64,000 nt of DNA from Saccharothrix syringae. GTDB lineage: Bacteria > Actinomycetota > Actinomycetes > Mycobacteriales > Pseudonocardiaceae. Position 1 is the first letter of the stretch. Every line of letters begins with the position of its first letter. Location: contig NZ_CP034550.1 of NCBI RefSeq assembly GCF_009498035.1, forward strand, positions 5,270,001-5,334,000, given 5' to 3'. The position numbers and the translations under genes were made by a program. A model generated the notes under the pieces. It was not told the DNA's origin. It did no database searches and saw only the letters and a program-made list of their open reading frames with translations. This document shows positions 1 through 64,000 of the stretch, in pieces.

Positions 1-708
1 GTTCCACGCGCCGAACACCGCGCACAGCGCGAACAGGCCGGGCGCGCCGCGCAGCCACGCCAGCCCGGCGCCGACGCCCGCGCGGTCGACGTCGCCGGCG
101 CCCGGCGGCCGCACGGCCTCCTCGGGCAGCCGCGCCACCAGCAGCGCGCCCACCGCGAACACCATCGACACCACGTCGACCAGCAGCACGCCGCGCAGCC
201 CCACCAGGCCCAGCAGCGCGCCGGCCACCAGCGGCGCGGCGATCTGCACGCCCTGGGTGACCTGCATGAACCCGTTGATCCGGCCCAGGTGCTCCTTGGG
301 CACCAGGGCGGGCACCAGCGCGGTGTAGGCGATGAGGTGGAAGGTGTTCAGCGTCGCGCTCAGCGCGGTGGCCGCGTACACCTGCCACACGGCCAGGCCG
401 CCGGTGGAGGCCGCGACCAGCAGCAGGGCGGTCACCGCGCCGCCGCCGAGGTCGGCGGCCAGCATGATCCGCCGCCGGTCGTGGCGGTCGGCGACCACGC
501 CCGCGTAGGGCGCGAGCAGGATGCCCGGCACCACCGCGCAGAACTGGATCAGCACGAACTGGGTCACCGAACCGGTGCCGGTGTAGACCCACACGCCGAG
601 CACGAACGCGGTCAGCGCGGACCCGATCACCGAGACCAGTTGGCCGCCCCAGACCACGGAGAACCGGCGCAGTCCCGGGTTCGGGGCGCGGTGCGGCTCC
701 GGGTTCAC
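1..708 (-). CDS. MFS exporter, 3' end outside window
   Basis: Membrane transporter of the major facilitator superfamily, likely the efflux pump for the product of the NRPS locus. The 236 visible residues begin with a short hydrophilic lead, then several hydrophobic helices and the conserved MFS loop between helices 2 and 3 (ADRHDRRR). This is the pattern of EntS-like/MFS_3 exporters. The GTG start at 706-708 overlaps the stop of the upstream NRPS as GTGA, so the two are translationally coupled and the gene is the last visible member of the leftward operon. About half of a normal 400-residue MFS protein is present; the rest lies beyond the left edge. The family is clear. The substrate is inferred from position only. 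Confidence 0.85.
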   Translation of the reverse strand, partial: MNPEPHRAPNPGLRRFSVVWGGQLVSVIGSALTAFVLGVWVYTGTGSVTQFVLIQFCAVVPGILLAPYAGVVADRHDRRRIMLAADLGGGAVTALLLVAASTGGLAVWQVYAATALSATLNTFHLIAYTALVPALVPKEHLGRINGFMQVTQGVQIAAPLVAGALLGLVGLRGVLLVDVVSMVFAVGALLVARLPEEAVRPPGAGDVDRAGVGAGLAWLRGAPGLFALCAVFGAWN

Positions 709-3700
709 CGGGCGGCCTCCCCGAGCATCGCCGCGACCTCGTCGGCCGACAGGCCGGCCAGCTGCTCGCGCAGCTCGGCGACCGCGGCCACCCGGCCCGG
801 CACGTCCTCCAGCGCGGCCAGCGCACCGGCCAGGCCCGCGACGGTCGGCGCGGCGAACAGCCGGCCGATCGGCACCGGCACCGAGAACGCGCCGTGCACC
901 CGGGCCAGCACCTTGGCCGCGAGCAGCGAGTGGCCGCCCAGCGCGAAGAAGTCGTCGTGCACGCCGACCTCCGGCACGCCCAGCACCTCGGTCCAGATCC
1001 CGGCCAGCACCCGCTCCACCGCGTCGCGCGGCGCGACCCGCTCGCCCTCGGCGGCCCACACCGGCGCGGGCAGCGCGGCGCGGTCGGTCTTGCCGTTGGG
1101 CGTGAGCGGGAACGCGTCGAGCACCACCGCGGTGGCGGGCAGCATGTAGTCGGGCAGCCGCTCGGCCAACCGCGCCCGCAACCGCGGCCACGGGACCTCC
1201 GCCGGCCCGTCCGGCACCAGGTAGGCGACCAGCCGGTCGTCGACCGCCTTCACCACCGCCTCGCGCACCTCGCCGGTGGCCAGCAGCGCGGCCTCCACCT
1301 CGCCCAGCTCGATGCGGAACCCGCGCACCTTCACCTGGTGGTCGGCGCGCCCCAGGAACTCCAGGGCGCCGTCGGCGCGGTGCCGGACCAGGTCGCCGGT
1401 CGCGTAGAGCCGCTGCCCGGGCCGCCGGGCGAACGGGTCGGGCACGAACCGCGACGCGGTCAGCCCCGGCCGGTCGTGGTAGCCGCGGGCCACGCCCGCA
1501 CCGCCGATGTGCAGCTCGCCGACCACGCCCGGCGGCACCGGTTCCATCCCCGGGCCCAGCACGTACAGGCGCGTGTTGCCGATCGGCGGCCCGAGCACCA
1601 CCGGCGCGGGGGAGGGCTCGACCAGCCCGGCGGAGGACCACACCGTGGTCTCGGTGGGCCCGTAGGCGTTCCACAGCAGCGCGTCGTCGGCCAGCAGGTC
1701 GTCGGCCAGGTCGCGGGGCAGCGCCTCGCCGCCGCAGATCCGCGTCACCACGCCCGCGGGCACGCCGCCGGCCGCGTGCAGCAGCCGCCACGTGGCCGGG
1801 GTCGCCTGGAGCGCGGTGACCTCGCGGTCGACCAGCAGCCGCCGCAGCGCCTCGCCGTCGCCGGCCACGTCGGCGGGCACCACCAGCACCTCGGCGGCGG
1901 CGGTCAGCGGCAGCAGCAGTTCCAGCACGGAGATGTCGAACGACAGCGTGGTCACCGCGGCCAACCGGTCCCGCGGGGTGAGCAGGAACAGCTCCTGGAA
2001 CGACACCAGCAGGTTGACCACGGCCCGGTGCGGCACGCCCACGCCCTTCGGCGTGCCGGTGGAGCCGGACGTGTAGATCACGTACGCCAGGTCCTCGCCG
2101 GTCGCCGGGCACGGCGCCGGGTCGGGTTCGCGGGCGTCGGCGTCGCCGGGGTGCAGCACCGCGCCGGCGAAGGCGAACCGGTCCCGGTCGGTGAGCAGCA
2201 CGGCCGCTCCGGAGTCGGCGAGCATCAGCGCCAGCCGGTCGGCGGGCCAGCCGGGGTCCAGCGGCACGTAGGCCGCGCCCGCCCGCCACACCCCGAGCAC
2301 CGCGGCCACCAGGTCGGGGGTGCGGGGCAGGCACAGCGCCACCGCCGAACCCCGGCCCACGCCGTGGGCGCGCAGCAGGGCCGCGTACCGCCGCGCCCGG
2401 ACGTCCAGTTCGGCGTAGGACAGCGCACCGTCCACACCGGACACCGCGGTGCCCTCGCCGGTGACCAGCTCCAGCGCGGTGGCCGCGGGCGGCAGCGGCA
2501 GGTCGGTGGCGTTGTTGCCCTCCAGGACCTGCCAGCGCCGCACGCCGGTGAGGCCGTCCAGCTCGCTGATCCGCCGGTGCGGCTCGCGCGCGGCGGCGGT
2601 GAGCAGGTCGACGAGCCGGTCGGTGAACTCGGCGACGGTGCCCTCGTCGAACAGGTCGGTGCTGTACTCGACGGCCAGGCCCAGCGCGTCGCCGCGCCGC
2701 TCGGCGGCCAGGGTGAGGTCGAACTTGGCCACGCCGGGATCGGGCACGATCGCCCGCACCCGGAGGCCGGGGAGCGACAGGCCCGCCGCCGGGGTGTTGG
2801 TGAGGATGAGCTGGGCCTGGTAGAGGGGCGCGTGGCCGGTGCTGCGGCGTGGCCGCAGGTGCTCCACCAGCCGCTCGAACGGCAGGTCGGCGTGCGCCAG
2901 GCCGGCCACGGTCACCGCGCGGACGTGCGCCAGCAGCTCGGCGAACGTCGGGTCGCCGCCCACCCGGGTGCGCAGCGCCAGGGTGTTGACGAAGAACCCG
3001 ACCAGGCCCTCCAGGTCCGGGTGGGACCGCCCGGCGACCGGCGTGCCGACCACCACGTCGTCCTGCCCGGCCAGCCTGCCGAGCCGGGCGGCGAACCCGG
3101 CCAGCAGCACCATGAACAGGGTGGCCCCGTGCTCCTGCGCCAGCCGCTCCAGCTCGGCCAGCTCCGGTGCCCCCACCCACGCCTCGCGCAGCGCGCCCCG
3201 GTGGCTCACCACGGCGGGCCGCGGCCGGTCGGTGGGCAGGGTCAGCAGCTCCGGCGCCCCGGCCAGGTGCCGCGTCCAGTACTCCAGGTGCTCCGCGGCC
3301 GCGGCGCCGGTCACCCGGTCGTGCTGCCACACCGCGAAGTCGTGGTAGTGCAGCTTCGGCGCGGGCAGGTCCGGGTCGGTGCCGCGCAGCGCCGCGTCGT
3401 AGGCCCGGCCCAGCTCGTCCAGCAGCACCGACAGCGACCATGCGTCGGAGGTGATGTGGTGCATGTTGAGCACCAGCACGTGGTCGTCGTCGGCCAGCCG
3501 GCCCAGGCTCGCCGCGAACAGCGGCCCCTGCCGCAGGTCGAAGCCGACGGCGCCGCGCTCGTCGGCGAACCGCTTGGCGGCGGCGTCGCGGTCGGGCGCG
3601 CCGGTCAGGTCGTGGGTGGTCAGGGTCGCGGTGCCGGTGGGCGCGACGAGCTGCACCGGCTCCCCGCCCGAGTCGGGGAACGTGGTGCGCAGCGCCGAGT

Positions 3701-3947
3701 GCCGGTTCACCAGGTAGTCCAGCGCGCGTTGCAGCGCCGCGGTGTCCGGCGCACCGCTCAGCCGCAGCCCGACCGGCACGTTGTAGACGGCGCCGCCGGG
3801 GGAGAACTTGTCCAGGAACCACAGCCGCTGCTGCCCGAACGACAGCGGGTAGGCGGTGGGGGTCGCGGCCCGCGCGCGCAGCCGCTGCGCCAGCAGCTCC
3901 CGCTTGCGGGCGGACGTGGTCGCGTCGGCGCCGGGTCCGTCGGTCAT
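705..3947 (-). CDS. NRPS, single module C-A-T (predicted glycine)
   Basis: Nonribosomal peptide synthetase of 1080 residues. The condensation domain occupies about residues 33-470 with the active-site motif HHITSDAW at 163-170. An adenylation domain follows (YTSGSTGTPKG, NAYGPTETT, YATGD, NGK). A carrier domain ends the protein with the phosphopantetheine serine in FFALGGHSLL at about residue 1007. No epimerase or thioesterase is present. Aligning by eye to GrsA, the specificity residues read D-I-L-Q-I-G-A-V-W-K, close to the published glycine code (DILQLGLIWK), so glycine is the best guess. The ATG start lies 1 base after the stop of the DUF6875-like gene. The domain order fits an internal or final module, but release would need a domain not seen here. 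Confidence 0.95.
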   Translation of the reverse strand: MTDGPGADATTSARKRELLAQRLRARAATPTAYPLSFGQQRLWFLDKFSPGGAVYNVPVGLRLSGAPDTAALQRALDYLVNRHSALRTTFPDSGGEPVQLVAPTGTATLTTHDLTGAPDRDAAAKRFADERGAVGFDLRQGPLFAASLGRLADDDHVLVLNMHHITSDAWSLSVLLDELGRAYDAALRGTDPDLPAPKLHYHDFAVWQHDRVTGAAAAEHLEYWTRHLAGAPELLTLPTDRPRPAVVSHRGALREAWVGAPELAELERLAQEHGATLFMVLLAGFAARLGRLAGQDDVVVGTPVAGRSHPDLEGLVGFFVNTLALRTRVGGDPTFAELLAHVRAVTVAGLAHADLPFERLVEHLRPRRSTGHAPLYQAQLILTNTPAAGLSLPGLRVRAIVPDPGVAKFDLTLAAERRGDALGLAVEYSTDLFDEGTVAEFTDRLVDLLTAAAREPHRRISELDGLTGVRRWQVLEGNNATDLPLPPAATALELVTGEGTAVSGVDGALSYAELDVRARRYAALLRAHGVGRGSAVALCLPRTPDLVAAVLGVWRAGAAYVPLDPGWPADRLALMLADSGAAVLLTDRDRFAFAGAVLHPGDADAREPDPAPCPATGEDLAYVIYTSGSTGTPKGVGVPHRAVVNLLVSFQELFLLTPRDRLAAVTTLSFDISVLELLLPLTAAAEVLVVPADVAGDGEALRRLLVDREVTALQATPATWRLLHAAGGVPAGVVTRICGGEALPRDLADDLLADDALLWNAYGPTETTVWSSAGLVEPSPAPVVLGPPIGNTRLYVLGPGMEPVPPGVVGELHIGGAGVARGYHDRPGLTASRFVPDPFARRPGQRLYATGDLVRHRADGALEFLGRADHQVKVRGFRIELGEVEAALLATGEVREAVVKAVDDRLVAYLVPDGPAEVPWPRLRARLAERLPDYMLPATAVVLDAFPLTPNGKTDRAALPAPVWAAEGERVAPRDAVERVLAGIWTEVLGVPEVGVHDDFFALGGHSLLAAKVLARVHGAFSVPVPIGRLFAAPTVAGLAGALAALEDVPGRVAAVAELREQLAGLSADEVAAMLGEAAR

Positions 3948-3948
3948 G

Positions 3949-4620
3949 TCAGCTCCCGGAGGTCGCGAGTCGGTCGGCCGCGGCGCGCACGTGCTCGCGC
4001 AGGTGCGCGGGCACGCGGTCGCCGAACCGCTGGAGGTAGGCGGCGACGGTGTCGTCGTCGTCGCGCAGGAACGGGAAGTCGGTCGGCACCATGTGCCGGA
4101 TCGCCAGCAGCGGCACCGGGCTGTGCAGCGGGCGGAACTCCGGGTTCCACAGGCCGCCCTTCTGCGGCGGACCGGGGTGGAACTCGCCGAGCATCAGCCC
4201 GTCGCGGGTGTAGTCCGGTTTCAGCGCCCGCTGCGCCCGGTCGACCACGTCGAACCCGGTCAGCTCGGGGAACAGCACCAGGATGGTCTTGAACTGCGCG
4301 CCCGGCCCGGTGCGCGGTTCGAGCAGGCCGAACCAGTCGCGGTAGTCCAGCAGCAGCGCGGCCAGCTCCTCGACGCCCGCGGGCCGCCCGGGGTGCACCG
4401 AGAGGTAGAACAGGCCCCGCTGCAGCGAGGTGTCGGTGAACGGGCAGACCGCGCCGCGCCTGCCCAGGTCGGGGTGCGGTCCGCACAGGTACTCGTCGGC
4501 CCAGGCGAACACGGTGCGCAACGCGGTCTCGTGCGCCGCGACCGCGTCGGGCAGGGCGGGCGCGGCGAAGTCCGCCGGCTCGACCAGCGGGAACGCCCGG
4601 CGGTGGGGGTGGATCAGCAT
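3949..4620 (-). CDS. DUF6875-like protein in NRPS operon
   Basis: A 223-residue soluble protein of unknown function that I recognise as resembling the DUF6875 family, which recurs beside NRPS genes in actinomycetes. Visible landmarks are a GRRGAVCPFTDTSL stretch near residue 55 and a GEFHPGPP motif near residue 145, both conserved-looking Cys/Pro- and His-rich loops; there is no signal peptide or membrane segment. The ATG directly abuts the stop of the kynurenine-monooxygenase-like gene, and the next NRPS begins 1 base after its stop, so it is certainly part of this operon. A tailoring or scaffold role is likely from context, but no reaction can be named. Confidence 0.8.
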   Translation of the reverse strand: MLIHPHRRAFPLVEPADFAAPALPDAVAAHETALRTVFAWADEYLCGPHPDLGRRGAVCPFTDTSLQRGLFYLSVHPGRPAGVEELAALLLDYRDWFGLLEPRTGPGAQFKTILVLFPELTGFDVVDRAQRALKPDYTRDGLMLGEFHPGPPQKGGLWNPEFRPLHSPVPLLAIRHMVPTDFPFLRDDDDTVAAYLQRFGDRVPAHLREHVRAAADRLATSGS

Positions 4621-5976
4621 TCAGTTCACCTGTTTCCTGCAACGCCCGCGGATCAGGGTCGCCAGCGCCGTGCCGGCCAGCGCGGCGCCCGCCAGCCCCA
4701 CGCCGGCGGCGCCGAGCAGGCGGTCCTGGCGGCGGGACCGGGCCAGCGCCTCGCCGTAGGGGACGGTGGTGTGCGCGATCAGCGTGTAGAGCGGCACCCA
4801 TGCGTCGGGGAACAACCGGTGCAGCGCCAGGTCCGCCTGCTTGCGGACCAGGAACAGCGGTGAGCGCAGCTTGTCGCGCAGCTCGACGAAGTTGCGCTTG
4901 GACAGCTCGGCGAGCACGTCGGTGTGCGGCCTGCGGGCGGCCTCGAACGCGGCCAGCGCGCCCGGCAGGTCGCCCGGGTGGGCGGCCAGGCACCGGTCGA
5001 GCACCGAGCAGTCCTCGAACGCGGCGTTCATGCCCTGCCCGAAGAACGGGTAGACCGCGTGCGCGGCGTCGCCGACCAGCACCACGCCGCGGCCCTCGTC
5101 GGTGGTGACGTGCCAGGGCGCGGTGCGCACGGTGACCAGGCTCGCCGCCTCGTGGTCCAGGAACTGCTCCACCACGTCCGGGATGAGGGTGAGCGTGTCG
5201 GGGAAGCGGCGGGCGAAGAACGCCCGCACCTTCGCGGGCTCGGTGAGCCCGGCGAACCCGTGCTCGCCCGCGAAGGGCAGGAACACCGTGGCGGTCAGCG
5301 AGCCGTCCGCGTTGGGGTGCGCCACGATCAGCCCGTCGTCGCCCGGCCACACGTGCAGCGCGCGCAGCTCGGTGCGCGGCCGCCCGTCGTCGCCGACGGG
5401 GATCAGCAGCTCCTTGTAACCCCACTCCAGGAACTCCTGGTGCAGGTCCACCCGCAGGCCGCGACCGAGGTGGGTGCGCACGGCGGAGAACGCGCCGTCC
5501 GCGCCGACCACGAGGTCGGCGGTGTGCACCTCCGCGCCACCCGGCCCGGTGGCGGTGACCGCGGGCTTGGCCCGGTCCACCGCGGTGACCCGGTGGCCCC
5601 AGCGGAACTCCACGCCCAGGCGCTCGGCCTCGTCGACCAGGGCGACGTTGAGGTCGTGGCGCAGCACGGAGTGCAGGATCTGGTCCTCGGCCAGGCCGTA
5701 GGGCTGGAACCGCAGCCCGTCGGGCAGGTGCACCACGCGGCCGCGCATGGGCACGGTCAGCGGGCGCAGCCGGTCGAGCAGGCCGACCTCCCGCAGCGCC
5801 ACGATGCCGCGCTGCGACAGGCCCAGGTTGATCGAGCGGCCCTGCTCGCGGACACCGGGCGTGCGCGGGTCGCCGCGCCGCTCCAGCACCTTCACCGCGA
5901 AGCCCCGCCGCGCCAGGTAGACCGCGGTGAGCGAACCGGCCAGGCCCGCCCCGGCGACCAGCGCCTGCCCGCTCAC
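4621..5976 (-). CDS. Kynurenine 3-monooxygenase-like FAD hydroxylase
   Basis: A 451-residue class A flavoprotein hydroxylase. The N-terminus carries the FAD-binding GxGxxG fold (VAGAGLAGS), followed by the signature GRSINLGLSQRG, which is characteristic of kynurenine 3-monooxygenase rather than of phenol or aromatic polyketide hydroxylases. The second FAD motif is VLVGDAAHAVYPFFGQG. The C-terminus ends in a hydrophobic segment and then basic residues, a plausible membrane anchor like that of KMO proteins. KMO uses NADPH and O2 to convert kynurenine to 3-hydroxykynurenine, a unit used in several NRPS pathways. The GTG start at 5974-5976 overlaps the stop of the preceding NRPS (GTGA). No tryptophan dioxygenase or kynurenine formamidase gene is in the window, so the true substrate could be a carrier-bound aromatic instead. 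Confidence 0.85.
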   Translation of the reverse strand: MSGQALVAGAGLAGSLTAVYLARRGFAVKVLERRGDPRTPGVREQGRSINLGLSQRGIVALREVGLLDRLRPLTVPMRGRVVHLPDGLRFQPYGLAEDQILHSVLRHDLNVALVDEAERLGVEFRWGHRVTAVDRAKPAVTATGPGGAEVHTADLVVGADGAFSAVRTHLGRGLRVDLHQEFLEWGYKELLIPVGDDGRPRTELRALHVWPGDDGLIVAHPNADGSLTATVFLPFAGEHGFAGLTEPAKVRAFFARRFPDTLTLIPDVVEQFLDHEAASLVTVRTAPWHVTTDEGRGVVLVGDAAHAVYPFFGQGMNAAFEDCSVLDRCLAAHPGDLPGALAAFEAARRPHTDVLAELSKRNFVELRDKLRSPLFLVRKQADLALHRLFPDAWVPLYTLIAHTTVPYGEALARSRRQDRLLGAAGVGLAGAALAGTALATLIRGRCRKQVN

Positions 5977-8900
5977 GCCAGGTCCCCGTCGTCGACCATG
6001 GTGCCCAGCAGGCGGTCGACCTCCTCGTCGGACAGCTCGTCGAGCTGGTCCAGCAGCGGCACCGGGCCGCGCGCGGCCGGGCCCCGCTGGAGGTTCGCGC
6101 ACAGCTCGGCGATGGTCGGCGCGGCGAACAGCGTGGCCAGCGGCAGGTCCGCGGCCAGCGCGGTGCGGACCCGGGCCAGCATCTGGGTGGCGGTCAGCGA
6201 GTGGCCGCCCAGGGCGAAGAAGTTGTCGTGCACGCCCAGCGGGGCGTCCGCGGGCAGGCTCAGCACCTCGCGCCAGATCAACGCCATCCGCCGCTCGGTG
6301 TCGTCGCGCGGCTCGACCCGCTCGACGGCCTCGGTGGTCCACACCGGCTCGGGCAGCGCGTCCCGGTCGACCTTGCCGGTGCCGGTGCGCGGCAGCTCCG
6401 CCAGCACGACGACGGTGGCCGGGAGCATGTACTCGGGCAGGTTCGCGGCCAGGTGCGGCCGCACCCGGGCCCTCAGCTCGCTGTCGGGCAGGGCCGGGTC
6501 GGCGGGCACCGCGTAGGCGACCAGCCGCACGTCCGCGGCGTGCGCGGACCAGGCGACCACGACCGCCTGCGCCACGTCCGGGTGCGACCGCAGCACGGCC
6601 TCGACCTCGCCGGGCTCGATGCGGTAGCCGCGGATCTTGAGCTGCCGGTCCGCCCGGCCCAGGAACTCCAGCCGCCCGTCGACGTGCCGCCGGACCAGGT
6701 CGCCGGAGGCGTAGAGCCGCCCACCCGGCGCGGTGCCGAACGGGTCGGGCCGGAACCGGTCGGCGGTCAGCCCCGGCAGGCCGTGGTAGCCGCGGGCGAC
6801 CCCCGCGCCGCCGATGTGCAGCTCGCCGATCACGCCCGGCGGCACCGGCCGCATCAGCGGGTCCAGCACGTGCAGCGAGGTGCCCCGGACCGCCGGGCCC
6901 AGCCGCACCGGCCCCGGCGCGGGCGCGACGGCGCCGGCCGCCGAGTACACCGTGGTCTCGGTGGGCCCGTAGCCGTCGACGAGGGTGGCGCCGTCGCGCT
7001 GGAGGTCGTCGGCCAGGTCGCGGGTCATCGCCTCGCCGCCGCTGACGCGCAGCCGCACGTGGGCGGGCACGCCACCGGCCGCGACGACCATCCGCCAGCT
7101 CGCCGGGCCGCCCTGCACGACCGTGGCGCGGCTCTCGGCGATGCGGGTGCGCAGCAGCGCGCCGTCCGCCACGTCGTCGGCGGGCAGCACGACCAGCGCG
7201 GCGCCGGTGATCAGGGGTGCCAGCATCTCCACCGCGGACACGTCGAACGCGGGGGTGGTGATGGAGGCCAGCCGGTCGTCCGGGCCCAGGCCGGTCAGCT
7301 CGACCATCGCCCGCAGCAGCGCGGCCAGGCCGCCCTGGGTGCAGCGCACGCCCTTGGGCGCGCCGGTGGAGCCGGAGGTGTGGATGACGTAGGCCAGGCC
7401 GTCCGGGTGCTGGGGGACGGCGGGGGGAGGGGTGTCCGGCTGGGAGCCGAGGTCGGCGGTGTCCAGGTCGACCTCGGTCCACGGGCCGGTCAGCGGGCCG
7501 GTGGTCGCGCGGGCCGCGCCGTCGGTGACCAGCACCGGGACTTCGGAGCCGGTGGCCATGGCGGTCAGGCGCGCGGCCGGCCAGGTCGGGTCCAGCGGCA
7601 GGTAGCCGGCGCCCGCCTTCCACGCGGCCAGCAGGCCGACCAGGACGGCCGGGCCGCGGTCCAGGCACAGGGCGACCGGGCGGTCGGGCGCCGCGCCCGC
7701 GGCCAGCAGCACGTGGGCCAGGCGGTTGGCGGCGCGGTCGAGCTCGCCGCGGGTGAGGGAGGTGGCGGTCGGGGTGCGGGGAGCGGAGACACCCGAGGCC
7801 GCCTCGCCCGGCGTTGCCCCGGCGGGAGCCGGTGCGCCGCGAGTCGGCCCCCCGTGCGGCGGGAAGCCCTCGATCGCGGGCCGGTCCGGGTCCCGCGCCA
7901 GCGCCCCGATCACCAGGTCGGCGGCGGTCTCCCGGGGCACCTCCACCGCGTGCTCCTGCGGCGAGCCGCCGGTCAGCGGCAGCTCGGCCACCAGGTCGCC
8001 GGGATCGGCGTGCACCGCGGTGGCGAAGATCGCGTGCAGGTTGGCCACGGTGGCGGGCTCGAACAGCTCGCTGTCGTACTGCCAGCGCGCGTACCAGCCG
8101 TCGGGGGCCCGCTCGACGGTCAGCGACAGGTCGAACTTGGCCCCGCCGTTGGCCACCGCCTCCGGGGCGAAGGTCACCGGACCGGCCTCGCGCGGCGGCG
8201 GCACCGGCTCGACCGCGAACATCACCTGCACCAGCGGCGCGTGCGCCAGCGTCCGCTGCGGTGCGACGAGGTCGACCAGCCGCTCGAACGGCAGTTCCTG
8301 ATGCGCCAACGCGGCCACGGTCGCCGCCTCGGCCGCCGCGACCACGTCGCCCAGGGTGGTGCCCGGCGTGATCGTCGCGCGCAGCGGCAGGGTGTTGGCC
8401 ACGAACCCGACCAGGCCCTCGGTCTCCGGCCGGGTGCGGGCGGCCACGGGCGTGGCGACCAGGAAGTCCGCCTGGCCGGTCACCCGGTGCAGCACGCACT
8501 GGAACACCGCCAGCAACCGGGCGAACGACCCGTCCGGCACCTCCAGCGTTGCCCGCAGCTCCGCGCCGCGACCGGTCGGTGCGGCGGGCCGGGCGCGGTC
8601 GGCGGGCAGGGACAGCACGGTCGGTGCGCCGTGCAGCGCCCGCCGCCAGTGCGCGGCGTCGGCCTCGAACGCACCACCGTCGACCTGCTCCAGTTGCCAC
8701 ACCGCGTAGTCCGGGTACTGCACGGGCAGCTCCGGCAGGTCGGCGGGCTCGCCGCCCACCTCGGCCGCGTAGAGGTGGGCCAGCTCGTCGAACAGCACCG
8801 CGCACGACCAGCCGTCGGCGACGGTGTGGTGCAGCACGAGCACCAGCACCGGTCCGTTTTCGTCGCGGGGCGGGCTGGGACGCGGCGTCAGCCCGTCCTC

Positions 8901-9344
8901 GCCGCGCGCCGGGGCGGCATCCGGTGCCGGTCCGCCCTCGCCGTCCGGTGCTGGTCCGTCCTCGCCGCGCACCAGGGTGGCGCGCAGCAGCGGCCCCTCG
9001 TGCAGCGCGAACGGCCTGCCGACCTCCTCGCGCACGGCCGCCTCGACGTCCGCGACCCGGGCGCGCCGCAGCGGCACGGTCAGCGCGGCCGACACGACCT
9101 GCACCGGTACGCCGTCCTCGGCGGCGAACCGGGTGCGCAGCGCCTCGTGCCGGGCGACCAGCCCGCCCAGCGCCCGCTCCAGCGCGTCCTCGTCCACCGG
9201 CCCGGTCAGGCCGACGCGCCAGCCGATGTTGTAGACCGGGCTCGCCGGCAGCAGCTGGTCGACCAGCCACAGCCTGCGCTGCCCGGACGACGCCGGGAAC
9301 AGGAACACCTCGTCCGCCCGGTCCTCCGGAATCACCGCGCTCAT
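5973..9344 (-). CDS. NRPS, single module C-A-T with low-complexity insertions
   Basis: An NRPS of 1123 residues. The condensation domain spans about 12-450 with HHTVADGW at 172-179. The adenylation domain contains HTSGSTGAPKG, DGYGPTETT, YASGD and a C-terminal GTGKVDR lysine motif. The carrier domain has its serine in FFALGGHSLT at about residue 1049. By-eye specificity residues are D-V-V-Q-V-G-G-V-Y-K, which match no code I recognise, so the substrate is left open. Two insertions not expected in the family are visible: residues 126-164 inside the C domain just before the catalytic histidines, and a Gly/Pro/Ala-rich stretch before the LTRGELDRAANRLA motif of the A domain. The ATG overlaps the previous gene's stop (ATGA). 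Confidence 0.95.
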   Translation of the reverse strand: MSAVIPEDRADEVFLFPASSGQRRLWLVDQLLPASPVYNIGWRVGLTGPVDEDALERALGGLVARHEALRTRFAAEDGVPVQVVSAALTVPLRRARVADVEAAVREEVGRPFALHEGPLLRATLVRGEDGPAPDGEGGPAPDAAPARGEDGLTPRPSPPRDENGPVLVLVLHHTVADGWSCAVLFDELAHLYAAEVGGEPADLPELPVQYPDYAVWQLEQVDGGAFEADAAHWRRALHGAPTVLSLPADRARPAAPTGRGAELRATLEVPDGSFARLLAVFQCVLHRVTGQADFLVATPVAARTRPETEGLVGFVANTLPLRATITPGTTLGDVVAAAEAATVAALAHQELPFERLVDLVAPQRTLAHAPLVQVMFAVEPVPPPREAGPVTFAPEAVANGGAKFDLSLTVERAPDGWYARWQYDSELFEPATVANLHAIFATAVHADPGDLVAELPLTGGSPQEHAVEVPRETAADLVIGALARDPDRPAIEGFPPHGGPTRGAPAPAGATPGEAASGVSAPRTPTATSLTRGELDRAANRLAHVLLAAGAAPDRPVALCLDRGPAVLVGLLAAWKAGAGYLPLDPTWPAARLTAMATGSEVPVLVTDGAARATTGPLTGPWTEVDLDTADLGSQPDTPPPAVPQHPDGLAYVIHTSGSTGAPKGVRCTQGGLAALLRAMVELTGLGPDDRLASITTPAFDVSAVEMLAPLITGAALVVLPADDVADGALLRTRIAESRATVVQGGPASWRMVVAAGGVPAHVRLRVSGGEAMTRDLADDLQRDGATLVDGYGPTETTVYSAAGAVAPAPGPVRLGPAVRGTSLHVLDPLMRPVPPGVIGELHIGGAGVARGYHGLPGLTADRFRPDPFGTAPGGRLYASGDLVRRHVDGRLEFLGRADRQLKIRGYRIEPGEVEAVLRSHPDVAQAVVVAWSAHAADVRLVAYAVPADPALPDSELRARVRPHLAANLPEYMLPATVVVLAELPRTGTGKVDRDALPEPVWTTEAVERVEPRDDTERRMALIWREVLSLPADAPLGVHDNFFALGGHSLTATQMLARVRTALAADLPLATLFAAPTIAELCANLQRGPAARGPVPLLDQLDELSDEEVDRLLGTMVDDGDLA
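7755..7862 (-). repeat. Gly/Pro/Ala-rich insertion at N-terminus of NRPS A domain
   Basis: About 35 low-complexity residues rich in Gly, Pro, Ala and Thr lie between the start of the adenylation domain and the LTRGELD motif. The homologous region of the other NRPS proteins here goes directly from a short acidic loop to the same motif. No clean period is visible, so it is listed as low-complexity sequence rather than a tandem array. Confidence 0.5.
8853..8969 (-). repeat. Repeat-built insertion in NRPS condensation domain
   Basis: This stretch encodes residues 126-164 of the second NRPS (Gly/Pro/Asp-rich, with GGPAPD/DGPAPD units). The DNA contains two near-identical 24-base copies (around 8912-8960) differing at two positions. 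It interrupts the strand that leads into the catalytic HHTVADGW motif, where ordinary C domains have a loop of only a few residues. Being in frame, it appears tolerated. Confidence 0.7.
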
Positions 9345-12300
9345 CGCGCTCCTCCCCCCGCAGTCGTCGTGTCGCCGTGCTCGGACCGGCCGCGCCGGTC
9401 CACCGCCACCACCCGGAACTCCGCGGTGTGCCGCGCGCCGCGCGCGTCGGTCAACCACAGCCCGTCCGGGTCGGGCAGCATCTCGCCCACGCCCATGGGC
9501 GCCTCCGGTTTCTCCCGGTCCAGCGCCCGCACCGCGTGCGCGAACAGCTCGACCGACGGCCGGCTGGCCAGGTCCACGTAGAACGGTTTGTGCTCCACCG
9601 GGCTCTTCACGAACAGGAACCGCGGCATGCCGTGCTCCCGGCGCCACGCCTGCGCCCCCAGGAAGCGCGTGGTCTCGTCGGCGGCGAACGCGAACCCGCA
9701 CCGCGAACTCGGCAGCCGCCAGCCCTCGCGGGCCACCACGAGCCGGTCCAGGCTCACCCGCGGCGTGTGCTCGCCCGCGGGCAGCAGCCGGAAGTGCTGC
9801 ACCAGCTGCGCCATGACCTGCTCGTTCAGCAGCTCCACCAGGTCCAGGTCGACCCGGCCGTCCCGGCTGCGCGCCACCAGCCGCCCGCCGACCTCGACCA
9901 CGTCGCAGTCGCCCACCGGCACCGCGCCGCGCAGGCCCGGGCCGCAGGCGTCGTGCCCGGACACGATCTTCAGGTCGCCGGGCAGCACGAGCGCGTCGGC
10001 CAGCCGCTGCGGCGTGCCGCCCTCCTCGCGGGTGGTGGCGAGCACGACGCGGGGCCCGTTCATGTCCCGGCCCATCGCGGTGCGCAGTTGTTCGGGGTCG
10101 GGGTGCTGGGAGACGAACAGGGCCGAGCGCATGGTGTTCACGCCGGGGTGCACCTCGCCCAGCACCCACCGGTAGTCGCCGTCGCAGATGGCCTGCTCGT
10201 CGCGGGCGGCGATGAGCACGTCCGGACTGTGCTGCACGGCGCCGCGCCAGCCCGGGCGGGGCGCGGCGAACTCCCGCAACACCGCGGCACGCACGTCGGC
10301 CACCCGGTGGTGCACCTCCCAGGCGCCCGAGGCGTGACTGTTTGGCCGGTGGCTGCCTGGCGCGTGGCCGTCTGGCCGGTGGCCGTCCAGCCCGTGAGCG
10401 CCTGGCCCGTGACCGTCCGCCGCATGGCGGCCAAATCCGTGGCCACTCAGCTCGTGACCACCCAGCGCCCGGGCCCAGCGCTCCTGCAGTGCGCCGACCA
10501 GGCGCCGGACCAGCCGCTCGTCGAGCCGGAAGATGGTGTCGTTGGCCCACAGCCAGAAGTCGGCCAGGCTCACCCGCTCGTCACCGGTGGCGGCCACCCG
10601 CCGCCGGTAGACCTCGCGCAGCGCGCGCCCGTACAGCGCGGCACCGGCGGAGGTGTACCAACGCGCCGCCTCCAGCACCAGCGACAGCGGCGACCACAGC
10701 GTTTCCAGCAGCGAGGGGGAGAGGGTGACGTCCAGGTCGCGACGGCACTCCTCGTGCACCACGGTCCGCCCGGCGTAGAACAGGCCGGGCCTGCGCACCG
10801 CGGCGGTGCCGGTGACGGCGGTGAACCGCTCGTGCAGGTCCTCGACCGCCCGCACCAGCCGGTCGGGGTCGCCGACCGCGTCACGCACGGCGTCCCGGCC
10901 GTCCTCGATCGAGGCCAGCGCCCGTTCGGCACCGGCGCGCGCCTCGTCGTCCCCGATGGCCGCGATCTGCTGCCGCAGCGAGGTCTCGGGCACCAGCGCC
11001 TCCGGCGGCACCTCCAGCGTCCAGGCGATCCGCTTGGCCCGCCGGAGCCGGTCCAGCGCGGCGAACACCTCCGGTTCGGGACGGCCGAGGGCGGCGGCGA
11101 TGGCGTGGGCGCCGGTCAGCCCGTCGCAGGCGGCGAGCACGGCGGCGTCGAGCGGGGGCAGCCGCACCGGGTCGGCCATCGGGACGTGCACGGTGTCGCC
11201 CTCGACCCGCACGAACGGCATCCGCCGGGGCACCGCCCACGGCCGCACCTCGTCGGTGGTCAGCGCTTCGGCCACCTGTTGGACGGCCCAGTTCTCCAGG
11301 TAGGTGGTGCGCGAGGCGATCAGGTCGGGGCCGGGCGCGGTGGTGATCGCGGCGGGTGCGTCGTCCACTACCCGTGCCCATCCCACGGGGCCGAAGAAGC
11401 CGATGGTGTCGTTCTTCGCGCAGTAGCGCTGGAGGTAGCTCACCGCGGTGTGCTCCCAGCGGCGGTAGTCGACGTTGCGCGTGGCGGGTCGGTCGCCGGA
11501 CAGGGCGCGCTGCAGTGTGCGGTGGAGTGCGTCGACTGCGGTTTGCAGGGCGCGGGGGTTCTGCCAGGCGACGGCCTCGCGGAACTTGGGGTCACCGCTG
11601 ACCTCGCGCAACACCTCGGCCACCGCCCGACCACCCTGCTCGAAGCGGTCGGCGTAAGCGGCGAGCAACGCGTTGTGCCGAGCATCGGCATCGGCCGCAG
11701 CCGCCAGCGCAGCGTCTACCTCGGCAATGTCAACATCAGAGATATCGGCTCCGGCAATGTCAACATTGGCGATGTCAACATTGGCGATGTCGACATCAGA
11801 GATGTTGACATCAGAGATGTTGACATCGGTGAGATCGGCTCCGGCGCTGCCCGCACGATCGGAACCCGCAATGTCAACATTCGACATCTCTACATTCGCG
11901 CGGTTGATGTGGTTGACATTCGCGTGGTCGGCATTCGCGTGGTCGGCGCTCGCGTGGTCGGCGCTCGTGTGCTCCGTGATCGCGTACTTGGCCTTGGCGG
12001 TACTCGCGTTGGCGATCCTGGCCAATGCCTCCCGGGCCTCGGTGAACCGTCCTTTGCGCACCAGCCGTCCGATGCGGCGCAGCGCCGACCGCTGCTCACC
12101 TCGCGCCCGGTCCTCGACCTCGCGCAGCACGCGGAACGCCGCCCACCGCGCGGCCCCCACCTCGTCCTCCGCTTCCAAAGCCTCCTCGGCGGCCCGTGCC
12201 GAGGCCGGATCGGCCAACGCCAGCAGCGGTTCGATGCCGAACCCCGTGGCGCGCAGCTCGACCCACCGCCACGCCGCCCAGTTCCCGTCATCAGGCAGCA

Positions 12301-15300
12301 CCAGGTGGTCGGCCACCGCTGCGGTCCGCTGCGCGGGCACCCGGTAGGCCGACCGGTCGCGTCGGGTGATCCCCGCCGACACCTGGCGCCGTGCACCGTT
12401 CAGCGCAGAGCTGTTGTTCGCCGCGGGACTGCCGTCAACCGCAGGACTGCCATCGATCGCAGAACTACCGACCGCGGAACCGCCGCCCACCGCAGGACCG
12501 CCAACCAAGGAGCCGTCGGCCACAGAACCACCGGCCAGAGAACCACCGGCCAGAGCGCTTTCGGCCAGACACCCATCGATCACCTCCGCGCAGCCGGCCA
12601 AGGTCCGCGCCCGGTGCAGCGCCGCGACCGGCACCTCCACCCCGAACTCCTCACGCACCCGGAACACCAACCGCACAGCCAGCAACGAGTTGCCGCCCAC
12701 CGCGAAGAAGTCGTCCTCCGCCCACACCTCGGCCACGTCCAGCAACCGCCGCCACAGCCGCGCCAACCGCCGCTGCACACCGGTCGCCGGCGGCGTCCGG
12801 TCCGTGCCCCGCGCGCCCGGGGCACGGACCGTGCGCAGCGCCGCCCGGTCCACCTTGCCGCTGCGGTTCAGCGGCAACTCCGGCAGCGGTGCGTACCGCG
12901 CCGGGCACAGGTAGGCGGGCAGCCGTTCCGCGACGTGCGCGCGGACGTCCTCCACGTCAAACGCCCCCGCGTCAAACGCCTCTACGTCAAACGCCTCTAC
13001 GTCAAACGCCTCTACGTCAAACGCCTCTACGTCAAAAGCCCCGGCGGGCACCACGTACGCCACCAGGTGCCGCGCATCGCCATCACCGACCGGCAGCACG
13101 GCCGCCTCAGCGACGGCCGGGTGCTCGCGCAGCACCGCCTCCACCTCGGCCGGCTCGACCAGGAACCCGCGCACCTTCACCTGCTGGTCCGCGCGCCCCA
13201 GGAACTCCAGCACCCCGTCGGGCCGCCACCGCGCCAGGTCACCGGTCCGGTACAGCCGCCCACCGGGGGCCCCGAACGGGTCGGGCACGAACCTCGCCGC
13301 GGTCAGGCCGGGCGCGGCCAGGTAGCCGCGCGCCAGCCCGTCACCACCGGTGTACAGCTCACCGGGCACGCCGACCGGCACCGGCCGCATCTCCTCGTCG
13401 AGCACGTACACCGTGCTGCGCTGCACCGGCGTCCCGATGGGCACGGTCTGGCCGACCTGGTCGGCCGAGGTCATCACGTGGCACGCCGTGAACGTGGTGT
13501 TCTCCGTCGGCCCGTACCCGTTGACCAGCGGCTTGCCGCCGCGGGCCGCCAGCGCCGCGCGCACCGCGGCCGGCGCGAGCACGTCACCGCCCGCCAGCAG
13601 CTGCCCGACGCCCGCGAGCACGTCCACGTCGAGCGCCACGAGCTGGTGGAACAGCCCGGCGGTCAACCACAGCACGTCCACCCGGTGCTCCCGCAGCAAC
13701 CCGGCCAGCACCGCCGGGTCCACCGGCCCCTCGGGCGCGGGCACCACCCGACCGCCGGTCAGCAGCGCGCCCCACACCTCCAGCGTGGTCAGGTCGAACG
13801 CGGTCGCCGACAGGTGCAGCAGCGTCCGCCCCGGCCCGAGCAGCGCGAACGAGGGCCGGGTCACCAGTCGCACCACGCCCCGGTGCGGCACCGCGACGCC
13901 CTTGGGCCTGCCGGTCGAGCCGGACGTGTAGTTGACGTAGGCCAGGCCCAGCGGGTGCGCCGGCACCGCGTCGAACGCAGGCCCGCCGGAAGTGTCCACA
14001 TCGGACACCACCACGCCGCTCACCCCGTCGGGCAGCGGGCGCGGCCGGTCGACGACCACCAGCGTCGCGCCGGACTCCCGCAGCGCCGCCGCCTCCCGCG
14101 CGGCCGGGTTGGCCGGGTCCAGCGGCAGGTACGCGGCCCCGGTCTTGAGCACCGCCAGCATCGCGGTCACCAGCCCCGCGCCGCGCGGCAGCGCCAACCC
14201 CACCGGTCGGTCCGGCACGGCGCCCCGCGCCACCAGCTCGTGCGCCAGCCGGTCCGACCGCCGGTCCAGCTCCGCGTAGCTCAGCCACCGCCCGCCGTCG
14301 AACACCGCGTCCGCGTCGGGTCGCGCCCGCACCTGCTCGGCGAACAGCGCGGGCACGGTGGCGTCGGCGGGGAAGTCGACCGCCGTGTCGTTCCAGCGCT
14401 CCAGCACGCGCACCCGCTCGGCGCCGCGCGGCCGGGTCAGCTCCCGCACCGGCCGGTCCGGCGCCTCGGCCATGCCCGTGACCAGGTCGCGCACCCGCGC
14501 CAGCAGCGCGTCGGGCGCCCACGCCGGGAAGCGGCCGGTGTCGTGGATGAGCTGGAAGCTCAGGCGCGGCTCGGCGAACGCGTACAGGGTCAGGGCGTAG
14601 CCGGGGGTGCGCAGGATGCGCACCCGCCTGCCGGGCGGCGCGGACGGCCGGGAGGCCAGCACCGCGCCCAGTTCCCGGTGCTCGAACAGCACCAGGCTGC
14701 GCATCAGCGGCGCGTCGTGGCCGGCGGCGCGCTGGATGACCGGCAGCGGGCACAGCTGGTGGTCCCGCGCGGCCACCGAGCGCTCCCGCACCGACCGCAG
14801 CCAGTCCACCACCGACGCGTCCCGGTCCACCGGCAGCCGCAGCGGCACCGTGGCCAGCAGCAGGCCCAGCATGTCGTGCGCGCCCTCGACGGTGCCGTGC
14901 CGCGCGGCCCGGGTCACCCCGAACACGGCCTCGTCGGCCTGCCCGTGCACGGCCAGCACCAGGCCCCACGCGGCGAGCACGACGGTGTTGACCGTGACGC
15001 CCGCCTCCGCGGCCAGCGCCCGCACGGCCCCGGTCTCCGCGTCGGTCAGCCCGGTGCCCGCGGTGGCCATGACCGGTGTGCCCGGCCCGGCGTGCTCCAG
15101 TGGCAGCGGACCGGGCTCGGGCAGCCCGGCCAGCTCGGCGCGCCAGAACCGCTCCTCGTCCGGCGCGGTCCGGGCGTCGTACCAGCGGGCGTAGTCGGCG
15201 AAGTCCGGGCGCGGCGCGAACTCCGGCGCACCGCCCGAGAGGCGCGCCGCGTAGTCGTCGTCGATCTCGGCCAGCAGCATCGCCAGCGACCGGCCGTCCA

Positions 15301-15703
15301 GGATCGCGTGGTGGAAGGTCGTCACCACCACGTCCCCCGGCAGCGCCACCACCCGCAGCGGCGGCGCGGCCACCGGGTCGACGCCCGAGCGCCGGTCGGC
15401 GGCCAGGAACGCGTCGAGGTCGGTGACCGAGTCGTCCGCCAGCACCGGCACGTCCGCGGCGGGCCCGGCCCACTGCTCCAGGCCGCCGTCGGCCCGCCAG
15501 GTGAAGCGGGTGCGCAGCAGCGGGTGCCGTTCGACCGCCGCCCGCCACGCCGCGAGGTAGGCGGCGGTGTCCAGGCCCCCCGGCCAGTGCTGCACGCATT
15601 GGATGACGTCCGTCCCGGCCGCCGGGTCGCGCAAACCGGCCGCGATCATCCCGCTCTGCAGCGGCAGTGCGGGCGCGGGTCGTGACAACGATTCCGTGGG
15701 CAC
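9341..15703 (-). CDS. NRPS module (C-A-T) fused to a LanB-like dehydratase/PEARL-type domain
   Basis: A 2120-residue fusion protein. Residues 1-430 form a condensation domain (HHAILDG at 131-137). An adenylation domain follows with YTSGSTGRPKG, NGYGPTENTT and YRTGD, and the carrier domain has its serine in FFAVGGNSLL near residue 1007. After a repetitive linker, residues about 1105-2120 match the N-terminal domain of class I lantibiotic dehydratases: VAWQNPRAL, RYCAKNDTIGFFGPVGW, and near the end RFLFVKSPVEHKPFYVD and EMLPDPDGLWLTD. That domain transfers amino acids from aminoacyl-tRNA in LanB and PEARL enzymes; no LanB C-terminal elimination domain is seen. By-eye specificity residues are D-L-L-W-L-G-G-T-F-K, unassigned. 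The GTG start at 15701-15703 follows a GGGAGAGG ribosome site; an upstream GTG at 15749-15751 lacks one. Four 15-bp-period repeat tracts interrupt the protein. Confidence 0.9.
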   Translation of the reverse strand: MPTESLSRPAPALPLQSGMIAAGLRDPAAGTDVIQCVQHWPGGLDTAAYLAAWRAAVERHPLLRTRFTWRADGGLEQWAGPAADVPVLADDSVTDLDAFLAADRRSGVDPVAAPPLRVVALPGDVVVTTFHHAILDGRSLAMLLAEIDDDYAARLSGGAPEFAPRPDFADYARWYDARTAPDEERFWRAELAGLPEPGPLPLEHAGPGTPVMATAGTGLTDAETGAVRALAAEAGVTVNTVVLAAWGLVLAVHGQADEAVFGVTRAARHGTVEGAHDMLGLLLATVPLRLPVDRDASVVDWLRSVRERSVAARDHQLCPLPVIQRAAGHDAPLMRSLVLFEHRELGAVLASRPSAPPGRRVRILRTPGYALTLYAFAEPRLSFQLIHDTGRFPAWAPDALLARVRDLVTGMAEAPDRPVRELTRPRGAERVRVLERWNDTAVDFPADATVPALFAEQVRARPDADAVFDGGRWLSYAELDRRSDRLAHELVARGAVPDRPVGLALPRGAGLVTAMLAVLKTGAAYLPLDPANPAAREAAALRESGATLVVVDRPRPLPDGVSGVVVSDVDTSGGPAFDAVPAHPLGLAYVNYTSGSTGRPKGVAVPHRGVVRLVTRPSFALLGPGRTLLHLSATAFDLTTLEVWGALLTGGRVVPAPEGPVDPAVLAGLLREHRVDVLWLTAGLFHQLVALDVDVLAGVGQLLAGGDVLAPAAVRAALAARGGKPLVNGYGPTENTTFTACHVMTSADQVGQTVPIGTPVQRSTVYVLDEEMRPVPVGVPGELYTGGDGLARGYLAAPGLTAARFVPDPFGAPGGRLYRTGDLARWRPDGVLEFLGRADQQVKVRGFLVEPAEVEAVLREHPAVAEAAVLPVGDGDARHLVAYVVPAGAFDVEAFDVEAFDVEAFDVEAFDAGAFDVEDVRAHVAERLPAYLCPARYAPLPELPLNRSGKVDRAALRTVRAPGARGTDRTPPATGVQRRLARLWRRLLDVAEVWAEDDFFAVGGNSLLAVRLVFRVREEFGVEVPVAALHRARTLAGCAEVIDGCLAESALAGGSLAGGSVADGSLVGGPAVGGGSAVGSSAIDGSPAVDGSPAANNSSALNGARRQVSAGITRRDRSAYRVPAQRTAAVADHLVLPDDGNWAAWRWVELRATGFGIEPLLALADPASARAAEEALEAEDEVGAARWAAFRVLREVEDRARGEQRSALRRIGRLVRKGRFTEAREALARIANASTAKAKYAITEHTSADHASADHANADHANVNHINRANVEMSNVDIAGSDRAGSAGADLTDVNISDVNISDVDIANVDIANVDIAGADISDVDIAEVDAALAAAADADARHNALLAAYADRFEQGGRAVAEVLREVSGDPKFREAVAWQNPRALQTAVDALHRTLQRALSGDRPATRNVDYRRWEHTAVSYLQRYCAKNDTIGFFGPVGWARVVDDAPAAITTAPGPDLIASRTTYLENWAVQQVAEALTTDEVRPWAVPRRMPFVRVEGDTVHVPMADPVRLPPLDAAVLAACDGLTGAHAIAAALGRPEPEVFAALDRLRRAKRIAWTLEVPPEALVPETSLRQQIAAIGDDEARAGAERALASIEDGRDAVRDAVGDPDRLVRAVEDLHERFTAVTGTAAVRRPGLFYAGRTVVHEECRRDLDVTLSPSLLETLWSPLSLVLEAARWYTSAGAALYGRALREVYRRRVAATGDERVSLADFWLWANDTIFRLDERLVRRLVGALQERWARALGGHELSGHGFGRHAADGHGPGAHGLDGHRPDGHAPGSHRPNSHASGAWEVHHRVADVRAAVLREFAAPRPGWRGAVQHSPDVLIAARDEQAICDGDYRWVLGEVHPGVNTMRSALFVSQHPDPEQLRTAMGRDMNGPRVVLATTREEGGTPQRLADALVLPGDLKIVSGHDACGPGLRGAVPVGDCDVVEVGGRLVARSRDGRVDLDLVELLNEQVMAQLVQHFRLLPAGEHTPRVSLDRLVVAREGWRLPSSRCGFAFAADETTRFLGAQAWRREHGMPRFLFVKSPVEHKPFYVDLASRPSVELFAHAVRALDREKPEAPMGVGEMLPDPDGLWLTDARGARHTAEFRVVAVDRRGRSEHGDTTTAGGGAR
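10334..10468 (-). repeat. Tandem repeat, nine 15-bp units (His/Gly pentapeptides)
   Basis: Units begin at 10334, 10349, 10364, 10379, 10394, 10409, 10424, 10439 and 10454, each starting GTG or ATG on the plus strand. They encode pentapeptides of the form G-H-x-x-G/S, giving a histidine-rich loop at about residues 1746-1790 of the fusion protein, inside the LanB-like domain. The period is exactly five codons, so unit gain or loss would not shift the frame. Confidence 0.9.
11719..11985 (-). repeat. Degenerate 15-bp tandem repeat (pentapeptide tract) in LanB-like domain
   Basis: A run of about 17 five-codon units encoding variants of S-D-V-D-I, A-N-V-D-I and A-N-A-D-H, at about residues 1240-1328 of the fusion protein. 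Several units share the 11-mer AATGTCAACAT on the plus strand. The tract is markedly AT-richer than the surrounding gene and uses codons (AAT, GTT, ATT) that are rare elsewhere in it. The residue pattern resembles pentapeptide-repeat sequences, but there are too few units to be sure of a beta-helix. Confidence 0.9.
12422..12567 (-). repeat. 15-bp-period repeat in the carrier/LanB linker
   Basis: About nine units of 15 bases (a few of 18) encode G-S-x-x-G-like pentapeptides (for example GGSLA, GSVAD, GSLVG) between the carrier domain and the LanB-like domain. This is the flexible tether of the fusion, around residues 1046-1094. On the plus strand the last units share AGAGAACCACCGGCC. Confidence 0.85.
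12954..13038 (-). repeat. Near-perfect 15-bp tandem repeat in A domain C-terminal region
   Basis: The 15-mer GTCAAACGCCTCTAC occurs as four consecutive perfect copies (12971-13030), flanked by diverged copies. It encodes repeated F-D-V-E-A at about residues 889-917, in the C-terminal subdomain of the adenylation domain before the ERLPAYLCPARY segment. The perfect identity suggests recent expansion. Confidence 0.95.
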
Positions 15704-15839
15704 CGGATCCTCTCCCGTCCGAGGTGTTCCGGGCGCGCTGGAAAGGACCACCGGAAAATATCCGGCAGTCTATTGGGCGCACCACGGACGCGCCCGTGCG
15801 GAACGGGCGCTGGTGAATTTGGCGAGGAAGGTCCGGAGG

Positions 15840-16055
15840 TCAGCCGGAGTGCGCCGCGAGGTGCTCGCGAACGCTGCGCGGGCGCATGTCGGTCCACACG
15901 CGGTCGATGTGGGCGAGGCACTCTTCCCTGGTGCCGCGGGTGCCCTCGGCACGCCAGCCCAGCGGGAGGTCGCGGTCGGCGAACCAGACCGAGTACTGCT
16001 CCTCGTCGTTCACCACTACGAGGAATTCGCGCTGAGACGCGCTGTCCGTGCTCAT
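15840..16055 (-). CDS. MbtH-like NRPS chaperone
   Basis: A 71-residue MbtH-family protein. These small proteins bind adenylation domains and are often needed for their folding or activity. The family motif is visible as NDEEQYSVWF, then LPLGW and HIDRVWTDMRP; the usual Ser-Leu-Trp-Pro element is altered to SVWF here. The ATG at 16053-16055 is chosen because a GGAG site lies 9 bases upstream and because it gives the normal family length; a longer frame upstream has no family match. It is the first gene of the leftward NRPS operon, 136 bp before the giant NRPS. Confidence 0.93.
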   Translation of the reverse strand: MSTDSASQREFLVVVNDEEQYSVWFADRDLPLGWRAEGTRGTREECLAHIDRVWTDMRPRSVREHLAAHSG

Positions 16056-16406
16056 GGTCGTACTCCATGCCCTTGGCGGATGTGGGCGGTTGACGTGGAG
16101 GGCCACGCTACGCGGCGGTTGTCGCCATTCGGAATCCACTGAACGGTCGAATCGGTCATAAGGGGGACCTCGGGCGGGTTATCAAGTGGTCCTATTGGCT
16201 GTAGCGGCGCGTGTTCGATCGGTTACCGGACCGTTTCCGGATGGCGACCGGAGAAACTTTTGCAACCTATGGAGTCCGCCGAAAGCAGTCATGATCGTTG
16301 GGCTGTCCGGATATCTGGATCGGTTTTCCGCCGTTCTCGCAACCGGGTGTGCACGCAGGGTTATCGGGGCGCTAGGGTCCTGTCCGGTCGGCGAGGAGGG
16401 GCGCTG
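16056..16406. promoter_or_regulatory. Divergent intergenic region between NRPS operon and Hsp90-like gene
   Basis: 351 bases with no supported gene, which must hold promoters for the leftward MbtH-NRPS operon and for the rightward Hsp90-like gene. It is less GC-rich than the flanking genes around 16140-16350. A TAGGGT hexamer at 16374-16379, about 28 bases before the rightward start, is a possible -10 element, but no good -35 accompanies it. No clear operator palindrome was found. Confidence 0.4.
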
Positions 16407-19400
16407 TTGACGGGCACCGGTGACGAGATCCACAACACGGTCGACGGCACCGTGCACGCCGACTCGGTGGTGCAGGCGCGCGACATCCACCTCCACCTCC
16501 ACGGCGAAGTCCCCGCACCGGCATCCGACCACCCCGACCCGTGGGTGCGACAGGTCCTGCGGTCAACCGCCTGGGACTGCGTTCAGTCCGGGCACGACTT
16601 GCGCGCCCGCGCCGCCGCCGTGGCGGGGCACCTGGCGGTGGTCCGGGACGAGGCGGGCGCCCGCCTGGCCGCCGACCCGTGGCGCGACGACCAGGTGGCC
16701 GCGCGCTTCGCCAAGCGCATCGGCTGGCTGCTGAAGCGACTGAACCTGGAGCTGGCCCCCGCCGAGGCCGCCCTGCTGGCCCTCGTGCCACTGCTGCACC
16801 AGGCACTGTGGGACCGCGCGGCCGCCCGTCTCGTGGACGTGGGTCCCACCGACCTCGACCAGACCGGCCGCCGGGAGCGCATCGACTACGAGCGCTACCT
16901 CCGCGACCACGACCGCCTGGTCGACCGCGCCCTGCTGCCCGACCTGCCGGACCGCCCGGACGCCCAGGTCGAGATCGGCTGGTGGCTGTTCAACCGGTGG
17001 GTCAGGCAGCGGGCGGAGGAGGTCAAGCGCCGCGCCGTCGGCGAACTGCTGGCCGGCACCGGCATGCCGGAGGTCCTGGACGTCGACCGCGTCCGCGAAC
17101 TCCTGTACGGCCTGCGCCTGGAACCCCAGGCCCTGTGCGCCCTGGACCGCCTGGGCGGCACCGCCCCGCACGACGTCCTCCACGGCGGCGAACCGGACGA
17201 ACAACGACTCCGCGTCCCCCTCCTGGGCCTGCTGCTGGGCGTGGCGCACACCGCGACCGTGCCCGTCACCGACCTGTCCGACACCATCGCGTGGCACCTG
17301 GGCATCCCCGCACCGGTCGACCTGGACCGCCTGCGCGAGACCCTGGACAAGGCGGCCTGGCAGACCCAGGCCGACGGCCTGGTCCTCAAGGCCGCCTGCC
17401 AGCACGGCGCCGTGATCGAGGCGCTGCGCGAGCACGCCGTCCGGATGGACGCCCTGCTGCACGCCGTCCGACGAGCCGCCGAGAAGCACGGCGGCCTGGA
17501 CGTGCTGGGCAGGCTGCCGGTCCGCGCCTCGGCGGACCAGGTCGATGCCGCCCACGACCCCGACGGCAAGCCCGAGTTCAGCGGCTGGAGCCGGTTCAGC
17601 CTGGACGAGCAGCGGGTGCGCGAGCTGCTGATGGGCGAACAGCTCTACCGCGACCGCGACCTGGCGATCCGCGAGCTGTACCAGAACGCCCTGGACGCCT
17701 GCCGGTACCGCCGGGCACGGGAGCAGTACGTGGCGCGGACCACCGACCGCCTGTCGGCGTGGCAGGGGCGCATCACCTTCACCCAGGGCGTCGACGAGAA
17801 CGGCCGCGCCTACCTGGACTGCGTGGACAACGGGGTGGGGATGGGGGAGGGGGAGCTGAAGGGCGTCTTCTCCCGGGCCGGTGTGCGCTTCGCCGACTTG
17901 GCGGAGTTCCACGACGAGCAGGCCGACTGGAACGCCCTGGACCCGCCGGTCGAGCTGTACCCGAACAGCCGGTTCGGCATCGGGGTGCTGAGCTACTTCA
18001 TGCTGGCCGACGAGATCACCGTGACCACGTGCCGCATGGCGCGCGACGGCGGTCGGCGCGGGCCTACGTTGCAGGCGACGATCTCCGGACCGGGGCACCT
18101 GTTCCAGATCCGGCCGGTGGAGGACCGGGGTGGGCCGGGGACGACGGTGCGGCTGTACCTGCGGGGTGGTGAGAAGACGTCCTGCGTGCAGGTGTTGAGG
18201 CGGGTGCTGGGCATCGCGGAGTTCGCCACGACCGCCCGGCACGGGCCGGAGCGCGAGCAGTGGGAGCCGGGCGTGTTCCACGCCAGGAGGCGGCCCTCGT
18301 GGAAGCCCGAAGGGCTGAACGCTCACGGCGCGCTGATCCCGGTGGTCGACGGCCGGGTGATCTGGTGCGAGCACGGCGGCGCGATCCTGGTGGACGGGTT
18401 GCTGGCGCAGCCGACCCACCTGCACGGCGTCTTGGCGGCCCCCGCCTCGGACAAGTCCTTCACCGGCGCGGTGGTGAACCTGGCCGGCAAGCAGGTGCCG
18501 CGCCTCTCGGTCGACCGCGCGAAGATCGTGGACGACGTGTCGGAGGTGGTCGAGGACCTGCTCGTCCAGGGGATGGGTGAGCTGGACTTCTCCGGTCCCG
18601 TGGTGTTCGAGTGGATCGACCAGGTGGCCTGGCGGACACCCAGGCTGGCCGACCTGGTCGCGGCCAGAGGGGCGCTCGGGGTTGAAGCGGTGCGGTTCCC
18701 GCAGGACATCAACCTGGTGGGCGACCTCCGGGATGAATACCGCGGTCCCGCCGACCGGTTGCGGTGGATGATGCGGTCGATGAGCGCCAAGGGCTTGCCC
18801 GACCACATCTACCTGTGGCGCTTGCTCACCTACGGCTCGGACCTCGTGGACCTCGTCCCGGAGCTGTCCCACGTCGGTCCGCTCCTGCCCGCCCTGCCGT
18901 CCGATGGGGCGCTGCTGGCGGAGATCTGGCCGGACATCCTGTCGTGGCGTTCCCAATACCAGTCATTGACCCCGTACGACATCCTAGCGGCTGCCTGGAG
19001 CACCGGGACCACGCCGCGCGAGATGGCTCGTCGTGCCGCGGCGCTGCACCTGGGTTCCCTGGACTCCGAGTGCTTCTCCGGCAGTCGAGTGCCCGACCCC
19101 GACGACCGCCTCCTGGTGTTGAACACGCTCGGCAGCCTCGTCGGCTCGGTGGGCCACTCATACCGGGCCTCCGCTGGGCAGGTGCTGCACGGACACCTCG
19201 GGCTTGGCCTGAGTCTGCCTGAGGTGGCGAGCCGGTTGGCGCGCTACGGGTTCGACGTCGAGGTCGTGGACCGCCTGCCGGACGACGTGGACGAGGTCGA
19301 TCTCAACCTGCTCAGCCGGTACAGCAGTGGGATTGGGAGCTGGCTGGCGGAGGAGTTCCCTGTTCCCCTGGTCCACGTGGCACGCGTGAGCGAGGATCTG

Positions 19401-20087
19401 GGCATCCCGACGGGTCTGGTCCGGGAGAGGTTGCTGCGCTTCGGGTTCGTACTCGAAGCAGCGGAAGGGCTGTTTCCCTCGTACAGTGACCGCGACTTCG
19501 TCCTCTTGAGCCATCGGTTGGACGGAATACCTCCCTGGCTGGATCGCGCAGTACCCGTCCCTCCCGGTCATCTGGTGGCTGCGGCTGTCGCGTTCAACAT
19601 GCCGCTCCAGGCTGTTGTCGACGTCTTGGCGGCATACGGGTTCGACTGCCCGGCCATGCCATCGCACCGCCCCGCCGTGGAGGACAAGTTGTTGCTGTCA
19701 CGGGGCGTCATCGGGCTTGAGTCCTGGCTACGAGCGGGGCAGCCACTACCGCCGCATCACATCCCAATGTTCCGCCACCAGCACAACCTGGCGCAGCAGG
19801 AAGTCGTGCGCCGGCTGAACGCCTACGGCTTCGAAGTCACCGATGACGACCTGCGCGACGACCTGAGCCTCAACGACCTGCTGCTGCTATCCAGGGACTT
19901 CGACGGCGTCAGCCCGTGGCTCAACCGGGGCGAGCCGATCACGCTGGCACACCTGGCCGAGGCGGGCGCCCGGTTCTCCATGACCATCACCGAAGTGGCC
20001 GACCGACTCCGACAGTTGGGCGTCGACCTGCCCGACCCGGCCGACATGATCCGCGCCGCCATCCCGAAGATCCCGCTCGCCCGCTGA
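16407..20087 (+). CDS. Hsp90-like ATPase with HD-CE-type N-terminus and wHTH repeats (conflict-system protein)
   Basis: A 1226-residue cytoplasmic protein. It begins with the motif NTVDGTVHADSVVQARDIH, typical of actinobacterial conflict-system proteins. A helical region (about 50-370) follows that resembles the inactive HD-CE domain. Next is a GHKL/Hsp90-type ATPase: the metal-binding RELYQNALDAC near 420, DNGVGMGEGE near 473 and SRFGIGVLSYF near 520. From about residue 950 to the end there are about five repeats of roughly 65 residues with the pattern L-L-S-R...W-L...P-V...H-L...Y-G-F, matching the winged-helix units reported attached to such ATPases. The TTG start at 16407 is chosen for the AGGAGG seven bases upstream. 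A role in defence or regulated conflict is known for the family, not shown here. Confidence 0.82.
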   Translation: MTGTGDEIHNTVDGTVHADSVVQARDIHLHLHGEVPAPASDHPDPWVRQVLRSTAWDCVQSGHDLRARAAAVAGHLAVVRDEAGARLAADPWRDDQVAARFAKRIGWLLKRLNLELAPAEAALLALVPLLHQALWDRAAARLVDVGPTDLDQTGRRERIDYERYLRDHDRLVDRALLPDLPDRPDAQVEIGWWLFNRWVRQRAEEVKRRAVGELLAGTGMPEVLDVDRVRELLYGLRLEPQALCALDRLGGTAPHDVLHGGEPDEQRLRVPLLGLLLGVAHTATVPVTDLSDTIAWHLGIPAPVDLDRLRETLDKAAWQTQADGLVLKAACQHGAVIEALREHAVRMDALLHAVRRAAEKHGGLDVLGRLPVRASADQVDAAHDPDGKPEFSGWSRFSLDEQRVRELLMGEQLYRDRDLAIRELYQNALDACRYRRAREQYVARTTDRLSAWQGRITFTQGVDENGRAYLDCVDNGVGMGEGELKGVFSRAGVRFADLAEFHDEQADWNALDPPVELYPNSRFGIGVLSYFMLADEITVTTCRMARDGGRRGPTLQATISGPGHLFQIRPVEDRGGPGTTVRLYLRGGEKTSCVQVLRRVLGIAEFATTARHGPEREQWEPGVFHARRRPSWKPEGLNAHGALIPVVDGRVIWCEHGGAILVDGLLAQPTHLHGVLAAPASDKSFTGAVVNLAGKQVPRLSVDRAKIVDDVSEVVEDLLVQGMGELDFSGPVVFEWIDQVAWRTPRLADLVAARGALGVEAVRFPQDINLVGDLRDEYRGPADRLRWMMRSMSAKGLPDHIYLWRLLTYGSDLVDLVPELSHVGPLLPALPSDGALLAEIWPDILSWRSQYQSLTPYDILAAAWSTGTTPREMARRAAALHLGSLDSECFSGSRVPDPDDRLLVLNTLGSLVGSVGHSYRASAGQVLHGHLGLGLSLPEVASRLARYGFDVEVVDRLPDDVDEVDLNLLSRYSSGIGSWLAEEFPVPLVHVARVSEDLGIPTGLVRERLLRFGFVLEAAEGLFPSYSDRDFVLLSHRLDGIPPWLDRAVPVPPGHLVAAAVAFNMPLQAVVDVLAAYGFDCPAMPSHRPAVEDKLLLSRGVIGLESWLRAGQPLPPHHIPMFRHQHNLAQQEVVRRLNAYGFEVTDDDLRDDLSLNDLLLLSRDFDGVSPWLNRGEPITLAHLAEAGARFSMTITEVADRLRQLGVDLPDPADMIRAAIPKIPLAR

Positions 20088-20090
20088 CCC

Positions 20091-20885
20091 CTACGGCACG
20101 ATCGAGTCCACGTACCCGCCGTCGACCCGCACCGCCGCCCCCGTCGTAGCCGAAGCCTGCGGCGAGGCCAGGTACACGCACAGGTTCGCGATCTCCTCCG
20201 GCTCGATCAACCGGCCCAGCAGCGACTGCGGCCGGTGCAGGCGCATGAACTCCCGTTGCGCCTCCTCCCACGGCAGCGACCGGTCCACCAGCTGGTACAC
20301 GAAGTCCTCCACCCCACCGGTGTGCGTGGGCCCGGCGATGACGCAGTTCACCGTCACCCCGCTCCCGGCCGCCTCCTTGGCGAACCCCCGCGACACCCCC
20401 AGCAGCGCGGTCTTGGACACGCCGTAGTGGATCATCTCCGCCGGGATCACCACGGCCGAGTCGCTGGCGATGTACTGCACCCGGCCCCAGCCGCGCTCCT
20501 TCATGCCGGGCAGGAAGGTGCGGGTCAAGCGCACCGCCGCCAGGACGTTGACCTCGAAGTACCGCCGCCACTCGTCGTCGGTGATGTCCAGGGCCGGTTT
20601 CGAACCGAAGATGCCCACGTTGTTGATCAGAATGTCAACATTCGACATTGTGGCCTCCAGCGCTGCGGCGCCCTCGGCGGTCGAGACGTCGCCGGGGGCG
20701 GCGACCACGTCGGCACCGGGTACTGCCGCCCGCAGCCGCTCGACGGCCTCCTCCACCGCCTCCGGCTTGCGCCCGTTGACCGCCGTCCGGGCGCCCGCCC
20801 GGGCCAGCGCCACCGCGATGGCCTCACCGATGCCCTGCGTCGAACCCGTGACCAGTGCCGTCTTCCCGCTCAGATCGAGGTGCAC
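20091..20885 (-). CDS. SDR-family oxidoreductase
   Basis: A 264-residue short-chain dehydrogenase/reductase with a Rossmann NAD(P)-binding motif TGSTQGIG near the N-terminus, NNVG after strand 4, catalytic Ser and Y-x-x-x-K (HYGVSKTA), and a C-terminal GGYVDS. The GTG at 20883-20885 gives the usual SDR start (HLDLSGKTALVTG); another in-frame GTG at 20913-20915 would add ten residues. The substrate cannot be told. It converges with the Hsp90-like gene with a 3-bp gap. The codons for MSNVDI (20631-20648) are unusually AT-rich and identical to a stretch of the giant NRPS gene. Confidence 0.92.
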   Translation of the reverse strand: MHLDLSGKTALVTGSTQGIGEAIAVALARAGARTAVNGRKPEAVEEAVERLRAAVPGADVVAAPGDVSTAEGAAALEATMSNVDILINNVGIFGSKPALDITDDEWRRYFEVNVLAAVRLTRTFLPGMKERGWGRVQYIASDSAVVIPAEMIHYGVSKTALLGVSRGFAKEAAGSGVTVNCVIAGPTHTGGVEDFVYQLVDRSLPWEEAQREFMRLHRPQSLLGRLIEPEEIANLCVYLASPQASATTGAAVRVDGGYVDSIVP

Positions 20886-21094
20886 CGCACCATGATCGCG
20901 CAACCGGCCGGGCACCGCCTCGGGAGGCGCCCGCGGGGTCGTCCGGTCGGGTGGAGGTTGCGCCTGTACCCGCCGGGCTACCTCGACGGTCTCCGCCGGC
21001 AGGCCGGGTTCCTCCGGCGACCAGCCGACGCGCGAGGCGCAGGTCGAGGTTGGCCGGACGGCGTGGGCCTCCTGCCGGACCGCCGCGCCACCCT

Positions 21095-21127
21095 GGCGGT
21101 CCGGACCTCACCGACGCCCGGACCGCC
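21095..21127 (-). terminator. Hairpin downstream of PLP decarboxylase gene
   Basis: A perfect 10-bp inverted repeat, GGCGGTCCGG (21095-21104) and CCGGACCGCC (21118-21127), separated by 13 bases and lying just past the decarboxylase stop. There is no T-run, as is common for actinomycete terminators. The rest of 20886-21094 holds no recognisable gene. Confidence 0.6.
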
Positions 21128-21133
21128 ACCACC

Positions 21134-22528
21134 TCACGAGTACAACGCCCCCAGGAACTCCACCAGCAGCCGCTCCCGCAGCGCGGGCGAAGCCGCCGCC
21201 AGCAGCGTGTTCACCACGGCCATCCGCTCCGGCAGCACCCCCGACCCGCCCATGCCGGCCGCCGCCAGCAACCCGGCGAAGTCCACCGGCGTCAGCGTGG
21301 CCGGGTCCAGCGACGCGACGTGGGCCAGCACCTCCGGCGCCACCTCCACCGGCCCGGCCTCGACCGCCGCCGCCACCGACGCGCGCAGGTCGTCCAGCAG
21401 CTCGCGCTCGTTCCCGGCGTTCGCGGCCGTCACGGTCAGGTGCAGGTTGGCGGGGGAGGGCCCGAACGCGAACTGCGGCTGCACGTACCACTTCCGGGCC
21501 CGCATCTCGTCGGCCACGGTGAACACGTCGAAGTCGTCCCGGTCGGCGGTCACCGCCAGCAGCGTCGCCTCCGGCGTCCCGAGCACCCGCAGCCCGTCGA
21601 TGTCCTCGATCCCGGCGCGCAGCACCCGCGCGCTCTCCAGCACCCGCAGCGCCAGCTCCCGGTACCCGTCGTCGCCGACGTGCCGCAGCACCGCCCAGGC
21701 GGCGGCCAGCGGACCACCGGACCGGGTGGACTGCGTGGTGGAGTTCAGCATCGTGTAACCGGGCCAGTCGGCGCTGGCGAAGTACTGCGACCGCCGCAGG
21801 TCGGCGTTGGCGTGCAGCAGCACCGAGGTGCCCTTCGGGCAGTACGCGTACTTGTGCAGGTCCACCGAGATGCTGGTGACTCCGGGCACGGACAGGTCGA
21901 ACGGCTCGATGCCGGCGGCGTGCGGCAGCACCCACCCGCCGATGCACGCGTCCACGTGGCACCGCACGCCCCGCTCCAACGCCGCCGCCGCGATCGGGGG
22001 CACCGGGTCGACCACGCCGTGCGCGTAGGACGGCGCGCCGGCCACCACGAGCACCGTGGACGAGTCGATCGCCGCGGCCATCGCGCCGGGGTCGGCCCGG
22101 AACGTCACCGGGTCCACGGGCACCGGCACCGCCCGCACCCCGAAGTAGTGCGCGGCCTTGTGGAACGCCGCGTGGGCGGTCTCGGGCAGCACCATCGACG
22201 GCGCGGCCACGTCGGGTCGCGCGTCACGCGCCGCCACCACCGCCAACAGGCACGACTCGGTGCCGCCGGAGGTCACCGTCCCGACCGCCCCCGCCGAGCC
22301 GCCCAGCAGCCGCGCGGCGGTGCGCACCACGTCGTTCTCCAGCCGCAGCAGGCTCGGGAACGCGGTCGGGTCGAGCCCGTTCGCGGAGGACGCCAGCGCG
22401 TGCGCGGACGCGGCCAGTTCGTCCAGGCCGGGCAGCGCGCTGTCGTAGACGTAGGCCAGCGTGCGGCCGCCGTGCGTGGGCAGGTCGCCCGCCCGCAACG
22501 CGCGCAGCTCGGCCAGGACGTCGGTCAT
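21134..22528 (-). CDS. PLP-dependent decarboxylase/lyase (group II, S1P-lyase-like)
   Basis: A 464-residue fold-type I PLP enzyme. The cofactor-lysine motif SVDLHKYAYCPKG and an SGGTESCLLA phosphate-binding loop place it with the aromatic amino acid/glutamate decarboxylase and sphingosine-phosphate-lyase branch. Reactions in this group remove CO2 from an amino acid or cleave an amino-alcohol phosphate; the sequence alone does not decide between them. The ATG at 22526-22528 overlaps the stop of the MFS gene (ATGA), so both are one operon transcribed leftward. A C-terminal extension of about 60 residues follows the catalytic domain. Confidence 0.88.
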   Translation of the reverse strand: MTDVLAELRALRAGDLPTHGGRTLAYVYDSALPGLDELAASAHALASSANGLDPTAFPSLLRLENDVVRTAARLLGGSAGAVGTVTSGGTESCLLAVVAARDARPDVAAPSMVLPETAHAAFHKAAHYFGVRAVPVPVDPVTFRADPGAMAAAIDSSTVLVVAGAPSYAHGVVDPVPPIAAAALERGVRCHVDACIGGWVLPHAAGIEPFDLSVPGVTSISVDLHKYAYCPKGTSVLLHANADLRRSQYFASADWPGYTMLNSTTQSTRSGGPLAAAWAVLRHVGDDGYRELALRVLESARVLRAGIEDIDGLRVLGTPEATLLAVTADRDDFDVFTVADEMRARKWYVQPQFAFGPSPANLHLTVTAANAGNERELLDDLRASVAAAVEAGPVEVAPEVLAHVASLDPATLTPVDFAGLLAAAGMGGSGVLPERMAVVNTLLAAASPALRERLLVEFLGALYS

Positions 22529-23787
22529 GCGTTCTCCTCCCGCAACAGGGGCAGGGCGACCACCGCCAGCACCGCGGGCACGACGGTGAACCCGAGCAGC
22601 GCGGCGGTCACCGCGCCGGACGACTGCACGGCCGAGCCGTCGGTGCTCGCGGCGTACCCGCCCAGCGCCAGCACCAGCCCGTACACGCCGGGGCCCAGCG
22701 CCAGGCCGAGGGTCTCCCCGGCGGTCCACACCCCGGAGAACAGGCCCGCGCGCGTCGCGCCGACCCGCTCCTCCTCGGCGGTGATCACGTCCGGCAGCAT
22801 GGCCAGCGGGAACACCTGCATGCCCGCGTAACCGACGCCGACCACCGCCATCAGCGCCAACACCACCGCGACCGGCAGCACCGGCGAGGCCGGCAGCCCC
22901 AGCACGGCCAGGGCGAACACCAGCGACGAGCAGACCAGCCCGGCGCGCTTGCCCCACCGCCGGCCCACCCGCTGCCACAGCGGCATGACCAGCAGCGCGG
23001 GCCCCACGAACCCGGCGAACAGCACGGGCTGCCACCCCTGGTCGCGCAGCACGAGCCGGGCGAAGTAGTCGACGCCGGCGAGCATCGTGCCCAGCCCCAC
23101 GGCCTGCACCACGAACACCGCCAGCAGCAGCCGGAACGGCCGCGAGCCCCGCACCGCGGCCAGCAGGTCGCGCGGTGCGGCGGCGGTGGACGTGCGTCGC
23201 GCGACCGGAACCCCGCGCGTGCCCGCGACCGTGACCAGGGTCCCGACCACCATCACCGCCGCGACCGCCGCGCCCATGCCGGGGTAGCCGACCAGGTCGC
23301 GCACCGCCGGCGCGCCCGCGCCGCCGAGCAGGATGGCCAGGGCCAGGAACGCCATCCGCCACGCCATCAGCCGGGTGCGCTCGTCGTAGTCGTCGGTGAT
23401 CTCCGCGGCCATCGCCACGTACGGCACCTGGAAGAACGCGTAGGCGGTCGCGCAGGCCAGGAACACCACCGCCACGTACACCGCCGCGCCCGCGCCGTCG
23501 AACGGCCCGGCGAACAGCAGCGCGAACAGCACCGCCGTGGCCAGCCCGCCGCGCAGCAGGAACGGCCGCCGCACCCCGGCCCGGTCGCTGATCCGGCCCG
23601 CCACGGGGTTGAACAGCACGTCCCACGCCTTGGGCAGCAGCACCAGCAGGCCCGCGACCGCGGCGGGCACGGCCAGGCCGTCGGTCAGGTAGGGCAGCAG
23701 GAGCAGACCGGGCACGGTGCCGAACGCGCCGGTCACGAACGACCCGGTGGCGTAGCCCGCCCGGACCCGGTTGCCGATCATCCGCAT
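22525..23787 (-). CDS. MFS_2-type (GPH-like) transporter
   Basis: A 420-residue integral membrane transporter with twelve predicted helices. Features such as KAWDVLFNPVAGRISDR and EITDDYDERTRL place it in the MelB/GPH-like branch of the MFS, usually cation-coupled uptake of sugars or related small molecules. It is translationally coupled to the downstream PLP decarboxylase, so its substrate may be the decarboxylase substrate or product. The ATG at 23785-23787 is used; a second ATG two codons later is equally possible, and neither has a clear ribosome site. Confidence 0.88.
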   Translation of the reverse strand: MRMIGNRVRAGYATGSFVTGAFGTVPGLLLLPYLTDGLAVPAAVAGLLVLLPKAWDVLFNPVAGRISDRAGVRRPFLLRGGLATAVLFALLFAGPFDGAGAAVYVAVVFLACATAYAFFQVPYVAMAAEITDDYDERTRLMAWRMAFLALAILLGGAGAPAVRDLVGYPGMGAAVAAVMVVGTLVTVAGTRGVPVARRTSTAAAPRDLLAAVRGSRPFRLLLAVFVVQAVGLGTMLAGVDYFARLVLRDQGWQPVLFAGFVGPALLVMPLWQRVGRRWGKRAGLVCSSLVFALAVLGLPASPVLPVAVVLALMAVVGVGYAGMQVFPLAMLPDVITAEEERVGATRAGLFSGVWTAGETLGLALGPGVYGLVLALGGYAASTDGSAVQSSGAVTAALLGFTVVPAVLAVVALPLLREENA

Positions 23788-23843
23788 AGGCGGAAGATCT
23801 TCGCATCCGGTGCGACCCGCCGGCCAGGAGCGCTTCGGCGGGT

Positions 23844-23886
23844 GAGCCCGCGGCGGGTGGTGCCAACCGCCACCCGCCACGGGCTC
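23844..23886 (-). terminator. Long GC hairpin after the HTH regulator gene
   Basis: Arms GAGCCCG (23844-23850) and CGGGCTC (23880-23886) enclose an inner pairing of GGCGGGTGG with CCACCCGCC, giving a long stem with a short loop. It lies downstream of the leftward regulator gene and upstream of the MFS start, so it would separate the two transcription units. The flanking 23887-24069 holds no supported gene. Confidence 0.65.
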
Positions 23887-24069
23887 AGGGGATCGGCACA
23901 CGCGTGCGGTCGGGTACGAGGTGAGGTCGACGCTCCGCTCCGGCGTCGCCGGGCAGTGCGGTCGCTACCACCAGCGCGCGCATCGCGGCGCGGACCCGGT
24001 CGGGCCGCACCGCGCCACCCGCGGGCCGCCGTCCGCGACCGGCCGGCACCCGCGAACCGGGGAGTCCGC

Positions 24070-24765
24070 TCACCCGGGGTCGAGGCGGACGCAGCACAGG
24101 TCGGGCGCGGGGGCGAGGCGGGCGGTCAGGCCGGTGGCGGCGAGCCCGTCGAGCAGGCCGTCCAGCAGGCACAGGTTCATGCCGCACACCAGCTCGGTGT
24201 GCTGCCGCGCCAGGCTGTGGAACGGGCAGTTGCCCAGCACGATCGCGGTGCCGGACGCGCGCGGCTCGAACCCGTGGTCCTCCAGCGCGCGCATCGCGGC
24301 GGGCCGGTCGTCCCGCGCCCCGTGGCCGTCGCGGGCGGCCCGGCCGATCTCCCGGCCCAGGTCGCGGGCACGCCGGTGGAGCACGGCGCGCGGTGGTTCG
24401 CCGGTCGAGTCGGCCTCGGCGAGGGCGTCGGCCAGCAGCAGCCCGGCCAGCTCGTAGCGCCGGTCGGGCAGCGAGACCGCGATCTGCGCCGCGGAACGCC
24501 GGTAGAGCTTGGCCGGCCGCCCGGCGCCGGGACCGCTGCGCCCGGTGCGCCGCTCGTGGACGGCCTCCAGCAGCCCCTCGGCGACCAGCCGGTCGAGGTG
24601 GAACGCGGCCGTGGTGCGCGGCACGCCGACCGCCTCGGCGGCCTCGTCGCGGCCCACCGGCGCGGGTTGGCGCACCACGAAGTCGTAGAGCCGGCGCCGG
24701 GTCGGCTCGTCGAGCGCCGCGACGGCGGAGACGTGCGTCGACGGCGGCTGGTCCGGTTCGCCCAT
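24070..24765 (-). CDS. ArsR/SufR-like HTH regulator with C-terminal cysteines
   Basis: A 231-residue transcription regulator. Residues about 15-75 form a winged helix (DEPTRRRLYDFVV, TTAAFHLDRLVAEGLL). The C-terminal half contains NCPFHSLARQHTELVCGMN and DLCCVRL, an arrangement of cysteines and histidine like that of SufR-type regulators that sense an iron-sulfur cluster. It is divergent from folE across 77 bp, so it probably controls folE and itself. Whether it truly binds a cluster is inference from the cysteine pattern. Confidence 0.85.
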   Translation of the reverse strand: MGEPDQPPSTHVSAVAALDEPTRRRLYDFVVRQPAPVGRDEAAEAVGVPRTTAAFHLDRLVAEGLLEAVHERRTGRSGPGAGRPAKLYRRSAAQIAVSLPDRRYELAGLLLADALAEADSTGEPPRAVLHRRARDLGREIGRAARDGHGARDDRPAAMRALEDHGFEPRASGTAIVLGNCPFHSLARQHTELVCGMNLCLLDGLLDGLAATGLTARLAPAPDLCCVRLDPG

Positions 24766-24842
24766 TCTAAAACCTACTTCTGTTGACGGAAGAACGCGTC
24801 GGCTTCTAAGGTTAGCCGAAGTTGTCGATAGAAGGAGGAGCC
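24766..24842. promoter_or_regulatory. Divergent promoter region folE / HTH regulator
   Basis: An AT-rich gap. For folE, TTGACG (24783-24788) and TAAGGT (24807-24812) form a -35/-10 pair with an 18-base spacer, and AGGAGG precedes the ATG. Overlapping the promoter are the short inverted repeats AACCT...AGGTT and CTTC...GAAG, possible binding sites for the divergent regulator. Confidence 0.6.
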
Positions 24843-25490
24843 ATGTCCACCGAGGTCTCCGACGTCCGGCCGGCGGGTCGGGCGGCGCGGCCCGACTCCC
24901 CGCCCCGGCGGTTGCAGGTGGTCCACGGGCGCGGCGTCGTGGACGTGGCGGCCGCGCGGCGGGCCGTGGCCGACCTGCTGGTGGCGCTGGGCAAGGACCC
25001 GGCCTCCGAGCACCTGGCCGACACGCCGCAGCGGGTCGCGCACGCCTACGCCGAGATGCTGACCCCGCGCGAGTTCGACCTGACGACCTTCCCCAACGAC
25101 GAGGGCTACGACGAACTGGTGCTGGTGCGGGGGATACCGGTGCAGTCGCTGTGCGAACACCACCTGCTGCCCTTCCACGGCGTGGCGCACGTGGGCTACC
25201 TGCCCGGTGAGCGCATCCTCGGGCTGTCCAAGCTCGCCCGCGTGGTCGAGCTGTTCGCCCGCGACTTCCAGGTGCAGGAGCGGCTGACCAGGCAGGTGGC
25301 CGACTGGCTGCGGGAGCACCTGGTGCCCCGGGGCGTCGGCGTGGTGGTCGAGGCCGAGCACATGTGCATGTCGCTGCGCGGCGTGCGGGCCCCGGGCTCC
25401 CGCACCGTGACCTCGACCCTCCACGGCCTGCTGCGCGAGGACGCCCGGTCGCGGCAGGAGTTCTTCGCCCTGGCCGGCGTCAACCGGTAG
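24843..25490 (+). CDS. folE: GTP cyclohydrolase I
   Basis: A 215-residue FolE. It converts GTP to 7,8-dihydroneopterin triphosphate, the first step of tetrahydrofolate/pterin synthesis. Zinc and catalytic motifs are visible: SLCEHHLLPF, GYLPGERILGLSKLARVVE and EHMCMSLRGVR. The ATG has an ideal AGGAGG site. A 30-residue variable N-terminus precedes the conserved core. It stands alone rather than in a folate operon and is divergent from a cysteine-containing regulator, which suggests a conditionally used second copy, for instance for a pterin cofactor or queuosine/deazapurine-like chemistry. The last 11 bases overlap the convergent membrane-protein remnant. Confidence 0.95.
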   Translation: MSTEVSDVRPAGRAARPDSPPRRLQVVHGRGVVDVAAARRAVADLLVALGKDPASEHLADTPQRVAHAYAEMLTPREFDLTTFPNDEGYDELVLVRGIPVQSLCEHHLLPFHGVAHVGYLPGERILGLSKLARVVELFARDFQVQERLTRQVADWLREHLVPRGVGVVVEAEHMCMSLRGVRAPGSRTVTSTLHGLLREDARSRQEFFALAGVNR

Positions 25491-25880
25491 CCGGGGCGAG
25501 CACGCCGAGCACCGCCAGCGCGATGTGGACCAGGTGGGCGTGCGACCGGGGCGCGGTCTCCCCGGCCAGGACCCGGTCGGACCGCAGGTTGAGCACGGGG
25601 CGCACCGCGACCAGTTGCAGCGTCAGCACGACCGGGGCCGCCACCGCCGCGGTCGTCACCGGGGCGGGCGGCGAACCCGCCACCACCGCCGCCACCACGA
25701 CGCAGGCCAGGCGACCTCGACGACGTTGAGCGCGCGGAACACGATCCGGCCGATGCCCAACCCGATCGCCACCGTCACCCCGGGCGCCCGGAACTTCAGC
25801 GGTGCCTCCGGGAAGGAGATCGCCGGCGCCATCCCCAACCACAGGCAGGCGATGCCCGCGAGCACCGCGGTCGGCGTCAC
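25480..25880 (-). pseudogene. Frameshifted small membrane protein
   Basis: Two reading frames join into one plausible 130-residue protein of about four membrane helices. The first frame runs from the GTG at 25878-25880 (overlapping the zinc-ribbon stop) and includes EAPLKFRAPGV and GRIVFRALNVVE, motifs I recognise from a conserved family of small membrane proteins. Near 25711-25720 the coding character moves to another frame, which continues with ACVVVAAVVAGS, LNLRSDRVLAGE and a final helix to the stop at 25480. Adding one base in the CC run there restores the frame. This is either a recent inactivation or a sequencing error. Confidence 0.65.
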
Positions 25881-26056
25881 GGCGCGCCCCCGTCGTCCGC
25901 GGGCATGTCCGCACCGCAGCGCGGGCACACCGCGGGCGGCTCGCCGTCGGGCAGCAACCCGCACTCCGGGCACAGCCTGGACAGCCGGCACGTCGGGTCG
26001 CCGCCGTCGACGTGCTCCCGCCGGACGACCGCGGCCCGGTCCTCGTCCAACCCCAC
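25877..26056 (-). CDS. Small zinc-ribbon protein
   Basis: A 59-residue protein whose only domain is a zinc ribbon with two CxxC knuckles, CPECG and CPRCG, spaced by about 12 residues. The GTG at 26054-26056 is chosen because AGGAGG lies five bases upstream; a GTG two codons earlier overlaps that site. Its stop overlaps the start of the downstream membrane gene (GTGA). It is divergent from the nsrR-like gene, so it may belong to the same nitric-oxide or redox response. The function is unknown. Confidence 0.7.
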   Translation of the reverse strand: MGLDEDRAAVVRREHVDGGDPTCRLSRLCPECGLLPDGEPPAVCPRCGADMPADDGGAP

Positions 26057-26115
26057 CGCCACCTCCTGGTGCCTGAAACAGGTAGTGAAAATACCTCTTT
26101 TGCTATGGTCGGACC

Positions 26116-26550
26116 GTGCGCCTCAACCGCTCGACCGACATCGCCCTGCGCGTGGTGATGCTGCTCGCCTCGGGCGGCGGTCGGCTCACCGTCGACCGGT
26201 TGGCCGAGGTGCTGGACGTGCCGCGCAACCACATGGCCAAGGTCGTGCAACGCCTCCAGCGCCACGGCCTCGTCGTCACCGCGCGCGGCCGGGTCGGCGG
26301 GGTCGCCGTGCCGGTGGGGGCGCTGGACGCGACCGTCGGCACCGTCGTGCGCGCGCTGGAGGGTGAGGACGAGGTCGTGGACTGCGAGGGGCCGCCGTGC
26401 CCGCTGCGCGGGGGCTGCCACCTGCGCACCGCCCTGCGGGAGGCGCAACTGGCGTTCCTGGCCGCGCTGGACCGGGTGACCGTGCGGTCGCTGGTGGCCA
26501 CGCCGGCCGGCCCCGTGCTGCTCGGCCTGGCCGCGGGGGAGCGGTCGTGA
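26116..26550 (+). CDS. nsrR: NsrR-like Rrf2-family regulator
   Basis: A 144-residue Rrf2-family winged-helix repressor. The N-terminus (STDIALRVVMLL, VPRNHMAKVVQRL) matches NsrR, and three cysteines near residue 92 in the context CEGPPCPLRGGC are placed as the ligands of the NO-sensitive iron-sulfur cluster. NsrR proteins repress NO-detoxification genes until NO damages the cluster. The GTG start is supported by length, though no strong ribosome site is visible. It overlaps the truncated haemoglobin gene by 4 bp (GTGA), a typical NO-response pair. Confidence 0.9.
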   Translation: MRLNRSTDIALRVVMLLASGGGRLTVDRLAEVLDVPRNHMAKVVQRLQRHGLVVTARGRVGGVAVPVGALDATVGTVVRALEGEDEVVDCEGPPCPLRGGCHLRTALREAQLAFLAALDRVTVRSLVATPAGPVLLGLAAGERS

Positions 26551-27125
26551 CCGCGAGGCGGGACCTGGGCGGTCGGGAGGACGCGCTGGCCGTGGTGACC
26601 GAGTTCTACCGGCGCGCCTTCGACGACGCGCTGCTCGGCCCGGTCTTCCGCGACGTGGCCCGGCTGGACCTCCCGGCGCACCTGCCGGTGATGGCGGACT
26701 TCTGGGCGACGGTGCTGTTCCGCGCCGGGACCTACCGGGGCAACCTGCTGAGCGTGCACGCGGCGCTGGACGAACGCGCCCCCCTGACGGCCGCGCACTT
26801 CACGCGGTGGCTGGCGCTGTGGACCGCCACCGTCGACGAGCTCTTCGCGGGCGAGAAGGCCGACCTGGCGAAGTCGCAGGCCGAGCGGATCGCCGCGTCG
26901 GTGGTGCGCCGCCTGCGGCGGGAGGACGCCGGGGAACTGGTCACCATCCGGCGGCGGGACCAGGTCGAGGCGGGATCGACCCGGGTGCCGACATCACCCG
27001 CGCGTGGTCGCACCCCGGCGCCCGGCGGCTCCTGCTCGACGAAACAGCCCGCGGATGGCCTTCGCACCTCGACGGGGTATGACCCGGAGCGGGACTGCGA
27101 GCGGGCAGGAACTGCCGGCGACTAG
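26547..27125 (+). CDS. Group III truncated haemoglobin
   Basis: A 192-residue protein. Residues about 10-128 match group III truncated haemoglobins (FYRRAFDD, GPVFRDVA, FWATVLFRAGTY, HFTRWLALW), small haem proteins often linked to NO or peroxide handling. It follows nsrR with a GTGA overlap, so it is probably NsrR-controlled. The last 60 residues are Pro/Arg/Ser-rich and unlike the family, and over 26970-27082 another frame shows stronger third-position GC. The tail may therefore be non-native, after a frameshift. The TAG stop overlaps the TAG of the convergent gene as CTAG. Confidence 0.85.
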   Translation: MTARRDLGGREDALAVVTEFYRRAFDDALLGPVFRDVARLDLPAHLPVMADFWATVLFRAGTYRGNLLSVHAALDERAPLTAAHFTRWLALWTATVDELFAGEKADLAKSQAERIAASVVRRLRREDAGELVTIRRRDQVEAGSTRVPTSPARGRTPAPGGSCSTKQPADGLRTSTGYDPERDCERAGTAGD

Positions 27126-28270
27126 AGCAGCAGCGGGGTGCTCGGCTCGACCCCGCACAGGGCGCGGCCGTAGTGCTCGATGCCGGTGGTCGGGATCATG
27201 ACCGCGTGCGTGGCCAGGGCCTGGACGTCCCGGGCGATCCGGTGGAGGGGGAACCTGGTCGCGATGCCCGACGCCCCCGAGTTCAGGCGCAGCGCTTCGA
27301 CGGCCTCGGTGCACAGCCTCGCCGCGTAGGCCGCCTGCCCCCAGACCCTGGCCTTGTCCGCCGGTGGGCACGGCGCGCCCGCGGCGACGCGCTCGTCGAG
27401 CAGGGTGGCCGCCTGGTCGGCCAGCAGGCGGGCGGAGTCGATCTTCAGCCTGGTCTCGGCGACCTGGTGGTGGGTGGTGGCGGCGTCGCGGTGGTGGGCG
27501 TGACCCGTGTAGGCGATCGGGCCGCGGTGGGGCAGGCGTTCCAGGTACAGCTCGTACGCGGCCTCGGCCATGCCCAGGAAGGCCGCGACGGCGCTGGTGA
27601 GCAGGTAGGTCAGCGGCGGGTGGCGGAAGAAGGGCGAGTTCGCGTTGCGCTCGCTGCGGTGCTCCTGGTCGAGCAGCCGCGCCGACCGGATCGCGTGCCG
27701 GTGGGGCACGAAGACGTCCTGGCCGGTCACCGTGTTGCTGCCGGTGCCCTCCAGGCCGCTGACGTACCAGTCGTCCTCGACGGTCAGGTCCCCGGCGGGG
27801 AGGACGAAGTGCATCAGCTCACCGTCGACGACGGCCGGGTGGAGCATGTACGAGGCGTCCAGGCAGCCACTGCTGAACGGCCAGCGGCCGGACACGGCGT
27901 ACCCGCCGTCGACCGCCACCGCCCGCCCGGGCGTGGCCAGGGTGGTGCAGTGGAAGGCCCGGCGGTCGGCGAACACCTCCTCCTGCACCTCGTCGGGGAA
28001 CTTGGTGAGCAGGAAGGCCGAGTCCAGGTAGATGGCCGAGACCCAGGCCGTGGAACCGCAGCCGCGGGCCAGCTCGGTGAGGGCCGCGAGCTTCGTGCGC
28101 ACGTCGCACTCCAGGCCGCCGAGGTGCCGGGGCAGGGCCACGTGGAAGATGCCCGTCTCGCGCAGCGCTTCGAGGTTCTCCCGGGGGACGCGGCGCTCGG
28201 CGGTGCAGCGGGCGGCGTTGGCGCGGAGCAGGGGGAGCAGGGCGCGCACCCGGTCGACGAGATCCGGCAT
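27122..28270 (-). CDS. Flavin-dependent monooxygenase, acyl-CoA dehydrogenase fold
   Basis: A 382-residue protein of the acyl-CoA dehydrogenase superfamily in its oxygenase branch (HsaA/group D flavin monooxygenases). Visible are an N-terminal helical domain (LPRHLGGLECD), the central STAWVSAIYLDSAF segment and a C-terminal helical bundle. It lacks the usual catalytic glutamate context of true acyl-CoA dehydrogenases. Such enzymes use reduced flavin from a partner reductase to hydroxylate aromatic substrates; no reductase is adjacent. The ATG has a GGAGGA site. The substrate is unknown. Confidence 0.85.
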   Translation of the reverse strand: MPDLVDRVRALLPLLRANAARCTAERRVPRENLEALRETGIFHVALPRHLGGLECDVRTKLAALTELARGCGSTAWVSAIYLDSAFLLTKFPDEVQEEVFADRRAFHCTTLATPGRAVAVDGGYAVSGRWPFSSGCLDASYMLHPAVVDGELMHFVLPAGDLTVEDDWYVSGLEGTGSNTVTGQDVFVPHRHAIRSARLLDQEHRSERNANSPFFRHPPLTYLLTSAVAAFLGMAEAAYELYLERLPHRGPIAYTGHAHHRDAATTHHQVAETRLKIDSARLLADQAATLLDERVAAGAPCPPADKARVWGQAAYAARLCTEAVEALRLNSGASGIATRFPLHRIARDVQALATHAVMIPTTGIEHYGRALCGVEPSTPLLL

Positions 28271-28553
28271 CGTGTCCTCCCGTGCTCGTGACCCGCGCTC
28301 CGGGGCCACTGTGCCACAGGAGATCATCGGCGGCTGGGGCGCGCGGGACACGGCACCCGAACGGCCCTTCGGGCCGGAGGCGGCGGTCACGGGCCGCTCG
28401 GCGGTCACCGGCAACGCGCCGCCGCCGGAGTAACCGGTGCTGCTGCCAGTGGTGGTTGTCCGGGGTGTGGAAACACCGTAATGATATCGCTTGCCCTGAA
28501 TCGCGGGGAATTCGGGTTGTCAGGGTATATTCCACTCGAATGCCGAAGGTGGC

Positions 28554-29750
28554 GTGGTGAGCAGTATTCGCGGAGTAGAATTGCCGAGATATTTCACAAT
28601 TCTTTCGACCGTCGCGGTCACGGCGCTGGCAATCGGTGCCACGGCGCCGCGGGCGGCCGCGGCCGCGGCCCCGCCCCCGATCACCGACCTGGGCGCCCTG
28701 CCCGGTGACCTCTACAGCTACCCGGACGGCCTCAACGAGGCGGGCACGGTCATCGGCCAGTCCTTCTCCGGGCTCCCGAACCGCGACAACACCAGGGAGC
28801 GCGCGGTGCGGTGGAGCCCCGACGGCACCATCACCGCCCTGCCCATCCCGGCCGACATCCCGCACCCCCACAGCACGCCCGTCGACATCAACGAATCCGG
28901 CTCGATCACCGGCTTCACCTCGGACGTCCCCGGCATCGGGGTGTACCGGGCCCTGCGCTGGGCCCCGGACGGCACGGTCACCGAACTCGAACCGCTGCCC
29001 GGCGACACCCAGGCCAACCCCCGCGGCATCGCCGAGGACGGCACCGTGGCCGGCTACTCCCAAGGCCCCACCGGCGTGAGGCGCGCGGTGAAGTGGGCAC
29101 CCGACGGCACCGTCACCAGGCTCGCCCCCCTGCCCGGCGAGACCGACTCCCTCCCCTCGCTGGTCAACGACAACGGCACCGTCGTCGGTCGGGTGAGCAC
29201 GAACAACCGCCAGTACGCCGTGCGGTGGAACCGGGACGGCACGGTCACGGACATCACCGCCCACGTCGCGAGCCCTTCCGCCATCAACGGCGCCGGTGCC
29301 GTCAGCGGCTGGGGCCGGGACCGCCACGGCTTCCGACTGGACCCGGACGGCACGGCCGTCGACCTCGGCCTGGACGCGGACACCAGGGCCATCGGCACCG
29401 ACGGCACCACCGTCGGCTGCTACTACCACGGCCCGCACCAGAAGACCGCCGCGAAGTGGGCTCCCGACGGCACCGCGACCGCACTGGAGCACCTGCCCGG
29501 CGACACCAACGGCTGGGCCTTCGACATCAACGACGCGGGTACCGCCGTCGGGCGCACCTCGCGGTTCTTGAACGTGAGCAGCGAGGTGGGCCAGGCCGCG
29601 AAGTGGGCTCCCGACGGGACCGTCACCGCGCTGGGCGCCCTGCCCGGCGCCACCCGGAGCGGGGCTTACCACATCAACTCGGCCGGCACCGTCGCCGGCT
29701 CGTCCCACACCTCCTCCGGGGAGGAGCACGCCGTGGTCTGGCGCCCCTGA
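28554..29750 (+). CDS. Secreted HAF-repeat protein
   Basis: A 398-residue exported protein. After a short basic lead come a hydrophobic signal segment and an Ala-rich cleavage region near residue 38. The mature part is built from about seven repeats of 45-50 residues of the HAF type (W-A-P-D-G-T-V-T, L-x-x-L-P-G-D, I-N-x-x-G-T-V-x-G), which probably form a beta-propeller. No catalytic residues are apparent and the function of the family is not known. Two adjacent GTG codons (28554, 28557) can serve as start. It faces a convergent GH16 gene across a strong hairpin. Confidence 0.88.
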   Translation: MVSSIRGVELPRYFTILSTVAVTALAIGATAPRAAAAAAPPPITDLGALPGDLYSYPDGLNEAGTVIGQSFSGLPNRDNTRERAVRWSPDGTITALPIPADIPHPHSTPVDINESGSITGFTSDVPGIGVYRALRWAPDGTVTELEPLPGDTQANPRGIAEDGTVAGYSQGPTGVRRAVKWAPDGTVTRLAPLPGETDSLPSLVNDNGTVVGRVSTNNRQYAVRWNRDGTVTDITAHVASPSAINGAGAVSGWGRDRHGFRLDPDGTAVDLGLDADTRAIGTDGTTVGCYYHGPHQKTAAKWAPDGTATALEHLPGDTNGWAFDINDAGTAVGRTSRFLNVSSEVGQAAKWAPDGTVTALGALPGATRSGAYHINSAGTVAGSSHTSSGEEHAVVWRP

Positions 29751-29753
29751 GCG

Positions 29754-29788
29754 GGGGCCCGGTCCACCCCTCGGGTGAACCGGGCCCC
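29754..29788. terminator. Bidirectional terminator between HAF and GH16 genes
   Basis: An inverted repeat with arms GGGGCCCGGT (29754-29763) and ACCGGGCCCC (29779-29788), perfect over 10 bp, sits in the 43-bp gap between the two convergent genes. Confidence 0.75.
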
Positions 29789-29793
29789 ACCGC

Positions 29794-31170
29794 CTACACC
29801 GTGTCCACGTGCGCCACGCCCGCCGAGCGGTAGCCCGCCACCCGCGACGACACCTGCGCCGGGCTCAGCACCTGGTCCTTGGCGAAGTACACCCAGTCCA
29901 CGTGCTGCTGGTAGGCCCGGTCACCGGGCGCGCCCACCAGCCCGCCGGAGATGAACCACAGGTTGAAGTTGATCGACATCGGCGTCTCCGGGTAGTACTT
30001 GTCGCCGTGGTCGGCGACCTGCGCACCGTCCACGAAGTACTTCACCCGGCCGCCCGACACCTGGATCACCAGGTCGTGCCAGCCCGCATAACTGCGCCGC
30101 TGCTCGTCGTGCACGTTGTCGGCCAGCCACGGCTCGTTGCGGTAGGTCTCCCAGGTCGTCTCGTACAGGATGTTCGCCGGCTCGCCCCACCCGCCGTTGG
30201 GCAGGTACTCGAAGTCCATCTCGCCGTAGTTCGGGTCGAGGTCGGACTGGAGCGGGGTGATGGTGAAGAACGTCTGCACCACGTGGTCGCCGTCGGGCCC
30301 GTAGACCGGCGCGTCGGAGAACTTCACCCGTGCAGCGTAGGTGCCCTCGAAGAACTTGCGCTGGTGGTACAGCTCGGTCTGCCGCGCCGCCGACCCGTTG
30401 TTGGACGACTCCAGCCGCAGGGACTGCTGCCCGTCCACGGTCGGGAACGTCACCAGCGCCGGGTCCCACACCGCGCCCGGCACGCCCGGACCGCCGCCGC
30501 CGGAGCGGACCGTCCAGCCGCGCTGCGCGATGCGGGGGTCGCCGGAACCGGTGTAGGAGAAGTCGTCGAACAGCGCCGGGCCGTTGGGGTTGGGCGGGGT
30601 CGAGGTGGTGGTGGTCGTGGTGGTGGTCGACGAGCCGCCGGGCGGCGTGCCGAACAGCAGGGTGCCGCCCCGGTGCACGGTCACCCGCGACCACGCCGAG
30701 TAGGTGCTCGACGCCAGGAACGAGTAGTCGTCGGCCTGGTTGATCGCGCCCCAGTTGGACCGGTAGAAGCGCAGCTGGAGGTCGCCGGTGTCGGCGCCGG
30801 GCGCGAGCGAGCCCGCACCGGCGGTGAAGCCCACCTCCAGGTACCGGTCGGCCGACCCGCCGGTGAGCGTGCCGAAGGCGCCGGTGACGTTGCCGCAGCC
30901 GCGCACCGCCCACGAGCAGGCGAAGCGGTAGCCGACGTCGGGGGTCTCGGACTTGAAGTAGTAGCGGATGCGCAACTCGCTCAGCGGCACCGTCGTGGTG
31001 CCCGAGTTGACCAGCTTGAACCACGGCTCGACCTGGTCGGTCGTGGCGCCGGCGGCGCTGGTGCGGTACTGGGCGGTGACCGCGTCGGCGGCCAGCGCGG
31101 TGGGTGCGGTCACCAGTCCGGCGACCGCCACCGCGGCCGCGCCGAACGCGGCGAAGGTGCGTTTGGACAA
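29794..31170 (-). CDS. Secreted CBM3-GH16 glycoside hydrolase
   Basis: A 458-residue exported enzyme. A signal peptide (hydrophobic core, then TALA) precedes a family 3 carbohydrate-binding module (PWFKLVNSGT, LRIRYYF, QLRFYRSNWG; about residues 35-190). A Thr-rich linker with eight Thr in a row follows, then a GH16-like catalytic domain with the E-x-D-x-E motif in YGEMDFEY. GH16 enzymes cut beta-1,3 or mixed beta-glucans and related polymers; CBM3 binds crystalline cellulose or chitin. The TTG start is chosen because AGGAGG lies seven bases upstream. It is 44 bp downstream of the GH20 gene in the same direction and may be read through from the das-like operon. Confidence 0.88.
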   Translation of the reverse strand: MSKRTFAAFGAAAVAVAGLVTAPTALAADAVTAQYRTSAAGATTDQVEPWFKLVNSGTTTVPLSELRIRYYFKSETPDVGYRFACSWAVRGCGNVTGAFGTLTGGSADRYLEVGFTAGAGSLAPGADTGDLQLRFYRSNWGAINQADDYSFLASSTYSAWSRVTVHRGGTLLFGTPPGGSSTTTTTTTTSTPPNPNGPALFDDFSYTGSGDPRIAQRGWTVRSGGGGPGVPGAVWDPALVTFPTVDGQQSLRLESSNNGSAARQTELYHQRKFFEGTYAARVKFSDAPVYGPDGDHVVQTFFTITPLQSDLDPNYGEMDFEYLPNGGWGEPANILYETTWETYRNEPWLADNVHDEQRRSYAGWHDLVIQVSGGRVKYFVDGAQVADHGDKYYPETPMSINFNLWFISGGLVGAPGDRAYQQHVDWVYFAKDQVLSPAQVSSRVAGYRSAGVAHVDTV

Positions 31171-31214
31171 GGTCTTCCTCCTCGTGTCAGCAGGGTGGGA
31201 CAGGGGAGTGGCGG

Positions 31215-32726
31215 TCAGCGCGGCGGCACGGGCGAGCGGTGGTCCTCCTTCCCGACGGCCCCGACGCCCCCGACGGCCAGGGGTGCGTGGGGCACCGACA
31301 GCGCGGTCAGCCGGCTCGCGTGGCCGCGCATCCGGTCGGTGAAGCCGGTCCAGTCGGGCCGCCGCGCCCACAGCGCGTCGGCCAGCGCCGCGAGCCGCGG
31401 GAACGCCAGCCGCTCCAGGTGCTCGGCGGTGGGCACGTACTCGGTCCACAGCGCGCACTGGGCGCCGAGCACCCCGGCGGGCAGCGGCACGTGGTAGACG
31501 TCGTGCGCGGTGACCACCAGGCCGGGCTGCCCGGCGGGCTCGTCCGGGCCGGTCGACTGCGGGTAGTCCAGGTAGGTCCAGCGGTGGGGCGACATCACCA
31601 CGTCGTGGCCGCGGTCCAGCGCCGGTGCCGCGTCCGCCGCGTCCCGCCACGGCATGACCACCACCCGCGGGTCCCCGACCGGCTCCCACGACACCGGCAC
31701 CCGGCCGCGCGCGACCAGGTGGTCGGTGATCCGCCGCAGGAACCAGCCGTGCAGCTCGTGCGGCCCGGCCAGGCCCTCGCGGGCCACCCGCGCCAGCGCG
31801 GCGGGGCTGGTCGCCCACTCGGTGGTCGGGCACTCGTCGCCGCCCACGTGCACGTGCGGGTCGGGGAAGACCTCCAGCACCTCGTCGAGCACGTCCCGGC
31901 AGAACCCCAGCACCGCGTCGTGCACGCCGAACACCGCCTCGCTCACGCCCCACCGCGTCCACACCGGCAGCGGCCGGTCGGGGGAGTTGCCCAGGTGCGG
32001 GTAGGCGGCCAGGGCCGCGCGGGCGTGGCCGGGCATCTCCACCTCGGGCACGACCCGCACCCCGCGCTCGGCCGCGTACCCGACGAGCCCGGCCAGCTCC
32101 GCGCGGGTGTACCAGCCGCCGTGCGGCACGCCGTCGCCCGCGGTCTCCGCGCGCCAGGCGCCGACCTCGGTCAGCCGCGGCCACCCCGGCACCGGCAGCC
32201 GCCAGCCCTGGTCGTCGGTCAGGTGCAGGTGCAGCACGTTGAGCTTGTGCAGGGCCATCAGGTCGACGAACCGCCGCACCACGCCGATCGGCTGGAAGTG
32301 GCGGGCCACGTCCAGCAGCACCCCGCGCCACGGCAGCCGCGGCGCGTCCCGGATGTCCACGCCCGGCAGCGCCCAGACCGCGTCGGGCACCGGCCGCGAC
32401 CCCAGCGCCTCCGGCGGCAGCAGCTGCCGGATGGTCTGCACGCCGTGCGCCAGCCCCTGCCGGGTGGCCGCGCGCAGCACCACGGCGTGCTCGTTGACGC
32501 TCAGCGCGTAGCCCTCCGCGCCCAGCCCGACCAGCCGCTCGTCGAGCGCGAAGACCACGCGCCCGTCCTCGTGCAGCGGCAGCGGCAGCCCGGTGGCCGG
32601 GCGCAGGCAGGCGCGCAGCAGCCGGGCCGCGCCCTCGGCGCCGGGCGTGACCCGGATGGCGGTGTCGGGGGAGAGGGTGAACCGACCGTGTCGGCGGACC
32701 AGCCTCGTCGGACTCGGCACGAGCAC
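31215..32726 (-). CDS. GH20 beta-N-acetylhexosaminidase (DasD-like)
   Basis: A 503-residue GH20 enzyme that removes terminal GlcNAc (or GalNAc) from chito-oligosaccharides. An N-terminal GH20b domain precedes the TIM barrel; motifs are WRGVLLDVARHFQP, LHLHLTDDQGWR and the catalytic Asp-Glu pair in HVGGDECP. There is no signal peptide, so it acts in the cytoplasm on imported sugars, as DasD does. It begins 10 bp after the permease stop and closes the ABC-transporter operon. The GTG start lacks a strong ribosome site, in keeping with coupling to the gene before it. Confidence 0.93.
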   Translation of the reverse strand: MLVPSPTRLVRRHGRFTLSPDTAIRVTPGAEGAARLLRACLRPATGLPLPLHEDGRVVFALDERLVGLGAEGYALSVNEHAVVLRAATRQGLAHGVQTIRQLLPPEALGSRPVPDAVWALPGVDIRDAPRLPWRGVLLDVARHFQPIGVVRRFVDLMALHKLNVLHLHLTDDQGWRLPVPGWPRLTEVGAWRAETAGDGVPHGGWYTRAELAGLVGYAAERGVRVVPEVEMPGHARAALAAYPHLGNSPDRPLPVWTRWGVSEAVFGVHDAVLGFCRDVLDEVLEVFPDPHVHVGGDECPTTEWATSPAALARVAREGLAGPHELHGWFLRRITDHLVARGRVPVSWEPVGDPRVVVMPWRDAADAAPALDRGHDVVMSPHRWTYLDYPQSTGPDEPAGQPGLVVTAHDVYHVPLPAGVLGAQCALWTEYVPTAEHLERLAFPRLAALADALWARRPDWTGFTDRMRGHASRLTALSVPHAPLAVGGVGAVGKEDHRSPVPPR

Positions 32727-32736
32727 GCGGCACCAC

Positions 32737-33558
32737 TCAACCCTTCACCGCGCCACCGACGATGCCGGTGGTCACGCGGCCCTGGAGGACGAGGAAGACG
32801 AGCAGCACCGGCAGCATGAACAGCGTGGAGGCGGCCATGGTGGCGCCCCAGTCGGTGCCGAAGGTGTTGCTGAACGAGGACAGCCAGACCGGCAGCGTGC
32901 GGTCGTCCTGGTCCTTGATGATCAGCACGTTGGCGAAGGCGAACTCGTTCCAGGCGGTGATGAACCCGAACAGCGAGGTCGCCAGCAGGCCCGGCGCGAG
33001 CAGCGGCAGCACCACCCGCCGGAACGCCTGGGCGCGCGAGCAGCCGTCCACCAGCGCCGCCTCCTCCAGGTCCGCCGGGATGGCGTCGAGGAAGCCGCGC
33101 AGCGTCACGATCGTGAACGGCAGCGTGATCATGAAGTAGACGAGCGTGAGCATCCACAGCGTGTCGAGCGTCCCGGTGTCGCGGGCGATGACGTAGACCG
33201 GGATGAGCAGCGCCTCCCACGGCGTCATCTGCGCGGTGAACACCATCAGCACGAAGGCGCGCCGCCCCGGCCACCGCAGCCGCGCCACCGCGAACGCGGC
33301 CAGCAGCGCGACCACCAGCGCCAGCAGCACCGCGCCGCCGGCGACCAGGGCGCTGTTGCGCCAGAACGACCAGAACCCGCGCGCGGACACCGCCGTGCCG
33401 AAGTGCTCGAACGTCACCGACAGCGGCAGCAGCACCGGGGTGGCGGCCTGGATGTCGCGGGTCGGCTTGAACGCGGTCAGCACCATCCAGTAGACCGGGA
33501 ACACCGACACGGCGAACACCACCAGCGCGGCCACCCCGCGCAGCACCCGGCCGGTCAC
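32737..33558 (-). CDS. Sugar ABC transporter permease (MalG/DasC-type)
   Basis: A 273-residue inner-membrane permease of carbohydrate uptake family CUT1, with six helices and the EAA loop (LEEAALVDGCSRAQAFRRVVLPLLAPG). The GTG at 33556-33558 overlaps the stop of the partner permease (GTGA). No ATPase gene is in the operon, as usual for Das-type importers that use a shared MsiK-like ATPase encoded elsewhere. Confidence 0.93.
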   Translation of the reverse strand: MTGRVLRGVAALVVFAVSVFPVYWMVLTAFKPTRDIQAATPVLLPLSVTFEHFGTAVSARGFWSFWRNSALVAGGAVLLALVVALLAAFAVARLRWPGRRAFVLMVFTAQMTPWEALLIPVYVIARDTGTLDTLWMLTLVYFMITLPFTIVTLRGFLDAIPADLEEAALVDGCSRAQAFRRVVLPLLAPGLLATSLFGFITAWNEFAFANVLIIKDQDDRTLPVWLSSFSNTFGTDWGATMAASTLFMLPVLLVFLVLQGRVTTGIVGGAVKG

Positions 33559-34505
33559 GGCTCCAGCTCCCGCCGGTAGAGCTGCCGCAGGTGGGCCAGC
33601 AGCGCCAGCACCAGCAGCACCACCATGAGCATCGACACGGCCGCGCCCAGGTCGTAGCGCTGCAACGACTGCGCGACCTGGAAGGCGTAGACCGGCAGGG
33701 TGGTGGTGGCCTGCCCGGGACCGCCCTGGCTGATGACCCAGATCTGCACGAACGCCTTGGCCACCCAGATCACCTCCAGGGAGGTGATCAGCCCGAACAT
33801 GGGGCGCAGCACCGGGAAGGTGATGGTGGTGAACGCCCGCCACGCGCCCGCGCCGTCGATCCGCGCCGACTCGTACAGCTCGGTCGGGACGGTCACCATC
33901 GCCGCGTAGAGCGTCAGGGCGCCGAACGGCACCGACTGCCACACGACCAGCGCGACCAGGATGGTGAACGTGGCGGGCCCGTCGGCGAACCAGGTGTAGT
34001 CGCGGAAGCCCTCGAAGCCCAGCCGCACCAGCGCCCAGTTCACCACGCCCAGCCGGGACTGGAACAGCCACTGGAACACCGTGGTCGCCGCGATCACCGG
34101 GGTCGCCCACACCAGCACCAGGCCCGCCATCACCAGCAGTCGCGGCCACCGGCCCAACCGCACCAGCAGCAGGGCGACCAGCGTGGACAGCAGCATGATC
34201 AGCACCACGTTGACCGCGGTGAACAGCAGCGTCCGCCGCACCACGGCCCAGAACTGCGGGTCGGCCAGCACGCGGGCGTAGTTGGCCGCGCCGACGAAGC
34301 GGGCGTCGCCGCGCACGAGCTGCGGCAGGCCGAACTCCTGCACGGACATGACCACGTTGCGGGCCAGCGGGTACAGCAGCAGGTAGCCGGTGGCCAGCAG
34401 GGTCGGCGAGATCAGCAGGTAGGGCCACAGGGGCCGGCGCCGCCGGGGCGCGCGCGGGGCGGGGCGCGGGCGGTGCGCCACCGGCCGCGCCAGGGTGGTG
34501 GCCAC
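33555..34505 (-). CDS. Sugar ABC transporter permease (MalF/DasB-type)
   Basis: A 316-residue CUT1 permease with a basic, Pro-rich cytoplasmic N-terminus, about six helices and an EAA-like loop (ELYESARIDGAGAWRAFTTITFPVLRPM). The GTG at 34503-34505 directly abuts the lipoprotein gene's stop, and its own stop overlaps the next permease. It forms the membrane channel with the following gene. Confidence 0.93.
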   Translation of the reverse strand: MATTLARPVAHRPRPAPRAPRRRRPLWPYLLISPTLLATGYLLLYPLARNVVMSVQEFGLPQLVRGDARFVGAANYARVLADPQFWAVVRRTLLFTAVNVVLIMLLSTLVALLLVRLGRWPRLLVMAGLVLVWATPVIAATTVFQWLFQSRLGVVNWALVRLGFEGFRDYTWFADGPATFTILVALVVWQSVPFGALTLYAAMVTVPTELYESARIDGAGAWRAFTTITFPVLRPMFGLITSLEVIWVAKAFVQIWVISQGGPGQATTTLPVYAFQVAQSLQRYDLGAAVSMLMVVLLVLALLAHLRQLYRRELEP

Positions 34506-35750
34506 CTACGCGCCCGAGTTGAGGGCCTGGGTGATCACCCGGTCCGCCTCGGCCGCGGCCCCCGCCGGGTCGGCGCCGGTCAGCACCGCGGTCAGGAACT
34601 CCTTGACCGGGTTGCGCGCCTCCACCGCCGCCCAGTTCGGCGAGTTCGGGGTGGCGTGCCCGTTGACCGCGCCCGCCGCCATGGCCGCCGCGCCGGGGTC
34701 GTCGCCGACCGCGTCGGCCAGGCCCCTGCGGTTGGGCACGTAGTTCATCGCCTTGGCCAGCTCGACCTGCCACTTGTCCCCGGCCAGCGCCTTGACCACC
34801 TGGTAGGCGCCCTCCTGGCGCGGCGAGGCGAGCGGGATGATCAGGTCGGACCCGCCGGTGAACACCGCGCCGGGCCGGTCGGCGGTCTTGCCGGGCACCG
34901 GGAAGAAGCCGAGCTTGCCGACCAGCTCCGGGTTGGCCCGCTCGACCAGCTTCGCCGCGCCGGGCACGGCGATGAACTGCGCGACCCGGCCGGCGGCCAC
35001 CACGTCGGTCTGCTGCGGCCTGGCCTCGTCGGAGTCCCTGGGGCCGTCGCCCAGCGCCTGGAGCCGCCGGTAGAAGTCGGCGGCGGCCAGCGCCTCGGGC
35101 GTGTTCAGCGAACCGGACCACTGGTCACCCGACCGCTTCGCCAGGTCGCCGCCCTCGTCCCAGATGAAGCCGGACAGCACGTACCAGTTCTGGCCGGGCA
35201 GGTAGATGCCCTGCACGTCGCCCTGGTCGAGCTTCGCCGTGGCGGCCAGCCACTCGTCGCGGGTCCTGGGCGGCGTGACGCCGGCGGCCTGGAACAGGTC
35301 GGTGCGGTAGACGACCACGCGGTTGGCCGCGTAGAACGGGATGCCGTACTGCCGTCCGTCGACCGCGCCGGGGTCGGCCAGGCCGGGGATCCAGTCGTCG
35401 CCGCCCAGCTCGGCCCTGCGGTCGGTCAGGTCGGTCACGCCCCGGCTGGCCGCGTACTGGGCGACCTGGGTGTTGCCGACCTCGATGACGTCCGGCGGGT
35501 CGGTGGAGGCCAGCGCGCCGGTGACCTTCTGGGTGATGCCGTTCCACTCCTGGACCTGGACGTCGAGGTCCAGGTCGGGGTGGTCGCGCTCGAACTCGGC
35601 CTCGAAGCGGGCGGTGAAGTCGTCGGTGGCCGAGTCCTTCATCAGCCAGACCGTGATCTGCTGCCTGCCGCCGGCGTCGCCGGGGTCGTTGCCGCAGGCG
35701 GTCAGGGCGAGTCCCAGCGCGAGGACGAGGGCTGCGGAGCGGTGCGGCAC
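34506..35750 (-). CDS. Sugar-binding lipoprotein of ABC transporter (DasA-like)
   Basis: A 414-residue extracellular solute-binding protein, family 1. The N-terminus is a lipoprotein signal with lipobox LTAC (mature Cys near residue 19), anchoring it outside the membrane. The start is a GTG with GGTGAG upstream. It is the first gene of the operon SBP-permease-permease-GH20, the order of dasA-B-C-D in streptomycetes, so chitobiose or GlcNAc is the likely ligand. Binding-site residues cannot be judged by eye. Confidence 0.92.
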   Translation of the reverse strand: MPHRSAALVLALGLALTACGNDPGDAGGRQQITVWLMKDSATDDFTARFEAEFERDHPDLDLDVQVQEWNGITQKVTGALASTDPPDVIEVGNTQVAQYAASRGVTDLTDRRAELGGDDWIPGLADPGAVDGRQYGIPFYAANRVVVYRTDLFQAAGVTPPRTRDEWLAATAKLDQGDVQGIYLPGQNWYVLSGFIWDEGGDLAKRSGDQWSGSLNTPEALAAADFYRRLQALGDGPRDSDEARPQQTDVVAAGRVAQFIAVPGAAKLVERANPELVGKLGFFPVPGKTADRPGAVFTGGSDLIIPLASPRQEGAYQVVKALAGDKWQVELAKAMNYVPNRRGLADAVGDDPGAAAMAAGAVNGHATPNSPNWAAVEARNPVKEFLTAVLTGADPAGAAAEADRVITQALNSGA

Positions 35751-35765
35751 GTCTCACCTCTCAAG

Positions 35766-35780
35766 TTGACCAATTGGTAA
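35766..35780. promoter_or_regulatory. Palindromic operator upstream of the DasA-like gene
   Basis: TTGACCAATTGGTAA is a near-perfect palindrome (half-site TGACCA/TTGGTA) located 16-30 bases upstream of the lipoprotein start. It shares the TGACCA/TGGTC half-sites with the second palindrome upstream of the GntR gene, so both are probably bound by that regulator. Confidence 0.7.
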
Positions 35781-35799
35781 ACCCGGGCGGAGCGTGTTG

Positions 35800-35828
35800 A
35801 AGATGGCATAGACCAATGTGACAGTCAA
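35800..35828 (-). promoter_or_regulatory. Candidate promoter of the das-like operon
   Basis: On the minus strand TTGACT (plus 35823-35828) and CATCTT (plus 35800-35805) are separated by 17 bases. The -10 is weak. The palindrome at 35766-35780 lies downstream of this promoter, consistent with roadblock repression. Confidence 0.45.
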
Positions 35829-35879
35829 CACCCAGCTCAAAGACCGTGAGAGCGCTCTCGAACTTGACGGCGTGGTTGC

Positions 35880-35891
35880 TGACCAGTGGTC
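35880..35891. promoter_or_regulatory. Palindromic operator upstream of the GntR gene
   Basis: TGACCAGTGGTC contains the palindrome GACCA-G-TGGTC, 45 bases before the GntR start. It matches the half-sites of the other operator and suggests autoregulation. Confidence 0.65.
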
Positions 35892-35935
35892 TGACATACT
35901 GGTGGTGCGACGAGGTTCAGACGAAGCGAGGCGGC

Positions 35936-36748
35936 ATGGCCGAACCGATCCTCAAGCGCGAACGGGTGCGCGACTACCTGCTGGAGCTGATCGAGACGCA
36001 CCCGCCGGGCGCCCCGATCCCGGCCGAACGGGCCCTGTGCCAACAGCTGTCGGTGTCCCGCCCCACGCTCCGGTCGGCGGTCGACGAGCTGGTCAACACC
36101 GGCCTGCTGGTCCGCCAGCACGGCCGCGGCACCTTCGTCGCCCCGGCCAAGATCACCCAGGAGCTGGTGTCGCAGGACCGGGCCATGACCCTGCCACAGG
36201 CGGGCGGCGCGTGGACCAGCCGGGTCCTGGAGCACGCCCGCGTCCCGGCCGGCGCGCGCGTCGGCCGCAAGCTGCGCGTCTCCCCGGCCGCCGAGATCAC
36301 CTACACCGCGCGCCTGCGCCTGGTCGACGGCCAGCCGATGGCGATCGAGTACCTGCACGTCCCGGTGGCCGTCGCGCCCGGCCTGACCCGGGAGGACATG
36401 GAGTCGGGCAACTTCTACGACCGCCTGGCCGAGCACGGCGTGCACGTCAGCGACGCGGTGCAGTCCATCGAGCCCACCGTCACCAACGACGCCGAGTCCG
36501 GGCTGCTGGGCGTGCCGGTCTTCGCGCCCGCGCTGCTGTTCGAGCGCCTGACCAACGACACCACCGGCCGCCCGGTGGAGTACGTCCACTCCCTGTACCG
36601 GGGCGACCGCTACCGCATCGTCTCGCGGCTGTCGCTGGCGCCGACCGCGCCGGGGCCCGGCGGTCGACCGGGGCACTACCCGGGCATCCCGCCGGGCTCG
36701 GTGACCGCGGTCCGCTCCGCCACGACGGGGGACGTGCAGGCGGAGTGA
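35936..36748 (+). CDS. GntR/HutC-family regulator (DasR-like)
   Basis: A 270-residue regulator. An N-terminal GntR winged helix (RVRDYLLELIETH, ALCQQLSVSRPTLRSAVDELV, HGRGTFVA) is followed by a UTRA effector domain (AEITYTARLRLVDGQPMAIEYLHV, PVEYVHSLYRGDRYRI). UTRA domains of this kind bind sugar phosphates, GlcNAc-6-P in DasR. The ATG at 35936 is chosen for the GAGG just upstream and because it gives the family N-terminus; the frame extends further without homology. It is divergent from the das-like operon with two palindromes between, so it most likely represses that operon. Confidence 0.9.
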   Translation: MAEPILKRERVRDYLLELIETHPPGAPIPAERALCQQLSVSRPTLRSAVDELVNTGLLVRQHGRGTFVAPAKITQELVSQDRAMTLPQAGGAWTSRVLEHARVPAGARVGRKLRVSPAAEITYTARLRLVDGQPMAIEYLHVPVAVAPGLTREDMESGNFYDRLAEHGVHVSDAVQSIEPTVTNDAESGLLGVPVFAPALLFERLTNDTTGRPVEYVHSLYRGDRYRIVSRLSLAPTAPGPGGRPGHYPGIPPGSVTAVRSATTGDVQAE

Positions 36749-36839
36749 GGCCCGCGCGGAACCCGGTTCGGACACCCGGTTGCAACACCACCCCCGCTGC
36801 CGGCACCTGACCGACGTGAGGACCGGAGGGCGGGGATCG

Positions 36840-37415
36840 GTGGACGCGGCGATCGCGGGCGAGCACGACCCGCCGGGTGACGCCGAGCTGTGGCGGCGCG
36901 GCGACCGGGACTCGTTCGGGGTGCTGTTCGAGCGGCACGTCGAGGCGGTGTGGAACTACTCCTACCGCCTGACCGGCTCGTGGGAGCAGGCCCAGGACAT
37001 CACCTCGGCGACCTTCCTCACCGCCTGGCGCACCCGCGCCGACGCGCCACTGGTCCGCGACAGCGCGCTGCCCATCCTCTACGGCATCGCGGGCAACCTC
37101 GTGCGCACCGCACACCGGGGCCGGGCCCGGCGCACCCGACTCCGGCTGCGCCTCGCCGGACCCGGTGACACCGCCGTCCCCGACCACGCCGACGCGGTCG
37201 CGCACCGGGTGGACGAGCGGGAGCGGCTGCGGCGGGTCGTCGCCGAGATCGGGCGCCTGCCCAGGGCCCAGCGGGCGGTCGCCGAGCTGTGCCTGCTGGG
37301 CGAGCTGCCCGTCGCGGACGCGGCCCGGCACCTGGGCGTGTCCGAGGTGACCGTGCGCGCCAACCTGTCACGTGCCCGCGCCCGGCTGCGCGGCTCAGCG
37401 GAGGACACCCGGTGA
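36840..37415 (+). CDS. ECF-type RNA polymerase sigma factor
   Basis: A 191-residue sigma-70 family protein of the extracytoplasmic-function class. Region 2 is seen in FERHVEAVWNYSYRLTGSWEQAQDITSATF (shown here only as landmarks FERHVEAVW and EQAQDITSATF), and region 4 in VADAARHLGVSEVTVRANLSRARARL. The GTG at 36840-36842 follows a GGAGGG; an in-frame GTG at 36816 is an alternative. It overlaps the next gene, a membrane protein, by 4 bp (GTGA), the usual coupling of an ECF sigma factor to its membrane partner. Confidence 0.92.
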   Translation: MDAAIAGEHDPPGDAELWRRGDRDSFGVLFERHVEAVWNYSYRLTGSWEQAQDITSATFLTAWRTRADAPLVRDSALPILYGIAGNLVRTAHRGRARRTRLRLRLAGPGDTAVPDHADAVAHRVDERERLRRVVAEIGRLPRAQRAVAELCLLGELPVADAARHLGVSEVTVRANLSRARARLRGSAEDTR

Positions 37416-38563
37416 ACGACGACATCCCCGACCTGCCGCCGTGGCGCGCGATCCCGTCGCCCGTGCGGGCCCAGTTGCGCGCCGAGTTCGACCTGGGCCT
37501 CGACGACCCGCGCCCGCCCCGGGTCAGGCCGTCGTCGTCGGTGGTGGCGGCCGCCGCGGTGGTGGTGCTCCTCGTGGGCGCGGTGATCGTGCTGCGCGAC
37601 AGCGCCGGCACCACCGAGCCCGCGCAGCGGACCACGACCGCCGCCCCGGCGCCGGGCGACGAACTCGTCTCCGCGGCCCTGGACCGCTGCGCGCGCCGGG
37701 CCGCGCGGGTCGGCGGCTACCCGGACCGGTCGCGCTGGACGCCCTCGTTCGGCGTGGGCGGCGACGCGCTGGTCGTGGTCGCCGCGCGGGCCGCCGGGCA
37801 GCCGGTGTTCTGCCAGGTCACGCCCACCACCGTCACGGTTTCCGCCCCGGCCGCCGGTGCGCTGGTCAGCCGCGAGGGCGTGGTGGCCGGGACGGTGGAC
37901 GCCCCGAGCGGCGAGGTGCGGGTTCGGGGCACGGGACCGCACGGCGACTTCGGGTTCACCCCCTCGGTCATCGACCACATGTACGTCGCGATGACCTCCA
38001 CCAACCCGACCGGCACGCGGATCACCGCCGACGACGTGCCGGTGTCCGCGCCGGACGCGCTGACCGCGCGCGACCGCCCCGACGGCCCCGAGCCCGACCG
38101 GGCCTCCGAGGGCGGGCGCCTGCTGGGGGAGTGCCTGCGCGACGCCTCGCGGCCGCTGGTCGACCCCGACTCGTACCAGCCGGGCGCGCACGCGGGCGGG
38201 ATCGTGCTGGGGCGCAGCGCCACCACGCTGGTGGTGTGCCGCCAGGAGGCGGAGGCCGGTGCGGCCCGGGTGCTCCAGACCCGCCGGCTGGTCGAGGGGG
38301 TACCGGTGGACGTCGTGTTCGCCGAGGCCGGGCCCGGCGGCGGCCTGGTCGTCGGTGGTCGGGCACCCGCGGCGGCGGTCCGGGTGGCGATCTCGGTCGA
38401 CCGCGGCACCCCGTTCGAGGGCGCCGCCGCCAACAGCACCTACGCCGTCTCGATGCCGTTCGAGACCCGGCTGGTGCACCTCCGGACGCTGGTGCGGCTG
38501 ACCGCCTACGATGCCGCCGGCACCGTCCTGTACGACGAGGAGATGCCCTACGCACTGGCGTAG
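37412..38563 (+). CDS. Membrane-anchored partner of ECF sigma factor
   Basis: A 383-residue protein with a short cytoplasmic N-terminus (about 45 residues), one membrane helix (AAAAVVVLLVGAVIVL) and a long extracytoplasmic domain without a recognised fold. It has neither the zinc-binding HxxxCxxC of ZAS anti-sigma factors nor catalytic motifs. Coupling to the sigma gene suggests an anti-sigma or signal-receiving role, but this is context only. Its extracytoplasmic part resembles, in length and style, that of the fusion protein at 43194-44327. The last 16 bases overlap the convergent P450 gene. Confidence 0.75.
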   Translation: MNDDIPDLPPWRAIPSPVRAQLRAEFDLGLDDPRPPRVRPSSSVVAAAAVVVLLVGAVIVLRDSAGTTEPAQRTTTAAPAPGDELVSAALDRCARRAARVGGYPDRSRWTPSFGVGGDALVVVAARAAGQPVFCQVTPTTVTVSAPAAGALVSREGVVAGTVDAPSGEVRVRGTGPHGDFGFTPSVIDHMYVAMTSTNPTGTRITADDVPVSAPDALTARDRPDGPEPDRASEGGRLLGECLRDASRPLVDPDSYQPGAHAGGIVLGRSATTLVVCRQEAEAGAARVLQTRRLVEGVPVDVVFAEAGPGGGLVVGGRAPAAAVRVAISVDRGTPFEGAAANSTYAVSMPFETRLVHLRTLVRLTAYDAAGTVLYDEEMPYALA

Positions 38564-39822
38564 TCGAAGCGGATCAGCGCCCGGCGCGGCACCGGCACCG
38601 GGCCGCGCACGGTGGTCCGGAGATCGGCCTCGGGCGCGAGCGACAGCCGCCAGCGCCGCGTGATCGCCGCCAACGTCAGCACGGCCTCCGTGGTGGCGTA
38701 GGCGTCACCGATGCACTGGCGCGCGCCGGCGCCGAACGGCACGAACGACTCGCGCGGCGGCAGGGGGCCCAGCGCCGGGTCCCAGCGGTCGGGGTCGAAC
38801 AGCCGCGGCCGGGGGTGGTCGGCCGCGTTCAGGTGGACCACGGCGGGTGAGGTCAGCACCGTGGCGCCACGCGGCAGGGTGGTCCCGGCCAGCTCGACCG
38901 GTTCGGTGACCGTCCGGGTGAGCAGCAGGGTGGGGTGGTGCAGCCGCAGCGCCTCGTTCAGCACGCGCCGCGCGTAGGGCAGCTCGTCCGGTTCGGACGC
39001 CCGGTTCGCCTCGGCGCGCACCCGGTCCTGGACCTCGGGGTGGCGGGCCAGGCGGGTCAGGCACCAGGTCATGGTGGCCGCGGTGGTCTCCACGGCCGCC
39101 ACGAGCATGGTCAGGACCTGGCTGTGCACCTGGTCGGGCGGCAGCGGTGCCAGCACGTCCACCAGCCCGCCCGGCCGCCGCGCCGCCACCAGGACGTCCA
39201 CCGCGTGCCGCAGCGAGCGGGAGGCCCGCCGGTGCGGGTGGTGGACCGCGGCCAGCAGCCGGCGCAGCGGAGGCGGGAGGAGCATCAGCGGCAGGAAGCC
39301 CCGCAGGACCGCCTCGACGCTGTGCTGGACGGTGTGCACGGTCGCGGGCGCGTCCTCGGCGAACAGGGTCCGCACCACGACCCGCCGGGACAGCGCCTGG
39401 AGCGCGGGGTGCACGTCGACCACCTGGCCGGGGCGCCAGGCTCCGACCACCCCGGCGACCTCCTCGGCCATGACCCGCGCGTACCACCGCATCCGGTCGG
39501 CGCGGAACGCGGGCTGGACCAGGCGGCGCTGCGCGCGGTGCTGGTCGTGGCGGCAGGTGGCCAGGCCGTCGCCGATGACGTCGCGGATGCGCTCGACCGC
39601 GGGACCGCCGCGGTCGAACACGCGGTCGTGCACCAGGACGTGGCGCAGCAGTTCGGGGTGGCAGCACACGTGGGCGGGGCGCGGGCCCAGCCGGATCTCG
39701 ACCAGGTCGCCGAGGCGGGGCAGCGCGCGGAGGAAGTCGACGGGGCGGGTGGCCAGGTGCCAGGCGTGGCCGAGGACGGGCAGCGCGCCGGGGGCGGTGG
39801 CGGAGCGGTAGGTGCCTCGCAA
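38548..39822 (-). CDS. Cytochrome P450 (terpene-oxidase-like branch)
   Basis: A 424-residue haem monooxygenase. The I-helix oxygen motif reads AAVETT, the K-helix ExxR is in NEALRLHHP, and the haem-ligand loop is FVPFGAGARQCIGD. The N-terminus GALPVLGHAWHL and the longer-than-bacterial B-C region resemble CYP183-like enzymes such as pentalenene oxygenase, but no terpene synthase is nearby. The TTG at 39820-39822 is chosen because GAGGAG lies eight bases upstream. It is clearly related to the P450 at 57366-58727. Confidence 0.92.
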   Translation of the reverse strand: MRGTYRSATAPGALPVLGHAWHLATRPVDFLRALPRLGDLVEIRLGPRPAHVCCHPELLRHVLVHDRVFDRGGPAVERIRDVIGDGLATCRHDQHRAQRRLVQPAFRADRMRWYARVMAEEVAGVVGAWRPGQVVDVHPALQALSRRVVVRTLFAEDAPATVHTVQHSVEAVLRGFLPLMLLPPPLRRLLAAVHHPHRRASRSLRHAVDVLVAARRPGGLVDVLAPLPPDQVHSQVLTMLVAAVETTAATMTWCLTRLARHPEVQDRVRAEANRASEPDELPYARRVLNEALRLHHPTLLLTRTVTEPVELAGTTLPRGATVLTSPAVVHLNAADHPRPRLFDPDRWDPALGPLPPRESFVPFGAGARQCIGDAYATTEAVLTLAAITRRWRLSLAPEADLRTTVRGPVPVPRRALIRFDYASA

Positions 39823-40096
39823 GTGAGCACTCCTCGGTCATCGGTCGTCGTCGGAGTGCACCCCGGATCGGCGGGCCCGGCGCGCCGGCCAATCCCAATG
39901 GGGCGTGTGCACCCCCCGTCGGGGGACCGGGTGCGGCGGGCCCCGGGGAACGGGCGGAGGATCGCGTGGTTGTGGCCCAGGCGGTGCGAGGGCGACCGCG
40001 CCGGCGGGCCCGCGACGAGGGGCGCCCGACCGAGACCGCCGCACGTGACCCGCCCGGCGCATTTACCGCCCACACGGGCGGTGTCACGGTGGGCCC

Positions 40097-41308
40097 ATGA
40101 CCTCCGAACCCCACGTGCTCGACCTGACCGGCCGCGACATCCAAGCGGAGGCGGCGCGGCTGCGCGAGGCGGGGCCGGTCGTGCCGGTCGTGCTGCCGGG
40201 CGGGATCCGGGCCTGGTCGGTCGGCCGCGCCGACCTCCTGCGGCAGCTGCTGGCCGACCCCCGCGTCTCCAAGGACGCGCGCCGCCACTGGCGCGCCTAC
40301 CGCGACGGCGAGGTGCCCGAGGACTGGCCGCTGCACCTGTGGGTGTCGGTGCGCAACATGTTCACCGCCCACGGCGCCGAGCACCGCCGCCTGCGCGCCC
40401 TGCTGATCAGGGCGTTCACCGCGCGGCGGGTCGAGGCGCTGCGCGCGGACGTCGAGCGGATCACCGCCGCGCTGCTCGACGCCCTGGAGGCCGGCCCGGA
40501 CGTGGCCGACCTGCGCGCCGGGTACGCCTACCCGCTGCCGATCGAGGTGATCTGCCTGCTGATCGGCATCCCCGACGACGCGCGGCCGGTGCTGCGCCGG
40601 ATCGTGGACTCCCTGTTCGACACGACCACGACGCCGGAGCAGGCGGTGGCGAACCAGGCCGAGCTGTACCGGGTGCTGGACGGGATGGTCGCGGGCAAGC
40701 GGCGGGCCCCCGGCGACGACCTGACCAGCGCCCTGATCGCGGTCCGCGACGACGACGGCGAGCGGCTGACCGAGACCGAGCTGCTGGACACCCTGCTCCT
40801 GCTCATCGCCGCCGGCCACGAGACCACGGTCAACCTGCTCGACCAGGTCGTCGTCGCGCTGCTCACCCACCCCGACCAGCTGGACCTGGTCCGGTCCGGG
40901 GCGCGGAGCTGGGCGGACGCGGTCGAGGAGGCGTTGCGGTGGCAGGCGCCGGTGGCCAACCTGCCGCTGCGCTACGCGGTCGAGGACGTCGAGGTGGCCG
41001 GGGTGACCATCCGCGCGGGCGAGGCATTCCTGGCCGGCTACGCGGCGGCGGGCCGCGACCCGGACGTGCACGGCGCGACCGCCGACCGGTTCGACGTGAC
41101 CCGCGAGGACAAGGCGCACCTGTCGTTCGGGTACGGCGTCCACTACTGCCTGGGCGCGCCGCTGGCCCGGCTGGAGGCCGAGGTGGCGTTGCCCGCGCTG
41201 TTCGCGCGGTTCCCCGACCTGGCCCTGGCGGTGCCCGTCGACGAGCTGAGGCCCGTGCCCTCGTTCATCTCCAACGGCCACCAGGCCCTGCCGGTCAGGC
41301 TGCGCTGA
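40097..41308 (+). CDS. Cytochrome P450 (class I bacterial)
   Basis: A 403-residue soluble P450. I-helix AAGHETT, K-helix ExxR in EEALRW, and haem loop LSFGYGVHYCLG are intact. It is of the common actinomycete CYP105/107-like type, needing ferredoxin and reductase encoded elsewhere. It is divergent from the preceding P450 over 274 bp that hold no other gene. The substrate is unknown. A decayed ceramidase fragment follows directly. Confidence 0.93.
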   Translation: MTSEPHVLDLTGRDIQAEAARLREAGPVVPVVLPGGIRAWSVGRADLLRQLLADPRVSKDARRHWRAYRDGEVPEDWPLHLWVSVRNMFTAHGAEHRRLRALLIRAFTARRVEALRADVERITAALLDALEAGPDVADLRAGYAYPLPIEVICLLIGIPDDARPVLRRIVDSLFDTTTTPEQAVANQAELYRVLDGMVAGKRRAPGDDLTSALIAVRDDDGERLTETELLDTLLLLIAAGHETTVNLLDQVVVALLTHPDQLDLVRSGARSWADAVEEALRWQAPVANLPLRYAVEDVEVAGVTIRAGEAFLAGYAAAGRDPDVHGATADRFDVTREDKAHLSFGYGVHYCLGAPLARLEAEVALPALFARFPDLALAVPVDELRPVPSFISNGHQALPVRLR

Positions 41309-41324
41309 ACCTCGGGGGTCGGTC

Positions 41325-41711
41325 GTCGAGGCGCACGAGGACCTCAAGCCGGGCGGGGTCATCCTCGGCCGGGGCACGCCGGCCAACGCCGGCGCCAACC
41401 GCTCCCGCACCGCCTTCGAGCACAACCCGGCCGCCGACAAGGCGCGCTTCCCCGGCGCCGTCGACCCGGCCGTGACCGTGCTGCGCTGCCGCCGGGGCAC
41501 CGCCCGGACCCGGAGCCGCCGGGCCCGGGAGGTGTTCGCGGGCCCGCAGGCGGCCGTGGCCGGCGGCGTCGACCACCGGATGCGGTCCGTGGACGTGGGC
41601 CCGGCGCCGCCCGGCTTCACCGAGGGCGTGCGGAGCCCGTGGAAGGCGCTGTTCGAGCCGTTGGACGTCGAGGTGCCGCGGTCGCCGACCCGCGTCCGTG
41701 GACCGGCGTGA
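41325..41711 (+). pseudogene. Remnant of a neutral/alkaline ceramidase gene
   Basis: An open frame without a proper start, ending at the TGA at 41709-41711. It reads HEDLKPGGVILGRG, NRSRTAFEHNPAADKARFPG and DPAVTVLR, then after apparent deletions AGGVDHRMRSVDVGP and PPGFTEGV. These pieces occur in this order in the N-terminal domain of neutral ceramidases (family PF04734), but the catalytic and metal-binding parts between them are missing. No start codon or ribosome site precedes the first piece, so it is a decayed fragment of about 130 codons from a protein of over 600. Confidence 0.65.
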
Positions 41712-41765
41712 CAGGTGCCACACCCCCTTGTCATCGCGGGGCGGGTGGAAGAGGCTGGTCCCAAC

Positions 41766-41791
41766 AGGTAGACAAACTAGTACGTCTACCT
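41766..41791. promoter_or_regulatory. Palindromic operator upstream of membrane protein/TetR pair
   Basis: AGGTAGAC (41766-41773) and GTCTACCT (41784-41791) form a perfect 8-bp inverted repeat with a 10-base AT-rich centre, 35 bases before the membrane-protein start. This is the form of a TetR-family operator and is presumably bound by the TetR encoded just downstream. Confidence 0.75.
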
Positions 41792-41826
41792 AGTGCGAGC
41801 GCCGCACACCAGCCGAAGGGACCACC

Positions 41827-42360
41827 ATGACCACCGCAACCGCCTCGACCGGCATCGCCGCGACTCTCCGCCGGCTCTACTTCGTGCGTTTCGCGTTCGC
41901 CCTCGTCTGGGCCGCATCGCTGTTCGCGACCGCGTCCGCCATCGGACCGGTGAGCGCGGCCCTGCTCGTGCTGTACCCGCTGTTCGACGTGGCCGCCGCG
42001 GTCGTCGACGCGCGCTCGGCCCGGGCGAGCGGCCTCTACGTCAACATCGTGATCAGCTCGCTCGCCGCCGTCGGCCTGGCCCTCGCCGTCACGTCCGGAA
42101 TCCCGGCGGTCCTGCGCGTGTGGGGTGCCTGGGCGGTCGTGTCGGGGCTCGTCCAGCTCGCCGTGGGCGTCGGTCGGCGCGGGCTCGGCGGTCAGTGGGC
42201 GATGATCGCCAGCGGCGGTCTCTCCGCGCTGGCCGGCACGACGTTCTACCTGCAGGCTTCCGGTGCGGAGGCGTCACTGACCGGCTTGGCGGGGTACGCC
42301 CTGGTCGGCGGGATCTTCTTCCTCGTCTCGGCGCTGCGCCTCGGGCGTGCGGGCGCCTGA
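41827..42360 (+). CDS. DUF308/HdeD-like membrane protein
   Basis: A 177-residue integral membrane protein with about six helices in three hairpin pairs, as in the HdeD/DUF308 family. There is no charged catalytic pocket. It is preceded by a strong operator palindrome and followed after 72 bp by a TetR regulator in the same direction, so it is probably the regulator's main target. Proteins of this pattern are often induced by membrane stress, but the function is unknown. Confidence 0.75.
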   Translation: MTTATASTGIAATLRRLYFVRFAFALVWAASLFATASAIGPVSAALLVLYPLFDVAAAVVDARSARASGLYVNIVISSLAAVGLALAVTSGIPAVLRVWGAWAVVSGLVQLAVGVGRRGLGGQWAMIASGGLSALAGTTFYLQASGAEASLTGLAGYALVGGIFFLVSALRLGRAGA

Positions 42361-42432
42361 CCGCCGTCGGTGCGCGGGGCCGGGAGGACTAATCTCTGGG
42401 ACGGGACCGGAGCGGACGGGGCTGGAGCGGTG

Positions 42433-43041
42433 ATGGCACGGACAGCGAGCGCGCGAGCCGACGCCGCGCAGCGGCCCTCACCGGTCCGGGAACGCATCCT
42501 GGCGGCGGCCGACGAGCACTTCTACGCCGAGGGGATCCGCACGGTCAGCGCGGACCGGCTGATCGCCGAGGCGGGCGTCAGCAAGGTGACCTTCTACCGG
42601 CACTTCCCGTCCAAGGACGACCTGGTCCTGGCTTACCTGGCGGGTCGTTCAGCGCTCGAACGCCACGCGCTGGAGCAGTTGCGCGCCCGGGCGGGCGACG
42701 CCTGCGAGACGCTCGTCGCCATCGCGCGGGCGGTCGCCGACATGAGCTGCGCGCCGGGGTTCCGCGGCTGCCCGTTCCTCAACGCCGTCGCCGAGTACGC
42801 CGACCCGACCCACCCCGTGCGGCAGGCCGTCGCGGCCCACCGGGACTGGTTCGCGGCGTTCCTCGGGGAGCTGCTCGGGGAACTGGGGATCGACGACCGC
42901 ACCAGGGTGGCCGACCAACTGGTCATCCTGCGCGACGGTGCGATGGTCGGCAGCTACCTCAGCGTCGACCCGGAGTCCCGCTTCGACACGATCGTGGGCA
43001 TCGGTCGCGCGGTGATCGACACCGCCCGCGGGTCGCGTTGA
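42433..43041 (+). CDS. TetR-family transcriptional regulator
   Basis: A 202-residue TetR repressor. The N-terminal HTH is clear (RERILAAADEHFYAEGIRTV, shown in part; VSKVTFYRHFPSKDDLV). The C-terminal ligand domain contains a CAPGFRGCPFLNA segment with two cysteines, common in a subgroup of TetR proteins. ATG at 42433. It likely regulates the upstream membrane gene and itself through the palindrome at 41766-41791. Confidence 0.92.
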   Translation: MARTASARADAAQRPSPVRERILAAADEHFYAEGIRTVSADRLIAEAGVSKVTFYRHFPSKDDLVLAYLAGRSALERHALEQLRARAGDACETLVAIARAVADMSCAPGFRGCPFLNAVAEYADPTHPVRQAVAAHRDWFAAFLGELLGELGIDDRTRVADQLVILRDGAMVGSYLSVDPESRFDTIVGIGRAVIDTARGSR

Positions 43042-43193
43042 CGGTGTAGCGCCACCGTCCACAGTGGATACGACGGTCGGGTCGGGCCCCGTTCGCCACG
43101 ACCGCGCGTTCCTCGACCGCCCGGTCGGGATTTCCCGTACGGCAACCACCACCCCGCTCGGTCGGCGACAATGGCCGGGGGAGAGGGGGAGCC

Positions 43194-44327
43194 GTGCGAT
43201 TACCCGACGGGTTCGAGGAGTTCGCGGCGGATGCTTCACCGCGGTTGTCGGACACCGCGCGCCTGCTGACGCGTGACGCCGGACAGGCCGAGGACCTGCT
43301 CAGGACCGCGCTGGCGCAGGTCTGCCGGGCGTGGCCGCGCGTCCGGCACGCGCCGGAACAACACGCGCACCGGGTCCTGGTCAGGGCCTACGCCGCCCGG
43401 TGGCGGAGGTGGCGCTCCGAGCCACCGGCGGAAGTGCCTTCCGAACGCGCCGACGCGCACGGCGCGCGGATGGCGGTGGTCCGGGCGAAGGTGTGGACGG
43501 CCCGCCGGCGCCGGGTGGCGGCCGTGGTGGTGTGCCTGCTGCTGGTGGGTGCGACCGCGGCCGCGGTGACGTGGCGCCAAGCGGGCGAACCGGCCGTCGC
43601 GTCCTTCATGATCCCCGAGGTGCAGGACGCGGATGAGTACTTCGGCGGCAACCGGGTCGTGGCGGAGGGCTCCGCCGAGGCGCCCGAACCGGTGGTCGTC
43701 CGCTACCTGCCCCGCTTCTCGCCACCGGCGTTGCTCACCGAGTGCCTGGTCGACGGGGACCGGCGAACCGACTTCCGGGTCGCCGTCGCGATCAACGGCG
43801 TTCCTTCGTTCGAGGGGCTGTGCGGCGGCCTGCCCGGGGCGGGCGAGGACTGGCGCGGCCTGGTCGTCGGCCGGGAGGCCGAGGTCGCCGTGACCGCGCT
43901 CCCCGGGGCGCCGGCCGGGGGTGGCGAGCCCCGGCCGGTGCCGGCGGGCACGGAGGTCCGGGTCCGGTTGGGTGAGCCGGTGCCGGTCGACGAGTACCCG
44001 CTGCCACCGCGCCCGGAGCGGCTCTCGCCGGTCCGGGAACAGGTGGAGCGGCAGGGTGGTCGCGTCCTGCTGTGGTCGGACCCGGCGGACCCCGACCGCG
44101 TGCAGCAGGTGACCGCGGTGCTGCCCGAGGACGGGGTCTACGGGTACTTCACCAACGCGCCGGGGCGGGTGCTGGTGGACTTCGGCGGCGTGACCCGCGT
44201 CTCCGGCTCGTGGGACTACGCCAACCTCGTGTCGGCCGGCGACCTGCCCGTGGCCGGCGAGGTCACGATCACCGCGCGACCGGAAGGCCACCGCGGCGAC
44301 TGGGCGCTGGTGCTGATGACGACGTGA
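43194..44327 (+). CDS. Sigma-region-2-like domain fused to membrane helix and extracytoplasmic domain
   Basis: A 377-residue protein. Residues 1-75 resemble region 2 of SigE-type ECF sigma factors (FEEFAADASPRLSDTARLLT, AEDLLRTALAQVCRAWPRV, ARRVLVRAY-like HRVLVRAYAARWRRW), but region 4 is missing. A membrane helix (AAVVVCLLLVGATAAAV) follows at about 107-123, then a 250-residue extracytoplasmic domain with no known fold. In effect the sigma gene and its membrane partner, seen separately at 36840-38563, look fused and reduced here. Whether it still binds RNA polymerase is unknown. It converges with asnB across a 7-bp gap. Confidence 0.75.
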   Translation: MRLPDGFEEFAADASPRLSDTARLLTRDAGQAEDLLRTALAQVCRAWPRVRHAPEQHAHRVLVRAYAARWRRWRSEPPAEVPSERADAHGARMAVVRAKVWTARRRRVAAVVVCLLLVGATAAAVTWRQAGEPAVASFMIPEVQDADEYFGGNRVVAEGSAEAPEPVVVRYLPRFSPPALLTECLVDGDRRTDFRVAVAINGVPSFEGLCGGLPGAGEDWRGLVVGREAEVAVTALPGAPAGGGEPRPVPAGTEVRVRLGEPVPVDEYPLPPRPERLSPVREQVERQGGRVLLWSDPADPDRVQQVTAVLPEDGVYGYFTNAPGRVLVDFGGVTRVSGSWDYANLVSAGDLPVAGEVTITARPEGHRGDWALVLMTT

Positions 44328-44334
44328 CCGCCGC

Positions 44335-46158
44335 TCAGTCGAGCACCAGCTCCGGCCGGTAGAGGTCGATCCAGTGGTAGAGGTCCAGGAACCGGTCCAG
44401 CCCCGCCCGCTCCCCGCCCCCCATGGCCGTCGGGTCCACTTCGGACGCCCGGTGCACCCACCCGCGGTCGATGAGGTCGAACACGCGGTGGTCCCGTTCG
44501 GTCAGCACCTCCTTGGCCTGCTGCTGCAACGCGGCCCCATACCCCGGGTCCTGGGTGGACGGGTAGGGGCTCTTGACCCGGTCGCGCACCGACGCGGGCA
44601 GGACGTGCGCGGTGGCGTGGCGCAGCAGGCTCTTCTCGCGACCGTCGAAGGTCTTGAGCGACCACGGCGTGTTGTAGACGTACTCGACGAGCCGGTGGTC
44701 GCAGAACGGCACGCGCACCTCCAGCCCCACCGCCATGGACGCGCGGTCCTTGCGGTCGAGCAGCATCCGCACGAACCGCGTCAGGTGCAGGTGGCACACC
44801 GTGCGCATGCGGGCCTCGTGCGGGTCCTCGCCGTCGAGGTGGTCGACCTCCGCCACGGCCGCGCGGTACTGGTCGGCGACGTACTCCCGCAGGCCCAGCC
44901 GGGCGAGCAGGCCGGGTTCGAAGGGCGAGGTGCGGGGGACCGAGCTGAGGAAGGCGATCCAGGGGAACGTGTCGGCCTGGGCGGACCCGTCGTGGAACCA
45001 GCGGTAGCCGCCGAACACCTCGTCGGCCGACTCGCCGGACAGGGCCACGGTCGACTCGGCGCGGATCGCCTTGAACAGCAGGTACAGGGACGTGTCCATG
45101 TCGCCGAGGCCGGCCGGGATGTCGCGGGCCCGCAGCACGGCGCGCCGCACCTCGGGGTCGGTCAGCGCGGCCGGGTCGAGCACCACGTCGTGGTGGTCGG
45201 AGCCGACCAGCGCGGCCACGTCGCGGATGTAGGGCGCGTCGGGGGTGTCGCGCATCTCGTCGGGCTGGAAGTTCTCCTCCTGGCCGACGAAGTCCACCGC
45301 GAACGTGCGCAGCCCCGAGCCCAGCTCCGCGGCCGCGAGGCCGGTGACGGCGCTGGAGTCCAGCCCGCCGGAGAGCAGCACGCAGCGCGGCACGTCGGCG
45401 ACGAGCTGGCGGCGCACGATGTCGGTCATCAGCTCGCGGACGCGGGCGACGGTGGTCTCCCTGTCGTCGGTGTGCGGCGTCGCGTCCAGCCGCCAGTAGG
45501 TGCGGGCGCGCAGGCCGTCCCGGGTGACCGTGACGACCGTGCCCGGCTCCACCTCCCGCATCCCGCGCCACAGCGCCCAGCCGGGGCTCTTGGTGAACGA
45601 CAGCAGCTCGCGCAGCCCGTCGGTGTCGACCACGCGCGGCGCGAGCGGGTTGGCCAGGATCGCCTTGGGCTCGGAGCCGAACAGCACGCCGTCCGCGGTG
45701 GGCAGGTAGTAGAACGGCTTGACGCCCATGCGGTCGCGGACCATGACCAGCTTGCGCTCGCGCTCGTCCCAGACCGCGAACGCGTACATGCCGTTGAGGC
45801 GTTCCGCGACGCCCTCGCCCCACTCCAGGTAGCCGCGCAGGACGACCTCGGTGTCGCTGTCGGTGCGCCAGGCGTGGCCCAGGGCGGTCAGCTCCGCGCG
45901 CAGCTCGGTGAAGTTGTAGGTCTCGCCGCTGTAGACGAGCGTGACGTCGCCGCGCGGGGTGCCCGCGGTCATCGGCTGGCGTCCGCCGGGCAGGTCGATG
46001 ATGGCCAGGCGCCGGTGGCCGAGGGCGACGTCCGGACGGACCCACGTGCCCGAGTCGTCGGGGCCGCGGCAGGCCATCGTCGCGGTCATGGCGTCGATGA
46101 CGGCCCGCTTCGAGGTGAGGTCGGAGTCGTAGGCGACCCAACCGGTGATACCGCACAT
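44335..46158 (-). CDS. asnB: Asparagine synthetase (glutamine-hydrolysing)
   Basis: A 607-residue AsnB. The N-terminal Cys2 nucleophile (MCGITGWV) begins the glutaminase domain; the C-terminal synthetase has the ATP-binding LSGGLDSS and the ESADEVFGGY loop. It makes asparagine, or a related amide, from aspartate, glutamine and ATP. The ATG is fixed by the need for Cys at position 2 and has GGGAG upstream. Such enzymes also serve in antibiotic pathways as amidotransferases, but nothing nearby requires that. The divergent 46159-46291 gap holds AT-rich promoter sequence. Confidence 0.95.
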   Translation of the reverse strand: MCGITGWVAYDSDLTSKRAVIDAMTATMACRGPDDSGTWVRPDVALGHRRLAIIDLPGGRQPMTAGTPRGDVTLVYSGETYNFTELRAELTALGHAWRTDSDTEVVLRGYLEWGEGVAERLNGMYAFAVWDERERKLVMVRDRMGVKPFYYLPTADGVLFGSEPKAILANPLAPRVVDTDGLRELLSFTKSPGWALWRGMREVEPGTVVTVTRDGLRARTYWRLDATPHTDDRETTVARVRELMTDIVRRQLVADVPRCVLLSGGLDSSAVTGLAAAELGSGLRTFAVDFVGQEENFQPDEMRDTPDAPYIRDVAALVGSDHHDVVLDPAALTDPEVRRAVLRARDIPAGLGDMDTSLYLLFKAIRAESTVALSGESADEVFGGYRWFHDGSAQADTFPWIAFLSSVPRTSPFEPGLLARLGLREYVADQYRAAVAEVDHLDGEDPHEARMRTVCHLHLTRFVRMLLDRKDRASMAVGLEVRVPFCDHRLVEYVYNTPWSLKTFDGREKSLLRHATAHVLPASVRDRVKSPYPSTQDPGYGAALQQQAKEVLTERDHRVFDLIDRGWVHRASEVDPTAMGGGERAGLDRFLDLYHWIDLYRPELVLD

Positions 46159-46291
46159 GCCGAACTCCCGCTTGGTTAGCTTCAGCAACTATCGGTAACT
46201 TTGATGAAACACCCGTTGGCCGCCGATGTCTGCCCGATTTGCACGCTCCGCCCCTGTGACGTGACGCACCGTCGCTGAATAGGGTGAACGG

Positions 46292-47098
46292 GTGCCCTTC
46301 GCCACGACCCCGGACGGCGTGTCCCTGCACTACGAGACCGGCGGTCGCGGTGCCCCGCTGCTGCTCCTCGCCGGCCAGGCCAACAACCACCACTGGTGGG
46401 ACCCCGTGCGGGCGGACTTCGAGGACGCCTTCACCGTGGTCGTGCTGGACTGGCGGGGCACCGGCGCGAGCGACCGCCCGGACACCGACACCTACAGCAC
46501 GCGGGGCTTCGCCGCCGACGCGCGGTGCGTGCTCGACGCCCTCGGCGTCGACCGGGCCCACGTCTACGGCACCTCGATGGGCGGTCGCGCGGCCCAGTGG
46601 CTGGCCATCGACCACCCCGACCGCGTCGACCGCCTCGTCCTGGGCTGCACCACCCCCGGCGGGCGGCACGGCGTGGAGCGCGGCCCCGAGGTCAGGCGCT
46701 CGCTCGCCCGGCGCGACCCCGAGGCCGCCCGCCGGGCGCTGCTGGAGCTGATGTACACCCCGGAGTGGCTGCGCGGGAACCCCGGCCCGTTCACCACGCT
46801 CGGCGACGACACCATGCCGCCGCACGCCCGCCGCCGCCACCTGATCGCCAGCGGCGAGCACGACGCGTGGGACGCGCTGCCGTCCATCACCGCGCCCACC
46901 CTCGTCGTGCACGGCGCGGACGACCTGTTCAACCCGGCCGCCAACGCCCCGCTGCTGGCCGGGCGCATCCCGGGTGCCCGCCTGCACCTGCTCCCCGGCG
47001 CCCGGCACGCCTACTTCGACGAGTTCCGCGCCACCGCGAGCCCGCTGGTGCTGGACTTCCTCTCCGATTCCACCTCGCGCGGACCGGTGGGGACCTAA
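46292..47098 (+). CDS. Alpha/beta hydrolase
   Basis: A 268-residue alpha/beta-hydrolase. The nucleophile elbow is GTSMGGRA, the acid is in HGADDLFNP and the catalytic His in ARHAYFDEF. The type resembles lactonases and esterases such as 3-oxoadipate enol-lactonase, but the substrate is not inferable. The GTG at 46292 is directly before a good family N-terminus. It is divergent from asnB, and a YcxB-like gene follows after 9 bp. Confidence 0.9.
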   Translation: MPFATTPDGVSLHYETGGRGAPLLLLAGQANNHHWWDPVRADFEDAFTVVVLDWRGTGASDRPDTDTYSTRGFAADARCVLDALGVDRAHVYGTSMGGRAAQWLAIDHPDRVDRLVLGCTTPGGRHGVERGPEVRRSLARRDPEAARRALLELMYTPEWLRGNPGPFTTLGDDTMPPHARRRHLIASGEHDAWDALPSITAPTLVVHGADDLFNPAANAPLLAGRIPGARLHLLPGARHAYFDEFRATASPLVLDFLSDSTSRGPVGT

Positions 47099-47107
47099 CA
47101 TCCGCGC

Positions 47108-47593
47108 GTGAACATCTCCCTCTCGGTCTCCTACAACGAGCAGCGCCTGAGACGCGTGATCAAGTTCCTGGTCCGCCGGCAGTTCAAGTGGATCCGCATC
47201 ATCGGCCTGCTGGCGCTGGTCGGCGGTGTGGCCGGGCTGGTCACGGGCTACTTCTCGTCCGCGACGGCGACCGCGCTCCTCTTCCTGGGAGTCGTCCTCG
47301 GCCTGGTCATGGAGCCGTACTCGGTCGCGCAGTCCATGCGCATGCAGGCCAGGGTCGCGCAGGAGGGGTACGTGCTGACCCTCGACGACACCGACTTCGC
47401 CGTGAACGCCCACTCGTACAGCTGGCGGTACTCGTGGTCGATGCTCGACCGCGTCGTGGACACCCCGGGCGCGTGGTACCTGATGTTCAACAAGATCCAG
47501 GCGCAGGCGGTGTTCAAGGACCTGATGGGCGAGGAGGAGCGGGCGGAGTTCGCCGACTTCCTCGCGCGTCGGGAATCCGCGCGACCGGCCTGA
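47108..47593 (+). CDS. YcxB-like membrane protein
   Basis: A 161-residue protein with a basic N-terminus, two adjacent membrane helices (residues about 33-70) and a C-terminal YcxB-like domain (WRYSWSMLDRVVDTPGAWYLMFNKIQAQAV, of which SWSMLDRVV is the landmark). The function of the family is unknown. It starts 9 bp after the hydrolase and is probably co-transcribed. The 115-bp gap to the next, convergent gene contains three copies of CCCGGTCGAGCG, the last falling at that gene's 3' end. Confidence 0.75.
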   Translation: MNISLSVSYNEQRLRRVIKFLVRRQFKWIRIIGLLALVGGVAGLVTGYFSSATATALLFLGVVLGLVMEPYSVAQSMRMQARVAQEGYVLTLDDTDFAVNAHSYSWRYSWSMLDRVVDTPGAWYLMFNKIQAQAVFKDLMGEEERAEFADFLARRESARPA

Positions 47594-47708
47594 TCCGGGG
47601 CGCGGAAAACCGCTCGGCCGCCGCGCTGCCCGGTCGAGCGGTGGCTCCGGTCCCCGGTCGAGCGGCGACCCCCGCCCGCCGGTCGGCCGGGCAGCGACCC
47701 CGCTCGCG

Positions 47709-48146
47709 TCACCCCTCCCGGTCGAGCGACCCCCAGGGCGAGGCCGCGTGCGACACCACCAGGTCCTCGCACTCGACCAGCACCTCGTCCGAAATCCACC
47801 CGATCGGGGAGTGGCACCGCACCAGGGGCTCGTTGTCCGGCCCCCGCCCGACCTCCTCGCCCTCCAGCACCCACGGCCGGGTGCCGGGCCCGCGCCGCTC
47901 GCGCAGGTGCCGGTAGTCGTACAGGCGGCGGGCCACCCACAGCCGCAGCGGGCGGTCGTCCCACCACGGCTCCACGGCCAGCGAGTTCGCCGACAGCCCG
48001 GGCAGCGCGCCGCCGGTCAGGCCGTCGCGGCTGCACCGGCCGCCGTCGGCGTCCGGGCCCCTCGACCACCGCACGAACAGCTCCGTCGCGGGCAGCCGTG
48101 CCTCCACCAGGGCGGTCAGGTCGTTCAGGTCGGTGAAGGTGCGCAT
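47709..48146 (-). CDS. DUF6098-like protein
   Basis: A 145-residue soluble protein that I recognise as DUF6098-like: MRTFTDLNDLTALVE at the start, then LFVRWSRGP, LPGLSANSLAVEPWW and WVARRLYDYRHLR. The sequence is rich in conserved Trp and Arg. No enzyme motif is visible. It is divergent from the FAD-Rieske gene across 59 bp and may share its regulation. No function can be given. Confidence 0.75.
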   Translation of the reverse strand: MRTFTDLNDLTALVEARLPATELFVRWSRGPDADGGRCSRDGLTGGALPGLSANSLAVEPWWDDRPLRLWVARRLYDYRHLRERRGPGTRPWVLEGEEVGRGPDNEPLVRCHSPIGWISDEVLVECEDLVVSHAASPWGSLDREG

Positions 48147-48205
48147 GGGCCTGGATTACCCCGGAGTACAGGTTCGAACATCCGAGTCGCGGGTATGGGC
48201 AGGGC

Positions 48206-49714
48206 ATGACGGAAGCCACCACCACGGCCCGGCACTCGCTGTGGTCCGAGATCATCCCCCAGGGCCGGTTCCCCGCTCTCCGCGGCGAGACGACGGTCGA
48301 CGTCGCGGTCGTCGGCGGTGGCATCACCGGCGTCACCACGGCCCTGCTGCTCAAGCGGGCGGGCCTGACCGTCGCGCTGGTCGAGGCCGACCGCGTCGCG
48401 GGCGGCGTGACCGGCAACAACACCGCCAAGGTCACCGCGCTCCAGTCCACCCTGTACTCGCAGCTGGTCAAGAAGCAGGGCGTGGAGGCCGCGTCCGACT
48501 ACGCCGCCGCCAGCCTGGCCGCGGTCGGGTTCGTGGCGGCGCTGGCCGAGCGCGAGGGCGTCGACTGCGACCTGCGCCGCCGCCCCGCCTACACCTACGC
48601 CCTGACCGAGGACGAGCTGCCGTCGGTCGAGCGGGAGGCCGAGGCCGCGCTCCGGGCCGGCCTGCCGGTGGTGCGCGACCGGGGCGAGCTGATGGGCGTG
48701 CCGTTCGAGGTGGCGGGCGCGGTCCGGCTCGACGACCAGGTGGTGTTCCACCCGGTCAAGTACGTGCGCGGGCTGGCCGAGCTGGTCGACGGCGACGGGT
48801 CGCGCGTCTACGAGCACAGCCGCGTGCTGCGCGTCGAGGACGGCGAGCCGGTGCGGGTGCGCACCGAGGGCGGCACCGTCGTGGCCGACCGCGTGGTGAT
48901 CGCCACGCACTACCCGATCCTCGACCGCGGCCTGTACTTCGCCCGCCTGGAGGCGATGCGCGCCTACTGCGTCGCCGCCCGGCTGCGCTCCGGCACGCCC
49001 CCGACCGGCCTGGCCATCAGCGCGGGCAGCCCCTCGTGGTCGCTGTCGACCGACGGCGAGCTGCTCATCGTCTCCGGCCAGGGCCACGCCACCGGCTCCG
49101 ACGAGGGCGAGCCCTACGACGAGCTGGTGAAGTTCGCCCGCGAGCACTGGGACGTCGAGGAGGTCACGCACCTGTGGTCCGCCCAGGACGCCGTGCCCTA
49201 CGACCACCTGCCGATGGTCGGCCCCTACACCCCGGGCAACCGGCGGCTCTACGGCGCGACCGGCTACCAGAAGTGGGGCCTGTCCAGCGGCACGTTCGCC
49301 GCGATGATCCTCGCCGACCTGGTCACCGACCGGGACAACGCCTGGGCCGAGCGGTTCAGCCCGCACCGGCTGTCCCTGGGCTCCACGCCGACGCTGGCCA
49401 AGATGAACGCCAAGGTCGCCGCGGACCTGGTCGGCGACCGGCTGCGCACCGCCGACGTCGGCTCGGTGGACGAGGTGCCGCGCGGCGAGGCGCGCGTGGT
49501 GCGCGACGGCACGGACAAGGTCGGCGTCTTCCGCGACGACGAGGGCGGCGTGCACGCCGTGTCGATGCGCTGCACCCACCTGGGCTGCCTGGTGCGCTTC
49601 AACTCCGCCGAGCGCAGCTGGGACTGCCCGTGCCACGGCTCGCGGTTCGACGTGGACGGCGCCGTGCTGGAGGGCCCGGCGACCGAGCCGCTGCCGCGGC
49701 GCGACCCCGCCTGA
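48206..49714 (+). CDS. FAD-dependent oxidoreductase with C-terminal Rieske domain
   Basis: A 502-residue protein. The N-terminus binds FAD through VVGGGITGVTTALLLK, and residues up to about 395 match the DAO/glycine-oxidase-like fold. The C-terminal 100 residues are a Rieske [2Fe-2S] domain with both ligand loops intact, CTHLGC and CPCHGS. Such fusions are found across actinobacteria and probably pass electrons from an amine or acid substrate to the cluster. The stop overlaps the next gene's ATG by one base (TGATG), so it heads an operon with a YbdK-type ligase and a diiron protein. Confidence 0.92.
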   Translation: MTEATTTARHSLWSEIIPQGRFPALRGETTVDVAVVGGGITGVTTALLLKRAGLTVALVEADRVAGGVTGNNTAKVTALQSTLYSQLVKKQGVEAASDYAAASLAAVGFVAALAEREGVDCDLRRRPAYTYALTEDELPSVEREAEAALRAGLPVVRDRGELMGVPFEVAGAVRLDDQVVFHPVKYVRGLAELVDGDGSRVYEHSRVLRVEDGEPVRVRTEGGTVVADRVVIATHYPILDRGLYFARLEAMRAYCVAARLRSGTPPTGLAISAGSPSWSLSTDGELLIVSGQGHATGSDEGEPYDELVKFAREHWDVEEVTHLWSAQDAVPYDHLPMVGPYTPGNRRLYGATGYQKWGLSSGTFAAMILADLVTDRDNAWAERFSPHRLSLGSTPTLAKMNAKVAADLVGDRLRTADVGSVDEVPRGEARVVRDGTDKVGVFRDDEGGVHAVSMRCTHLGCLVRFNSAERSWDCPCHGSRFDVDGAVLEGPATEPLPRRDPA

Positions 49715-50784
49715 TGACGATCGGGGTCGAGGAGGAGTTCCTGCTGGTCGACCCGGCCACGCGACGCCCGGTGGCGCGTGCCGGGGAGGTGCTGGCGCGC
49801 ATCGACCGGGACGCCCTGCCCGCCGGGGCCAAGGTGCACCGGGAGCTGGTCGGCACGCAGCTGGAGTTCGCCACCGGCGTGTGCGACGACCTGCCGGAAC
49901 TGCGCGACCAGCTGCTCACCGGCCGCCGCGCGCTGGACGCGGCGGCCCGCGCCGAGGGCCTGCGGCTGGTCGCCACCGGCACGCCCGTGCTGGCCGACCC
50001 GGCGCCGCCGCTCAGCCGCGGCGAGCGGTTCGAGGTCATCGAGGGCATCTACCGCGGGCAGGTCGCCGACTACCAGTGCTGCGGCTGCCACGTGCACGTC
50101 GGCGTGCCCGACCGGGACACCGCCGTGCACGTGGTCAACCACCTGCGGCCGTGGCTGCCGACCCTGCTCGCGCTGGGCGGCAACTCGCCGTTCCTGCTGG
50201 GCCGCGACACCGGTTACGCGAGCTGGCGGATGCTGGAGCAGGCCAAGTTCCCCGGCGCGGGCGTCACCCCGTTCTTCAAGGACGCCGCCGAGCACGACGC
50301 GCAGGTCGAGCGGCTGGTCGACGCCGGCGTGCTGGTGGACGCGAGCCAGACGTTCTGGCTGGCCCGCCCGTCGCCCGCGTACCCGACGGTGGAGGTGCGG
50401 GTCGCCGACACCGCCGCCACCACGGCCGGCGCCGTGCTCCAGGCCGGTCTCACCCGAGCCCTGGTGCGCACCGCCCTGGCCTCCGACGAGCAGCCGCCGG
50501 AGCTGGACGACCAGGTGCTGGCCGCGGCGCTGTGGTCGGCGGCCCGCCACGGCCTGGCCGGGCCGGGCGTGGACCCGCGCACCGCGCGCCGCGTGCCCGC
50601 CGCGGAGCTGGTCGAGGCGTTGCTGGCGCACGTGTCCGACGCGCTGGGCGGGGACCGCGAACCGGTCCGGTCGCTGCTGCGCGGCGCGCTGGCCGGCGGC
50701 ACGGGCGCGCAGCGGCAGCGGGGCGCGGGGGAGCCGGGGGCGGTGGTGGACCTCCTCACGTGCATCGTCACCGAAAGTGGGTAG
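49714..50784 (+). CDS. YbdK-type carboxylate-amine ligase (GCS2 family)
   Basis: A 356-residue ATP-dependent ligase of the glutamate-cysteine ligase 2 family. The N-terminus TIGVEEEFLLVDP and the histidine motif CGCHVHVGVPD are diagnostic. Family members make gamma-glutamylcysteine weakly or join other carboxylates to amines. The ATG overlaps the stop of the FAD-Rieske gene. Its true substrate is unknown; coupling to redox genes would fit low-molecular-weight thiol chemistry. Confidence 0.9.
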   Translation: MTIGVEEEFLLVDPATRRPVARAGEVLARIDRDALPAGAKVHRELVGTQLEFATGVCDDLPELRDQLLTGRRALDAAARAEGLRLVATGTPVLADPAPPLSRGERFEVIEGIYRGQVADYQCCGCHVHVGVPDRDTAVHVVNHLRPWLPTLLALGGNSPFLLGRDTGYASWRMLEQAKFPGAGVTPFFKDAAEHDAQVERLVDAGVLVDASQTFWLARPSPAYPTVEVRVADTAATTAGAVLQAGLTRALVRTALASDEQPPELDDQVLAAALWSAARHGLAGPGVDPRTARRVPAAELVEALLAHVSDALGGDREPVRSLLRGALAGGTGAQRQRGAGEPGAVVDLLTCIVTESG

Positions 50785-50793
50785 TCCACGCGC

Positions 50794-51810
50794 ATGACCT
50801 CTTTGGACCATGCCGTCTCCTCGGCCGTGCTGCCCGCGCCGCGCGGGCCGTTGTCCGCGGCGGTGCTGGACGTCCTGCGGGGCACGGACGTCCTGCGGGG
50901 CGCCCTGCCCGCAGTCGGCCTGCCGTCGGACGTCACCGCCGACCCGTACGGCGAGGACCTCCAGTTGGCGCTCCACGTCTGCTACGAGCTGCACTACCAG
51001 GGCTTCGCCGGCGTGTCGGAGGAGTGGGAGTGGGACCCGGAGCTGCTGCGCTTCCGGGCCGGGCTGGAACGCGCGTTCCTGGACGCGCTGCGCGCCGACG
51101 TGCCCGGCGGCACCGACATCGCCGGTGTGCTGGACGAACTGCTCGTCGAGCCGGTCGACGGCTCCGGCGTGAGCCACTTCCTCAAGGACGAGGGGGAGTG
51201 GTGGCACGTGCGCGAGTACTTCGCGCTGCGCTCCATCTACCACCTCAAGGAGGCCGACCCGCACGCCTGGGTCATCCCGCGGCTGCGCGGGCGGGCCAAG
51301 GCCGCGCTGGTGGCGGTGGAGTTCGACGAGTTCGGCGGCGGGCGCGGCGACCGCATGCACTCCCAGCTGTTCGCCGACCTGCTCGTCGGCGCCGGCCTGG
51401 ACGACGGCTACCTGCACTACCTGGAGCACGCGCCCGCGGTCATGCTGGCCACGGTGAACCTGATGTCGCTGTGCGGCCTGCACCGGTCCCTGCGCGGCGC
51501 GCTGGTCGGGCACTTCGCCGCGGCCGAGATCACCACCGCGCCCAGCGCGGCCCGGATGGCCAAGGCGTTGCGGCGGCTCGACGCGCACCCGGACTGCGTC
51601 GAGTTCTTCACCGAGCACATCGAGGCCGACGCCGTGCACGAGCAGGTCATGCGCCGCGACGTGATCGGCGACCTGCTCGACCGCGAACCCGGGCTGACCG
51701 CGTCGGTGGTGTTCGGCGTGCAGGCCACCGAACTGCTCGAAGCCCGCCTGGGCGAGCACCTGCTCGGGGCGTGGGAGAAGGGGCAGACGGCGCTCCGCCT
51801 GCCCCTGTGA
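50794..51810 (+). CDS. Haem-oxygenase-like diiron (HDO-type) protein
   Basis: A 338-residue, mostly helical protein of the iron-containing redox enzyme family. The segments CYELHYQGFAG, VEFDEFGG and EHIEADAVHEQV place Glu and His where HDO enzymes bind two irons. HDO proteins perform oxidative C-C cleavage or N-oxygenation, or act as regulators of iron. It begins 9 bp after the YbdK-type gene in the same direction, so the three genes form one operon. The reaction cannot be predicted. Confidence 0.82.
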   Translation: MTSLDHAVSSAVLPAPRGPLSAAVLDVLRGTDVLRGALPAVGLPSDVTADPYGEDLQLALHVCYELHYQGFAGVSEEWEWDPELLRFRAGLERAFLDALRADVPGGTDIAGVLDELLVEPVDGSGVSHFLKDEGEWWHVREYFALRSIYHLKEADPHAWVIPRLRGRAKAALVAVEFDEFGGGRGDRMHSQLFADLLVGAGLDDGYLHYLEHAPAVMLATVNLMSLCGLHRSLRGALVGHFAAAEITTAPSAARMAKALRRLDAHPDCVEFFTEHIEADAVHEQVMRRDVIGDLLDREPGLTASVVFGVQATELLEARLGEHLLGAWEKGQTALRLPL

Positions 51811-51820
51811 TCCCGGAAGC

Positions 51821-52012
51821 CTAGCGACGTTTGCGGTGGCTCGTGTCGCACAGCGGGTAGCGCTTGCTGCGGCGGCACGAGCAGACCGCCACGACGAACC
51901 GGTCGGAGCACACCACCGACCCGTCCTCCAGCTCCATCTCGACCGGCCCCTCCACCAGGAGCGGCCCGCCGGGCACCACGGTCACCTTGCGCACGTCACG
52001 CGGCGTCGGCAC
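51821..52012 (-). CDS. CDGSH iron-sulfur protein
   Basis: A 63-residue protein with the CDGSH [2Fe-2S] motif C-x-C-x(8)-C-x(3)-H, seen as CSCRRSKRYPLCDTSH. These proteins hold a labile cluster and pass electrons or clusters. The GTG start at 52010-52012 lies inside the end of the upstream methyltransferase gene, overlapping 17 bp, so the two are coupled. It converges with the diiron gene (10-bp gap). Confidence 0.9.
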   Translation of the reverse strand: MPTPRDVRKVTVVPGGPLLVEGPVEMELEDGSVVCSDRFVVAVCSCRRSKRYPLCDTSHRKRR

Positions 52013-52643
52013 GGATCACCACCAGTTCCTCGTGCCGCTGGCCCTGCTCGATCAACCCCTGTTCGAGCAGCCACGGCGCCCGGGCGCGCATGACCGGCCC
52101 GAAGGGGATGGTCCGCCGGGCCACCACCGCCGCCTTGAGCCCGCCACCGCGCAACTGCCGCAGCGTGACGTCCGAGTCGCACAGCGCGGAGTGCACGATC
52201 AGGCCCATCCCCTTGCGTGCCAACAGCATCGGCATCACCGCGCACAGCCGGTCGAGCACCGCGCGCCCCATCGCCCCGGCGTCCCACGCCCGCTCGCACC
52301 CGCGCCGGGGCACGCCCACACTGGGCACGTAGGGCGGGTTCGCCGTGATCAGGTCGAACTCCCCGGTGCCGACCAGGTCGCCGAAGTCCGTCCGCAGTGC
52401 CCGGACCGGCACGCCGTTCAGGCGCCCGTTGACCCGCGCCGCGAGCACCGCGCGCCGACACAGGTCGACTGCGGTCACCTCGCCCGCACCCGCGCGACCG
52501 GCGGCGATCGCCAGCGCACCGGTACCCGTGCACACGTCCAGCACCCGCGCACCGCGCGGGACGCCCGCTTCAGCCAGAGCATCGACCATGAGCCAGGTGT
52601 CTTCCTGCGGGCGGTACACACCGGGCGGCCTCCACAACCACAT
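51996..52643 (-). CDS. HemK-like class I methyltransferase
   Basis: A 215-residue SAM-dependent methyltransferase. Motif I is VLDVCTGTGALA and the substrate motif is NPPYVPS, as in HemK/PrmC and the HemK2-related small enzymes that methylate glutamine or lysine of proteins. It lacks the N-terminal helical domain of PrmC. The ATG at 52641-52643 has no ribosome site. Its coupled partner is the CDGSH protein. Confidence 0.88.
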   Translation of the reverse strand: MWLWRPPGVYRPQEDTWLMVDALAEAGVPRGARVLDVCTGTGALAIAAGRAGAGEVTAVDLCRRAVLAARVNGRLNGVPVRALRTDFGDLVGTGEFDLITANPPYVPSVGVPRRGCERAWDAGAMGRAVLDRLCAVMPMLLARKGMGLIVHSALCDSDVTLRQLRGGGLKAAVVARRTIPFGPVMRARAPWLLEQGLIEQGQRHEELVVIRADAA

Positions 52644-52745
52644 AGGACAGTGGTTCCCGGCGTTCCGGCGCGCAAACGAACCCGTTCTTCGCGGTTCAAG
52701 TCCCCCTGACAGGGGAACCCCCGGTTCCCGGACATGGAGGTTCCT

Positions 52746-53534
52746 ATGGGCGTAGTGGAAGCGGCGCGCGCCGCGGCCAGGGAACAGGTGCTCGTGGCCA
52801 TGCTGGGCATCCCGCGCCTGCTGGCGCACCCGGTGTGGCGCGACGCCGACCCCGACCAGGGCCGCGGCGTCGGCGTCCTGCTGGTGCCGGGGTTCGGCTT
52901 CGGCGACCTGAGCCTGCACCTGACCGCCACGTGGCTGCGCAACCGGGGGTACGTGCCCGCGGGGTCGCGCATCGGCCTGAACGTGGGGTGCACGACCGAG
53001 CTGGTCGACCGGCTGGAGAAGCGCCTCCAGGCGCACGTCGAGGCGACCGGTGGACCGGTGGTCCTGCTCGGCCAGAGCCGCGGCGGCGGCCTGGCCAGGC
53101 TGCTGTCGGTGCGCCGCCCGGAGCTGGTGCGCGGCCTGGTGATGCTGGCCAGCCCGGTGCTGGACACCCTGGGCGCGCACCCGAGCGTGGTGAAGGTGGC
53201 GCGGACGCTGGCGCGCCTGTCCGCCATGGGCCTGCCCGGCCTGCTGGACGAGGACTGCTTCCAGGGGTCGTGCTACGAGACCAACTCCTCGGCCATGGCC
53301 AAGCCGCTGGAGGTGCCCGCGGTCGCGGTGTTCTCGCACAACGACCTCATCGCGCCGCCGAAGCTGTGCGCCGACCCGTGCGCGGAGTGCGTGGAGGTCG
53401 GCAGCACCCACACCGGCATGGCGCTGGACCCGGAGCTGTACGAGCTGCTGGAGCCGAGGTTGGCGGCGTGGGCGCGGGCCGGGGAGGAGAAGCGGCAGGA
53501 ACCCGAGCTGGTACCGCTCGCGCACTCGGCGTGA
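52746..53534 (+). CDS. Alpha/beta hydrolase
   Basis: A 262-residue alpha/beta-hydrolase with nucleophile elbow GQSRGGG and an oxyanion loop VPGFGFGD; the likely catalytic histidine is in GSTHTGMAL. Two cysteine-rich spots (CFQGSC, CADPCAEC) are unusual for the fold. The ATG at 52746 has GGAGG seven bases upstream; an ATG four codons earlier is possible. It stands alone, divergent from the methyltransferase. The substrate is unknown. Confidence 0.88.
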   Translation: MGVVEAARAAAREQVLVAMLGIPRLLAHPVWRDADPDQGRGVGVLLVPGFGFGDLSLHLTATWLRNRGYVPAGSRIGLNVGCTTELVDRLEKRLQAHVEATGGPVVLLGQSRGGGLARLLSVRRPELVRGLVMLASPVLDTLGAHPSVVKVARTLARLSAMGLPGLLDEDCFQGSCYETNSSAMAKPLEVPAVAVFSHNDLIAPPKLCADPCAECVEVGSTHTGMALDPELYELLEPRLAAWARAGEEKRQEPELVPLAHSA

Positions 53535-53654
53535 GTTCCGGGAGCACCCGCCGCCCCCATGGCGACGAGGTTCCCGACTTCGCGCGGTCCACTTCGGACA
53601 GAGGAGTCACGGGCCTTTTCCGGCTCGGCTCTGGGAGCGCTTCCGGAGTGCCGG

Positions 53655-54068
53655 TCACGGGTTGCCCGGGAGGTCGACGCGGACCGCGTCGGAGACGACC
53701 CGGTCCCGGTGGACGCCCGGGAACCTGCGCGCGACCTCGGTCGGGTCGTAGACCACCGAGACCTCCAGCGCACCGGCCGGGTGGGTGTACCAGTCGCCCA
53801 GCCTGAACGCGGTGCCCGCCCGCTGGCCCGGGGCGAGCGGGCGGAGGTCGTCGGCCGGGTGCGGCGCGCGGTGGTAGAGCTGCGCCGGCCCGCCGACCGC
53901 CTCCCCGGTGACCGGGTCGCGCAGCACCGCGTACAGCTCGCGGTCGGTGCCCCCCTCGTACCCGACGGCCAGCCGACCGGCCACGACGACGGTGGCGTCA
54001 CCGGTGTTGACCAGCGCGACCCGCACGAGGTCCCTGACCACGTGGAGCCGGACCTCCAGCGGCGTCAC
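53655..54068 (-). CDS. Hypothetical protein coupled to zincin gene
   Basis: A 137-residue protein of unknown family, mostly predicted beta strand (VRLHVVRDLVRVALVN, LAVGYEGGTDRELYAVL). There is no signal peptide, helix or catalytic motif. The GTG at 54066-54068 overlaps the stop of the upstream peptidoglycan-binding zincin gene (GTGA), so the two are made together, and this could be its immunity, inhibitor or carrier partner. Confidence 0.65.
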   Translation of the reverse strand: MTPLEVRLHVVRDLVRVALVNTGDATVVVAGRLAVGYEGGTDRELYAVLRDPVTGEAVGGPAQLYHRAPHPADDLRPLAPGQRAGTAFRLGDWYTHPAGALEVSVVYDPTEVARRFPGVHRDRVVSDAVRVDLPGNP

Positions 54069-55504
54069 GGCAGCACCACCGCGACGTAGTTCGCCCGGAG
54101 CCCGGCGTGCGCGGCCCGCTGCGCGGGTGTCCCGGCGTCGATGCGCCGCAGGACCTTCCGCCGCACGGCGACGAACTTCGCCCGGAACCGGCGGCGGTCC
54201 GCAACCGACATCAGGTTCCAGTTGGCCAGGCACCGGGTCGCGTCGCTGACGAAGGCGTCGTGGGTGGGGTTGACCGGGTCGAGCGGTTCCTCGGGCATGC
54301 CGACGCTGAGGACCTCCAGGGCCTCGCCGAGGAACTCGTGCGTCGCCGCCGAGGTGATGCCCTGGCGCAGCCGGCGCACGTGCTCCAGCTCGTGGGCGAT
54401 GTTGTGCACGGCGCCGGAGAAGGGCAGGGTCAGCGCGTTCGGACCGACCCGCACCCGGACCGGTTCGCCCGGCCGGAAGTCGGTGGAGGCCAGGGCGGTG
54501 ACCGCCGGGTCGAAGAAGACGGCGAGCAGGTTGCCGTCGTCGGTCAGGTCGAAGAAGTCGACCAGCAGCCGCAGGGCGGCGTTCGGGCTGGTCGCGACGA
54601 GCCGGGTGTAGAAGACCTCGGTGGTCGCCGGCCCGATCCTGCCGTCGACGGCGATGCCCGCCGCCTGCTGCGCCTCCGCGACGAACTGGGTGGTCGTCAC
54701 GTCCCACACCCCGGTCACCGGAGCCCCGACCAGGCCCTGGACGGCGCGCGCGGAGCGTTCGTCGGAGTACTTGGCGCGGGTGAAGGCCAGCCCGCTCCGC
54801 GCCTGGGCCGCGGTGAGCCGGGTGGGCGTGGCGGCCGCGGGCGCGGCGGCCGGGGCGGGCCGGGCCAGCTCGCGTCGGATGGTGTCGCGCAGCGTGGTGG
54901 CACTGGTGAAGGCCCCGTCCCCGACCTCGACGACGCGCAGCCCGCCGGACTCGAACCGGGTGGAGGCGGGCGAGAATTCGGGCCACGGGATCAGGCCCCC
55001 GAGCAGCCGCATCCCCTCGAACGTGAACGCGCCCGCGTTGTGCCGGACCACCAGCACGTCGCCGCCGGTGCGCAGGTCGTAGAAGTCGAGCACCAGTTGG
55101 ATGCCGTGCTCGGGGCGGTGGCCGGCCAGGCTTTCGGTCACCAGGCGGTCCATGGTGGCCTGGTCGACGACGCCGTCGTCCCCGAGCCCGCGGGCCGTCT
55201 GCCAGTCGGAGGTCGCCCGGACGGTGCCCGGCCCGATCACCCCGTCGCGGTTCGCGGCGGGCACCCCGGTGACCGTTTGCAGCACCCGCACCGTGAGGCT
55301 GTCGAACAACCGCCGGTCCGCCGCGACGGCCGCGGTGCTCTCCGCCGGCGTCAGGGCCCGCCGCTGGACGAGCGTGCGCGCCACGCCGCGGTTGCCGACC
55401 GACCGCTGGAGTTCGACGAGGTGCCCGGCCTCGGGGCGCTGGTCGGGGGCGGGACGCGCGGGTGGCCGTCGCCTGGGCGCGGGCTCGGCGTGGTGCGTGG
55501 ACAC
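54065..55504 (-). CDS. Peptidoglycan-binding-repeat protein with zincin motif
   Basis: A 479-residue protein without a signal peptide. The Pro/Arg-rich N-terminus ends in LQRSVGNRGVARTL, a motif common at the start of cargo proteins of actinobacterial extracellular contractile injection systems (as in DUF4157 proteins). Two peptidoglycan-binding-like units follow (DGVIGPGTVRATSDWQ, VDGRIGPATTEVF), each trailed by similar segments (LVLDFYDLRTGGD, LLVDFFDLTDDGN) that look like a duplicated module. HELEH near residue 370 with a later GEALE fits a zinc metallopeptidase. Cargo or toxin function is inference; no injection-system genes are in the window. Confidence 0.7.
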   Translation of the reverse strand: MSTHHAEPAPRRRPPARPAPDQRPEAGHLVELQRSVGNRGVARTLVQRRALTPAESTAAVAADRRLFDSLTVRVLQTVTGVPAANRDGVIGPGTVRATSDWQTARGLGDDGVVDQATMDRLVTESLAGHRPEHGIQLVLDFYDLRTGGDVLVVRHNAGAFTFEGMRLLGGLIPWPEFSPASTRFESGGLRVVEVGDGAFTSATTLRDTIRRELARPAPAAAPAAATPTRLTAAQARSGLAFTRAKYSDERSARAVQGLVGAPVTGVWDVTTTQFVAEAQQAAGIAVDGRIGPATTEVFYTRLVATSPNAALRLLVDFFDLTDDGNLLAVFFDPAVTALASTDFRPGEPVRVRVGPNALTLPFSGAVHNIAHELEHVRRLRQGITSAATHEFLGEALEVLSVGMPEEPLDPVNPTHDAFVSDATRCLANWNLMSVADRRRFRAKFVAVRRKVLRRIDAGTPAQRAAHAGLRANYVAVVLP

Positions 55505-55624
55505 ACTCCCGCCCTCCTCGCGAGCCGGGGCCGACCTCCCCAGTCTCCCCGGTCGACGCCTCCGGGGCCTGCCCCTCCGGGCAGCCGCGCGGCCGCGCCG
55601 GGCTGCGTGGACGGGCGGTCGGCG

Positions 55625-56323
55625 TCAGGTGGGCTTGCGGACCAGGCCGGTGTAGGCGGCGACGGCGAGGGTGGCCATGGCCCACAGCAGGGCTTGCAGC
55701 GCCCAGAGGAGGTAGGTGAACGCCTGACCGCGGCGGGTGGCGGTGTCGAGGTCGCAGCGGGCGCGCAGCCCGGTGGCGCCCAGGGGCAGCCCGCGGTCGA
55801 TGCCCAGGCCGATGAGTTCCGCGGTGGAGCAGGGCGTTCCCCGGCCGCCGTCGGTCGTGCTCACCACGCGCTCGGCGGCGTGGTGACCGGCGCGGGTGGG
55901 GACCTGCCCGGCCGCGTAGGCCAGCGCACCGGTCAGGGCCAGGACCACGACCAGGGCGGTGACCAGGCGGTGGGCGCGGTAGCCGTAGCGGCCCAGCCAG
56001 CCCCACAGCCAGTGCCGCCACCGCGCCACTCGGCCCTCGAACGCGTCGGGCGCGCGACGCCGCAGGTCCTCCTGCTGGGCGATGAGCACCTGACGGGCGT
56101 TGCCGTCGTGCCCGGCGGCCCGCTCCGCGGCGGCGGGCACCGCGATCCGCCGGTCGCCGTCCGCGCAGCCCCGGCGACCGGATTCCGCGCGCTCCCGCAG
56201 GCACATCACCGAGGCGGGCAGGTACAGCACCCTGTCCACCCACACCTTGCTCAAGATCAGGAGGGAACCGGAGTCGTGGTCCAGGTCCGGCACGCCCACC
56301 ACCCGCACACCCCGGACGCGCAC
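55625..56323 (-). CDS. Membrane protein with C-terminal helices, N-terminus frameshifted
   Basis: The 232-residue open frame starts at the GTG at 56321-56323 and has two membrane helices (around residues 120-138 and 205-225). Coding continues in the same frame upstream (VRAELVRELLLG, HGELDPRGVRV) with no start codon. Just before that, another frame reads WEQEVVDAARRGAWAGD from about 56460 to 56410. Together these match the N-terminus of a family of actinobacterial membrane proteins. The complete gene therefore probably starts near 56447, and a frame break lies near 56410-56418. The GTG start given is only the longest intact piece. Function unknown. Confidence 0.6.
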   Translation of the reverse strand: MRVRGVRVVGVPDLDHDSGSLLILSKVWVDRVLYLPASVMCLRERAESGRRGCADGDRRIAVPAAAERAAGHDGNARQVLIAQQEDLRRRAPDAFEGRVARWRHWLWGWLGRYGYRAHRLVTALVVVLALTGALAYAAGQVPTRAGHHAAERVVSTTDGGRGTPCSTAELIGLGIDRGLPLGATGLRARCDLDTATRRGQAFTYLLWALQALLWAMATLAVAAYTGLVRKPT

Positions 56324-56530
56324 CCCGCGCGGGTCCAGCTCGCCGTGGCGGCCCAGCAGCAGTTCCCGGACCAGTTCCGCCCGGACGCACGGGTCCGCGC
56401 CCTCGACGGTCGCCGGCCCACGCGCCCCGGCGGGCGGCGTCGACCACCTCCTGCTCCCACGAGCCCTAAATGACGTGCCCGGTGATCACCGCCGTGGCAG
56501 ACTCCACCCCCCGATGCGGGAGGGGTGGGG

Positions 56531-56998
56531 ATGAAGCTGGGTGAGGCGCTGGCGCTGCGAGCCGACGTCGCGCGACGTGTCGAGCAGTTGCGCGCGCGAG
56601 TGGCCGGCAACGCCCGCTACCAGGAGGGCGAGACGCCCGCCGAGGACGCCGTGGAGCTGCTGGCGCAGGCGGTGGAGGCGTGCGACGAGCTGGAGTCGTT
56701 GATCCGCCGGATCAACCGCACCAACGCCTCGACCCCGCTGGGCGGCGGCACGATCACCGACGCCCTGGCCCACCGCGACGCGCTGCGCCTGCGCCACGGC
56801 CTGCTCACCGCCGCCGCCGACGCCGCCACGGGCCGCAACCAGCACGGCGTGGCGCGCCAGCTCCGCTCCGAACTGCTGTACGTCTCGGCCCTGCCGGTGG
56901 CGCGGCTGCGCGCGGACGCCGACCGGTTGGCGCGGGACATCCGCGAGGTCGACGTGGCGATCCAGCAGGCGAACTGGCAGGTGGACCTGCTGGACTGA
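56531..56998 (+). CDS. DIP1984-family protein
   Basis: A 155-residue protein, almost wholly alpha-helical coiled coil (KLGEALALRADVARRVEQL). It includes the INRTNASTPL segment typical of the DIP1984 family and ends in AIQQANWQVDLLD. The ATG at 56531 has GGAGGGG upstream. Members are widespread in actinobacteria and some phage-linked regions, with no assigned role. It is divergent from the frameshifted membrane gene. Confidence 0.85.
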   Translation: MKLGEALALRADVARRVEQLRARVAGNARYQEGETPAEDAVELLAQAVEACDELESLIRRINRTNASTPLGGGTITDALAHRDALRLRHGLLTAAADAATGRNQHGVARQLRSELLYVSALPVARLRADADRLARDIREVDVAIQQANWQVDLLD

Positions 56999-57365
56999 AC
57001 GAGTGGCAGGAGCGGGTAGTCGCCCGGGGGGCGAGCGCACACCGCGGGCCGGCGGTCAAACCAGCCCACCTTCTCCGGCGCGCGGAGGGCAGCGCGGGGG
57101 TTCGATTCCCCGGATCACGACGCAGCCCAGGACACCTCACCGGTGACCGTGCACGAAGAACACCGCACCACCACGCGCTGATCCCGGACGACGAGGGCGG
57201 GCAAGGGGTTCCCTGCCGCGGCGGGGCCCGACGCGCACACCGCGCGCCGGGCCCCGCCCATCACTCGATCCAGTGACACCCGGCACCCCATCGGCTGTCG
57301 CGCCCGCGACCGCCCCGGTGCCACCGTGGTCGCGAGGGGACCCGCCACCCGAGGAGTGGGTGCAC
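56999..57365. other. Intergenic region with T-arm-like sequence
   Basis: 367 bases with no supported protein gene. Around 57095-57112 the sequence GGGGG-TTCGATT-CCCC resembles the T-arm of a tRNA, but no matching acceptor strand, D-arm or anticodon arm is found upstream. It could be a decayed tRNA end or an integration scar. The P450 frame is open from 57273, but its best-supported start is at 57366. Confidence 0.3.
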
Positions 57366-58727
57366 GTGAGCCGCGCGACCGCACCAGTGGACATCCCCGT
57401 CGCCCGGGGCCGGCTGCCGCTGCTCGGCCACGCCTGGCCGGTGCTGCGCGACCCGGTGGACTTCCTCGCCTCGCTCCAGGGCCAGGGCGACCTCGTCCGC
57501 GTCACCGTGGGCCCGTTCGACGTGGTCGTGGTGTGCGACCCGGACCTGGCCCACCAGGTCCTGCTGGACGACCGCGCGTTCGACAAGGGCGGCCCGTTCA
57601 TCGAGCGCGCCCGCGACGTGGTGGGCGACAACGTGAGCACCTGCCCGCACTCCGACCACCGCCGCCGGCGCAGGCTGGTCCAACCCGCCTTCCACCCCGA
57701 CCGGCTCCCCGCCTACGGGCGCGTCATGTCCTTCCAGATCGCCGAGCGGGTCAACTCGTGGCACGACGGCCAGGTCCTCGACGTCCCTGCCGAGATGGCC
57801 ATGATCGCCACGAACGTGTTGACCTCGACCATGTTCTCCGACACCCTCCCGCCCGCACGGCTGCGCAGGGCCCGGCGGGACGCCGACACCGTCGCTGGTG
57901 CCGTCCTGCCCAGGATGTTCCTGCCGCGGGCGTTGACCCGCCTGCCGCTCCCGGTCAACGTCCGCTCCGCCCGCGCCCGCGACCGGCTGCGGCGGAGCAC
58001 CCTGGCGGCCGTCCGCGCCCGGCGCGCCGAGGGCGGCGACCGGGGCGACCTGCTGTCCGCCCTGCTCGCCGGGTACGACACCGAGTCCGCGGACGACCGG
58101 CGCACCTCGTCCGACACCGAGCTGGTCGACGAGATGCTGGTCTTCCACCTCGCGGGCAGCGAGACCACCGCCGTCGTGCTGTCCTGGGCGCTGCACCTGG
58201 TCGCCGGCGACCGCGAGGTCGAGCGCCGGCTGCACGCCGAGGTCGACGCCAACCTCAACGGGCGCACCGCCACCTACGAGGACCTGCGCGCGCTGGAGTT
58301 CACCGGCCGGGTCGTCACCGAGACCATGCGCCTGCGCCCGCCGATCTGGCTGCTCAACCGCGAGCTGACCACCGACGCCCGGCTGGGCGGCCACCACCTG
58401 CCCGCGGGCACGGTGGTGGCGTGCAGCCCGTACGTCGTCCACCACCGCGCCGACCTCTACCGCGACCCCGAGCGGTTCGACCCCGACCGCTGGGACCCGG
58501 CCGCGCGGCCCGTCCCGCCGCGCACCGCGTTCCTGCCGTTCGGCCACGGCGCGCGCAAGTGCGTCGGCGACCGGTTCGGCGTGGTCGAGGCGACCCTGGC
58601 CCTGGCCTCCATCGCCACCCGCTGGCGCCTGGCGCACCTGCCCGGGGAGGAGGAGGTGCGCCCGGCCGCGTCCGTGGTGCTGCGGCCACGCCGACTGCAC
58701 ATGCGCGTCACCCGACGTGCCCGCTGA
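57366..58727 (+). CDS. Cytochrome P450, paralogue of the 38548 gene
   Basis: A 453-residue P450. Motifs: GRLPLLGHAWPVL at the N-terminus, LAGSETT in the I helix, ExxR in TETMRLRPP, and haem loop FLPFGHGARKCVGD. It shares the N-terminal layout and the DKGGPFIERARDVVGD-like segment with the P450 at 38548-39822, so the two are paralogues of the same branch. The GTG at 57366 is preferred for the GAGGAG nine bases upstream; earlier in-frame GTGs add only low-complexity residues. No redox partner or terpene synthase is adjacent. Confidence 0.9.
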   Translation: MSRATAPVDIPVARGRLPLLGHAWPVLRDPVDFLASLQGQGDLVRVTVGPFDVVVVCDPDLAHQVLLDDRAFDKGGPFIERARDVVGDNVSTCPHSDHRRRRRLVQPAFHPDRLPAYGRVMSFQIAERVNSWHDGQVLDVPAEMAMIATNVLTSTMFSDTLPPARLRRARRDADTVAGAVLPRMFLPRALTRLPLPVNVRSARARDRLRRSTLAAVRARRAEGGDRGDLLSALLAGYDTESADDRRTSSDTELVDEMLVFHLAGSETTAVVLSWALHLVAGDREVERRLHAEVDANLNGRTATYEDLRALEFTGRVVTETMRLRPPIWLLNRELTTDARLGGHHLPAGTVVACSPYVVHHRADLYRDPERFDPDRWDPAARPVPPRTAFLPFGHGARKCVGDRFGVVEATLALASIATRWRLAHLPGEEEVRPAASVVLRPRRLHMRVTRRAR

Positions 58728-58857
58728 CCAGGCTTTTTGCCCGACCCCAAAGGCCCGCCAAAGGCGCGGCCCGGAGCATGGTCCCGCGCCGGACCCGACT
58801 TCGCCCCCGACGAGACCCCACCGGGGTTTCGCCGGGCGGGGACCCGGCGGCGGGGGT

Positions 58858-58881
58858 GACCGGTACCGCGCCGTACCGGTC
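58858..58881. terminator. Palindromic hairpin between convergent P450 and permease genes
   Basis: Arms GACCGGTAC and GTACCGGTC are perfectly complementary over 9 bp with a 6-base loop. It lies between two convergent genes and covers the last codon of the permease gene, so it may stop transcription from the right. Confidence 0.55.
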
Positions 58882-59683
58882 ACCCGCGCCGGTCGAGCGC
58901 GTCGCCTGCGACGTCGCCGAGCAGCACCAGGCACACCACGGTGACCAGCAGGAACCCGCCGGGGAACAGCAGCAGGTGGGGGTGCTCGGCCAGGTCGCGC
59001 GACTGGTTGACCAGCACGCCCCAGGACACCGCCGGCGGGCGCAGCCCGACCCCCAGGTAGGACAGCGTGCTCTCGGCGGCCAGGTAGCCGCCGAGGCTGG
59101 TGCTGCCGACGGCGACGACCGGCGGGAGCGCGTCGGGCAGCACGTGCCGCAGCACCACGTGCGGGTGGGACGCCCCCAGGGCGCGCGCGGCGTCCGCGTG
59201 GCCCGACCGCCGCGCCGCGATGGTCGCCCCGCGCGCGATCCTGGCCACCGGCGGCCAGCCGAGCAGCGCCAGCGCACCGACCACCGCGACGACCGAGTGG
59301 GCGCGCAGCAGGGTCAGCAGCACCAGCACGCCCAGCAGGGCGGGCAGCGCGGCGAAGACGTCGGCGGTGCGCGAGACGGCGCTGTCGACCCAGCCGCCGC
59401 GGTAGCCCGCGACGGTGCCGGCCAGCCCGCCGACCACGACGGCCGCGACCGCGGCGCACAGCCCGACGAGCACGGCCGGCCGGGCGCCGTGGACGGTCAT
59501 CGCGTAGTAGTCGCAGCCCAGCGCGTTGGTGCCGAACACGTGCGCCGCGTCGGGCGGTCGCGCGCCCAGCGCGAGGTCGCAGTCCCGGGGGTCGCGCCGG
59601 GTCCACAGCCGGGGCAGCGCGGCCATCGAGAGGACGGCCAGCAGGGGCAGGGCGAGCACGATCCGGCCCACGCGGTCAGCCAT
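58880..59683 (-). CDS. Opp/Dpp-type ABC permease (DppC-like)
   Basis: A 267-residue permease of the peptide/nickel uptake family. An N-terminal helix and a periplasmic segment (HVFGTNALGCDYYA) typical of DppC are followed by four or five helices and an EAA loop (ARALGASHPHVVLRHVLPDALP). The ATG at 59681-59683 lies inside the upstream permease gene (8-bp overlap). No DppD or DppF ATPase follows, so the transporter needs ATPases encoded elsewhere or has lost them. Confidence 0.9.
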   Translation of the reverse strand: MADRVGRIVLALPLLAVLSMAALPRLWTRRDPRDCDLALGARPPDAAHVFGTNALGCDYYAMTVHGARPAVLVGLCAAVAAVVVGGLAGTVAGYRGGWVDSAVSRTADVFAALPALLGVLVLLTLLRAHSVVAVVGALALLGWPPVARIARGATIAARRSGHADAARALGASHPHVVLRHVLPDALPPVVAVGSTSLGGYLAAESTLSYLGVGLRPPAVSWGVLVNQSRDLAEHPHLLLFPGGFLLVTVVCLVLLGDVAGDALDRRG

Positions 59684-60689
59684 GGCCGATCCGGGGGTCG
59701 AGCACCGGGTAGAGCAGGTCGACGGCGAGGTTGACCACCAGGTGGACCAGCAGCGCGATCGTGGCCGCCGCGATCACCACCGGCGCGTCGCCGTCCGCCA
59801 CCGCGGTGAACACCAGCCGGCCCGCGCCGGGCACGTTGAACACCCCTTCGACCACCACGGCGCCGCCGAGCAGCGCGGTGACGTCGGACCCGAGGTGCGT
59901 GACCACCGGGACCAGGCAGTTGCGCAGCGCGTGCGCGCGGACGACCCGGGCCCGGCCCAGCCCCTTGGCGGCGGCGGTGCGCACGTGGTCCGCGCCCAGG
60001 TTCGCCGCCACCGCCGACCGGGTCACCCGGGCGGTGACGGCCGCGGCCAGCGCCCCGAGCACGGTGGCCGGGACGACCAGGCTCAGCCACGGGTGGCCGG
60101 GCCGGAACGCGACGGTGAACACGTCACCGAGGAACTGCGGCGCCCACGGCTGCCCGTCGAGCCACCGGCCCAGCCGCACGCCCAGGCCGAACTGCGCCAG
60201 GGCGCCGAGCAGGAACGGCGGCACCGCGACGAGCGCGGCCGCGCCGACCCGCACCAGCCGGTCGGCGGCCCGGCCGCGGCGCGCCCCGGCGAGCACGCCC
60301 GCGGTCAGGCCCGCGGCGGCGTTGACGGCGAACGCCAGCAGCGCCAGCCGGAGCGTGACCGGCGCGGCGTCGCCGACGGCGGCCAGCACGTCGCGGCCGC
60401 GCACGTCGGTGCCGAGGTCGCCGGCGAGCAGGTGCCGCAACCGGGTGCCGAACACCGGCAGGCACGGGTCGCCCACCCTGGCGAAGCACGGGTCGTCGGT
60501 GCCCAGGCGGCGGGCCGCGGCGGCGAGCTGGGCCGCCGTCGGCACCCGGTCGCCGAACACCGCGCGGGCCGGGTTGCCGTTGAGCTGGATGCCCAGGGCG
60601 GTCAGGTAGTGCAGCGCGAACAGCGTGGCCAGCACGGTCGGCGGGAACTGGAGCAGGCGGCGGGCCAGGTACCGCCCCGGACCGGTCAC
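59676..60689 (-). CDS. Opp/Dpp-type ABC permease (DppB-like)
   Basis: A 337-residue DppB-type permease with an N-terminal helix, a long periplasmic loop with a Cys pair (DPCFARVGDPCLP) and the EAA loop (TAAAKGLGRARVVRAHALRNCLVP). The GTG at 60687-60689 overlaps the binding-protein stop (GTGA). It pairs with the DppC-like gene that follows. Confidence 0.92.
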   Translation of the reverse strand: MTGPGRYLARRLLQFPPTVLATLFALHYLTALGIQLNGNPARAVFGDRVPTAAQLAAAARRLGTDDPCFARVGDPCLPVFGTRLRHLLAGDLGTDVRGRDVLAAVGDAAPVTLRLALLAFAVNAAAGLTAGVLAGARRGRAADRLVRVGAAALVAVPPFLLGALAQFGLGVRLGRWLDGQPWAPQFLGDVFTVAFRPGHPWLSLVVPATVLGALAAAVTARVTRSAVAANLGADHVRTAAAKGLGRARVVRAHALRNCLVPVVTHLGSDVTALLGGAVVVEGVFNVPGAGRLVFTAVADGDAPVVIAAATIALLVHLVVNLAVDLLYPVLDPRIGHG

Positions 60690-62269
60690 CCCCGCAGCCG
60701 GACGCCGGTCAGGTCGAGGGCCCGGGTCACCGGGTGGACCGACAGGTGCTCGACCCGCTCGCCCAGCGCCATCGCGGCCCGGTCGAACCACAGCGGCGCG
60801 ACCGGCAGCTCCTCGGCCAGCAGCTCCTCGGCCTGCCCGTAGCGGCGGGCCGCCTCCACCGGGTCGGCCGCGCCGTCCCCCTCGGCGATCAGCCGGTCGA
60901 ACCCGGGGTCGGACCACCGCGAGTAGTTGCCCGACTGGCCGGTGCCGAACAGGGGCTTGAGGTAGTTCTCCAGCAGCGGGTAGTCCGGCACCCAGTTGGT
61001 CCGCCACGGCCCGGTGGCCCCGCCCTGCCGCAGGGTCTCCAGGTACTGCGCCGACGGCAGGGTGTCGCGCAGCTCGTAGTCGATGCCCAGGTGCCGCTTG
61101 ACCTGGTCGCCGACGGCCTGCATCAGCAGCTCGGCGCCGCTGCCCGAGGGGAACCACAGCTGCAGCGGCCCGCCGCGCCAGCCGCCCGCCCGCGCCAGCA
61201 GCTCGCGGGCCCGCGCCGGGTCGAACCGGCAGTGGCCGCACCGGCCCGGCCGGGCGCCGGGCACCAGCGCCGGGGCGAACCCGTCCGCGGCGGTGTAGCG
61301 CCCGGAGACGACCGCGTCGCTGACCGCCTGCCGGTCGATGGCCAGCGAGATGGCCTGCCGCACGCGCTTGTCGTCGAACGGCGGCAGGTGGGTGGGGAAC
61401 CCGAGGTGGCGCACGGCGGGGCTGTCCTGCTCGACCAGTCGCGGGCCCAGCCGCTGCCGCGCGTCGGTGACCTTGTTCGGTGGCACGTCCTTGAGGAAGT
61501 CGACCTCGCCGGCGAGCAGGTCGTTGTAGGCGGTCTCGCCCTGGGCGTAGACGAGGAAGGTGAGCCGGTCGACCGCGGGCGCGGGGCCGGGGTGGGCGTC
61601 CTGGCGGACCAGCGCGAGCCGGCGGTCGTGCTCCCAGCGGCCGTCCACCCGGAACGGGCCGTTGCCGATGGGCGCCTCGCCGCACGCGGTCGGGTCGGCG
61701 GCGCACGCCGCGGCCATCGGCAGGAACACCGGGGCGCCGAGCAGCACCGGGAACGCGGCGAACGGCGCCGCGAGGGACACCTCGAAGCGGAGGTCGTCGA
61801 GCTTGCGCAGGCCCGCGAGCCGGTCGGCGCGGCCGGACTGGGCCTCGGCGAACCCGCTGACGCGGTCCAGGAACGACGCGCCCTGCTGGGCGTTGGGCCC
61901 GTGGGCGGCGAAGTTCCACGCCCGCAGGTAGGCGTCGGCGTCGACCGGCTCGCCGTTGTGGAACCGCCACCCCGGCTCCAGGGCGATGGTCCACACCCGC
62001 CGGTCGGTCGTGGTGATCGACTCGGCCATGGCGTTGACCGGCGCGGAGGTCTTCGGGTCGTACTCCACCAGGCCGGTGTAGAGCGCGCTGAGCACCAGCA
62101 CCGCGTTGGAGTCGGTGGCGTCGGTGCTCAGCAGGGACCGGGGTTCGGTGATGGCGACCCGCAGCTCACCCGCGGGCGGGGTGCCGTCCTCCGCCCCGGT
62201 CGTGCCCCGGCACGCCGCCGCGGCCAGCAGCAGCGCCACCCCGCAGCAGGTCGAGAGTGCCCTCGACAT
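60686..62269 (-). CDS. Oligopeptide-type solute-binding lipoprotein
   Basis: A 527-residue family 5 extracellular binding protein. The lipoprotein signal has a lipobox ending AAAC near residue 20. Domain landmarks are YTGLVEYDP, GWRFHNGEPVDADAYLRAWNF and RQAISLAIDRQAV. Ligands of the family are peptides, nickel chelates or similar; here the ligand is unknown. The ATG at 62267-62269 lies about 100 bases inside the 3' end of the upstream AfsR-like gene, an unusually long same-strand overlap, with a GGGGAG ribosome site of its own. Confidence 0.9.
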   Translation of the reverse strand: MSRALSTCCGVALLLAAAACRGTTGAEDGTPPAGELRVAITEPRSLLSTDATDSNAVLVLSALYTGLVEYDPKTSAPVNAMAESITTTDRRVWTIALEPGWRFHNGEPVDADAYLRAWNFAAHGPNAQQGASFLDRVSGFAEAQSGRADRLAGLRKLDDLRFEVSLAAPFAAFPVLLGAPVFLPMAAACAADPTACGEAPIGNGPFRVDGRWEHDRRLALVRQDAHPGPAPAVDRLTFLVYAQGETAYNDLLAGEVDFLKDVPPNKVTDARQRLGPRLVEQDSPAVRHLGFPTHLPPFDDKRVRQAISLAIDRQAVSDAVVSGRYTAADGFAPALVPGARPGRCGHCRFDPARARELLARAGGWRGGPLQLWFPSGSGAELLMQAVGDQVKRHLGIDYELRDTLPSAQYLETLRQGGATGPWRTNWVPDYPLLENYLKPLFGTGQSGNYSRWSDPGFDRLIAEGDGAADPVEAARRYGQAEELLAEELPVAPLWFDRAAMALGERVEHLSVHPVTRALDLTGVRLRG

Positions 62270-64000
62270 GGGTGCTCCCCTCCAGGTCGACCAGTTGTCG
62301 CCCGATCCGGTCGGCGTCGGCGGTCCGGTACTGCCCCAGGTACCGCTCGCGGGCCTGCCGCCAGCACCGCCGGGCCTCGTCGCGCCTGCCGAGGGCCAGG
62401 TGCGCCGCCGCCACGTGGTCGAGGGCGTTGGCCTCCTCGAAGGCGTTGCCGAGCTCGCGGTAGAGGTCGAGCGCCCGGAGGCCGTGGTGCAGCGCGCGTT
62501 CCCAGTCGCCCAGCTGCTGGTGCACGTACCGCAGGCTGTCCAGGGTGTTGGCCACGGCCTCGGCGTGCCCGTGGGCGGTCAGCAGGGCGAGGGCGAGTTC
62601 GCACTGGGCCCGCGCCTGCCGGTGGCGGCCCACCTGGGCCAGGTACCAGCCGACCCCGTTGCGCGCCTCGCCCTCCTGCGCCGGGGTGCCCACCGCGCGG
62701 AACAGGTGCAGCGCCCGGGCCAGGTGCGCCAGCGCCGCCCGGTGGTCGCCGGTGGCCTCCCGGATCGAGCCGAACGCCTGGTGGGTGTGGGCCTGGGCGC
62801 GCCGGTCGCCGGTGCGCTCGGCCAGCTCCAGGGCCTGCCGGAGGTGGTCGACGGCCTCGTCGTGCCGACCGAGCCGGGCGCAGGCCAGGGCCAGGCGCCT
62901 GCGGGTGAGCACCAGGGCCCCGGTCGACCCCGACCGGGTCGCGGCGGCCAGCCCCAGCACCCACACCGCGTGCTGGTCGGCGAAGCGCCCCTGCCTGCGG
63001 TGGAACGTGCTCAGCGACCAGGCCAGCTGCCACACCGCGTCGTGCCTGCCCTGCTCGTCGGCCAGCCGCTGCGCGGCGAGCAGGCACGCGTGCTCGGCCT
63101 CGAACCACCGCATGGCCGCGGCCTGGTCGGGCAGGTCCACCGGCTCGCACCCGGCCGCGGGCGCGACCTCGACCGGGTCGCGGTGCGGGTTGAGCAGCCG
63201 TTCCCCGGCCACGGCGGTGTGCAGGTAGAGGTCGACCACCCGGTGCAGCGCCGCGGCGCGCTCGTCCGCCGCGAGTTCGCCGGCCCGCTCGGCCGCGTAG
63301 AGCCGCACCAGGTCGTGCATCCGCCAGCGGCCGTCGCGGTGCCGCCGGACCAGGTTCGCGTCCTCCAGGTCCCGCAGCACCGCCTTGGTCCGGGACGTCG
63401 GCAGCCCGGCCAGGGCCACCGCGGCGGCCAGCCCGCTGTCGGGCCCGGGTGCCGCGCCGAGCAGCGCGAACAGGCGCCGCGACCCGGCCGCGAGCGGGGC
63501 GTGCGACCAGGACAGCACCGCGCGCACGTCGACGCCCAGCTCACCGCCGTCCAGCGCGTCGAGCCGGGCCGCGGAGGACCGCATGTCCTCGGCCAGCTCG
63601 GCCAGCGGTAATCGCGCGGTGCGGGCGGCGCGCGCGGCCACGATGTCCAGCGCCAGCGGCAGCCCCGCGCACGCGGCCAGCAGCTCGGCCGTCGCCGCGG
63701 GTTCGGCGGCCGTGCGCCCGGCGCCGAGGCGGCGGGTCAGCAGCTCCTCGGACTCCGGCCCGCTGAGCACGTCCAGCTCCACGGCCGCGGCGCCGTGCGC
63801 GACGACCAGGCCGCCGAGGTAGCGGCGGCCGGTGACCAGCACGGCGCACGACGGGCTGCCCGGCAGCAGCGGTTCGACCTGCGGGGAACCGCCGGCGTTG
63901 TCCAGCACCACGAGCAGCCGCTTGTCGGCGGTCAGGCTCCGGTACAGCGCCGCCCGCGCGTCCGGGTTGCGGGGCACCGCGTCGGCGGGGACGCCCAGGG
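62166..64000 (-). CDS. AfsR/NB-ARC-TPR regulator, 5' end outside window
   Basis: 611 residues of a large regulator, cut at the right edge. The visible part contains the end of an NB-ARC-type ATPase (LLVVLDNAGG, LVTGRRYLGG, LPLALDIVAARAA) and a winged-helix segment (DLEDANLVRRHRDGRWRMHDLVRLYA). A TPR array of about seven repeats follows (for example DHRAALAHLARALHLF, DWERALHHGLRALDLY). This is the C-terminal layout of AfsR/SARP-type pathway regulators; the DNA-binding SARP domain and P-loop, if present, lie beyond 64000. It overlaps the transporter operon by 104 bases, so translation may be coupled. Confidence 0.85.
   Translation of the reverse strand, partial: LGVPADAVPRNPDARAALYRSLTADKRLLVVLDNAGGSPQVEPLLPGSPSCAVLVTGRRYLGGLVVAHGAAAVELDVLSGPESEELLTRRLGAGRTAAEPAATAELLAACAGLPLALDIVAARAARTARLPLAELAEDMRSSAARLDALDGGELGVDVRAVLSWSHAPLAAGSRRLFALLGAAPGPDSGLAAAVALAGLPTSRTKAVLRDLEDANLVRRHRDGRWRMHDLVRLYAAERAGELAADERAAALHRVVDLYLHTAVAGERLLNPHRDPVEVAPAAGCEPVDLPDQAAAMRWFEAEHACLLAAQRLADEQGRHDAVWQLAWSLSTFHRRQGRFADQHAVWVLGLAAATRSGSTGALVLTRRRLALACARLGRHDEAVDHLRQALELAERTGDRRAQAHTHQAFGSIREATGDHRAALAHLARALHLFRAVGTPAQEGEARNGVGWYLAQVGRHRQARAQCELALALLTAHGHAEAVANTLDSLRYVHQQLGDWERALHHGLRALDLYRELGNAFEEANALDHVAAAHLALGRRDEARRCWRQARERYLGQYRTADADRIGRQLVDLEGSTHVEGTLDLLRGGAAAGRGGVPGHDRGGGRHPARG

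Follow-up and report, generated by a model that had tools for sequence, protein, structure and literature searches.

A PEARL-type LanB domain fused to a nonribosomal peptide synthetase module in a conserved actinobacterial gene cluster

In the 64,000-nt stretch of Saccharothrix syringae DNA analyzed here (the window), one gene joins a complete C-A-T module of a nonribosomal peptide synthetase (NRPS) to a LanB-like domain that is predicted to be of the PEARL (peptide aminoacyl-tRNA ligase) type (Table 1). PEARL-like enzymes that partner with an NRPS as separate proteins are already known. What is new is the fusion within a conserved eight-gene cluster, the grouping of fused PEARLs in one clade, and the replacement, in one lineage, of the N-terminal C domain by an A-T-Curea unit.

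Table 1. Coordinates of the fused gene, its parts and the surrounding cluster
Feature	Position	Strand	Remarks
Fused gene C1-A1-T1-PEARL	9341..15751	minus	2136 aa, taking the frame's first GTG as start
C1 condensation domain, N-terminal	14429..15676	minus	Motif FHHAILDG; Pfam, tree
A1 adenylation domain	12854..14344	minus	Pfam; script-read specificity code DLLWLGGTFK
T1 thiolation (carrier) domain	12584..12769	minus	Pfam; GGNSL serine
Junction motif ITRRDRSAYRV, carrier/PEARL boundary	12338..12370	minus	Frequent among fused forms
PEARL-type LanB domain, residues 1151-2136 (start approximate)	9341..12301	minus	Profile, model fold, diagnostic residues
NRPS module C2-A2-T2	5973..9344	minus	4-nt overlap with end of fused gene
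FAD monooxygenase	4621..5976	minus	Best NCBIfam match VioC, under cut-off
DUF6875 protein	3949..4620	minus	Family reported to be heme-binding tryptophan oxidases
NRPS module C3-A3-T3	705..3947	minus	Motif HHITSDA
MFS transporter, 5' part	1..708	minus	MFS via 85% identical counterpart in L012
MFS transporter, remainder	L007:19368-20000		Left of window
C4-A4-T4-reductase NRPS	L007:14941-19371		Left of window
O-methyltransferase	L007:13954-14937		Left of window

The original prediction of a single frame carrying C-A-T and a LanB-like domain was borne out by Pfam and by the 2136-residue translation. Its coordinates, 9341..15703, mark a real frame, but the plus strand there is not the gene; the coding frame runs on the minus strand from 15751 to 9341, and the real start may lie slightly downstream of the first GTG. 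Pfam places Condensation at residues 26-441, AMP-binding at 470-811, AMP-binding_C at 869-966 and PP-binding at 995-1056. The C, A and T domains each score above the Pfam cut-off and make up an NRPS elongation module. Lant_dehydr_N matches in two stretches (77.9 bits, cut-off 28), the better at 1388-1687, and the two landmarks by which the domain had been recognized, RYCAKNDTIGFFGPVGW and VEHKPFYVD, are both found in the LanB-like part. A domain size of about 1000 residues, as initially proposed, is an overstatement, because in-frame tandem repeats (mostly 15-nt units, at several sites of the gene) lie partly inside the LanB-like part. The same repeats make the protein ∼200 residues longer than the closest of the homologues found, P0004 (1932 aa).

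Fold and residues indicate that the LanB part belongs to the PEARL type and is unlikely to serve as a dehydratase, although activity itself is a prediction. As anticipated, the predicted model matches the glutamylation-domain fold of TbtB, MibB and NisB; its two long low-confidence stretches are repeat inserts. Counterparts of the ATP site are D1844, E1866, H1868, E2111 and R2113. D1844, E2111 and R2113, which correspond to TglB Asp542, Glu801 and Arg803, are kept in 202, 201 and 200 of 202 alignment rows, respectively, the fused protein included (TglB lies outside the alignment, and its counterparts were placed by spacing and via TbtB). Two residues past the Glu, where PEARLs have Arg, we read Ala and Val in one LanB-like protein of the same genome and in MibB. 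The tRNA contacts to which the original prediction pointed are also kept. Y1439 and R1442, the counterparts of the CCA-binding Y205 and R208 of BhaB7, each occur in 202/202 rows, as placed by spacing with BhaB7 outside the alignment; no conserved counterpart of BhaB7 Gln201 was found in these rows. The Tyr and Arg do not distinguish PEARLs, as three of the genome's LanB-like proteins have them too. Diagnostic residues follow the available text of PMC11117183 and PMC11962472. The alignment also contains four more LanB-like proteins from this genome; because they fit poorly at the C-terminal end, they are excluded from its residue counts. When the LanB region of this strain was compared with PDB sequences, mainly pentapeptide-repeat proteins were matched, because of the repeats; alignment A2 matched TbtB and GodF, with chance matches below.

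The elimination domain PF14028 is absent from the fused protein, from the seven cluster proteins scanned and from the MFS counterpart. No LanC cyclase is present among the eight cluster proteins (the MFS transporter being represented by its counterpart), so both absences noted originally hold for the proteins scanned. No scaffold peptide was seen among the eight cluster genes, short frames being outside the search.

The fusion recurs in other genomes. Among 84 homologues of the fused protein, P0004 included, 79 carry all four Pfam domain types (C, A, T and LanB), and the fusion is therefore neither a chance event nor an assembly join, the error that the original prediction had allowed for. At 78 loci of other genomes, C-A-T-LanB was found in one frame 15 times, once (L020) with the start cut by a contig end. 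Variants include A-T-C-A-T-LanB (L026), A-T-LanB cut by a contig end (L025), a fusion split between A and T (L013) and a separate LanB-like gene adjoining a C1-type module (L021). L026, from Micromonospora wenchangensis, has the natural A-T-Curea unit where C1 stands in the other fusions. Standalone LanB-like relatives account for 97 of 201 proteins, A-T-LanB forms without C for 12 (some possibly cut by contig ends), and C-LanB proteins without A-T for eight (one a fragment). For two of the C-LanB proteins, P0086 and P0087, the LanB part was assigned by a custom profile and homologue search, as Pfam at E 0.001 finds no Lant_dehydr_N. PEARLs fused to C, A or T form a single clade, kept across genera, and share common descent with the Curea form. 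The junction motif is found in 52/75 C-A-T-LanB and 6/8 C-LanB proteins versus 5/98 standalone proteins and 16/1680 shuffles. Thirteen plasmid records carry LanB-like proteins, none covering 80% of the query.

The surrounding cluster, conserved in related actinobacteria, encodes four NRPS modules with reductase release, an FAD monooxygenase, a DUF6875 protein, an O-methyltransferase and a transporter. The fused PEARL is thus encoded together with NRPS genes, as in SnaE-type NRPS-associated PEARLs. All four modules start with C; no upstream carrier for the first was seen in the cluster proteins, and no gene for a dicarboxylic starter among the eight genes. No tRNA genes were found in L008, L010, L012, L018, L019, L024, L093 or L094; a tRNA-Ala lies in L007 at 6330-6421, 7.5 kb past the cluster end, and a tRNA-Thr at window position 37710. 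Neighbours of other members include a MenC/NSAR-family enzyme (L065), a diazotase-like ligase (L022) and a lone A domain (L021), with no shared theme among them.

C1 reads FHHAILDG, versus EHHxxHDG in Curea domains, and the tree places it outside the Curea clade. Because of these two observations, ureido formation by C1 was not adopted as the default reading. The Curea motif was not found in the cluster (C2, LHHTVADG; C3, HHITSDA; C4, HHIVCDD) and is present at 8 of 78 related loci. Among solved structures, C1 best matches McyB and PvdL, which is not decisive for its type. From the best 120 of 1096 C1 matches listed, 87 proteins were newly fetched; of their 60 best single C domains, two are in LanB fusions. 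The other 58 are at most 39% identical to C1, with 28 at the protein start, 28 after another C-like domain and two after T, positions that do not name the acyl donor of C1.

A separate PEARL-like enzyme, SnaE, works with an NRPS in the threopeptin cluster of Stackebrandtia nassauensis (Yu and van der Donk, 2024; PMC11212132). According to the available text of that paper, inactivation and product structures show that addition of Thr to a free carboxylate depends on SnaE; the carboxylate itself comes from a Curea-type unit. SnaE and the domain described here are alike in being LanB-like and encoded with an NRPS, and no precursor peptide accompanies SnaE or, among the eight cluster genes, the fused protein. 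But SnaE is a separate protein acting after Curea, whereas the present domain follows C-A-T in the same chain and has a partner C domain that is not Curea. A tRNA-dependent ligase tethered to an NRPS, as originally proposed, thus appears well founded on residues and model but, given SnaE, not new in kind. The same text mentions, in one sentence and without architecture, cluster or function, LanB-like proteins fused to thiolation or thioesterase domains, a description that our protein fits. The claim that no such fusion has been characterized agrees with the literature searched, in which we found no C-A-T-PEARL example, yet T/TE-fused relatives are already in print (PMC11212132). TglB, AmmB and BhaB share the diagnostic ATP and CCA residues but extend a ribosomal carrier peptide, and the available text of PMC11962472, PMC11117183 and PMC12945691 tells of no NRPS fusion. 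The lantibiotic dehydratases NisB, MibB and TbtB share the fold, but the fused protein lacks their elimination domain and has the PEARL Asp/Arg.

The original prediction also had a carrier-bound peptide being extended or capped. This is weakened, since a PEARL activates a free carboxylate and the thioester end is none; SnaE lengthens the free-carboxylate end, counter to the direction of NRPS synthesis (PMC11212132). Our best explanation, to which we give slightly less than an even chance, is that the PEARL domain extends a starter unit on the carrier at a free carboxylate, working against the NRPS direction. The fused protein would supply module one of the four in an NRPS whose product is a short peptide, released by reduction and probably containing tryptophan. 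A1 would load an amino acid onto T1 and C1 would acylate it. With ATP, the tethered PEARL would phosphorylate a free carboxylate on this starter unit, acylated and still bound to T1; the phosphate would then leave on attack by the amino group of an aminoacyl-tRNA. After hydrolysis of the tRNA, the chain would have gained one residue at the end beyond NRPS reach, and the thioester end would be handed from T1 to C2. This supposes delivery of a carboxylate-bearing group by C1, a substrate bound to T1, and any use at all of an aminoacyl-tRNA, whichever it may be.

Several observations weigh against this explanation. C1 is of a non-Curea clade and sequence, and the published route to a free carboxylate is therefore missing here. 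The A1 code, which we take to be aliphatic and Val-like, predicts no side-chain carboxylate. Because C-LanB proteins without A-T exist, T1 need not share the chain. The missing dicarboxylic-starter gene and Gln201 counterpart, and the predicted status of aminoacyl-tRNA use, also count here. A less probable alternative is that the PEARL works once the product has been released, or else on a free small molecule destined to enter the line later, the fusion merely holding the enzymes together. SnaE may act on released compounds, a point left open in PMC11212132, standalone relatives are common, and at L021 the LanB-like gene is separate; yet one fused clade has been maintained across genera, with a junction motif frequent in fused and rare in standalone forms.

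More doubtful still is a role for tRNA as the starter carrier, in which the PEARL would join a free acid to aminoacyl-tRNA and C1 would take the acyl-aminoacyl-tRNA ester as donor, giving acyl-aa-aa1-S-T1. This would suit four modules that all start with C, the lack of any upstream carrier among the cluster proteins, and the persistence of C1 with PEARL where A-T is missing. However, known PEARLs hydrolyse the tRNA, A-T-LanB forms can lack C (some perhaps through contig ends), and we know of no C domain that accepts an ester donor from tRNA. The fold shared with TbtB, MibB and NisB would also allow LanB-type glutamyl transfer to Ser/Thr and dehydration of a carrier-bound residue, but the absence of PF14028 and the near-invariant PEARL-specific Asp and Arg make this very improbable. 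Least credible is an inactive relic with a structural role; in-frame repeats at several sites of the gene would fit it, but the catalytic residues are kept in 200–202 of 202 rows and both low-confidence model stretches are repeat inserts.

These data show a single polypeptide, encoded in a cluster that related actinobacteria retain, in which an aminoacyl-tRNA-type ligase is tied to a module of an assembly line. Provided that the domain is active, the protein would offer a compact system for studying how a PEARL chooses a nonribosomal substrate, whether it acts on chains attached to a carrier, and how growth of an NRPS product in both directions is possible. Within one clade the enzyme occurs naturally both with C1 and with A-T-Curea, and the two forms can be compared for the origin of the free carboxylate. 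Were tRNA the starter carrier, it would replace the first carrier domain, and the first nonribosomal residue would be drawn from ribosomal currency, with neither an adenylation domain nor a thioester involved.

The original prediction of an NRPS module fused to a LanB-like domain at 9341..15703 holds as a C-A-T-LanB frame, but on the minus strand; the plus strand at these coordinates bears no resemblance to it. A C2-A2-T2 NRPS module overlaps the end of the fused gene by 4 bases. The fusion is real and recurrent. Of 7984 candidates scored in a search with the LanB part, 84 were relatives (those with a name come from Saccharothrix, Actinosynnema, Actinophytocola, Micromonospora and others), and in 79 of these Pfam recognizes all four domain types (C, A, T, LanB). 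Across 78 loci from other genomes, C-A-T-LanB occurs as a single frame in 15 (the start is missing in L020). Other loci encode A-T-C-A-T-LanB (L026), A-T-LanB truncated by the contig end (L025), and C-A-T-LanB split between A and T (L013).

Coordinates of the fused gene, its domains and neighboring features (window positions unless stated)
Feature	Location	Strand	Remark
C1-A1-T1-PEARL gene	15751 to 9341	minus	2136 residues, single frame
C domain of fused protein	residues 26-441		
A domain of fused protein	residues 470-966		
T domain of fused protein	residues 995-1056		
LanB-like domain of fused protein	from about residue 1151 to end		
Tandem repeat groups, mostly 15-nt units	10343-10417, 11714-11985, 12421-12555, 12949-13040		in-frame within fused gene
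C3-A3-T3 module	705-3947		C3 motif HHITSDA
C4-A4-T4-reductase gene	L007:14941-19371		C4 motif HHIVCDD
1275-aa protein beside cluster	16260-20087	plus	

Combining the LanB-part search with the best 120 of 350 matches of a wider search gave 201 proteins: LanB alone (97), C-A-T-LanB (72, and 3 more whose LanB part gave three hits), A-T-LanB (12), C-LanB (8), A-T-C-A-T-LanB (3), T-LanB (3), and C-C-A-T-LanB, T-C-A-T-LanB and LanB-LanB (1 each). Some of the short architectures may be fragments; P0153, counted under C-LanB, is one. A junction motif, typically I-x-R-R-D-R-S-A-Y-R-V, was sought up to 360 residues before the LanB core. It was present in 52/75 C-A-T-LanB, 11/12 A-T-LanB, 3/3 A-T-C-A-T-LanB, 6/8 C-LanB, 3/3 T-LanB, 0/1 T-C-A-T-LanB and 0/1 C-C-A-T-LanB proteins, and in 5/98 standalone LanBs and 16/1680 shuffles. 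The motif comes after the T domain; in C-LanB proteins it comes directly after the C domain.

Other arrangements were also seen. In eight loci (L038, L039, L044, L046, L053, L057, L062, L069), an A-T gene precedes two or three adjoining LanB-like frames, with an A-T-C-T gene (motif xHHAVFDG) next in 7/8 (L039 is truncated). A Myxococcales contig (L035:9647-22141) has four clustered LanB-like frames, one truncated by the locus end, and no NRPS domain was found there by profile search. At L022:4248-5891, an AMP ligase lies immediately before a C-A-T-LanB gene; its top NCBIfam match, under cut-off, is the diazotase AvaA6. P0196, P0199 and P0201 are thioesterase-LanB fusions, with the thioesterase N-terminal, another fused kind already in print (PMC11212132). 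Beyond that 2024 paper and its preprint (PMC10769383), we recognized none on LanB-like proteins of NRPS clusters in a search of mainly open-access papers. The main text of a 2026 review of aminoacyl-tRNA enzymes lacks the words NRPS, fused and fusion (PMC12945691).

A LanB tree with 115 rows (thinned from 289 at 66% identity) placed the C-, A- or T-fused rows in a single clade of 25 (SH-aLRT 100). Five rows within it, called LanB alone, are possibly fragments. TE-fused P0196 fell outside, and among the nearest outside rows was L021, whose LanB-like gene adjoins a separate C1-type module. A second tree (49 rows) had its midpoint root inside the fused forms. There, the Curea forms (P0072, P0074, P0076, P0083 and L026) nested among C1-type C-A-T-LanB and C-LanB (9 rows, 99), and in the A1 tree (41 rows) the five Curea rows formed one clade (100) within an 11-row clade (99). 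Thus, A-T-Curea took the place of C1, N-terminal of a constant A1-T1-PEARL cassette. The Curea motif occurs in 8/78 loci. A tree of C domains, thinned to 108 rows, grouped C1 with L021 and L029 (44-row fork, 97), apart from Curea rows (7-row fork, 99), and C2 domains downstream of either kind clustered together (8 rows, 99).

The repeats of the fused gene lie at the A-domain end, in the linker and in PEARL-domain loops; one array resembles pentapeptide-repeat proteins by sequence match. The units of this gene were absent from 12 other loci scanned. Since the LanB-like part of L016 and L018 carries, at a comparable place, arrays built from different units (9 and 12 nt), this site seems prone to expansion.

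A1 codes in 72 C-A-T-LanB proteins were DLLWLGGTFK (26), DALWLGGTFK (25) and variants, and the second A domain of A-T-C-A-T-LanB read DALWLGGTFK in 3/3; we take these codes to be Val-like. The Arg domains of SnaA were likewise predicted hydrophobic by two programs, according to PMC11212132. There, SnaE is required to add Thr to the carboxylate that stays free when Curea joins two arginines head to head, as heterologous expression and inactivation showed, with the aminoacyl-tRNA step inferred by the authors (PMC11212132). By analogy, the tethered PEARL domain would most likely extend, in the reverse direction, the free carboxylate of a T1-bound starter, a reading favored because the Curea version of the fusion is a close relative. 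Its weak points are that no starter bearing a carboxylate is visible and that C1 is not Curea, whereas SnaE works after a Curea domain. A bolder and improbable reading is that C1 takes as donor an acyl-aminoacyl-tRNA made by its own PEARL domain. Speaking for it are the C-LanB forms and the absence of a carrier upstream, but we know of no precedent for a C domain using the acyl-aminoacyl-tRNA of a PEARL.

The minus-strand gene order is C1-A1-T1-PEARL, C2-A2-T2, FAD monooxygenase (top NCBIfam match VioC, under its cut-off), DUF6875, C3-A3-T3, MFS transporter (assigned through its counterpart in L012), C4-A4-T4-thioester reductase and O-methyltransferase. The C3 and C4 motifs depart from HHxxxDG. 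Beside the cluster, the 1275-aa protein has iHD-CE/HD-CE and five wHTH-Hsp90-associated Pfam stretches, and no PADLOC family match. The FAD enzyme and DUF6875 occur in 13 further loci (L009-L020, L024), Salinispora and Micromonospora included. Downstream DNA, obtained for six relatives (L087-L092), held counterparts of C4-A4-T4-R (63–84% identity; reductase domain verified in L087 and L088) and of the methyltransferase (59–76%) in all six. The DUF6875 model (pLDDT 92.5) matched AglA, presumably a heme enzyme, as a weak top PDB hit (E 0.0016, TM 0.36). DUF6875 had a match at ≥70% identity in 17/25 same-genus genomes, its own counted. PMC13307353 reports that DUF6875 proteins are tryptophan oxidases that bind heme, and that mutants in a DUF6875 gene and in a methyltransferase gene of one pathway share their phenotype. 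Given these reports and the methyltransferase and reductase in the cluster, the product probably holds an oxidized, O-methylated tryptophan unit and would be released as an aldehyde or alcohol.
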